Source: an uncultured Clostridia bacterium
GTDB taxonomy: Bacteria > Bacillota > Clostridia > UMGS1883
Direction of reading: 5' to 3'
Length of the DNA: 33,146 nucleotides
NCBI GenBank assembly: GCA_947630975.1
Contig: CANRJP010000020.1
Span: 1-33,146, forward strand
Shown here: one piece after another, positions 1 through 33,146 of the stretch
How positions within the stretch are numbered: the stretch's first letter is position 1
How the letters are laid out: the number at the start of each line of letters is the position of its first letter
Translations under genes and position numbers: made by a program
Notes under the pieces: generated by a model
Seen by the model: only the letters and a program-made list of their open reading frames with translations
Told to the model about the DNA's origin: nothing
The model's database searches: none

Positions 1-48
1 CTTCAATAAATTTTTTCTGATTTTTTGTCAAAAAGTTGTGCAAAAGTA

Positions 49-77
49 TTGACATTCCTTTTCATTTTTGATATACT
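49..77 (+). promoter_or_regulatory. Sigma-A type promoter with no obvious gene
   Basis: TTGACA at 49-54 and TATACT at 72-77 are separated by exactly 17 bases. Transcription would start near 84. No convincing reading frame follows for more than 400 bases, so the promoter may serve a small RNA or be left over from a lost gene. Confidence 0.6.
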
Positions 78-150
78 GAGGTTAAATAAGTTATAAAACC
101 GTTTAAAATGACGTTTTACAACTGTCACAAAGTTATCAGCTTTATGGTGG

Positions 151-197
151 TACGAAAAAACAGTCCGCTAGCGACATAGCTAACGGGCTGTTTCGTA
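151..197 (-). terminator. Hairpin terminator, strongest on the minus strand
   Basis: The arms around 157-171 and 178-193 pair as AACAG/CTGTT, CCG/CGG and TAGC/GCTA, with a six-base loop. Read on the minus strand, the stem is followed by a run of six T (complement of 155-160), which is canonical for Rho-independent termination. On the plus strand the T run is short. The minus-strand gene it would terminate is not visible nearby. Confidence 0.55.
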
Positions 198-510
198 TTA
201 AAGTATTATCCTTAGTATGATGACATTTTTCAACAGTGATTGAAATGAGCCCCAAATAGCATTTGAAGCGATAAAGGTTGACATTGTTAGGTTAATATGT
301 TTTATGGTGCTGATAGGCTTTATCATTGGCATTGTCAGCGGTAACAAAGGCGTTTCATTCTTAAAGAAACCTACACACTGAGGACGAAAATATCGGAGCT
401 GTTGGAGCCATATAACATACCATGCAATTTGAGAATAGATAAACAGTAGGCCGGAACTACATTAAGAATAGATATTATTGCGGGACTATGTAAAAAAAAT
501 ATGAAAATAC
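198..510. other. Intergenic stretch without a supported gene
   Basis: No credible gene is seen. A short open frame ends at 381; from ATG at 304 it would give 25 residues, hydrophobic first and basic at the end. It has no ribosome site, and the frame is open upstream to about 248, so it looks more like a gene remnant than a real small protein. Confidence 0.35.
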
Positions 511-539
511 TTGAACATTCGAAAACTTTATGATATAAT
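511..539 (+). promoter_or_regulatory. Promoter of the Rpn-type nuclease gene
   Basis: TTGAAC at 511-516 and TATAAT at 534-539 have a 17-base spacer. The predicted start lies about 18 bases upstream of the TTG start codon at 565, and an AAGGGTGGTG ribosome site lies between them. Confidence 0.7.
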
Positions 540-564
540 CAAAATGAAAGGGTGGTGATCCGCG

Positions 565-1569
565 TTGAGCAATGTTGACGCGCTTTCCAAGAGATATATG
601 TCCCACAACGAAATATTTGCCGATGCCTTTAACTTCCTGATTTACGGCGGCGAGCAGGTCATAAAGCCCGAACAGCTCAGTCCGTTGGATACCACAGAGA
701 TAGAAATCCCCTACGGCTCGGACGGTTCGGGTCAGACAGTGCAACGTTTCCGGGATGTGATAAAAAGCGTTACGGCGATGACCGATGACAGAGCCGCATA
801 TCTTGTTTTGGGGATTGAGGCCCAAACCGATATCCACTATGCCATGCCGGTAAGGAATATGCTGTATGACGCCTTGGAGTACAGCAGGCAGGTCAAGGAG
901 CTTGCCGCAAAACATCGCCGTGAAGGCAACAGGGGCACGCAGGCGGAGTTTTTGTCTGGTATTCACAGGGATGACAGACTTATTCCGGTCGTGACTTTAG
1001 TTGTATATTTTGGCTCCGATCAATGGGATGGGCCGAGAAGCCTCATAGATATGACGGAGATACCGGATGAAAGGCTCGGTAAATTTGTGGAGGATTACCG
1101 GCTGCATCTCATAGTACCGGCGGAGCTAAGTGAGGAAGATTTTGAGAAGCTCAAGAGTGAGCTGAGCGAGGTTATGAAGTATATCCAATATTCCACCAGC
1201 AAGGATAAGATTTCAGCGCTTATTGAGAATGATGAGAGCTTTACACACATAAGCCGGGACGCGGCGGTTTTACTGAATGAATGTACAAAATCAGATTTAG
1301 TTATTGATGAATCGAAGGAGGTCATAGATATGTGTCAGGCTATAAAGGATATGAGGAAAGAAAGTATGGAAGAAGGCGAGGCGAAAGGTAGAGCTGAAGG
1401 TAGAGCCGAAGGCCGAGCTGAAGGTGAAGCAAAAGGCAGAGCGGAAGGCCTTTTTACCGCAATTAAAGCTATGATGGAAAACTTCCATGCTACGGCTGAA
1501 CAGGCTATGGACGCACTTAGAATACCCGAAAACGAAAGGGCGTCATACTTGCAGCGGCTACAGGCGTAA
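565..1569 (+). CDS. Rpn-family PD-(D/E)XK nuclease / putative transposase-like protein
   Basis: This 334-residue protein resembles the Rpn (YhgA-like, recombination-promoting) nucleases, which are found in many copies in gut bacteria. The N-terminal half holds a PD-(D/E)XK-type core: RFRDVIK with Asp64, then LGIEAQ with Glu85 and Gln87, the usual D...ExQ arrangement. The region to about residue 155 (LIPVVTLVVYFG) fits the conserved part of the family. Near the C-terminus (about 268-295) there is a run of GRAEG/GEAKG units, common in this family and probably a charged helix. The start is TTG at 565, chosen because AAAGGGTGGTG lies just upstream and because MSHNEIFADAF is close to the N-terminus, as expected. 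The gene has its own promoter and seems to stand alone. In related proteins the nuclease promotes RecA-independent recombination; here that is inferred. Confidence 0.75.
   Translation: MSNVDALSKRYMSHNEIFADAFNFLIYGGEQVIKPEQLSPLDTTEIEIPYGSDGSGQTVQRFRDVIKSVTAMTDDRAAYLVLGIEAQTDIHYAMPVRNMLYDALEYSRQVKELAAKHRREGNRGTQAEFLSGIHRDDRLIPVVTLVVYFGSDQWDGPRSLIDMTEIPDERLGKFVEDYRLHLIVPAELSEEDFEKLKSELSEVMKYIQYSTSKDKISALIENDESFTHISRDAAVLLNECTKSDLVIDESKEVIDMCQAIKDMRKESMEEGEAKGRAEGRAEGRAEGEAKGRAEGLFTAIKAMMENFHATAEQAMDALRIPENERASYLQRLQA
1369..1449 (+). repeat. Short in-frame tandem repeat coding for GRAEG units
   Basis: A degenerate 12-base unit of the form GGN-MGN-GCN-GAR is repeated about six times inside the Rpn-type gene. 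It codes for alternating GRAEG and GEAKG. The copies differ at third positions, so the repeat is old or kept by selection on the protein. Confidence 0.7.
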
Positions 1570-1722
1570 TTATATTTACTTTGCAAAAAGCGGAGCGGCC
1601 CACATTAGGCTACTTTGCTTTTTCGAATTATTGAACGAGTATATGTCCGCCACAAAACATTCTTCGATATCTGTTGGGCGTAATCAAGACGGTTAATTTG
1701 CTAATTGCAAAACAAAAAGATA

Positions 1723-1776
1723 TTGACAAGCCGAATTTTTTCGGCTATAATTGAATTATAATAAAAATCAGCCGAA
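1723..1776 (+). promoter_or_regulatory. Consensus promoter with inverted repeats (possible operator) before the ATPase gene
   Basis: TTGACA (1723-1728) and TATAAT (1746-1751) are a perfect consensus pair with a 17-base spacer. Inside the spacer lies the inverted repeat GCCGAA-TTTT-TTCGGC (1730-1745). A second match to the same arm, AGCCGAA at 1770-1776, pairs with TTCGGCT at 1740-1746 and so brackets the -10 box. Such symmetry suggests a repressor site; the repressor is unknown. Confidence 0.65.
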
Positions 1777-1792
1777 AGTTCAGGTGATCAAT

Positions 1793-3022
1793 ATGAATTA
1801 TATCAAGCGCCACATGGAAGATCAAATATTAAAGCTCAGCAAGTCTTATTCCGCTATACTTCTGACAGGGCCGCGTCAGGCGGGCAAGACTACAATGCTG
1901 CGTTCTCTTGCGGAAAAAGAGAACATCGGGCGCAGATATGTGACATTGGACGATTTGAACACACGAGCCATTGCCAAAAACGACCCCGCACTCTTTTTGC
2001 AGCTTCACAAGCCGCCGGTGCTGATCGATGAGGTTCAGTACGCGCCGGAACTGTTCACCTATATAAAAATTTACATTGACGAGCATCACAATCCGGGCGA
2101 TTTTTGGATGACAGGTTCCCAAATATTCCGGCTGATGCGAGGCGTACAGGAATCATTGGCCGGCCGTGTGGCCCTGCTTCATATGTCGCCGCTGTCCCAG
2201 CGTGAGATAATCGGTGTTCCCGGAATACCGTTCACAACTGATTTTGAGAACTTGCTTGCCGAACAGGACAAAATCGAGCCGCTCACCGCATCGCAGTTGT
2301 TTGAAAGAATATGGGAAGGCTGTATGCCCGGCATTGTAAGCGGACAGTTTAACGACAGGAACGTTTTCTACTCTTCCTATCTCTCTACCTATATCGAGCG
2401 TGACGTGCGTGAACTTTCAGGGAATATTGACGCGCTGAAGTTCCACCAATTTGTTACGGCTGTTGCGGCCCGGGCTTCTCAGCTGCTAAACTACAACGCC
2501 CTTGCGGAGGACGCCGATATTGACATTCAGACTTCAAAGGCTTGGATAAATATTCTTGAAACGCTGGGAATAATTTTTCTCCTCCACCCTTACTCCAACA
2601 ATGTGCTGAAACGCACAATCAAAACGCCCAAGGTGTATTTTTACGACACCGGGCTTGTGTGCTACCTGACCAAATGGTCTTCTCCTGAAGTGGCCGAAAG
2701 CGGAGCCATGAGCGGGGCTTTGCTGGAAAATTTCACTGTATCGGAGATAGTTAAGGGTTATCAGAACGCCGGTCTGGAGCCGTATCTGTATTTTTACCGT
2801 GATCGCGACTCAAAAGAAATAGACGTAGTAATGGAAGGCGACGGAAAACTTTGCCCTTTGGAGATAAAAAAGACCGCCACGCCCGACAAGCGCTTTACCC
2901 GAGTTTTCAATGTGATAAATAAATCACCGCTGAAGCTTGGCACCGGGGCAGTGCTGTGCATGGCCGAGCAACTAGGAGCCTTTGACAAAGATAATTTGAT
3001 AGTGCCGATATGGATGATATGA
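1793..3022 (+). CDS. AAA-type ATPase with DUF4143 C-terminal domain
   Basis: This 409-residue protein belongs to the large AAA_14/DUF4143 family of bacterial ATPases of unknown function. The Walker A motif GPRQAGKT is at residues 26-33, Walker B VLIDEVQ is near 76-82, and a sensor-like WMTGSQ is at 105-110. The DUF4143 region begins near 200 (YLSTYIERDVREL). The end has EIDVV followed by CPLEIKK, a nuclease-like EID...ExK pattern usual in this family. An upstream TTG at 1751 overlaps the -10 box and is unlikely to be used, so ATG at 1793, preceded by CAGGTGATC, is preferred. The ATGA at 3019-3022 overlaps a possible 37-codon frame. Members are common and multicopy in gut Clostridia and Bacteroidetes; their substrate is not known. 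Confidence 0.85.
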   Translation: MNYIKRHMEDQILKLSKSYSAILLTGPRQAGKTTMLRSLAEKENIGRRYVTLDDLNTRAIAKNDPALFLQLHKPPVLIDEVQYAPELFTYIKIYIDEHHNPGDFWMTGSQIFRLMRGVQESLAGRVALLHMSPLSQREIIGVPGIPFTTDFENLLAEQDKIEPLTASQLFERIWEGCMPGIVSGQFNDRNVFYSSYLSTYIERDVRELSGNIDALKFHQFVTAVAARASQLLNYNALAEDADIDIQTSKAWINILETLGIIFLLHPYSNNVLKRTIKTPKVYFYDTGLVCYLTKWSSPEVAESGAMSGALLENFTVSEIVKGYQNAGLEPYLYFYRDRDSKEIDVVMEGDGKLCPLEIKKTATPDKRFTRVFNVINKSPLKLGTGAVLCMAEQLGAFDKDNLIVPIWMI

Positions 3023-3132
3023 ACGTATGCAGATTTATCAACAGTGTAGTATTTTTTCTGACAAATCCTATAAGACCCACAGTAAAACGCCTCTTGATCT
3101 CCTTTGACGAAAAGTATAAGACCACCCTTTAG
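3019..3132 (+). CDS. Possible 37-residue protein coupled to the ATPase gene
   Basis: The ATG at 3019 overlaps the ATPase stop as ATGA, an arrangement typical of translational coupling. The frame runs 37 codons to TAG at 3132. The product has a hydrophobic middle (VVFFL) and a basic C-terminal half. No separate strong ribosome site is seen and no family is recognised, so it may be chance or the remnant of a longer gene. Confidence 0.25.
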   Translation: MNVCRFINSVVFFLTNPIRPTVKRLLISFDEKYKTTL

Positions 3133-3202
3133 ACGAACTGTGCCGGGTTTTTGATTGTCCGGTTTTCTATGCCTTTACTTGAAAAATGCGTATATAAAAG
3201 CA

Positions 3203-3243
3203 TTGACAAATTAGGTAAAGTGTAATATAATAAAATTAGCTAA
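3203..3243 (+). promoter_or_regulatory. Consensus promoter and palindrome before the toxin-antitoxin pair
   Basis: TTGACA (3203-3208) and TATAAT (3226-3231) have a 17-base spacer, a perfect consensus promoter. Immediately downstream lies the palindrome TTAGCTAA (3236-3243), covering the expected transcription start. Phd-type antitoxins bind such sites to repress their own operon, so this is a likely operator. Confidence 0.7.
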
Positions 3244-3262
3244 TGTTATGGAGGTGTAATTT

Positions 3263-3496
3263 ATGACTACCGCAACAGCGACAGAGGTTCAGAACAATTT
3301 TGGGAAGTATCTTCAGCTTGTGCAAACCGGCGAGGAGGTTATCATTCTTCGTAACGGCAAAGAAATGGCACGGCTGATCTCACGCGACAAGAGCGTTTCA
3401 TTTCTGACTGATTCTCTCATTGGCGTATTAAAAAAAGATTATGACGACAAGGCCATGACAGCGGAAAGGATGGCAAGACATGAAAGCGCTGATTGA
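3263..3496 (+). CDS. Phd/YefM-type antitoxin
   Basis: This 77-residue protein begins MTTATATEVQNNFGKYLQLV and continues with EEVIILRNGKEMARLI. That is the usual shape of the Phd/YefM antitoxin fold: a DNA-binding N-terminal half and a variable C-terminal tail that wraps the toxin. A strong GGAGGTG ribosome site precedes the ATG. The gene overlaps the PIN toxin by 17 bases, which couples their translation with the antitoxin made first. It should neutralise the PIN protein and repress the pair through the palindrome at 3236-3243; both roles are inferred from the family. Confidence 0.85.
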   Translation: MTTATATEVQNNFGKYLQLVQTGEEVIILRNGKEMARLISRDKSVSFLTDSLIGVLKKDYDDKAMTAERMARHESAD

Positions 3497-3887
3497 CACT
3501 AACCTCATTCTTGATGTTTTGTGCAAGAGAGCAGGTTTTTATGAGGACTCGGCAAAGATAATGAAATACTGCGAAATATGTAGGATTTCCGGCGTTATCT
3601 CGGCTTTATCTATACCTAATATCGTTTATATAATGCGAAAAGAACTTGACACTCAAAAAGCAAGGGATATTATCGAAAAATTGCAGCTCATTTTTACCGT
3701 GGCCGATTTAAAGGCTGACGATATCAAAAAAGCTTTGTCAATGAACTTTAAAGATTTTGAGGACGCTCTTCAAAGCGCATGTGCTTCAAGGATAAAGGCC
3801 GACTATATTGTAACAAGGAATATACGGGACTTTTCCGGGAGCGGAGTCGCGGCCATAAAACCTTCTGAGCTTTTGGAACGAATATAA
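3480..3887 (+). CDS. PIN-domain ribonuclease toxin (VapC-like)
   Basis: This 135-residue protein has the PIN nuclease signature. The N-terminus is MKALIDTNLILDVL with Asp6. A DFEDALQ block follows, with Asp92 and Asp95, and then IVTRNIRDFSGS with Asp117. The usual internal glutamate is replaced by the PNIVYIM segment around residues 46-52, as I recall for this DFEDALQ subfamily. The start codon lies inside the antitoxin gene, with AAGGA nine bases before it. VapC-like toxins cut specific RNAs, often tRNA, when the antitoxin is degraded; the target here is unknown. The overlap with a Phd-type antitoxin supports a type II toxin-antitoxin pair. Confidence 0.85.
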   Translation: MKALIDTNLILDVLCKRAGFYEDSAKIMKYCEICRISGVISALSIPNIVYIMRKELDTQKARDIIEKLQLIFTVADLKADDIKKALSMNFKDFEDALQSACASRIKADYIVTRNIRDFSGSGVAAIKPSELLERI

Positions 3888-3914
3888 AATTTGATGTAAA
3901 TTTTAAGTTGCCTA

Positions 3915-3952
3915 CTTTACTTTTTGAATAATATGTGGTATAATAAGTAAAG
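3915..3952 (+). promoter_or_regulatory. Fic gene promoter enclosed by an 8-bp inverted repeat
   Basis: The -35 is TTTACT (3916-3921) and the -10 is TATAAT (3939-3944), with a 17-base spacer and an extended TGG before the -10. The promoter is bracketed by the perfect inverted repeat CTTTACTT (3915-3922) and AAGTAAAG (3945-3952). The Fic protein has its own helix-turn-helix domain and could bind here to control itself (inference). Confidence 0.6.
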
Positions 3953-3969
3953 GAAAGAAGGTGCTCACC

Positions 3970-4881
3970 ATGATTTCTTACACAGAACTGACAGAAAAGC
4001 TGAAAGAGAAAGGCCTGACTAAGACCTCTCTAACCACAGAGCTTGGCATTTCTTCACGCACCGTCGCAAAGATAGGACGCGGGGAAAAAGTTGCCGACCG
4101 TGTGCTTGAAAAGATTGCCGCATTCCTTGGCTGTTCTAAAGACGAGCTGTGCCGGACTGTCTCCGACAACGCTTTATTACAGATTCTTCGGGATGAAAAA
4201 AGCATCCGTATGCCGGGCGGTCTGTATCATGAGCTTCAGGTGCGCATGACCTATAACTCTAATCACATTGAGGGCAGCAGGCTGAGCGAGGACCAGACAA
4301 GGCTGATTTTTGAGACTAAAACCGTAGATACCGGAGAGGGTATTCCCGTTGACGACATTATCGAAACTGCCAACCATTTCCGTGCGATCGACTATGTTAT
4401 TGATATGGCGGAAGAACCTCTCAACGAAAATATAATCAAACAGCTACACCTTATTTTAAAGACAGGGACAAGCGACTCGGCGCTCCCGTGGTTTGCCGTG
4501 GGAGATTACAAAAGAAGGCCCAATATGGTCGGCGGACGCGAGACCGCAAAGCCGGCAGAGGTACCCTTGCAAATAAAGAACTTGCTTTCGTGGTACGAAG
4601 GTCTTAATGCCGTGACGATTGACGATATAATCCGTTTTCACTATGAGTTTGAGCGCATCCACCCATTTCAGGACGGCAACGGTCGTGTCGGGAGACTGAT
4701 CGCCTTGAAAGAGTGCCTGCGCCATGGCATTGTTCCGTTCATTATAGAGGACACCAAAAAGATGTTCTATTACCGTGGCCTTTCCGAATGGGAACATGAA
4801 AAGGGCTATCTTACGGACACCTGCCTTGACGGTCAGGACACTTTTAGAAAACTGATGGCTATGTTTGATTTTCAAGTGTGA
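3970..4881 (+). CDS. Fic family protein with N-terminal helix-turn-helix domain
   Basis: This 303-residue protein joins a Xre-like helix-turn-helix domain (residues 1-62, ending GCSKDEL) to a Fic domain. The active-site loop HPFQDGNGRVGR is at 231-242 and keeps the catalytic histidine and the GNGR anion hole. An inhibitory helix motif of the form SxxxEG lies before the core (SNHIEG, residues 97-102), as in self-inhibited class II Fic proteins. Fic enzymes usually transfer AMP from ATP to a protein side chain; the target is unknown. ATG at 3970 is preferred because AGAAGG lies seven bases upstream, though GTG at 3961 is in frame. The gene stands alone after the toxin-antitoxin pair. The DNA-binding domain and the inverted repeat at its promoter suggest autoregulation. 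Confidence 0.85.
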   Translation: MISYTELTEKLKEKGLTKTSLTTELGISSRTVAKIGRGEKVADRVLEKIAAFLGCSKDELCRTVSDNALLQILRDEKSIRMPGGLYHELQVRMTYNSNHIEGSRLSEDQTRLIFETKTVDTGEGIPVDDIIETANHFRAIDYVIDMAEEPLNENIIKQLHLILKTGTSDSALPWFAVGDYKRRPNMVGGRETAKPAEVPLQIKNLLSWYEGLNAVTIDDIIRFHYEFERIHPFQDGNGRVGRLIALKECLRHGIVPFIIEDTKKMFYYRGLSEWEHEKGYLTDTCLDGQDTFRKLMAMFDFQV

Positions 4882-5155
4882 AAAACTAAACCGAACCATT
4901 TCCCCTCGAAATCAACCATTTTTAAAAAGATGTCAAAGTCCCGATTTCCCGCACCACCATGGGCTTTTCCGGCATCTTTTTGATTTGATAATTTCGGTGA
5001 AGTCCTGAGGCATGTTACTGATTTGAAGGATTGCAAGAGGTACTATTGATAACACCGTTCAAAAACAACAGCCCGCCTCGAATGACGGGTGCCCGTAAGA
5101 AAGTTTTGAAGCCAAAATTATAATTACGGCATCTGTCAGGCTGGATTGGGCAAAC
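4882..5155. other. Intergenic stretch after the Fic gene
   Basis: No gene is supported. A long-range inverted repeat, AAAAAGATG (4924-4932) with CATCTTTTT (4973-4981), could form a hairpin with a 40-base loop and a T run, a weak terminator for the Fic gene. The rest shows nothing recognisable. Confidence 0.35.
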
Positions 5156-5201
5156 AAAAAGCACGAAGTATGGGGAGCAATTCCTGCACTTCGTGCTTTT
5201 T
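5156..5201. terminator. Strong bidirectional terminator
   Basis: A perfect 14-bp stem, AAAAAGCACGAAGT (5156-5169) with its complement (5188-5201), closes an 18-base loop, with A and T runs at the two feet. It lies a few bases beyond the stop codon of the minus-strand gene ending at 5206 and can also stop plus-strand transcripts from the Fic side. Confidence 0.85.
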
Positions 5202-5205
5202 TTGG

Positions 5206-5568
5206 TTATTTGTCTATACCTTTGTCCTTGTCTTGTTGTTTTTTCCATTCCTCAAATTCACGACGATTTTCTTCATGGGAATAAAATTCCTCAATGTCAG
5301 GGAGAATTTGTCTGGCAAAACTCTCAATAGCATGTTTTGGCGGAAAGTAATGCTCCATGTTATATTTGCAAAGCGTTTTTTCACTTTCCATGTCAACTAC
5401 TACTGTTCCATAGCCATCTAAGACTTTTTGCCGCTCTGTCTCTGACATTTTTTCAAATATCTGCCGCTGAAATTCGCTCATTTTTTCCGGCGAAACCGGT
5501 TTGGATTTCTTCAAGTCTGTCTCAAGGAATATCACCATAGTTCCTTGCGGATTCTTTTGCCGTTTCAT
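5206..5568 (-). CDS. Unrecognised 120-residue protein
   Basis: I do not recognise this family. The product is highly charged. It has a short beta-rich start (TMVIFLETDL), a helical middle (MSEFQRQIFEKMSETERQKVL), a second strand pair (GTVVVDMES), then PPKHAIESFARQILP and a long acidic-basic helix at the end (REFEEWKKQQDKDK). There is no signal peptide or membrane segment. The start at 5568 is chosen because AAGAAGGA lies about ten bases upstream; ATG at 5592 is an alternative. It overlaps the end of the gene at 5522-5860 by 47 bases, so the two are probably translated as a pair, and it ends just before a strong terminator. Its position after a broken gene next to the CRISPR array suggests a former defence or mobile operon (inference). 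Confidence 0.55.
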   Translation of the reverse strand: MKRQKNPQGTMVIFLETDLKKSKPVSPEKMSEFQRQIFEKMSETERQKVLDGYGTVVVDMESEKTLCKYNMEHYFPPKHAIESFARQILPDIEEFYSHEENRREFEEWKKQQDKDKGIDK

Positions 5569-5860
5569 CAGTTTCACATCCTTCTTCTTCATATTGCGAA
5601 CGATAAAGAGTGATATAGTCGGTGACAAGGTGTGGATAGCGACAATAAGCATAGCGACACAGCTTTTTGAAAAGCTCCAGAAAACGGACATCCCCACAGA
5701 AATCAAGCAACTGATCTAAAAGATGCTCAATCTGTTGTTCACTCGGTTGTGAGCTTTGAATCATAGAATCGACATCATCCCTATAAAGTCGATATACACT
5801 GTCGTGGATTATTTGTACCTTGTCCACGATGTCAGCAAAATTCTTATCTGCTTCGCTCAT
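5522..5860 (-). CDS. Unrecognised 112-residue helical protein
   Basis: I do not recognise this family. The product looks all-helical and soluble: DKNFADIVDKVQIIHDSVYRLY, then SEQQIEHLLDQLLDFCG and LELFKKLCRYAYCRYPHLVTDYI, ending in an acidic tail. A GTGAGG ribosome-site-like sequence lies about nine bases before the ATG at 5860. It begins 29 bases after the stop of a gene fragment on the same strand and overlaps the next gene by 47 bases, so the three probably formed one operon. The rest of that operon upstream has been lost where the CRISPR trailer begins. Confidence 0.55.
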   Translation of the reverse strand: MSEADKNFADIVDKVQIIHDSVYRLYRDDVDSMIQSSQPSEQQIEHLLDQLLDFCGDVRFLELFKKLCRYAYCRYPHLVTDYITLYRSQYEEEGCETDETAKESARNYGDIP

Positions 5861-5888
5861 GCGTTCGGCCTCACGCTTTCAAAAAGAT

Positions 5889-6047
5889 TTATGCTTCCCG
5901 CAAACTCTTATAAATCTCCTCTGTGAAAATCCCCAGCACCTGCTTCTTAACATCATCGTTGCTGAGCAGCATGGAAAAGAAATCCTGATTCTGCGAAAGA
6001 CCCTCGATTAGCGCATCGTCGATGTCGTCAAAATAGGAAAACTCAAA
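5889..6047 (-). pseudogene. 3' remnant of a larger gene, possibly a restriction helicase subunit
   Basis: The minus strand keeps 52 codons with no usable start, blocked upstream by TAA and TGA at 6048-6053. The peptide contains FFDDIDDALIEGLSQNQDFF-like text (beginning EFSYFDDIDDAL) and ends GIFTEEIYKSLREA. It reads like a true protein C-terminus and weakly recalls the end of type I restriction HsdR subunits; that assignment is from memory and uncertain. The break lies within 20 bases of the last CRISPR repeat, so a deletion or rearrangement probably removed the rest of the gene. Confidence 0.4.
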
Positions 6048-6065
6048 TTATCACGATACAGTTAA

Positions 6066-6165
6066 ATTTCAACTCACACGCCCCGCGAGGGGCGCGGCGG
6101 GGCGATGTTCAGTGATCGGATATGGAATGATAATTTCAACTCACACGCCCCGCGAGGGGCGCGGC
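6066..6165 (-). CRISPR. Leader-distal end of the type I-C array (2 repeats)
   Basis: Two identical 33-bp repeats (6066-6098 and 6133-6165) flank one 34-bp spacer. On the plus strand the repeat begins ATTTCAACTCACACGCCCC and ends GAGGGGCGCGGC, so the crRNA strand is the minus strand and each unit ends GTTGAAAT, as in type I-C. These are the oldest repeats. They are cut off from the rest by the IS element at 6169-7497. The terminal repeat is not degenerate, which is unusual for the trailer end. Confidence 0.95.
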
Positions 6166-6168
6166 CTG
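6164..6168. repeat. Left copy of the IS target-site duplication (GCCTG)
   Basis: GCCTG at 6164-6168 is repeated at 7498-7502, on the other side of the IS element. The five bases span the last two bases of a CRISPR repeat and the first three of the following spacer. Confidence 0.75.
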
Positions 6169-6203
6169 TGTTTAGTGTGATAACATAGTTTACAGATTGT
6201 ACA

Positions 6204-6232
6204 GGGACATGGTTTACAACTTATGATATAAT
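6204..6232 (+). promoter_or_regulatory. Probable transposase promoter within the left IS end
   Basis: GGGACA (6204-6209) and TATAAT (6227-6232) have a 17-base spacer and a TGA extension before the -10. The inner transposase-binding repeat lies inside this promoter, so the transposase could repress its own gene. Confidence 0.5.
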
Positions 6233-6256
6233 ATGGCGTACAAGGAGATGAATTGT

Positions 6257-7438
6257 ATGCCATGGAAAAACAGGAGTAAATCAATGTTAAGAGAAGAATT
6301 TGTAAAGAAAGTGTTATCACACCAAGCTTCCAAAAGCGAGCTGTGTCGTCAGTACGGCATCAGCCGCCCCACAGGCGATAAGTGGATTGAACGTTACCTT
6401 AACGGTGACGGCCTAGAGGATCGCTGTAAGGCCCCTTTTAAGTCCCCAAACAAAACCTTACCTGAAACAGAAGCTTTTATTGTCGGCTATAGGCGGAAAC
6501 ACCCCGCCATCGGAGCCGTTAAACTGCACCGTATGCTCGCCAACGAGGGCGTCACTGATATCCCCAGTCCCAGTACAATTAACGCCATCCTCAAACGCAA
6601 CGGCTGCATTTCAAAGGAGGCGAGCGCCGCGTCTACTCCGCATAAACGCTTCGTCAAGCCAAATCCAAACGATATGTGGCAGGCCGATTTCAAGGGAAAT
6701 TTCGCACTTAAAAACAACGAAAGATGTTATCCCCTTAATGTTATTGACGACCACAGCCGATTTAACCTCTGTTCCGACGCTTTGGGCGGCGAAAATTTAG
6801 GCCTCGTTTCTCCCGTTTTTGAGAGATTGTTCAGAGAATACGGACTGCCTTTCTCTTTGCTGTGCGACAACGGCAATCCCTGGGGAACAGCCCAAAGCAC
6901 CGGATATACGAGGTTTGAGGTATGGCTGATGGAGTTGGGAATACTTACGATCCATTGCTCCGTGCGTCACCCTCAGACCCAGGGAAAGGACGAGAGTTAC
7001 AACCGATCCATGACGAAAGAGCTGCTCAAATTCCATGAGTTTTCCGACATGGCAGAAGCGCAGGAGTTTTTCGATGAATACAGGGAATTTTACAATAACA
7101 AACGCCCGCATTATGGATTGGGACTGGACGTGCCGGCCAAACACTATCGGCCCAGCGAAAGGGAATACCCGGAAAGGATCCGCGAATGGGAGTATCCGCC
7201 GGACTGCAAGGTACATAGGGTGAAGTCAACCGGCTTTGTCACAGTAAACGGACAAGGATACTTTTTGAGCGAGGCCTTTGGCGGGAAAGAGGTCGCAGTG
7301 CGTGAGTCGTCGATAAAGGGATGTTACAACATATATTTCCGACAATTCATAGTCGGACGGATAGATGTTGACAAGCGAGTGTTTGTGCTTAAGCGGGCGT
7401 ATCTTATCGACGGCGATCCGAGATTTACGGAGAAGTAG
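6257..7438 (+). CDS. IS481-family transposase
   Basis: This 393-residue protein has an N-terminal helix-turn-helix region (residues 8-50, SELCRQYGISRPTGDKW), a second DNA-binding part, and an integrase-type RNase H core. The catalytic triad is visible: Asp144 in WQADFKG, Asp204 in LLCDNG and Glu246 in GKDESYNR. Tyr-Asn-Asn-Lys-Arg-Pro-His (YNNKRPH) follows, as is usual for IS481 and IS3-like enzymes. The C-terminal SH3-like part (about 310-393) is complete, so the protein is probably active. ATG at 6257 is chosen because AAGGAG lies nine bases upstream; the longer frame from 6233 overlaps the promoter. The gene runs opposite to the CRISPR and cas genes. Confidence 0.9.
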   Translation: MPWKNRSKSMLREEFVKKVLSHQASKSELCRQYGISRPTGDKWIERYLNGDGLEDRCKAPFKSPNKTLPETEAFIVGYRRKHPAIGAVKLHRMLANEGVTDIPSPSTINAILKRNGCISKEASAASTPHKRFVKPNPNDMWQADFKGNFALKNNERCYPLNVIDDHSRFNLCSDALGGENLGLVSPVFERLFREYGLPFSLLCDNGNPWGTAQSTGYTRFEVWLMELGILTIHCSVRHPQTQGKDESYNRSMTKELLKFHEFSDMAEAQEFFDEYREFYNNKRPHYGLGLDVPAKHYRPSEREYPERIREWEYPPDCKVHRVKSTGFVTVNGQGYFLSEAFGGKEVAVRESSIKGCYNIYFRQFIVGRIDVDKRVFVLKRAYLIDGDPRFTEK

Positions 7439-7497
7439 AGGCATAGTTAGTGTAAACTATATGCATGAACAATTTGTAAACCATGTTACTATTGACA

Positions 7498-7502
7498 GCC
7501 TG
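7498..7502. repeat. Right copy of the IS target-site duplication (GCCTG)
   Basis: This matches 6164-6168. It is followed by the remaining 32 bases of the interrupted spacer (7503-7534) before the next CRISPR repeat. Confidence 0.75.
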
Positions 7503-7534
7503 CGCACCCCTATATATGCGCACACGTAAATCAG

Positions 7535-10121
7535 ATTTCAACTCACACGCCCCGCGAGGGGCGCGGCTTAGCATTGTTGCCCTTCGTGGACAATCCGAAA
7601 GATTTCAACTCACACGCCCCGCGAGGGGCGCGACATACGTATATCACTTTTGGCGGCCATTTCTTAAAATTTCAACTCACACGCCCCACGAGGGGCGCGA
7701 CGATACATAGTTATCCATTACACGGCCAACGATGATTTCAACTCACACGCCCCACGAGGGGCGCGACCTGTTGAGGTGGTAACAAACAAATATAATCATG
7801 TTATTTCAACTCACACGCCCCACGAGGGGCGCGACCCCGATCTGGTTATTTCCGTGAAAGAGCTGGTGTTGGATTTCAACTCACACGCCCCACGAGGGGC
7901 GCGGCGAATACGACTATTTCCATATGCTGAACTATGAAATTTCAACTCACACGCCCCACGAGGGGCGCGGCCATGCGGGCCATATTTGACCTGCACCGGA
8001 GGGCGCTATTTCAACTCACACGCCCCACGAGGGGCGCGGCTTATTGGCATCATGATACCACTTGGCATTATGCATTTCAACTCACACGCCCCACGAGGGG
8101 CGCGGCAAATTAGGCCGAAATTTGCGGCTGGGTCTAACGCAATTTCAACTCACACGCCCCACGAGGGGCGCGGCGCGCTGGTGACAAGGGCCAGCGAGGC
8201 GGGCTTCGCCAATTTCAACTCACACGCCCCACGAGGGGCGCGGCGCCGGCGTTGTTGGCAACATTCAGGATTTTGACATTTTAACTCACACGCCCCACGA
8301 GGGGCGCGGCACAGCGGGAAATTTATACTTGACGCTCTCGTCCGGATTTCAACTCACACGCCCCACGAGGGGCGCGGCGCCATGCTGACAGGTAAGCCGG
8401 ATACGCTGGCATTTCAACTCACACGCCCCACGAGGGGCGCGGCGTCAACGCTGTGATCTCTCAACTCAAACAAACCAATTTCAACTCACACGCCCCACGA
8501 GGGGCGCGGCGTCGGCCTTTTGTCGCCGAAAGAATTTGATTTTGATTTCAACTCACACGCCCCACGAGGGGCGCGGCCCCTTTCCGGAAGCTCCGCAATC
8601 TGGCGGGCGAATTTCAACTCACACGCCCCACGAGGGGCGCGGCTCCAGTAGCAGGTATTGCCGCCCCGTATCTTTGTGATTTCAACTCACACGCCCCACG
8701 AGGGGCGCGGCGTAGCGGGCGGCAAGCCCTCCGCTGGGTCAGCAATTTCAACTCACACGCCCCACGAGGGGCGCGGCTTGGCAGGGTAGGCCCTGTGGTG
8801 GCAGAAAGCCTATTTCAACTCACACGCCCCACGAGGGGCGCGGCGATGTAGGGTGTATGTACTGACCAAACGCATAAATATTTCAACTCACACGCCCCAC
8901 GAGGGGCGCGGCGGGCTCCCTGCCGCTCGGTGTCGCTGCCATAGGTATTTCAACTCACACGCCCCGCGAGGGGCGCGGCAAACGTTGGAGATCTATTTGA
9001 CGGAGCCGGATGTATTTCAACTCACACGCCCCGCGAGGGGCGCGGCGGGATGCGATTGAAGAAACTTGGCAATTCAAGGGATTTCAACTCACACGCCCCG
9101 CGAGGGGCGCGGCTTCTTTTGTCCATTCTTGTCTTGCCTTGTTCATATTTCAACTCACACGCCCCGCGAGGGGCGCGGCGTTTGTAGTGGGTGGAATACT
9201 CTACTTGCTAAAAATTTCAACTCACACGCCCCGCGAGGGGCGCGGCTTTGTCCGATGTTATTATCCCTGACGTTTTTACTATTTCAACTCACACGCCCCG
9301 CGAGGGGCGCGGCGTTGTCACGGTATTAGGTTCGGCGCGTAAACGAATTTCAACTCACACGCCCCGCGAGGGGCGCGGCCACAGATGCGTGGAACAGGAG
9401 GGCTGACAATGCCAAATTTCAACTCACACGCCCCGCGAGGGGCGCGGCATTCGTCGAGTTCTTCAAACCAACAGTATTTTAAAATTTCAACTCACACGCC
9501 CCGCGAGGGGCGCGGCATTCGTCGAGTTCTTCAAACCAACAGTATTTTAAAATTTCAACTCACACGCCCCGCGAGGGGCGCGGCCAGCGCCAGGATGCCC
9601 TTCAGTTTAACATTACCATTTCAACTCACACGCCCCGCGAGGGGCGCGGCGCTGTCTAATGGCGGCGTACAAATTATAGGAAGATTTCAACTCACACGCC
9701 CCGCGAGGGGCGCGGCGTCATGTACGATTAACTTGTTGTGACAATATGATCATTTCAACTCACACGCCCCGCGAGGGGCGCGGCTTCTTTGAGATGCTCC
9801 CTAAGAGCGGTGACTATGTTATTTCAACTCACACGCCCCGCGAGGGGCGCGGCAGAACACTTGACAGAGTAGGGGCTGATGTGGATATTTCAACTCACAC
9901 GCCCCGCGAGGGGCGCGGCTGGCTCTGTATCGGCTTTTGGTGGGTGCCTATTATTTCAACTCACACGCCCCGCGAGGGGCGCGGCGGCTTTGCCACACGG
10001 ATCAGTCTATTAGACTATCATTTCAACTCACACGCCCCGCGAGGGGCGCGGCCGATTTGACCTCATGGCCTGTTGTGCCCGGCTCTGTATTTCAACTCAC
10101 ACGCCCCGCGAGGGGCGCGGC
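7535..10121 (-). CRISPR. Main type I-C CRISPR array (39 repeats)
   Basis: Thirty-nine 33-bp repeats run from 7535-7567 to 10089-10121, with 38 spacers of 32-37 bp. With the two outlying repeats the array has 41. The crRNA strand is the minus strand: the repeat contains a CGCCCC-loop-GGGGCG hairpin and ends GTTGAAAT, the type I-C handle. The leader and cas2 lie at the high-coordinate end, so spacers near 10088 are newest. Three positions vary. Repeats at 7669-8912 have CCCCACGAGGGG where the others have CCCCGCGAGGGG. Those at 7602-7835 end GCGCGAC where the others end GCGCGGC. The repeat at 8278-8310 has ATTTTAAC instead of ATTTCAAC. The spacers at 9449-9483 and 9517-9551 are identical. Open frames through this stretch are artefacts of the repeat. 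Confidence 0.98.
9449..9551. repeat. Duplicated spacer-repeat unit
   Basis: The spacers at 9449-9483 and 9517-9551 are the same 35 bases, starting ATTCGTCGAGTTCTTC. The repeat between them is canonical. This points to duplication of one spacer-repeat unit by slippage or recombination rather than two independent captures. Confidence 0.95.
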
Positions 10122-10268
10122 CCGACATATTGTATGCCGAGGGGCCGCGCCTCTACAAAAGGACGGACAAATATTTGTTATAATAATAACAATATGTTTC
10201 TTTAACAATACAGCGCTATTTTTTTATGCGAACCGACCGGTCAAATCTATATCATCTCAGCTTCGCAA
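10122..10268 (-). promoter_or_regulatory. CRISPR leader with promoter
   Basis: This 147-bp AT-rich stretch between cas2 and the newest repeat is the leader. On the minus strand TTGTTA (10208-10203) and TATTAT (10185-10180), 17 bases apart, make a likely array promoter. Transcription would begin about 50 bases before the first repeat. Close to the array (10138-10145) the plus strand reads CGAGGGGC, the same eight bases as the repeat core, followed by CGCG. It could be a docking site for the Cas1-Cas2 integrase (inference). Confidence 0.7.
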
Positions 10269-10559
10269 CTACAAAATCAGCACTCCTTCGGGATCGTAGG
10301 TTTCCTTTGCGCCTATGTGCTCGACCCCGTTCTTCCAATTGTTGCCAAGATAATATATACGTATGCTGTCACGTTCTTTGTCAATGATTTTTTCCAGTTG
10401 GTTCTTTAATTTCAAAAATGTGCCGTAGTCAACATCTACCTCAAATACTGAATTTTGAACCCTCTGACCGTAGTTGACACAAGCCTTGGCCACCTTGCGC
10501 AGCCGCTTGCTGCCCAACGGGTCAACGGTGGAAACGTCATAGCTGACGACCGCCATCAT
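10269..10559 (-). CDS. cas2: CRISPR-associated endoribonuclease/integrase subunit Cas2 (type I-C)
   Basis: This 96-residue protein has the ferredoxin-like Cas2 fold: MMAVVSYDVST with the conserved aspartate at the end of the first strand, GQRVQNSVFEVDVD in the middle, and DSIRIYYLG before the end. It bridges two Cas1 dimers in the spacer-integration complex. The gene follows cas1 directly, and the AGGTGAT ribosome site overlaps the cas1 stop codon. ATG at 10559 fits that site best; codons at 10568 (GTG) and 10565 (ATG) are in frame. It is the last gene of the operon, next to the leader. Confidence 0.95.
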   Translation of the reverse strand: MMAVVSYDVSTVDPLGSKRLRKVAKACVNYGQRVQNSVFEVDVDYGTFLKLKNQLEKIIDKERDSIRIYYLGNNWKNGVEHIGAKETYDPEGVLIL

Positions 10560-10568
10560 CTTCATCAC

Positions 10569-11591
10569 CTACCTGACCAAAAAACAGGGATACTCATCCA
10601 GCTCGCCACGGACATATCTGGCCATGAGCATACTCTGCACATACGGAAGCAAACCCAGCTTTATTTTTTGCTTCAAATACGGATGCACCATGTCGCTCCG
10701 TTTTTTATCCTGCCACTTGGCAATCACCTTTTTTCTGCCGTCTTTGTTTAGAAAAACCGCTCCGCTCACCTGCTCCTCAAAATCGTCGGCCTTGATTATC
10801 TTAAGATTTATCAAAGTCAGGGTAAACCTTTCGACTATACACCTTACCTCCTCAACAAGATCACAGGCAAGCGACTCACGTCCGGGACGGGGAGCGTGGT
10901 AATAGCCCATATAGCTGTCCAGCCCAACGCTTGTGAGAGCCGAGGCGTAGTCGTTGGTCATGACCGTGTACAAAAACGACAAAAGGGCGTTGACGCGGTC
11001 AAGCGGTGGCCGTTTTGTGCGCTGCACAAAGAGGAAATCTTCCTTTTGATGAAGAATAAGCCTGTTAAAAATCTCAAAATACGCTTTTGCGCCGTTTCCT
11101 TCTATGCCAAGTATGCCGTCGTAGGTCGTTTCGTTGTACACGTCGTCTATATACCCGGTTAAACGTTCGGCGGCGGCGGTCAAAGGCCCATCCTCGTCAA
11201 CCTGCGGATTGTCCCTTATTGTACGCCTAATTACGCTGCGTGTATTGGCCAGCTTCGCCGCGACGGTGTTCTGGCGCAGCTTCACGGGCGGGGTGGAAAA
11301 GAGCTCGAACTGACGCTTTCGCAGGAGAATGTTGCCGCGGGTCTTTCCCTCAACTCTGGCCAGAAAGTGCCCCTGTGGGGAAATGAAGCTTATTGGAATG
11401 CCGTAATCGGCACACTTGCCCATAAGCGCCGGAGAACAGCCGAGATAGCTGAAGCAGCATATTCCCTCGAGGTTGGCGAACGGCAGACGGAGACGAACCT
11501 CGTCCCCTTCACGGCAGACCACGTTTTCTCCGTCAAGGGTGAGGTAAATGTTTTCATCCGTAATATACAGAGTGTTTAAAAGCTTTCGCAT
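10569..11591 (-). CDS. cas1: CRISPR-associated integrase Cas1 (type I-C)
   Basis: This 340-residue Cas1 is of the usual I-C length. The N-terminal beta domain begins MRKLLNTLYITDENIYLTLDG. The catalytic helical domain carries Glu164 in LGIEGNGAKAYF, His232 in YYHAPRPGRESLACDLVEE, and acidic Asp244/Glu247 after it, the metal-binding residues needed to insert spacers. The ATG at 11591 lies inside the end of cas4 (16-base overlap) and is preceded by GGGGGAGG. All key residues are present, so adaptation should be functional. The neighbouring genes cas4 and cas2 complete the adaptation module. Confidence 0.97.
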   Translation of the reverse strand: MRKLLNTLYITDENIYLTLDGENVVCREGDEVRLRLPFANLEGICCFSYLGCSPALMGKCADYGIPISFISPQGHFLARVEGKTRGNILLRKRQFELFSTPPVKLRQNTVAAKLANTRSVIRRTIRDNPQVDEDGPLTAAAERLTGYIDDVYNETTYDGILGIEGNGAKAYFEIFNRLILHQKEDFLFVQRTKRPPLDRVNALLSFLYTVMTNDYASALTSVGLDSYMGYYHAPRPGRESLACDLVEEVRCIVERFTLTLINLKIIKADDFEEQVSGAVFLNKDGRKKVIAKWQDKKRSDMVHPYLKQKIKLGLLPYVQSMLMARYVRGELDEYPCFLVR

Positions 11592-12238
11592 ACGTCCTCC
11601 CCCTTTATCACAAGGCTTTTCACGTCATATTTTACAGTCTTTGACAGGCAAAGGTTTTCGACTGAACAGCCGCCGCACTGCTGTCCCTGAGGCTTCGGCG
11701 GGATAAGGCCGCTTTCAAAGCAGTTCCTCATTCCCGTCAAAAGACCGGTAAGCAGCGCATAATAACGGTCAAAATCAGTGTCAAACGGCAGCCTTACCCT
11801 TTTGCGGGTGTCGGAATAATAAAGCCATCCCTCGCTGTCGCAGTGCCAAACATAGTCGGCGCACAGCTTCTGCGCAAACACCTGAATGGCGTCGGTCTCT
11901 CTTATTTCACCGTCGCGGGGCTGTGTGGGTTTGTATTCCACCAACTTTACCTTGTATCTGCCCTCGAGGCTGGGCACGGCGCAGCCGCCGGCTGACTTCT
12001 CAAATTCAACACAGTCGGCCACGCCATAAATATCCAGCTCATCATTATATAAAGCGACGGAGCTTTTTTCGATTTTCGACGATGATTTCACGTTATGTCT
12101 GCCGGAGTGGACGTTTTCGTGCATGATATTGGCCATGACCACAAAGGCGTTCTCCGCCCAGTCGCCGTTGACCCTCATAAGGGCAAATCTCCGAGGACAG
12201 TACATATAGTGCTGTATGTCCCGGATATTTATTGTCAC
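11576..12238 (-). CDS. cas4: CRISPR-associated exonuclease Cas4
   Basis: This 220-residue protein is a RecB-like nuclease with an iron-sulphur cluster. The cluster ligands are Cys14 (YMYCPRR) and the C-terminal trio Cys188, Cys191 and Cys197 (CGGCSVENLC). The nuclease core shows Asp75 (GVADCVEF), Glu101-x-Lys103 (VEYKP) and Gln119 (AIQVFAQ). Cas4 trims prespacers and helps select those with the right PAM before Cas1-Cas2 integration. The GTG start at 12238 overlaps the cas7 stop as GTGA, with GGAGG upstream inside cas7, so translation is coupled. Confidence 0.95.
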   Translation of the reverse strand: MTINIRDIQHYMYCPRRFALMRVNGDWAENAFVVMANIMHENVHSGRHNVKSSSKIEKSSVALYNDELDIYGVADCVEFEKSAGGCAVPSLEGRYKVKLVEYKPTQPRDGEIRETDAIQVFAQKLCADYVWHCDSEGWLYYSDTRKRVRLPFDTDFDRYYALLTGLLTGMRNCFESGLIPPKPQGQQCGGCSVENLCLSKTVKYDVKSLVIKGEDVCESF

Positions 12239-13098
12239 AGCTTTTCCTCCAGAGTGACACCGGCGGGCATATTTCCGTCAACGGTTATCACATAATCCTC
12301 GTAGCTCCTCGGAACTGTGACGCCGTCCTTTTTCGCGATTTTAACCTTGTCGAACAGGACGCCGGAGGGAGCGCAGCCGAGAGCGTTGTCATGGCGGAAC
12401 ACAATGAGCTTTCTCATGCACATCTTACCGCGAGCGGCACTGTGGTCGTGCTCGAACATATTGATTATCGCCGTCCACAAAAGCTCGAGATCCTCCTCGG
12501 AGAAGCCCGTAACCTTCTGGGCCAACATGGAGGAAACATAGCCTTCCGCCCGGTAAAGGCCGTAGGGAACTATGCTCTTGCGGCCCATTTCTGTCTGGCC
12601 GGTCTCCATTCTGTCCTCCGTCGTTCGAGCCTGACGTGTGATGGACACATCCTGTATGTATATGGGGTCGACGCTTTTGGCAAAGTTGAGCTGCACCGGG
12701 CCGCGGACTATACCGCAGGGATCGTCGCCGGTGCTCATGACCGCGCCGAAGGTCCTGACGTCAAAATAATTCTGACACGCAAACTTTCGAGCTTCGCGTA
12801 CATCGTCCGCATTTTTGCCCTTCTGCTTTGTCTTAAGTCCGTTTTCTTCATATAGGGCCGTAAATTTGGAGTTGAGGGACTTGTCAGGCTTGATAAGGAT
12901 ATTGTATCCCGGTTCGCCCTCCTTGTAAATCTCCACAAAGTTGCGGATCTTGCGTTTGAGACAAACGTCGGTCATGATACCAAGCGATGTCTCGGGGTCG
13001 ATACGCGGCATATTGCCCGCGTCGGGGTCTCCGTTAGGGTTGCCGTTCTCCACGTCAAAAATCATTACGAATTCGTACCTGTTTTTAATAGCTTCCAT
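12235..13098 (-). CDS. cas7: Cascade backbone protein Cas7 (Csd2, type I-C)
   Basis: This 287-residue protein is the Cas7/Csd2 subunit that polymerises along the crRNA. The N-terminus has RYEFVMIFDVENGNPNGDPD, the mark of the I-C form, followed by MPRIDPETSLGIMTDVCLKRKIRNF. The middle contains DVRTFGAVMS and GIVRGPVQLNFAKSVDPI, then RQARTTEDR and GRKSIVPYGLYRAEGY, all in the order expected for the RAMP fold. ATG at 13098 is chosen because AAGGATGG lies upstream; TTG at 13104 is too close to it. It sits between cas8c and cas4 with minimal spacing. Confidence 0.96.
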   Translation of the reverse strand: MEAIKNRYEFVMIFDVENGNPNGDPDAGNMPRIDPETSLGIMTDVCLKRKIRNFVEIYKEGEPGYNILIKPDKSLNSKFTALYEENGLKTKQKGKNADDVREARKFACQNYFDVRTFGAVMSTGDDPCGIVRGPVQLNFAKSVDPIYIQDVSITRQARTTEDRMETGQTEMGRKSIVPYGLYRAEGYVSSMLAQKVTGFSEEDLELLWTAIINMFEHDHSAARGKMCMRKLIVFRHDNALGCAPSGVLFDKVKIAKKDGVTVPRSYEDYVITVDGNMPAGVTLEEKL

Positions 13099-13115
13099 TT
13101 TCAATCCATCCTTTC

Positions 13116-13511
13116 TTAGTTGTTATCATTATTTTCATTGTTTTCATTTTTGGGGGCATTGCCATCCGATTTTTCAAAGAAATTCTGCATCTGCTGATAA
13201 TAGCCGATTATGAACTTGCCCTGATCGACCAGCGGCAGCGTCGCCGGAAAGCTGTCTCCCAGCTTGTCGATTATTTCGCCGATTAGACGGTTGTTCCAGT
13301 CGGCGTAGTCATCCTTCTTCATGTGGTACTGAGCCAGACGCATAAGCTGGGTGAATACCGCCTGAGGCTTGGCGCAGGCCGAAGCGAAATATGAATCTTT
13401 GATCGTCTTGTTCAGTTCTCCCTCCGCGGCGTTCCTTTGGATTCTCTCAAGCACGGCAAAGAGTCTTCCGCAGAGGTAAGCCGGATTTGTGTTATTCTTA
13501 TCCAGTGCCAT
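13116..13511 (-). CDS. cas11c: Internal small subunit Cas11c, translated from within cas8c
   Basis: The last 131 codons of cas8c can be translated on their own. An in-frame ATG at 13511 follows AAGGAGG and an eight-base AT-rich spacer, as good a ribosome site as any in the operon even though it lies inside the larger gene. The product (MALDKNNTNPAYLCGRLFAV...) is helical, the right size for Cas11, and has an Asn-rich acidic tail. In studied type I-C systems Cas11c is made exactly this way and lines the Cascade belly, holding the non-target strand. That it is made here is inferred from the ribosome site and the family. Confidence 0.8.
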   Translation of the reverse strand: MALDKNNTNPAYLCGRLFAVLERIQRNAAEGELNKTIKDSYFASACAKPQAVFTQLMRLAQYHMKKDDYADWNNRLIGEIIDKLGDSFPATLPLVDQGKFIIGYYQQMQNFFEKSDGNAPKNENNENNDNN

Positions 13512-14912
13512 TTTTATTTCCTCCTTTTCATTATTAAATCTCGACCTTCTGTTGACGCAGGCCTTTATTATGCCGGCACGAACATAATTTACATTTTTAT
13601 CAACCTTTACCCGCCGAACCGCTGTTTCCAGCAGACTGTCAGGGTAACGGTAACCATTGATTATTGCCGCGAAGAGCGACGCTATAAGCGGCGGCGAAAC
13701 TTTTTCGTTCTTACTTTTAGGCGAAACCAACTCTTTAAAAATCCTCCAAAGCGGTATCTGCCATTCGCCGCCCTTCTGCATCATGTCCGACTGATGGCGG
13801 GCGACATTTTTAAATACCTCGCCGAATTTGTCACGGTATATGAATTTTTGTGATACCCGCGCCACATTAGGCGCCAAACCGACAACATAGAAGGTCACAT
13901 TCTCGTCAACACCGTCAAAGGCTGACAAATCGGCGTTGCGTCCTTGGGCCATTTCCTTTACCGCGGCATGCAGCATGGCGTCTGTCTCATCGGCGTCCAT
14001 TTCGTCACCGTTAAGCAATGCCCTGAAAATATCGGTTTCCGCCTCGTCATTCTCGGACTGAGCCCAGAACACCATCGTCAGATCCTCCACATACATACGG
14101 TGCTTTGGATCGGCTATGAGCAGATTCAGCGCCTCGGTATATCGCTTCATCACGTCCTGAGAAATGGAGCTGTTATAGGACTGTGACCTGCCGTATGATT
14201 CCTCCGCCGGACTGTTGAAGCAGACTATGGCGGTTCCTGTGGCCTGTCCGCCACGCACTCCCTTTATTTTGTCGTGTATTCTGGCTATGACCGCCGGTTC
14301 GCCGCTGACGGCGCACACTCCGTCGGGTTCGGCCTCGCCGGACGACGCGGCTCTCCACTTCTCTAAAAGGTCTTTATCCCCGTGCAAGGTTATCTCGGGA
14401 TGACCGTCAAGAGCAAAGCAGTAATTTCCGCCGGCGTAATCCTTATCAAGGGCGGTGAGCTTCGGATTTTCCGTTTCGTCCCCGGGCTTCCAATTTATCA
14501 GAAAATTCCTGAAAGCGGTTACTATGGGCGAAGTGAGGCCCTCGGTAAACTCAAGGTTATACTCCACAAATTTTTTGTGCCTTTCTTCGGCCTTTTCTCC
14601 GTCGGGAGTCAGGCGTTTTTCGTTTTTGTCATAGCTGAGGCCGAAAATGTACAGAGGTCTGTGGTCGGCGAGATACGGCACTATAGCCGTGGTCGGGGGC
14701 CTTTCCGGAAAATCCATCTCCATGGGTTCCTTCTTTGTTTTGCCCTTTGCGTCAGGCTGAGTTTCTTTGCGGACATCGGCGATATCGCTGACCGTTCCGT
14801 CAGGCCGGAGCATTATCATGAGACTTATCTTTTGACGGGTCATGCCGGGAGAACTGATCTTCCCCGCGGCGGCCAGCTTGTCGTAGTATTCATTCAGTGC
14901 GCTTATCAGCAT
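13116..14912 (-). CDS. cas8c: Cascade large subunit Cas8c (Csd1, type I-C)
   Basis: This 598-residue protein matches Cas8c/Csd1 in size, position and conserved blocks: MLISALNEYYDKL at the start, YGLSYD-like FGLSYDKNEKR, CFNSPAEESYGRSQSYNSSIS in the middle, and the C-terminal helical region. Cas8c recognises the PAM and starts R-loop formation. The gene begins with ATG at 14912, seven bases inside the end of cas5, with AGGGAGG correctly spaced. The C-terminal quarter doubles as Cas11c. The extreme C-terminus is an Asn/Glu-rich tail (KNENNENNDNN), probably unstructured. It stops 17 bases before the cas7 start. Confidence 0.96.
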   Translation of the reverse strand: MLISALNEYYDKLAAAGKISSPGMTRQKISLMIMLRPDGTVSDIADVRKETQPDAKGKTKKEPMEMDFPERPPTTAIVPYLADHRPLYIFGLSYDKNEKRLTPDGEKAEERHKKFVEYNLEFTEGLTSPIVTAFRNFLINWKPGDETENPKLTALDKDYAGGNYCFALDGHPEITLHGDKDLLEKWRAASSGEAEPDGVCAVSGEPAVIARIHDKIKGVRGGQATGTAIVCFNSPAEESYGRSQSYNSSISQDVMKRYTEALNLLIADPKHRMYVEDLTMVFWAQSENDEAETDIFRALLNGDEMDADETDAMLHAAVKEMAQGRNADLSAFDGVDENVTFYVVGLAPNVARVSQKFIYRDKFGEVFKNVARHQSDMMQKGGEWQIPLWRIFKELVSPKSKNEKVSPPLIASLFAAIINGYRYPDSLLETAVRRVKVDKNVNYVRAGIIKACVNRRSRFNNEKEEIKMALDKNNTNPAYLCGRLFAVLERIQRNAAEGELNKTIKDSYFASACAKPQAVFTQLMRLAQYHMKKDDYADWNNRLIGEIIDKLGDSFPATLPLVDQGKFIIGYYQQMQNFFEKSDGNAPKNENNENNDNN

Positions 14913-15634
14913 CTCAATTCCTCCCTGTACTTCGCCACGTCTATAACCCCGTCCACCATGTGGGGCCGATAGAAGCTGGGCCTCGCCGAATCGGAAAACT
15001 TGGGCTCGTCCCAGTCGCCGTTCAGCGGACGGCCCTTATCCTCAAACTCCATGCGGTACAACATGAAGCCCAAATCCCGGTCGCCTTTAAGGCTCTCGTG
15101 TATTTTTTCGTAGGGGAACTCCTCCACGGGATATATCTCCCTTACCGAGAACTCACGACACCCTAACACCGGCTGGCGGAAGCACTGGCCGTTTTCAAGC
15201 CTGCGCCGCAGAATATTAAAGTGCTTGGCCTCTCCCTCGTCCTCATGGTCGCTGCGCAGGCCCGTAAGCTCAAAGTGAAATCCCACACCGTACAGTACGT
15301 CCCTGAGCACCATGCCGCCGCGCTGGTTTATGCTTTCCTTCGTGTAAATTTCCGGCTCGCCGCCCTTGCCGTTCATGGCGCTTTTCACGGCGGAAAGGTT
15401 GACCTTGTCCTTGACCTCGTTCCGGCGTATGTTGATAAAATTGATCGGATTGAAAACCACAATTTCGTCTATTATGTATCGGATAGCTGGTTTCCAATAT
15501 ACGCACTTGATAAGGCCTTCCAAAGCTCCCGGCGTCGGCACGTCGTAGCTCACGCGCTCAACCTTTAACTCCGGACGGGTAAAGCAGGCATAATCGCCGC
15601 TGACCATGATTTTAAACCCATAGTCTGAAGACAT
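14906..15634 (-). CDS. cas5: Cascade subunit and crRNA nuclease Cas5c (Cas5d)
   Basis: This 242-residue protein is the I-C Cas5, which in this subtype replaces Cas6 and cuts the CRISPR transcript within each repeat. The start region (MSSDYGFKIMVSGDYACFTRPELKVERVSYDVPTPGA) is characteristic: a RAMP strand followed by the RPELK...SYDVPTP block. INFINIRRNEV and KHFNILRRRLENGQCFRQPVLGCREF follow in the expected order. ATG at 15634 is preferred over an upstream in-frame start at 15712 because AAGGAGG lies eight bases before it and because a promoter lies within the longer version. It overlaps cas8c by seven bases. Confidence 0.96.
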   Translation of the reverse strand: MSSDYGFKIMVSGDYACFTRPELKVERVSYDVPTPGALEGLIKCVYWKPAIRYIIDEIVVFNPINFINIRRNEVKDKVNLSAVKSAMNGKGGEPEIYTKESINQRGGMVLRDVLYGVGFHFELTGLRSDHEDEGEAKHFNILRRRLENGQCFRQPVLGCREFSVREIYPVEEFPYEKIHESLKGDRDLGFMLYRMEFEDKGRPLNGDWDEPKFSDSARPSFYRPHMVDGVIDVAKYREELRC

Positions 15635-15659
15635 AATTTCATCCTCCTTTTTATTTATA

Positions 15660-15688
15660 ATTATATCACGATTTGCCGAATATTGCAA
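15660..15688 (-). promoter_or_regulatory. Internal cas operon promoter upstream of cas5
   Basis: On the minus strand TTGCAA (15688-15683) and TATAAT (15665-15660) are 17 bases apart, in the 87-base gap between cas3 and cas5. The site would let the Cascade and adaptation genes be expressed without cas3. Confidence 0.6.
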
Positions 15689-15721
15689 GCAGTTTTTGGT
15701 GAATTTTGCCAATTCTATTAA

Positions 15722-17872
15722 CTATAATATATAGTTTGTCTCCCGTTCCAGATCAAGGCCCACGTAATCCTTATCGTAATATGCCGGATTGTTCAGCATA
15801 CACACCCCTCCGGGGAGCTGTTCGATCAATCCCATTTCCAGCATGGTCTTGAACTCATAGTGGCGAACCGAGGCGCAATACTTTTGCAGACGGCGCTTGA
15901 CCGAAAGATTGCCCTGCCTCAGGGTTTCTATGTCATTCATCAATTCATCATTTTCCCCGTCGGGAATAAGTATGCCTATGGTCTCGTTGTCAATGAGGCC
16001 GAAGCTCTCGGCGTAGCTGCGGAAGGGAATGGCGTCAGGTTTGAGGGACAGCATATCCTCGGTTATACTGTTCTTGGATATCAGCTCGTCGTTCCACGCA
16101 AAAAGACGGCGGTAGTATTCCTTTATGCAGTCCTCGCCGGTTATATTGCCGTACTCCTCAAATAGGCTGCGTGTGATGTTTGCCTTGATCGCTACCTCGC
16201 CATAGGCGCTGCCGGTCTCAAAGACTATTACGTCGCCCGACTCCATTTTTCCCTCACGATTGCAGCGGCCTCCCGCTTGCACTACGTTGTCGAGGCCGGC
16301 GTTTTCCCGCATTACGGTTCGGAAATCGAGATCGACCCCCGCCTCGATAAGGGACGTGGAGATAACGGTCACATCTGCCCCGGCATCAAGCCGCGACTTT
16401 ATTTTGCATATTACCTTTGACCGGTGGGCCGGCGTCATGTGAGTGGAAAGATGATAGACTTTGTCGTCCTTCCTGCACAAATTGAAAAGCCTTTTCGCCG
16501 TTTTTCGGGAGTTCACCACCACAAGGGCGCTGCCGCGCTCACCGGCCATGGCGGCAATTTCTTCAAGGCTTTTCTGTCCGACATAGCTGTAGCGGCATTT
16601 TTCAAACGCACTGAAAAGAGACTTGTCCTCCACGGCGCCGGCAACGCTGCTGCCGGGCAGATATTTTTTCATATAGGCGGAATAGTCCGGCATGGTGGCC
16701 GACATAATGAGAGCCGTGGAATTGAGATACTTAGTTATATATCCCACCGCCCTGAGACAGGGCTGTATATATTGGGTCGGGAGCATATGGAACTCATCGA
16801 AAACTATCACGCTGTCGGCCAGATTGTGAAGCTTGCGCAGCCGGCTGCCCTTGTAATGGTACAGGGACTCAAAGAACTGAATGTTTGTCGTCACGATGAG
16901 ATCGGCGTCCCAGTTTTCGCAGGCTCGCTTCAGCTTTTCAACGGTACTTTCGTCCTCGTTGGTCTCGGTGTCAAAGCTGTAGTTGGAGTGATGCTGGAGC
17001 ACCGGCAGCACGTCGCCGAAAATTCCCTCAAATACCTCGGCGGTCTGCTCAATGATGCTGACATAGGGTATTATGTAAATTATCCTCTTTTTCTTTTCCC
17101 TTATGGCCGTTTCGAGGGCGGCTTTCAGACTGCAAAGGGTCTTGCCGCTGCCGGTGGGCATATCAATGAAATATACATCCGCCCCGTCGCGCATACGCCG
17201 ATAGACCTGGGACTGTATTTCGCCGCGGGCTTTTTGCAGCTTTGTAGTCGGTCGGTAGGAATCCAGTTTTTTGGTCAGAAGCTCGAGGGCTTTTTCAAAG
17301 CTGCCGTGGACTCCCCGCTCCGCTCCGGGCGAAAAGAAACGCTCGGTATCGATAAAATCCGCGTCGGTGAGGCAGGAGAAAAGATATCTCGTCAGGAAGG
17401 CATAGAGCTCGATCACGTCTTCGGCGGTCTTACATTCTCTCATGAAAGAGGGCAGGCTGTCCTTGGGCATAGTGAATTGGATCTCGCTCTTGTAAGCCGA
17501 ACAGTCCTCTCTTTCCCGCTTCAAAAGGCCGTGGAGCGTGGCGGCGTCACTGTTGTCCGCTTTCGTGCCGCCATCGTGAAGGCCGCTGTGATGACCGGCG
17601 ATACAGTACTCCACCATTGGCAGATAGGAGCCTTTACCCTTGCCGTTGATCTCCTGCGCACCGTAACGGGCGTGCTCAACCTGAATATTGGCGCCGTTTA
17701 TGCGCTTCTGAAACGATCCGGTGTACTTTCCCAGATCGTGAAGCAGTCCGCAGAGCCGGGCATAATCCCGAAATTCGGGGATCGCATACCCGGCGCACAG
17801 CTCGGACACATTTTCGAGGTGTTCCTTAAGGGTTTGAAATTTGTTGTCTGAACCGGTGTGAGCTTTGAACAT
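15722..17872 (-). CDS. cas3: CRISPR nuclease-helicase Cas3 (HD and DExH domains)
   Basis: This 716-residue Cas3 has an N-terminal HD nuclease and a superfamily 2 helicase. HD motifs: LLHDLGKYTGSFQ with His45-Asp46, and AGHHSG at 92-96. Helicase motifs: Walker A PTGSGKT (239-245), FDEFH (motif II, 358-362), SAT (391-393) and QAGGRCNRE (motif VI, 532-540). A Cas3 C-terminal region follows to the end. It unwinds and degrades DNA marked by Cascade. ATG at 17872 fits the AAAGGAA ribosome site; the ATG at 17881 would touch it. It is the first gene of the operon and has its own promoter; all catalytic motifs are intact. Confidence 0.97.
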   Translation of the reverse strand: MFKAHTGSDNKFQTLKEHLENVSELCAGYAIPEFRDYARLCGLLHDLGKYTGSFQKRINGANIQVEHARYGAQEINGKGKGSYLPMVEYCIAGHHSGLHDGGTKADNSDAATLHGLLKREREDCSAYKSEIQFTMPKDSLPSFMRECKTAEDVIELYAFLTRYLFSCLTDADFIDTERFFSPGAERGVHGSFEKALELLTKKLDSYRPTTKLQKARGEIQSQVYRRMRDGADVYFIDMPTGSGKTLCSLKAALETAIREKKKRIIYIIPYVSIIEQTAEVFEGIFGDVLPVLQHHSNYSFDTETNEDESTVEKLKRACENWDADLIVTTNIQFFESLYHYKGSRLRKLHNLADSVIVFDEFHMLPTQYIQPCLRAVGYITKYLNSTALIMSATMPDYSAYMKKYLPGSSVAGAVEDKSLFSAFEKCRYSYVGQKSLEEIAAMAGERGSALVVVNSRKTAKRLFNLCRKDDKVYHLSTHMTPAHRSKVICKIKSRLDAGADVTVISTSLIEAGVDLDFRTVMRENAGLDNVVQAGGRCNREGKMESGDVIVFETGSAYGEVAIKANITRSLFEEYGNITGEDCIKEYYRRLFAWNDELISKNSITEDMLSLKPDAIPFRSYAESFGLIDNETIGILIPDGENDELMNDIETLRQGNLSVKRRLQKYCASVRHYEFKTMLEMGLIEQLPGGVCMLNNPAYYDKDYVGLDLERETNYIL

Positions 17873-17895
17873 AATTAGCATTTCCTTTCTTTCGT

Positions 17896-17924
17896 ATAAT
17901 ACTAATCCCTAATAAAATCATCAA
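17896..17924 (-). promoter_or_regulatory. Promoter of the cas operon
   Basis: On the minus strand TTGATG (17924-17919) and TATTAT (17901-17896) are 17 bases apart. The start would fall about 15 bases before the cas3 ATG, just ahead of the AAAGGAA ribosome site. Confidence 0.55.
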
Positions 17925-18122
17925 TTTGCGGTGGTCTTTTTTGCGCCATACGGCGTCATCGACCTTGACAATACATACAGTATTGCCTGAGGCCTCTTCC
18001 TTGCCTGACATGAAAAATTCTCGCCGCTCGGTGTCTGATTAATTAAGGATTATAAAAGATACTCTCCCTACTGTTATTGTAATATATTAAGTGGGAGTTA
18101 AAACGGACTGTGTTTTTGTGTA
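17925..18122. other. Intergenic stretch between cas3 and the next terminator
   Basis: No gene is supported. A minus-strand frame starting at 18011 (MSGKEEASGNTVC) runs into cas3 in another frame and has no ribosome site. The stretch from 18040 is AT-rich and shows nothing else. Confidence 0.4.
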
Positions 18123-18168
18123 AAAAAAGACTTCTGACAGAACCTAATTCTGTAAGAGAGTCTTTTTT
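18123..18168. terminator. Bidirectional terminator after the binding-protein gene
   Basis: AAAAAAGACT (18123-18132) pairs with AGTCTTTTTT (18159-18168). ACAGAA and TTCTGT form an inner stem, with a small internal loop between. It lies four bases beyond the stop codon of the minus-strand lipoprotein gene. Confidence 0.85.
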
Positions 18169-18171
18169 ATT

Positions 18172-19458
18172 TTATTTTGCCGCGGAGTTGGCCGTCTTTG
18201 CAAACTCCGTTACGACCTCGGCGATATTTTCGCCCCTGCCGACCCGCTGAAGCATATTCCACCAGGCGGTGCGCGCCTCGGCCCAGCCGGGCGTCACCTG
18301 ATAATAATCCCCCATATACTGCTGGAATATGCCGTATTCCATCATGTGCCTGTCGTTTGCGTATATGTCCGGCATATCCCTGACCGGCCAGTATGTGGAG
18401 GTGAGAACCGAACGGGTATACCTTGCTCTGTCGTCGGTCATATAGCGTATAAATGTCTTCGCGGCCTGAATTTTTGCCTCGTCGCCATTGTCAAAGACCC
18501 CAAATCCCCATACGCCGCCCTGTAAATTGTAATTCCCGTCGTCGGTGGGGAAGGTCATCGGGAAAATATCAAAATCAAGGTTCGGGTTGCTGATGGTCTG
18601 GCTTATCTCTATCGACGCGTTCCAACAAAAAGACATGGCAAGCTCTCCGCTGCAAAACTTACCGATCTCGTCGGCGCCGACAATATCCGGATCGAAATTT
18701 ATGCCGTCAAGCTGACGCAGCAGCGTCAGGGCCTTCACATTTTCCTTACTGTCGAAGGTATATTTCGTATGCTCCGAATCGGTAAAGCTCCCGCTGTAAA
18801 GATTGTTGACGAGGGCCCGCGTGCCCTGATCGCCGCCCTGACCGCCGCAATAAACCGACGCCACGTTTTCAACGCCGTAAGCCTTCAGCGCCGCGACGGC
18901 GGCGATAAAACCGTCGGTAGTCCAAGTGTGGTCTTTTTCGTTAACGTACTGCCAGGCTCCCGAAGCCTCGAACAAATCACGGTTTACGGCCATGCAGTGC
19001 GTAGTCATGCACAAGGGATAAATGTAGTATTTTCCGGCGCTGTCATGACAGGCCACCCTGACCGAACCGTATATCCCGTCCGAGACCTCGTTCTCCCATA
19101 TATCCGAAAGATCCGCCATCAATCCCCGCGCTCCCCAGTTTGCGACCAGACGCTCGGGCCCCTCAAAAACCAAATCGGGAAGCTCTCCGCCGCTTATCGC
19201 TTTTTCAATCTCGTCGTCGCCGGTGTAATAATCGAGGGCTCTTATGGAAACGTTAATATTGGGGTAGTCCCGATGGAAAGACGCCACAAGGGACGACAGC
19301 GTGGACATATTGCCCCAGCCGCCCACCGGATAAGTCCAAAGAGCAATATCCACGTTTTGGGCCGCATCGCCGCCTTCCTTTGACACTCCGCCGTCCCCGC
19401 AGGAGCAGAGGCAAACGGCAAGAGCCAAACAAAGCAGTACGGACAGTATTTTTTTCAA
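18172..19458 (-). CDS. Extracellular solute-binding lipoprotein (family 1, sugar type)
   Basis: This 428-residue protein has a short lipoprotein signal (MKKILSVLLCLALAVCLCSC) with the likely lipidated Cys20 in LCSC. The mature part follows the family 1 sugar-binding fold: DIALWTYPVGGW, then LVASFHRDYPNINVSI, GELPDLVFEGPE, AVNRDLFEASGAW, and a C-terminal AAKTFIRYMTDDRARY. The start is taken as TTG at 19458, nine bases after GGGGGA; GTG at 19479 overlapping the kinase stop is possible but poorly spaced. It lies directly downstream of the kinase gene, and no ABC permease or ATPase is near, so it more likely presents a sugar to the kinase than feeds a transporter (inference). A strong terminator follows it. 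Confidence 0.85.
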   Translation of the reverse strand: MKKILSVLLCLALAVCLCSCGDGGVSKEGGDAAQNVDIALWTYPVGGWGNMSTLSSLVASFHRDYPNINVSIRALDYYTGDDEIEKAISGGELPDLVFEGPERLVANWGARGLMADLSDIWENEVSDGIYGSVRVACHDSAGKYYIYPLCMTTHCMAVNRDLFEASGAWQYVNEKDHTWTTDGFIAAVAALKAYGVENVASVYCGGQGGDQGTRALVNNLYSGSFTDSEHTKYTFDSKENVKALTLLRQLDGINFDPDIVGADEIGKFCSGELAMSFCWNASIEISQTISNPNLDFDIFPMTFPTDDGNYNLQGGVWGFGVFDNGDEAKIQAAKTFIRYMTDDRARYTRSVLTSTYWPVRDMPDIYANDRHMMEYGIFQQYMGDYYQVTPGWAEARTAWWNMLQRVGRGENIAEVVTEFAKTANSAAK

Positions 19459-19475
19459 TGTCAACAATCCCCCTA

Positions 19476-22034
19476 TCACTTTCTGTTACCGTTGATATAC
19501 CTGATTATCAGCCGCGCGACCTCGTTCACGTCTATCGGCTTTGCCACATGGGCGTTCATTCCGCACTCGAGACACCGTTTTACATCGTCGGAAAACGCGT
19601 CGGCGCTCATTGCGATTATGGGTACGGTTTTAGCGTCCTCCCTGTCCATGGCGCGTATTGCCATGGCCGCCTCATAACCGTTCATGACGGGCATTCTTAT
19701 GTCCATAAGTATGGCGTCGTACTCGCCCGGCCGCGAAGCGGCGAAAATGTCCGCGCACAGCTTTCCGTTTTCCGCCCTGTCAAGGGTCAGTCCCTGTTCG
19801 GACAAAAGTTCGTCCGCTATCTCCCAGTTGAGGTCGTTGTCCTCGGCCAAAATCACCTTCAGTCCGCTCAGGTCGGTGACGTTCGTTTCGACGCGCGCGT
19901 CCTCATGAATGTTATACTGGCAGAAAGCGCTCAGCCCGTAAAACAAATTCGAGCGGAAAAGGGGCTTCGATATAGCGCCGACAATGCCTGCGGCCAACGC
20001 TTCCTCCTCCAAATCGGCCCAGTCGGACGCGGTTATGAGAATGAGCGTGCTGGCGTCTCCGCACTTCTCTCTGATGGCTCGGGCGGTTTTGATGCCGTTC
20101 ATTCCCGTGAGCTTCCAATCAAGAAGTATCACTTTATAGTCCCTGCCGGCAAGGTGACGCTCCTCGGCTTTTTTAACCGCCGTCTCACCGTCAAACACCC
20201 ATTCGGGAACGCAGCCGACGGAGCGGAGCGTCGCGACGGCGCTTTCGCACAGAAGCTCGTCGTCGTCTACCACCAGAATATCCCAGGGCGGCAGCTTCAT
20301 TTCTTCTTCGGAGGACTGGGCCTTTTCCATGTCCAATATAACGTGGAACTCGGTTCCGGCGCCGGGCTGGCTTTCGACCTCGATGGTTCCCTGCATGGCG
20401 TCGACGATATATTTCGTTATTGCCATGCCCAAGCCGGAGCCCTCGGTCTTTTGTACGCGCTTGTCGTCCTCGCGGGAGAAGGAATCGAAAATGTGTTCCT
20501 TAAATTCGGGCGTCATGCCTATACCGTTATCCTTTACGCGCAAATGCACCCGTATCCACGACGCCCCCCTGGGGGATTCCTCCTCATAACAGGCTATGCT
20601 TATGTTTCCGCCGTCGGGAGTAAATTTGATTGCGTTGCCCAAAATATTCAGCAATATCTGATTGAGCCTTATGCTGTCGCTGTAAACGTGTTCATTGTAA
20701 ATATTGTATATATACACGTCAAAGCGGTGGCCCTTTTCGTACACCTGGGGCTGAACGATGTTGACTATGTTCTGGATTATTTCCTGCAAAGACACCTGTT
20801 CCATGTGGAGAGTGAGCTTTCCGCTTTCAATTTTCGACATATCCAATATGTCGTTTATAAGCCCGAGAAGGTGGCGGCTCGACAGATCAATCTTTTTCAG
20901 GCAGGTCTGCACCTGCTGTATATTGCCGATATTTGCGTTGGCAATAGCCGTCATGCCTACAATGCCGTTCATGGGAGTGCGAATGTCATGGCTCATGTTG
21001 GAAAGAAACTCGCTTTTCGCGCGGTTGGCATGCTCGGCGGTTCTGCGGGCCTCCTCAAGCTCCCGTACATGGAGGTTATTTAAGTGCAGATACCACAGGA
21101 ACACGGCCAAAAGCACCGCCAATATCAGGGCGCAGCTCAGCATGGACGCCAAAGCCCACGTACTTCCAAGGGCGTTTACCGTCTTGTCCAAGCGTCCGTA
21201 GGGCATGAAAAGCAGCAGATACCAATCGGAATAAGGCAGGCTTGCCCCGTAAAGATAGCGCCGCTCGCCCTCGATGGTGAACTGACCGGTGCAGTTTGTT
21301 CCGTCGGCCATGGCTTTTTGCAGCTCGACGATATATTCCTCGCCCGACATACCCTCAAAGCTTTCGTACCTGTCCCTGACGCGTTGGAAATAGCTTTCAT
21401 CGGAAACGTCGCTGTCACGGATAATGAACTCGCCGTTGCTGTCAATAATGAAATAATATATCATATCATTGTCCGCGTCGAGGGACAGCGTGTCGCTTAT
21501 ATAAGATATGGGCAGAGTGGCGACAAGGGCGATGCTCTCGCTTCCGTCCTCCATGGGATAAGCCGCCGGAATACCCATAAGCAAAAGATTTTCGTTGTTC
21601 GCGTCATGCCCGACCGCCATTTTTTCCTCGCCCTTATGGAGAGATTCCAGGAACGTATCGGGGTCGTGGGCCTCTATCTGGCTGCCGTACAGCATCTCAA
21701 GCTTTCCGTCCCGTGTACAGAGGGCAAGGTGGTCAAAGCCTCTGGCCCTCGAATTATAGCTCAAGGCCACACGGTTAGAGGCCATATCTCTGCCGCTGTC
21801 AGGCGGGACGGAGACCACAAGCCCGCTGACCTGCGAAAGGCGCAGCTCTATGGTCGTGCCGAAGTGGGTGGCGGCCTGCTCGCTCATGCCGGACATATAT
21901 ATGGCGCCCAGCTCGCCTATGGCTTTCGCTCCTCGGCGGTTCATTTCAAAGGTAAGGCACGAGAACACCACAACGCAAAGTATGGAAACGCATATAAGAC
22001 TTATCACCAAAAAACGCGCGGTTTTATTCTTCAT
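19476..22034 (-). CDS. Membrane-bound hybrid histidine kinase with two receiver domains
   Basis: This 852-residue protein has one membrane segment at 8-28, an extracellular sensor region (about 30-290, Cache-like in layout), and a second membrane segment at 296-316. The kinase core follows: [13 protein letters not shown] with the phosphorylated His349, the N box around [12 protein letters not shown], then DNGIGM and GSGLGMAI. Two receiver domains come next. The first (585-700) has DDD at 590-592, acceptor Asp639 and Lys690; the second (725-848) has Glu731-Asp732, acceptor Asp778 ([12 protein letters not shown]) and Lys832. There is no DNA-binding output, so a separate partner must read the signal. 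The stop overlaps the possible GTG of the downstream binding lipoprotein. The pairing suggests a sugar-sensing system for the polysaccharide genes nearby. Confidence 0.92.
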
Positions 22035-22118
22035 ACAGACTAAACACCCCCTGTACGCCCCAAAACGGAATTACCCGCCGGAGCGCTCGCAATTTAAGCG
22101 GTCTTTATATTTAAGAAC

Positions 22119-22147
22119 AGTATACCACACTTCGCCGGAAAATGAAA
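22119..22147 (-). promoter_or_regulatory. Possible promoter of the kinase gene
   Basis: On the minus strand TATACT (22124-22119) has a TGG extension directly before it; the -35 TTTCAT (22147-22142) is weak. An extended -10 can compensate for a poor -35. The leader before the ATG would be about 78 bases. Confidence 0.4.
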
Positions 22148-22296
22148 TACTTTTCTGTTAAATTTTAAAATTTTTTGCGCCGCCGTCCGCGCTTTTTGCG
22201 AAAAATTGCCAGAGCAGTCTATTCTGTTGATGAAAATAACACCTGACTGCGCGTTCCACAAACATACAAAGGGTTGCCGTCGGTCTGAAATCGCAC

Positions 22297-22325
22297 TTGA
22301 CTATTTCTTTACAGTATGATAAAAT
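22297..22325 (+). promoter_or_regulatory. Promoter of the secreted Svx-like gene
   Basis: TTGACT (22297-22302) and TAAAAT (22320-22325) are 17 bases apart. The ribosome site GGGAGG lies shortly before the ATG at 22380. The rest of the 345-base divergent region from the kinase gene shows no further gene. Confidence 0.55.
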
Positions 22326-22379
22326 TACAAGTAACGGAGCGCTCGTATTGCGCATTATAAACGTTCGGGAGGAAATAAA

Positions 22380-25300
22380 ATGAAAAAGCTGATCACTCTT
22401 ACCTTGTCGGCGGTTCTGGCAGTGGCGGCGCTGCCATCCGTTTCCCTTGCGGAGGAAGAATATCTGACCCGCCACGTGTACGACGGCTGGGATCCCGTAT
22501 ACGACACCACAAAGGAAAAATATCACACTTATGAAACAGAGCACTTCCAGATATTCTGGGGCGACAGCGGCGAGTCCGGCAAGGTAAACAGCTCCTTTTT
22601 GCAGAACTGCGAGCGGGTGCTGGAAAACTGCTGGGACAAGTTTGTCGTCGAAATGGGCATGACTCAGCCCACCACCTCAAACCTCCGGGACGGAGACCGC
22701 ACCACGCAGTATAAAGTCAATGTCATACTCAACGAAACGGGCGTGGAGGGTTACGGCGGCTGGGCCTTCGGCGGCGTGGACAGAGAGGGTTATCCATATT
22801 TCATGTGCGCCCCCGACGCCATGAACGACTGGGTGGTACCGCACGAGATGGGTCACGTAATGCACTTTGCCCAAGGCCGCAACGCCTGGGAGGGCAACGG
22901 CTACCTTGGCCCCTGGTATGAGGCCATCGGCAACTGGTTCCGGGAGCAATACATATATGATGAAAACTGCTACCCGGAGGGGGCAAATTACCGCACTGAC
23001 CTTTCCGCGCTGTACCTTCGCGCAAGCAGCCTTATGGCCGTTAACGGCCGGGCATATTATGAGGCATGGCCCCTGCTCCAGTACCTGACGGACAACCCGG
23101 ACGGTCTGCCGGATTACGGCGACAATTTCATCGCAAAGCTGCTGGGTTATCATCCCGACGCAAGCGACGGCTTCTACAATGTCCTCGCCGCCAACACTGA
23201 GAACAGCGTTCAGGATACCATAGGCCTGTTTGCTTCACATATGGCGTTCATGGACTTTTCGCATAAGAAAAACTACAACGAAAAAATAGACGAAATGCTG
23301 AAAAACGGCTGGATGTACCGACAGCAGCGTTACACCGGGGCCGTACCCTACGGTGATGTTTCCGCCGCCTATACGGTTCCCGTACAAAGGACTCCTCAAA
23401 GCTATGGCTACAACATTATACCTCTCAGCGGCACGGGTGAGGTTTCCGTGACGCTTAAGGGACTTACTGACATTCCCGGCGCCGGCTGGCGGGCAAGGCT
23501 TGTCGCGGGGAAAAAAGACGGAGCCGTACACTACAGCCGACTTTTCGGCAGCGGCGAGACCGGCAGCATAAACGTCGCTTCCGGTGAGGAATTATACCTG
23601 ACCGTCGCGGCGACTCCCTCTCTCGAAACCGCGACAAAGCTGGGTTTGGGCGGCTGGAGCGGCTTTAGCGAGGGCCAGTACCCATATGAGAACAAGACGC
23701 AATACCCGTATTGCTTCACTCTGTCAAACGCGCTGCCCGAGAGCCGTTCAATAAACGTACCTGAAACCTTGCGGCACCCCAACGGCGGCGGAATGGTGGC
23801 CCCAACGGCCAAAGTGGAAGAAACCGCCTACGTCGGCCCCGACGCCATGGTGCTGGGCTGGGCTCAGGTCGGCGGTAACGCGGTCATCGACGGCAACGCA
23901 ATAGTTGCCGGAGGCGCAAATGTCAGCGGCAGCGCCTACATCGGCGGCGACGCCATAGTTATGGACACGGCCACGGTGACCGACAATGCGAGAGTTCTTG
24001 AAAACGCTCTTGTGTGCGGCAATTACACTGTGAGCGGCAGCGCCACCGTAAAGGGGCAGGCTATACTTCTCGGCAGCGGAACCGCCGCCGGACAGGCAAT
24101 AGCCTACGGCGACCTGTTCGAGGATGAGGGAAAAATCATAGAGGCCGGAGCCTTTGCCGGCTATCACTGCCTCGACGTCAACGTGAACCCCGGCTACTTC
24201 AATCAGTCCGGCGAGAACCGCTACGCAAGAGCCTGCGCCGACAGGCTCCAGGCGGCATACGAATTTAACGGCAATTTCCGGGACACGGTCGCTTACAGCG
24301 ATATGTACGGGGTAAACGGCCCGGCCTTAAGGGACGGGACGGCCTTATTCGACGGCACCGGATATCTTGTGGTTCCCGGTTCCGCTCTAAGCTACCGAAA
24401 CGCCGAGCTTACTCTCAGGTTAAAATACGAAAGCGGGCCGGTATTTGACTTCGGCGGACTCTGTCTTGAATCCATCGACGGCAAGCCTGTTCTGACTGCC
24501 GACGGCAGCAGAATTTCCCTTGACAAACCGTATGCCGGCGGCTGGAACGACGTGAGCGTAAAATTTTTGGACGGCAGTGTGACGCTTACGGTAAACGGCG
24601 AGAGCAAGACCGTGGACTCATCTCCGCTGTACAGCTTCGGGGCAAAGAATGAAAACCGTCTCGGCAAAGGGTTTATCGGCGAGATCGACAGCTTCCGCGT
24701 TTATCTTTACGACGGCGGCGACTCCGGCAGCACCGGCGACCTTCCCTCAGACGTCGAGGTCGTTTTTCAGGCCGGCGGCGATCGGAAATCCCTCGGCGCA
24801 ATGACCTCCGACAACAATTCCGTCTGGTGCGGATGGCAGGCGGACGCCGAGACCGTGACGGCGGGAGAAAGCCTCGACCTTCCGGCCGGATATGGGGTAA
24901 AGGTCTCCTCTCCCGTTTACGGCACGGAAAAATTCGCCGTTGAATTTACTCCCTCCGGCGACAGCGTATATCCCGACCACGCGGTCATCGACGGCGCCGG
25001 CAAGGTCATTTTCGCCCACCGCTTCGCCAACGACGCCAAGTTCATTTATCCCGGCCGGGGCGAGCAGTATTTCTGCGGTTCGGACAACGTGGACGATTAT
25101 GCCGGGCAGAAACGTCTCGGCAGCTTTATAGCCGAAGCGGTTTATCCCGGTTCTGCCATTTCCGAACGCGGCGCGGCGGCCTACGGCGGCGGCGGTACAA
25201 TAAGGATAACGGTGGAAAACACATTCTGGTCTCAAGAGCTCAACGCTTTTTGCTCCCGTGCGGTGAACAAATCAAAAAATCTCGATGCGGTACAGACCGG

Positions 25301-25607
25301 CGACCCGGTATATTCCGTAACATATTCCGTTGTCAACGGAAGCATGACATTACCCGTCAGCTCGTCATACTACATGGGTCGAGCCGAAGGCTTTGGCGGA
25401 ATAAGCAGCTTCGGCACATGGAAGGACAAGACCGTAAGCTACGGCGGACTGAGGGTATACGCTGACAGCGTACCTTCACGGATGGTTCCCGCCGAAGGCG
25501 GAGTAGCCGTCACCAACATTGAGGGCGGCAGCGTAGTTTTTGCCGTCTACGCCGAACGGGCAGCAGCAGAGCGAAGCCCACGCCAAAGACTATTTCTCTC
25601 ACCATAG
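22380..25607 (+). CDS. Secreted Svx-like protein: metallopeptidase-type domain, beta-helix repeats, LamG domain; altered C-terminus
   Basis: This 1075-residue protein has a signal peptide (1-24, cut after SLA). The first domain (about 28-330) resembles the DUF6055/Svx group and holds the zinc-protease motif HEMGH at 155-159, followed by WYEAIGNWF with a possible third ligand, Glu181. Residues 476-585 are left-handed beta-helix hexapeptide repeats (AYVGPDAMV, AVIDGNAIV, AYIGGDAIV). A LamG-like sandwich follows (625-778), then an unassigned region (795-1057). Relatives include Svx virulence proteins of pectin-degrading plant pathogens. The last 17 residues (AERAAAERSPRQRLFLSP region) are not protein-like: they are the antisense of the convergent MATE gene, so the natural end has been lost near 25553. 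Confidence 0.75.
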   Translation: MKKLITLTLSAVLAVAALPSVSLAEEEYLTRHVYDGWDPVYDTTKEKYHTYETEHFQIFWGDSGESGKVNSSFLQNCERVLENCWDKFVVEMGMTQPTTSNLRDGDRTTQYKVNVILNETGVEGYGGWAFGGVDREGYPYFMCAPDAMNDWVVPHEMGHVMHFAQGRNAWEGNGYLGPWYEAIGNWFREQYIYDENCYPEGANYRTDLSALYLRASSLMAVNGRAYYEAWPLLQYLTDNPDGLPDYGDNFIAKLLGYHPDASDGFYNVLAANTENSVQDTIGLFASHMAFMDFSHKKNYNEKIDEMLKNGWMYRQQRYTGAVPYGDVSAAYTVPVQRTPQSYGYNIIPLSGTGEVSVTLKGLTDIPGAGWRARLVAGKKDGAVHYSRLFGSGETGSINVASGEELYLTVAATPSLETATKLGLGGWSGFSEGQYPYENKTQYPYCFTLSNALPESRSINVPETLRHPNGGGMVAPTAKVEETAYVGPDAMVLGWAQVGGNAVIDGNAIVAGGANVSGSAYIGGDAIVMDTATVTDNARVLENALVCGNYTVSGSATVKGQAILLGSGTAAGQAIAYGDLFEDEGKIIEAGAFAGYHCLDVNVNPGYFNQSGENRYARACADRLQAAYEFNGNFRDTVAYSDMYGVNGPALRDGTALFDGTGYLVVPGSALSYRNAELTLRLKYESGPVFDFGGLCLESIDGKPVLTADGSRISLDKPYAGGWNDVSVKFLDGSVTLTVNGESKTVDSSPLYSFGAKNENRLGKGFIGEIDSFRVYLYDGGDSGSTGDLPSDVEVVFQAGGDRKSLGAMTSDNNSVWCGWQADAETVTAGESLDLPAGYGVKVSSPVYGTEKFAVEFTPSGDSVYPDHAVIDGAGKVIFAHRFANDAKFIYPGRGEQYFCGSDNVDDYAGQKRLGSFIAEAVYPGSAISERGAAAYGGGGTIRITVENTFWSQELNAFCSRAVNKSKNLDAVQTGDPVYSVTYSVVNGSMTLPVSSSYYMGRAEGFGGISSFGTWKDKTVSYGGLRVYADSVPSRMVPAEGGVAVTNIEGGSVVFAVYAERAAAERSPRQRLFLSP

Positions 25608-26835
25608 ACAGCATAGTGGAGGCCGCCGCGCGGCCCATTGCCTGAAGAAAGATGAAGGCGGCCTTATTCACGCAGGCAAGAACCGTCATGCAAAGGTATA
25701 TCCTGAAGGCGCGAACCGCAAATTCCGTATAGTAAGCGCTCTCGTTTGCCGCGCCGAATACGGCGATCAACCGTCGGGGGAACAGCTCTGCCGCCAACAG
25801 AGCGGCGGCGCCCACCGCCGCCTCACAGACAAGCAGCAGCGTAAAAAGCTTTTTTACCCGGTCGTTTCTTCCGGCGCCCATATTAAATCCGACAATAGGT
25901 ATACAGCCGGCCGCCATGCCGACCACAACGGATATTACTATTTGAAAGAACTTCATTACAATGCCTACCACCGCCATGGGTATCTGAGCAAATTGGGGCT
26001 GCGAAAATATCACGTCTTTGGCTCCGTACTTCCTTATCATGTTATTGATAGCCGCCATCGCGGCAACAAGAGAGATCTGTGACAAAAAGCTGCAAATTCC
26101 AAGTGGGATGATTTTGCCGATTATCCGGCCATTGAGCCGAAAGCTTGCTTTTGTCAGCCCGACGGTTTTTGTGCGGCACAGATACCGCGCCGCCAGAACC
26201 GCCGTTATTACCTGACCGGCAACGGTGGCCACGGCTGCGCCCGTCATTCCCCACTTGAAGCCGAAGATGAAAACCGGATCCAGAATTATATTTGCCACAG
26301 CTCCGGCGAGGGTCGAGGCCATCGCAAACTTCGGGCTCCCGTCCGAACGTATAACCGGATTCATGGCCTGACCGAACACATAAAAAGGTATGCCGAGAGT
26401 AATGTAGAAGAAATACTCCCTTGAATAGTCAAAGGTCTCACGGTTGACCGTGCCGCCAAAGGCCGTGACAATAGGATCCCGAAAAACCAGGTATATCACA
26501 CAGAGCACAATGCCGCCGAGGATCGACAGCACCACGGAATTGCCCATGCTTGTCTCCGCGTCGGCGGTCTTTTGACGGCCGAGGCTCAAGCTGACGAAGG
26601 CGCAGCAGCCATCGCCTATCATCACGGCGACGGCAAGAGCTATTACCGTCAGCGGAAACACGACCGTGTTTGCGGCGTTGCCGTAAGAGCCCAAATAATC
26701 GGCGTTGGCGATGAATATTTGATCCACAATGTTGTAAAGGGCCGCCACCAGCAGAGAAATTATGCAGGGAACGGCGTATTTTCTCATCAGAGTGCCGAGT
26801 TTTTCCTCGGCCAGATATGCGTTTGATCCTTCCAT
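25510..26835 (-). CDS. MATE-family efflux transporter, C-terminally truncated
   Basis: This 441-residue membrane protein belongs to the MATE (multi-antimicrobial extrusion) family, which exports drugs or metabolites using an ion gradient. Conserved blocks are present: PCIISLLVAALYNIVDQIFIA, MIGDGCCAFVSLSLG, GIPFYVFGQAMNPVIRSDG, NIILDPVFIFGFKWGMTGAA and QPQFAQIPMAV. The usual final region ends after GVGFALLLPV; the last 14 residues (RRRRQKLRCRPQCW) are antisense of the neighbouring gene. About 40 residues, including the twelfth membrane segment, are therefore missing, and function is doubtful. ATG at 26835 is preferred, with GAGG eight bases upstream; GTG at 26844 overlaps that site. A terminator hairpin lies between it and the rhamnosidase gene. 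Confidence 0.85.
   Translation of the reverse strand: MEGSNAYLAEEKLGTLMRKYAVPCIISLLVAALYNIVDQIFIANADYLGSYGNAANTVVFPLTVIALAVAVMIGDGCCAFVSLSLGRQKTADAETSMGNSVVLSILGGIVLCVIYLVFRDPIVTAFGGTVNRETFDYSREYFFYITLGIPFYVFGQAMNPVIRSDGSPKFAMASTLAGAVANIILDPVFIFGFKWGMTGAAVATVAGQVITAVLAARYLCRTKTVGLTKASFRLNGRIIGKIIPLGICSFLSQISLVAAMAAINNMIRKYGAKDVIFSQPQFAQIPMAVVGIVMKFFQIVISVVVGMAAGCIPIVGFNMGAGRNDRVKKLFTLLLVCEAAVGAAALLAAELFPRRLIAVFGAANESAYYTEFAVRAFRIYLCMTVLACVNKAAFIFLQAMGRAAASTMLSMVREIVFGVGFALLLPVRRRRQKLRCRPQCW
25551..25556. other. Junction where two convergent genes lose their 3' ends
   Basis: Left of this point the plus strand reads as the Svx-like gene; right of it the minus strand reads as the MATE gene. Each frame then continues briefly through the antisense of the other before stopping. 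A deletion joining the two genes, or an assembly join, explains both truncations at once. Confidence 0.65.
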
Positions 26836-26866
26836 TTCTTTCACCTCAATTTTTATAATCAGAAAA

Positions 26867-26899
26867 CGGCGCGTAAACCCAATCTGGATTTACGCGCCG
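26867..26899 (-). terminator. Terminator after the rhamnosidase gene
   Basis: CGGCGCGTAAA (26867-26877) pairs perfectly with TTTACGCGCCG (26889-26899) around an 11-base loop. Read on the minus strand it is followed by TTTT. It lies about 140 bases beyond the rhamnosidase stop and about 30 bases before the MATE start, so it could also act as an attenuator. The 26900-27037 stretch holds nothing else recognisable. Confidence 0.65.
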
Positions 26900-27037
26900 C
26901 TCGCTACACGATATTAATATTTTAACATGGTAACGGGGATTTTTCAAAGGGCAATTTCAACAAATTTAAAATCAGTTCGAATGAAAAAAATCAATAAAAG
27001 CGCTAATACTTATATGTCTATCCAAGAAAACCTAATG

Positions 27038-30000
27038 TTAAACGGTGACCGCCGGACACAAGGGCCTCATGGACTCGAGGGCGTCCCAAAGGAAAAGCCT
27101 GTCTCCGGCTTCGACCTCAAGGGCATAGGTACCGTCAGTGACAGACAGAACCTCCGCTTTTGTCAAAGCGCCGCCGGAGTAGGCGGCCCTGACAAGAACC
27201 GCCTCGCCCTCAAGGCCGGAAATAACTATCCGACCGTCCTCACAGTTCATCGATACGGCTGTATGGATATCGCCGTCAGCCTCATAGCCGTCGGCCAAAG
27301 CCGCGGTAAGCCTGCCGTCGGTCACGGTAAAGTCATAGCCGCCGGCCTCAAGGGCGAATTTGGCCTTAAGCCCGCCGTTTCGCTGTTCCATGCCGAGGTA
27401 GCTCACGCCCGGGACATTGACAAAGCCTTGTACGCTCTCGGCGGGAACCGGAAGATAGAGGGTCGCGGACGTGTTGGCCGGAATTACGGCGTGATATTCG
27501 GTCAGAGCCGCGTTTTCGTCAGCCTCCCATTGAGACCGAACTGTGCCGTAGAAGGAGTCGTACCGCCCGCTCACCGAACGGATGCGTTCCTCGTCGTTAT
27601 ACTTGATTCCCTTATCAAGCGTCGGCTGAAGTATAATATCCTTAAAGCCGTTTTCGGACTCTATGCCCGCCATGTACCGGTACATCCACTCGGCCACGGA
27701 GCCGTAGGCAAAGTGATTGAAGGAGTTCATCTCCGCGTCGCCGAAGCCCTTGTCCCTGTCATAGGAGTTCCAGCGTTCCCATACAGTCGTCGCCCCCGAC
27801 CTTACCTCGAAGAGCCAGGAGGGCATTTCGGTGCTTAAAAGCAGATCGTAGCTCACATCGGAGCGGCCCGCGTCGCTGAGGACGGGCGTGATAATATTTG
27901 AGCCAAGGAAGCCGACGCCGAGGGTATTTTTGCCGTACTTCGCCCTGACGCTGCCGGGGTCGGGGTTTTCGTTCCTGATATTTTCCACCAGCATGGCGAG
28001 GGCCTCGTCCCGCATCTCATTGCTGTCATACCAGCCCAGCTTGAGCATCCACAGAAGGGCGGTCTGGGAATTGTCCTCAATAACTCCGGCCTTACCGGCG
28101 TCGGCCATGAACAGGCCGTTATATCCGCCTTCGGAGGAATAGACCTTCAGGCTGTGAGCCTCGCCGGCGGTGGCGCTGTACTCACCCACCTCCCGCCAGT
28201 CGTTTTTGTCGTCGGAAACCTCAATGGTGAAGCGTCTGGGATGGTTGACGCAGACGCCGGGAGTCATGGACTCGTTTTTATCATAGCGGCAGAATATTTT
28301 GACACTGCTGATATTTCGGGCCTCGCCAAGATCAACGGTGACCGATATGGGCGAAGCGGCAATATCACTGCCGGGATTTGTATTTGAGCTGTAGCCGTCT
28401 GTGCCCGTGTATTTTCCGTCCGTGAGATTGTCTATGTTCCAGCCGTAGGCGTTAAAGGTGTTGTCTGACTCGGCGGGTCTTCCGGCGGCGTAATTCGTGT
28501 TTCCGTCCTCGCCGCAGACCTCCAGTTCCATTATCTGGAGACGGTGCTCGCCGTCGTCCGAGGTGCCGGGGCCGGTCTCGGTGGCGGTGAGCCGCAGATA
28601 TTGAGCCTGTGCGGGTTCAAACTCCGCCGTCATTACATGATTTTCAAAGGTGGGGGCGGGGAGCACGGTAACGCCCTCACGGCCAACGAAGCTGACGTAG
28701 GCATCCAAATAGGCCCGCTTCTGCCGCCGGAATTTTTCCGAATACTGCGCTTCTCTCGTGCCGTCACCCACAACGGCCGCCATTTCGGCCATGAGCGAGG
28801 TTACGTATCCGTAGTACAGGTCGGCGATTATATGGTAGCCGGAGCCTTGAAAGGCCAGCCAGTCGCCGAAGCCGCGGGCATCGACCTCCGGAGCCTGATC
28901 CGAGGCCCTCTCGTGCTCCTGCAAATAATTCATGTAGGCGTTCATCGCCTCCCAGTTGTCCTTTAAGAACTGCACGTCGCCGGTCTGCACGTAATAGGAG
29001 TAAGCGTTAATTACCTCCACGTCGCTCCAGCCCGTGGCCCAATGGCGGAAATAGCCGCTCAGCGCCAGCACCGCCGCCGGAAAGCCGTCCTCAAGGGTAT
29101 TGTCGCTCAAAAGCTCCTGATACCCGTTCAAAAAGGCGGCGCTGTCAAAGTTGTACATCGCCGTCCGGGCAAAGGCTTGGGCGTCTCCCGTCCAGGCCAG
29201 CCGCTCGTCACGCTGGGGACAGTCGGTGGGAATGGTGAAGAAGTTGCTGAGCTGGCCGTAAAGGGCATTTTTGAACAGCCGGTTCACGTCTTGGTTATTG
29301 GTTTCGATGAAGCCCGTCTGACGGCTGACCGAGGACAGCGCCCGGGAGCGAAGCCCGGTTACGGTGACGTCGCCGCCTATGGCCTTGAGCTCCACATACT
29401 GATACCCGAAAAAGCTCACGGACGGTTGGTACACCTCCTCGCCGGTTCCGGCAAAGGTGTAATGAACCTCGGAGCGGGCGGCCCGCAAACTCTTGGTGTA
29501 AATACTGCCCTTGGGGCCGCTGGCCTGGGTGGCTCCGTTGCCCACGGCGCTGCCGTCGTTGAGCATTTCGGCAAATTTCATGTTAAGGCCTACGCCCTTG
29601 GCCGCGCTGAACTTTATCTCCGGCACGGCGGTCAGGTTCTGGCCCATGTTTACCACCATTGTCTGGCCGTCTTTCAAAGTGACGCCGTCTTTGAACATAT
29701 CCGGCCCGCTGTATTCGGCCAGCACCTCTATCTCGCCGCCGGGGTAAGAGGAGTCGGCTTTGGTTCCGCTGTAAACCTGGGCGGAAACGGGGAGCTGTTC
29801 AAAAGCGTCGGCTATTCGGCCCGACATTCCCCTTGAGGGGCGAATTTCGCCGGCATAGGTCACGGTCTCAAGGCTGCGGGGATAAAGTACGCTGTTCCAT
29901 ACCTCGCCCGCGTCGCATTCGGCCACGGTCGTCCAGCTTTGGCCGTCGTCGGAGACCTGTATCTCGTAGATTTTTGGATAGTTGGGACAAAGCTCGCCGC

Positions 30001-31387
30001 TGACCGAGGCCTTTTCCGTTCGGCAGACGATATTTACGGTTGTTATCTCCGCATTGTTGGCAAAAGTAAAATCCACGGTAACGGGAGCGGCAGGCTTATA
30101 TTCGGGCAGACTCTCTTTCGCCAGTATATTAGAAGTATAGCCGCTGTAATTGCCGGGGCCAAAGCCGCCGTCATTGATGTTGGAAAGCCTCCACTGGGGA
30201 GGAGCTTCGAAATTATCGGAAGCCGTCACCGCCGCGCCAATGGCGTGATTGGTTCCCGACGCGTCCAAAGCCTCCAGCTCCATTATCTGGAGGCGGGTCT
30301 CGCCGTCCTCCTTCACCGCCGGGCCTATCTCGGATACGGACAGCCGCATATACTTCGCGGCCTTCGGATTTTCAATATCGGTTTTAATTATGTACGGGGT
30401 ACCCTTGTTTTCGACCGAACCCACCCAACCGGAGCCGTCATAGCCGGGAGCCTGATAATCGCCCAGAGCCGCGAGCCTCCCGGCGTCGTAATCCTCGCCG
30501 TAGTACACGCCGTTGCCGGTAATGGGGCCGTTTAGAGTGCCCTTCCAATCCGAGGTATCGGTAATTATTTTTTGAGTGCCCTTATCGGTGTTTATGACAA
30601 GCATGGCCTTGACCGCCGGACGGCCCGAAAGGGCGCCAAGCACGCCCTCGGCGCCGCCGTTGTTCCAGCCGGTACCGGCGGTGACGGTGACTGCCGCCGA
30701 GGACTGACCCTTGAGCTGCTCGGTCACGTCGTATGTCTCGTACTCGATAGACCGGTCGCCGTTGCCGTAGCCCGGATTCATAAAAGGGTACACCTTTTCT
30801 CCGTTTTCCACCTTATACACGGGCTGTCCGTTGACCCGGGCGGAATACACTCCCAGAGCCGTTATGTACAGCCGGGCGGAAACGACGTTCCCGTCGATAG
30901 CCTTTTCCGTCCTGAATATGGGCGCGGCCGAGGACGCCGGCATGGCGATGAAATCCGCTTTCCGCCAGTCGGGATCGCCGTCCACGGCGGTCTCAAAGTA
31001 CGCCTCATCGCAGACGGACTCGTTGCCCTCTTTATCCCAGACCGTGACAGTCCAGCCGTACCTGACGGCGTCGTCCAAGGCCGGGCCACCGTAGGGAACG
31101 CCCACGGAAAGCTCGCTCTCGACCCTGCCGGAATTCCAGACGGTCTTATCGCCGTCCGTCACATTGATTTCGTAAGCCGACTGCCCGGCGCCGACGCGCT
31201 CCGACTCCATTCTCCAACCGAAGCGGACGCCGTCGGCGTCTATTCCCAAAGGGTCGGTCATGTAATTTACCGTCGGCGAAACAACGGTAAATCCCGCCCC
31301 TTTCGCCACAGCGGGCGCCGCCGCGCCGGTAGATGTCATTAAAAATGTCAGTGCCAGGGCCATCGCCCCCTTTCTAAGGTTTTTCAT
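27038..31387 (-). CDS. Secreted GH78-type alpha-L-rhamnosidase with two inserted F5/8-type C modules
   Basis: This 1449-residue protein has a signal peptide (to about residue 29) and the domain order of bacterial alpha-L-rhamnosidases. N-terminal beta domains include SARLYITALGVYSARVNGQPV. The catalytic (alpha/alpha)6 barrel covers about 700-1240, and a C-terminal beta-sandwich follows. Catalytic signatures are IPTDCPQRDERLAWTGDAQ, with the likely acid Glu728, and TTVWERW with the likely base Glu1204. Two related F5/8-type C (carbohydrate-binding, discoidin-like) modules are inserted: one at about 344-500, within the N-terminal beta region, and one at about 925-1085, within the barrel. Both share YxRLxxxExGP...ETRLQIMELE-like text. 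The ATG follows AGGAGG. The divergent AraC gene is its likely regulator. It should release rhamnose from plant polysaccharides or glycosides; the substrate is inferred. Confidence 0.9.
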   Translation of the reverse strand: MKNLRKGAMALALTFLMTSTGAAAPAVAKGAGFTVVSPTVNYMTDPLGIDADGVRFGWRMESERVGAGQSAYEINVTDGDKTVWNSGRVESELSVGVPYGGPALDDAVRYGWTVTVWDKEGNESVCDEAYFETAVDGDPDWRKADFIAMPASSAAPIFRTEKAIDGNVVSARLYITALGVYSARVNGQPVYKVENGEKVYPFMNPGYGNGDRSIEYETYDVTEQLKGQSSAAVTVTAGTGWNNGGAEGVLGALSGRPAVKAMLVINTDKGTQKIITDTSDWKGTLNGPITGNGVYYGEDYDAGRLAALGDYQAPGYDGSGWVGSVENKGTPYIIKTDIENPKAAKYMRLSVSEIGPAVKEDGETRLQIMELEALDASGTNHAIGAAVTASDNFEAPPQWRLSNINDGGFGPGNYSGYTSNILAKESLPEYKPAAPVTVDFTFANNAEITTVNIVCRTEKASVSGELCPNYPKIYEIQVSDDGQSWTTVAECDAGEVWNSVLYPRSLETVTYAGEIRPSRGMSGRIADAFEQLPVSAQVYSGTKADSSYPGGEIEVLAEYSGPDMFKDGVTLKDGQTMVVNMGQNLTAVPEIKFSAAKGVGLNMKFAEMLNDGSAVGNGATQASGPKGSIYTKSLRAARSEVHYTFAGTGEEVYQPSVSFFGYQYVELKAIGGDVTVTGLRSRALSSVSRQTGFIETNNQDVNRLFKNALYGQLSNFFTIPTDCPQRDERLAWTGDAQAFARTAMYNFDSAAFLNGYQELLSDNTLEDGFPAAVLALSGYFRHWATGWSDVEVINAYSYYVQTGDVQFLKDNWEAMNAYMNYLQEHERASDQAPEVDARGFGDWLAFQGSGYHIIADLYYGYVTSLMAEMAAVVGDGTREAQYSEKFRRQKRAYLDAYVSFVGREGVTVLPAPTFENHVMTAEFEPAQAQYLRLTATETGPGTSDDGEHRLQIMELEVCGEDGNTNYAAGRPAESDNTFNAYGWNIDNLTDGKYTGTDGYSSNTNPGSDIAASPISVTVDLGEARNISSVKIFCRYDKNESMTPGVCVNHPRRFTIEVSDDKNDWREVGEYSATAGEAHSLKVYSSEGGYNGLFMADAGKAGVIEDNSQTALLWMLKLGWYDSNEMRDEALAMLVENIRNENPDPGSVRAKYGKNTLGVGFLGSNIITPVLSDAGRSDVSYDLLLSTEMPSWLFEVRSGATTVWERWNSYDRDKGFGDAEMNSFNHFAYGSVAEWMYRYMAGIESENGFKDIILQPTLDKGIKYNDEERIRSVSGRYDSFYGTVRSQWEADENAALTEYHAVIPANTSATLYLPVPAESVQGFVNVPGVSYLGMEQRNGGLKAKFALEAGGYDFTVTDGRLTAALADGYEADGDIHTAVSMNCEDGRIVISGLEGEAVLVRAAYSGGALTKAEVLSVTDGTYALEVEAGDRLFLWDALESMRPLCPAVTV

Positions 31388-31420
31388 AGCTTTTCCTCCT
31401 GTTTTTCGATTACGGCCATA

Positions 31421-31449
31421 TTGACAATTATGTCTTTTTATTCTATAAT
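31421..31449 (+). promoter_or_regulatory. Consensus promoter of the AraC-type regulator gene
   Basis: TTGACA (31421-31426) and TATAAT (31444-31449) are 17 bases apart, a perfect consensus. The leader to the GTG start is about 93 bases. Confidence 0.75.
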
Positions 31450-31470
31450 GATAATAACCGTTAATTTCAA
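31442..31470 (-). promoter_or_regulatory. Rhamnosidase promoter overlapping the AraC promoter
   Basis: On the minus strand TTGAAA (31470-31465) and TATAGA (31447-31442) are 17 bases apart. Its -10 overlaps the -10 of the plus-strand promoter almost completely, so polymerase probably cannot use both at once. Confidence 0.5.
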
Positions 31471-31548
31471 TATACCTTTTATTTTAGGAAAAGTATATGT
31501 TCTCTCAAATTTATTTTATGTCTTTTCATTCAAAAGGAGGCAAACGCT

Positions 31549-32556
31549 GTGGAAAACCCGCTAAAAGCCGAGATAGACAAAATCACCGCCGAAGTGCGCC
31601 GTGACCCGGCCCACATACGGCGGTGGCTGGAAAAGGAGGAGGAGCTGAAAAAATCGCCGGAGCTTTTTCTGCGCCACAGGAGGTTTTTCACCGAGGACTT
31701 TGTCTTTGAACCCGGCGAGGACATCATGGTCTATCCCGATTTCAACTACCCCCTGCCAAAGCCGAAGCCGTCCGACCCTCCGGAGTTCTGCGATCCGGTA
31801 CTGCACCGGCACGAGTTCTATGAGATGTTTTATGTGTACAGCGGGCTCTGCGAGTGTATATATGAAAATCAGACCTACGCTCTGGGGCCCGGCTCCCTCT
31901 GCGTTTTTAACACCCTGTGCAGCCACAGGCTGCACAATATCGGCGGCGAAAGTCTCGTCTATAATATAATGCTTCGCGAAAAATCCTTCATCACGGAGCT
32001 GGTTCCGGTTTTGGGCGAAAACGATTTGTTTTTCAACTTTTTTCTCCGATCCTTCAACGGCGGCGCCGACCGGCCAAACCTTATGCTCTTCGATTTGGAA
32101 CCCGGCGGGCCGGCGGAGGCATACGTTTTCGGCCTCATAAGGGAATACCGACAGGGCAGAGCCAACAGTCAAAGCATGATGAAGCTGATGTACGCCTCCC
32201 TGCTCATCGAGCTGTCCCGTATGTACATGAGCGGCGGCGAAAGCGACGGGGATTTCGCCCCCATAATGGCCTATATCAGCGAAAACTGGAGCCGGGTCAC
32301 AATGAAGGAGCTGTCCTCGCTGTTCCACATATCTCAAAGCGGACTTTCCCGTCTGTTCAAAGAGAGAACCGGGACGGACTTTTCCGACTACATACGGCGG
32401 TTCCGCATGGAGAGGGCGGCCCGGATGCTGGCGCGGTCGGAGCTGACCGTGGAAAAGATAGCCGAGCTCTGCGGCTACAGCCAGCGGGCCTCCTTTGACA
32501 AGGAGTTTAAGAAGTTCACCGGCGTCACGCCCTGTCAGTACCGTAAGGAGCTGTAA
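31549..32556 (+). CDS. AraC-family transcriptional regulator
   Basis: This 335-residue protein has a cupin-type sensor half and an AraC DNA-binding half. The cupin part shows VLHRHEFYEMFYVYSG, with His86 and His88, and YALGPGSLCVFN. The C-terminal 100 residues hold two helix-turn-helix motifs: MKELSSLFHISQSGLSRLFKE and VEKIAELCGYSQRASFDKEF, ending GVTPCQYRKEL as the family does. The start is GTG at 31549, preceded by AAAAGGAGG. It is transcribed away from the rhamnosidase gene, with overlapping promoters, so it most likely controls that gene in response to a sugar such as rhamnose (inference). A terminator follows at 32728. Confidence 0.92.
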   Translation: MENPLKAEIDKITAEVRRDPAHIRRWLEKEEELKKSPELFLRHRRFFTEDFVFEPGEDIMVYPDFNYPLPKPKPSDPPEFCDPVLHRHEFYEMFYVYSGLCECIYENQTYALGPGSLCVFNTLCSHRLHNIGGESLVYNIMLREKSFITELVPVLGENDLFFNFFLRSFNGGADRPNLMLFDLEPGGPAEAYVFGLIREYRQGRANSQSMMKLMYASLLIELSRMYMSGGESDGDFAPIMAYISENWSRVTMKELSSLFHISQSGLSRLFKERTGTDFSDYIRRFRMERAARMLARSELTVEKIAELCGYSQRASFDKEFKKFTGVTPCQYRKEL

Positions 32557-32610
32557 AAAAACTCACAATGTAATCTGGAGGCACGGGGGCTGTCAAAAAA
32601 ATCGTGCAGA

Positions 32611-32703
32611 ACGGACGAAAATCAGCCCGCGCAGGCGGCTGTGCCGCCGAGCAGGCCCTCCCGACGGCGTACATAGGTACGCCGAGTGGTGATTTTCGTT
32701 CGT
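32611..32703. repeat. Folded intergenic element with an outer stem and two inner hairpins
   Basis: The ends 32611-32624 (ACGGACGAAAATCA) and 32690-32703 pair over 14 bases with one mismatch. Inside are GGCGGC-TGT-GCCGCC (32634-32648) and CGGCGTAC-ATAG-GTACGCCG (32665-32684). The whole would fold as a three-way junction in RNA, or a cruciform in DNA. It lies between the AraC gene and a terminator. It could be a small non-autonomous mobile repeat (MITE or REP-like) or a structured RNA; no open frame is inside. Confidence 0.65.
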
Positions 32704-32727
32704 AATTCAAGGGCATAAATTAGAAAG

Positions 32728-32759
32728 AAAAATCGCCGGTTCAAAAAACGGCGGTTTTT
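32728..32759. terminator. Bidirectional terminator between the AraC and alr genes
   Basis: AAAAATCGCCG (32728-32738) pairs with CGGCGGTTTTT (32749-32759), with one G-T pair and a ten-base loop. A and T runs on both sides serve the two convergent genes. Confidence 0.8.
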
Positions 32760-32855
32760 CAACATTAATAGTTTTAATTTTATTGCCAGAATTACCAACA
32801 CATTAATTCGACCTACATAATGGCTTCCAGCCCTTGAATGGTCTGCGCCATTTTT

Positions 32856-33146
32856 TTACAGCCCCACAATAACACGCTCCGGGCGCGAACCCAGACGGCT
32901 GAAAATCTCGTTGGCAATAGTGCCGCATCTGTCCGCCAGCTCACAGGCGGTAATGCATTCCTCCCCGTCAGAACCGATGATAACGGCGAAATCGCCGGCT
33001 CTAACGTCCATACCGGTAACGTCGGCCATGAACTGGTCCATACATACCAAGCCCACGATCGGAGCCCGACGGCCCTTTATCAGCACCTCTCCCCTGCCGG
33101 AAAGGGCGCGGGGCACTCCGTCGGCGTAACCGGCGGCCACCACGGC
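32856..33146 (-). CDS. alr: Alanine racemase, C-terminal part (continues beyond the window)
   Basis: Only the last 96 residues are in the window; the gene begins beyond 33146. The sequence VAAGYADGVPRAL, GEVLIKGRRAPIVGLVCMDQFMADVTG, GDFAVIIGSDG and CGTIANEIFSRLGSRPERV is the C-terminal beta domain of pyridoxal-phosphate alanine racemases, including the CMDQ block at the dimer active site. The enzyme interconverts L- and D-alanine for the cell wall. A serine or vancomycin-type racemase cannot be excluded from this part alone. It converges with the AraC gene, with a shared terminator between them. Confidence 0.9.
   Translation of the reverse strand, partial: AVVAAGYADGVPRALSGRGEVLIKGRRAPIVGLVCMDQFMADVTGMDVRAGDFAVIIGSDGEECITACELADRCGTIANEIFSRLGSRPERVIVGL

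Follow-up and report, generated by a model that had tools for sequence, protein, structure and literature searches.

A putative GH78 alpha-L-rhamnosidase of a gut Clostridia bacterium is interrupted twice by related F5/8-type modules with circularly permuted strand order

SaRha78A of Streptomyces avermitilis (PDB 3w5m/3w5n) shares its chain of GH78 domains and its active site with the enzyme described here, and it likewise carries a sugar-binding module in its N-terminal part. This module is an extra stretch between the Ig and the N-terminal domains, which we take to be CBM67, and the barrel of SaRha78A is uninterrupted, unlike that of the present enzyme. According to excerpts of PMC4690510, GH78 enzymes act in exo fashion and have a deep pocket that takes one rhamnose, and the outer aglycone chamber of KoRha is formed by residues from both subunits. 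Modules nested in TIM-barrel hydrolases are already known (SusG; GH10 enzymes with CBM4). In the open-licence PMC literature, we found no report on point of a natural permuted F5/8 or CBM32 module, or of an insert in a GH78 barrel.

The window is the whole stretch of DNA that was analysed, 33,146 nucleotides of contig CANRJP010000020.1 from an uncultured Clostridia bacterium. It contains a GH78 alpha-L-rhamnosidase gene of 1449 aa (27038..31387, minus strand; ORF list and Pfam), and all the parts of the gene given below are on that strand. The host is a gut bacterium. A signal-peptide-like segment was noticed at the N-terminus by inspection, so that the rhamnosidase is probably secreted. Pfam assigns Ig_Rha78A_N to residues 36-134 (30986..31282), Bac_rhamnosid_N to residues 167-328 (30404..30889), the Bac_rhamnosid concanavalin-like domain to residues 574-673 (29369..29668) and Bac_rhamnosid_C to residues 1243-1319 (27431..27661). 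The four companion GH78 domains each exceed their Pfam cut-offs, and the barrel family Bac_rhamnosid6H scores 275.8 bits against a cut-off of 24.5, split into two stretches. The first part of the barrel is at 28697..29323, and the second, with helices alpha8-alpha12 in the predicted model, covers residues 1108-1242 (27662..28066). A short C-terminal module (residues 1376-1449, 27041..27262) has matches at four other places in the same genome. The adjoining, divergent gene for an AraC-family regulator (31549..32556, plus strand) may, judging from its position, be functionally tied to the GH78 gene.

E728, in the motif DERLAWTGD of the alpha1-alpha2 loop (29204..29206), and E1204, in TTVWERWNS of the alpha11-alpha12 loop (27776..27778), are presumably the general acid and the general base, as family knowledge would have it. 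They stand before and after the second module, in agreement with the preliminary description, which put catalytic motifs on both sides of it. Together with D722, W732, D735, W787, W843 and H1225, they are invariant in a 56-row alignment, and rhamnosidase catalysis is the expected activity, as far as the sequence can tell. The roles of the pocket residues were taken from excerpts of PMC4690510 and mapped by motif and spacing.

Both inserts are F5/8-type modules, and their likeness to each other (33% identity over 200 columns, E 1e-28) is, at the sequence level, far above chance. The preliminary description had already reported two such related modules in one rhamnosidase, with a GPxxxxDGExRLQIMELE-like core, which we find in both as GPAVKEDGETRLQIMELE and GPGTSDDGEHRLQIMELE. 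It had assigned the first to the N-terminal beta region; Pfam and the model put it between the N-terminal domain and the beta-sandwich; the second was said to be inside the (alpha/alpha)6 barrel, which agrees with the Pfam split and the predicted model. The limits given then (344-500 and 925-1085) were slightly too narrow: insert 1 is now set at about residues 331-497 (29897..30397), and insert 2 at about 905-1095 with a core of 915-1077 (28157..28645), the whole alpha7-alpha8 loop being 898-1107. In the whole protein, Pfam finds two F5/8-type stretches with 53.3 bits (PF00754) and 54.1 bits (PF22633), where the curated cut-offs are 28.2 and 27.8 bits, respectively. The W, DG, GY, R, C-N-P and SxD-W positions are invariant in all 11 module copies, and profile matches to solved clostridial modules were obtained for the inserts (E 2e-6 to 1e-3); several of the matched modules are, we take it, labelled CBM32. 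At the sequence level, CBM67 was dropped as the identity of the inserts, which have no sequence match to the extra stretch of SaRha78A (3w5m ~129-295). The permuted Streptomyces site-0 module also has no sequence match to that stretch.

What the preliminary description overlooked is circular permutation, which affects both modules. In each insert, the block (the strands closing a normal F5/8 domain) stands first and the body second: in insert 1 the block is residues 331-378 (30254-30397) and the body 379-497 (29897-30253), while in insert 2 they are residues 915-963 (28499-28645) and 964-1077 (28157-28498). The new termini of each module are between the '...SxDGxxWxxV' and the 'xFxPxxAxYxRL' strands. 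In canonical CBMs of the PDB, the body match precedes the block match, which is opposite to the order of the query. Taken alone in its native order, insert 2 is above the Pfam cut-offs (40.4 bits for PF00754, 45.2 for PF22633) and insert 1 just below them (24.5 and 25.1 bits), which we account for by the permutation. When insert 1 was rotated back, PF00754 rose from 24.5 to 29.0 bits and PF22633 gave 28.1, so that both pass; for insert 2, PF00754 rose from 40.4 to 51.8 bits. In a cut-point scan with profiles built from few sequences, the score increased from 51.2 to 65.5 for insert 1 and from 62.6 to 84.3 for insert 2, each peaking at the predicted joint, and three left-out canonical domains peaked at their native order. 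A scan of module strand order, with profiles likewise built from few sequences, found the GH78-nested modules permuted in 20 of 20 and the C-terminal modules canonical in 21 of 21 among the proteins scanned. The permuted modules occur at three internal sites. The earlier statement that protein ends are the usual place of F5/8 modules describes the canonical ones seen here and fails for the permuted ones.

For residues 142-1341 a structure was predicted (pLDDT 83.1, pTM 0.73). The model has twelve barrel helices, and it aligns with the solved GH78 structure 3w5n with Z 40.8 and rmsd 2.3 A over 712 residues. Insert 2 is between alpha7 and alpha8; the structure-prediction check proposed in the preliminary description thus places the second module within the barrel, in the alpha7-alpha8 loop, and not outside it. 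Helix parity suggests that it is on the active-site face of the model. Modelled alone, insert 2 is one compact sandwich (pTM 0.80), and canonical modules superpose only on residues 49-172 of this 181-residue model. Structural similarity to antibody light chains was judged to be chance, as were the remaining matches below Z 5. The permutation is evident both in the sequence and in the predicted structure. Since both inserts fail the canonical F5/8 strand order (C-terminal strands last), we class them as a circularly permuted F5/8 variant and not as ordinary members. Such rewiring of strands may be a route for building these modules into the middle of an enzyme. A fuller version can be offered only tentatively, and we hold it to be doubtful: permutation would make F5/8 modules nestable, the permuted form having been excised out of register from body-block-body-block arrays and built into three internal GH78 sites while canonical modules stayed C-terminal, and the relocated termini would turn the binding face to the pocket.

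As for distribution, the preliminary description would have been contradicted had the inserts been widespread among GH78 enzymes, which was not seen. The barrel insert was found in 4 of 80 GH78 loci and is ruled out as a common GH78 feature. In a class-wide Pfam search, 144 of 391 genomes had the barrel family; the best matches, which were those listed, are all single-stretch and give no clean insert count. Six genomes in all have the barrel insert, including the cultured Massilioclostridium coli. It recurs in homologues from four further genomes of the bacterium's family and from M. coli, and so is no assembly artefact. The locus L043 has insert 2 without insert 1, and the closest relatives without insert 2 are L045, L046 and L154, whose active site is the same; insert 2 is thus dispensable for the fold. 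Relatives in Lachnospiraceae have two modules in tandem at site 1. In the tree, the copies of each insert group by site into a single clade (97/94 and 96/98), which rules out that either insert arose recently from the other by duplication in place. The inserts are under purifying selection, with dN/dS of 0.14-0.31 where computable. Their identity to the M. coli homologue is 47-48%, compared with 61-77% for the barrel; the inserts evolve faster, which a looser role also fits. A site-0 module had no match in the plasmid collection. The site-0 insert of Streptomyces L182 was set aside as another module type (weak 3keto-disac_hyd match), and no solved chain matched it.

We consider it probable that this is a secreted, exo-acting GH78 enzyme twice interrupted by homologous permuted F5/8 (discoidin, CBM32-like) modules, whose likely function is glycan tethering. 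The modules would most likely bind a glycan of a rhamnose-bearing plant polysaccharide and would hold the bound polysaccharide close to the catalytic pocket; their two-point attachment would be rather rigid, and this rigidity may be beneficial. The preliminary description had suggested that both modules may grip a single chain of polysaccharide across the active site. The presence of two related modules, one of them on the predicted active-site face, would suit such a clamp, but it fits poorly with an exo-acting enzyme whose deep pocket takes a single rhamnose, and the two modules are not conserved together, since L043 has one module and L045 none in the barrel. The nesting of two related modules stands, and the clamp is very improbable.

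A different role for the inserts is unlikely, but less so: they would bind no sugar and would mould the pocket on its aglycone side, or else an oligomer interface, limiting the rhamnosides admitted. The anchoring of insert 2 on the active-site face of the model and the faster evolution of the inserts are consistent with this, and extra bulk at a KoRha-like aglycone chamber could alter specificity because both KoRha subunits form that chamber. However, the F5/8 features are kept in 11 of 11 copies across both inserts, and the same kind of module at both sites, with the tandem at site 1, fits binding valency better than shape. The inserts might also be merely tolerated, length-variable loops having taken in mobile F5/8 modules with little function. 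The alpha7-alpha8 loop is indeed variable, being 14 to 45 residues long in the 76 loci (of 80) that lack the insert, and modules have been gained or lost (insert 1 in L043; insert 2 in L045, L046 and L154); yet purifying selection acts on both inserts, and each site's insert is retained across genera with identity down to 47%, which leaves little probability for this account. We give least credence to there being no true permutation, the leading block pairing with another body (e.g. insert 1 with insert 2) as a canonical tandem array that was split. Tandem C-terminal arrays do read body-block-body-block, and the phase is ambiguous in L045 and L154, which read block-body-block-body. Against it, insert 2 alone is predicted as a compact sandwich, and in L043, without insert 1, its block has no alternative partner. 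Glycan tethering by permuted modules is the reading we prefer.

Canonical CBM32/F5-8 modules (4lks, 2w1q, 4zy9) have the body, block and fold elements of the inserts, but with the body first and the block last. The galactanase BT0290 (6eon), a different enzyme with 18-21% identity, aligns with the insert 2 model with Z 12.5 and 3.3 A over 137 residues (Foldseek probability 1.00), and it is the sole solved chain with Z above 8 that aligns from the start of the model, block and body together; it is not named in the papers found by our literature search. The M. coli homologue (L153) is 54% identical over q2-1368 and has both inserts at the same two sites, with a longer C-terminus of FIVAR repeats and a sortase-like tail; experiments therefore need not begin from an uncultured genome. 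Since a permuted insert alone can fall under the Pfam cut-off, annotation pipelines may overlook such modules or cut them short. That nested modules are permuted and C-terminal ones canonical is a testable rule for how sugar-binding domains enter enzymes. The fuller version that we hold to be doubtful would, if true, amount to a general principle of design by which a lectin-like domain can be set within a catalytic barrel. In SusG, a GH13 amylase, the catalytic domain also nests a binding module, with CBM58 within the B domain, and deletion of CBM58 lowers activity on insoluble starch (excerpts of PMC5735674); its barrel is a TIM-barrel, the module is of another family, and those excerpts mention no permutation. 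In the GH10 xylanases Pm25/Xyn10C, modules are likewise nested in a barrel loop, here beta3-alpha3, but the barrel is a (beta/alpha)8 one and the modules are two CBM4 in tandem at one site (excerpts of PMC7848910). In the present case, it is an (alpha/alpha)6 GH78 barrel that is interrupted, between two putative catalytic residues, and the interrupting module is naturally permuted.

The GH78 ORF of 1449 aa (27038-31387, minus), read from the sequence, was annotated by Pfam with Ig_Rha78A_N (residues 36-134), Bac_rhamnosid_N (167-328), Bac_rhamnosid (574-673), Bac_rhamnosid6H split over two segments, Bac_rhamnosid_C (1243-1319) and two regions of F5/8 type. On inspection its N-terminus looks like a signal peptide, and the nearest solved chains are the GH78 enzymes 3w5m, 6gsz and 6i60. 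The preliminary description had claimed two mutually similar F5/8 modules in the rhamnosidase, with catalytic motifs on either side of the second, and this was borne out by Pfam and by the comparison of insert 1 (about 331-497) with insert 2 (about 905-1095), which are homologous (33% identity, 200 columns, E 1e-28); DERLAWTGD (727-735) and TTVWERWNS (1200-1208) flank insert 2. The last 74 residues (window 27041-27262, minus) have four further matches in the same genome (39-52% identity), and we regard them as a shared C-terminal module.

A large DUF6055 protein (1075 aa, weak hexapeptide match) is encoded near the rhamnosidase (22380-25607, plus). Elsewhere in the window, a CRISPR array of >30 repeats lies beside Cas1, Cas4, Cas7, Csd1, Cas5 and Cas3 matches (7503-9985 and 10269-17881, minus), a locus which we take to be type I-C from its gene set. 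The repeat alternates block by block between CCCCACGAGGGG and CCCCGCGAGGGG forms, most clearly near 8945. A single repeat-spacer unit is present as two exact copies, at 9414 and 9482. Next to the array lies a transposase-like ORF (6233-7438, plus) that carries an rve integrase core.

Residues 142-1341 were modelled with 56 sequences (pLDDT 83.1, pTM 0.73; query numbering is model number + 141). The predicted barrel has twelve helices: alpha1 (699-715), alpha2 (735-746), alpha3 (750-767), alpha4 (790-802), alpha5 (805-824), alpha6 (851-873), alpha7 (876-897), alpha8 (1108-1117), alpha9 (1123-1138), alpha10 (1160-1172), alpha11 (1176-1184) and alpha12 (1226-1239). In this model insert 2 is the alpha7-alpha8 loop, in agreement with the earlier placement of the second module within the barrel. 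In (alpha/alpha)6 barrels the active-site face is formed by the odd-to-even loops, and these appear to form it here, since they hold E728 (alpha1-alpha2), W787 (just before alpha4), W843 (alpha5-alpha6) and E1204 (alpha11-alpha12). Superposition of the model on solved enzymes gave Z 40.8 and rmsd 2.3 over 712 residues with 3w5n, and Z 41.4 and rmsd 2.5 over 707 residues with 6gsz, so the predicted barrel is undisturbed. The barrel is very probably active despite the insertion, judging from the sequence, because D722, E728, W732, D735, W787, W843, E1204 and H1225 are all invariant in the 56-row alignment. These positions correspond to the rhamnose contacts and catalytic pair of KoRha, as given in PMC4690510 and mapped via motif and spacing, with D722 included as a neighbour.

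Both inserts are circularly permuted: the strands that end an ordinary F5/8 domain (the block) precede its usual N-terminal part (the body). The insert-module profile matched canonical PDB modules in two pieces of reversed order, for example in 4lks (profile 98-162 to chain 56-113, profile 12-29 to chain 132-148) and likewise in 2w1q and 7rg7, the second pieces being weak (2.5 to 9.5 bits); in 4a42 only the body piece was matched. When the leading block was moved after the body, the inserts gave one-piece alignments to the canonical modules of L039, L069 and L112, and the PF00754 score rose from 24.5 to 29.0 bits for insert 1 and from 40.4 to 51.8 bits for insert 2, whose profile coverage grew from 8-82 to 8-116 of 127. 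In a scan with one cut per three residues, the optimum was offset 48 in both inserts, which is the predicted joint; the score rose there from 51.2 to 65.5 bits for insert 1 and from 62.6 to 84.3 bits for insert 2. For three canonical domains, each scored with a profile that excluded it, the native order was best. When insert 2 was modelled alone (pLDDT 78.4, pTM 0.80), its superposition on solved canonical modules, chitosan-binding ones and CBM BT3015C, began only at residue 50-52 (Z 7.3-8.2). The solved chain 6eon (BT0290) spans residues 1-153 of this model (Z 12.5; Foldseek probability 1.00 but E 9.9e-3) and may be a precedent with the same strand order.

Block and body profiles were run separately on 93 loci (80 GH78 loci, 12 from a further search, and L039), and 16 Streptomyces loci were scanned also. 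With non-independent events, and with 20 of the 41 modules serving as the profile training set, the block preceded the body in 20/20 modules nested in GH78 chains, the query included, and the body came first in 21/21 modules C-terminal to the enzyme part, the block being detected after it in 18. The nested modules number two each in L041, L042, L044, L045, L153 (the Massilioclostridium coli homologue), L154 and the query, and one each in L043, L155, L160, L161, L164 (partial) and L192. The C-terminal ones number one each in L039 (counted whatever its enzyme type), L069 and L112, and three each in L156, L157, L158, L159, L162 and L163, whose similarity to the enzyme part of the query is weak or absent. 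A further full-length canonical C-terminal module of L155, found by Pfam, fell below the thresholds of these profiles and is outside the 21. Of the permuted modules, those of L155, L160, L161 and L192, GH78s from Clostridium methylpentosum, a family relative, M. coli and a Streptomyces, lie at the Ig/N-terminal-domain junction. Six other GH78s (L069, L089, L099, L112, L117, L118) have about 400-600 residues at this junction, which by eye resemble tandem jelly-roll modules of a different kind from F5/8.

The preliminary description had counted wide occurrence of the same inserts in GH78 enzymes against its reading; it was found that only 4/80 loci (L041-L044; best 80 of 581 from the genome contig search) carry the barrel insert, and the alpha7-alpha8 loop has 14-45 residues in the other 76. 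In this set, insert 1 is present in L041, L042 and L044, and L045 has two tandem modules at the same site. Among 391 genomes of the class, the barrel insert was found in G000 and in G003, G004, G005 and G009, apparently the genomes of L041, L042, L044 and L043 respectively; other matches were a module between the Ig and N-terminal domains (G012) and a C-terminal one (G338). It was found in G000 only among 398 genomes of the phylum, and in M. coli (G786) only among 197 of its family, while 200 genomes of the G784 family gave no barrel insert, all modules lying outside the barrel. The M. coli homologue, a 1689-aa ORF with both inserts (54% identity over q2-1368), is outside the best-80 set and came from a separate search.

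The site-2 inserts form a single clade (97/94), as do the site-1 inserts including the tandem ones (96/98). The GH78 core tree left the branching order of L153, L043, (L045, L046, L154) and the window's group unsettled. Because the clades follow site, and L043 is without insert 1 and L045, L046 and L154 without insert 2, the probable history is a single gain of each insert followed by occasional loss. Over computable pairs, Nei-Gojobori dN/dS lay at 0.14-0.24 in insert 1 and at 0.16-0.31 in insert 2, compared with 0.06-0.19 in the barrel halves; dS was saturated in comparisons with the M. coli homologue.

As for function, the earlier suggestion that the modules clamp a polysaccharide across the active site is unlikely, since GH78 enzymes are described as exo-acting with a pocket. 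Our best guess is that the inserts would tether rhamnose-bearing plant polysaccharide close to the catalytic pocket. The gut-type Clostridia host (relatives carry the name 'Lapin', taken as rabbit), the sortase-like C-terminal tail of the M. coli homologue and the divergent AraC-family regulator adjoining the gene are the context of this guess. A search of open-licence papers found neither nesting in a GH78 (alpha/alpha)6 barrel nor natural permutation of an F5/8 module; an engineered permutation is reported for a different module, CBM21 (PMC3511584). Nesting of modules in enzymes is itself an already known principle: the nested modules of SusG (PMC5735674) and of a GH10 with CBM4 (PMC7848910) are reported to aid action on insoluble or complex substrates.
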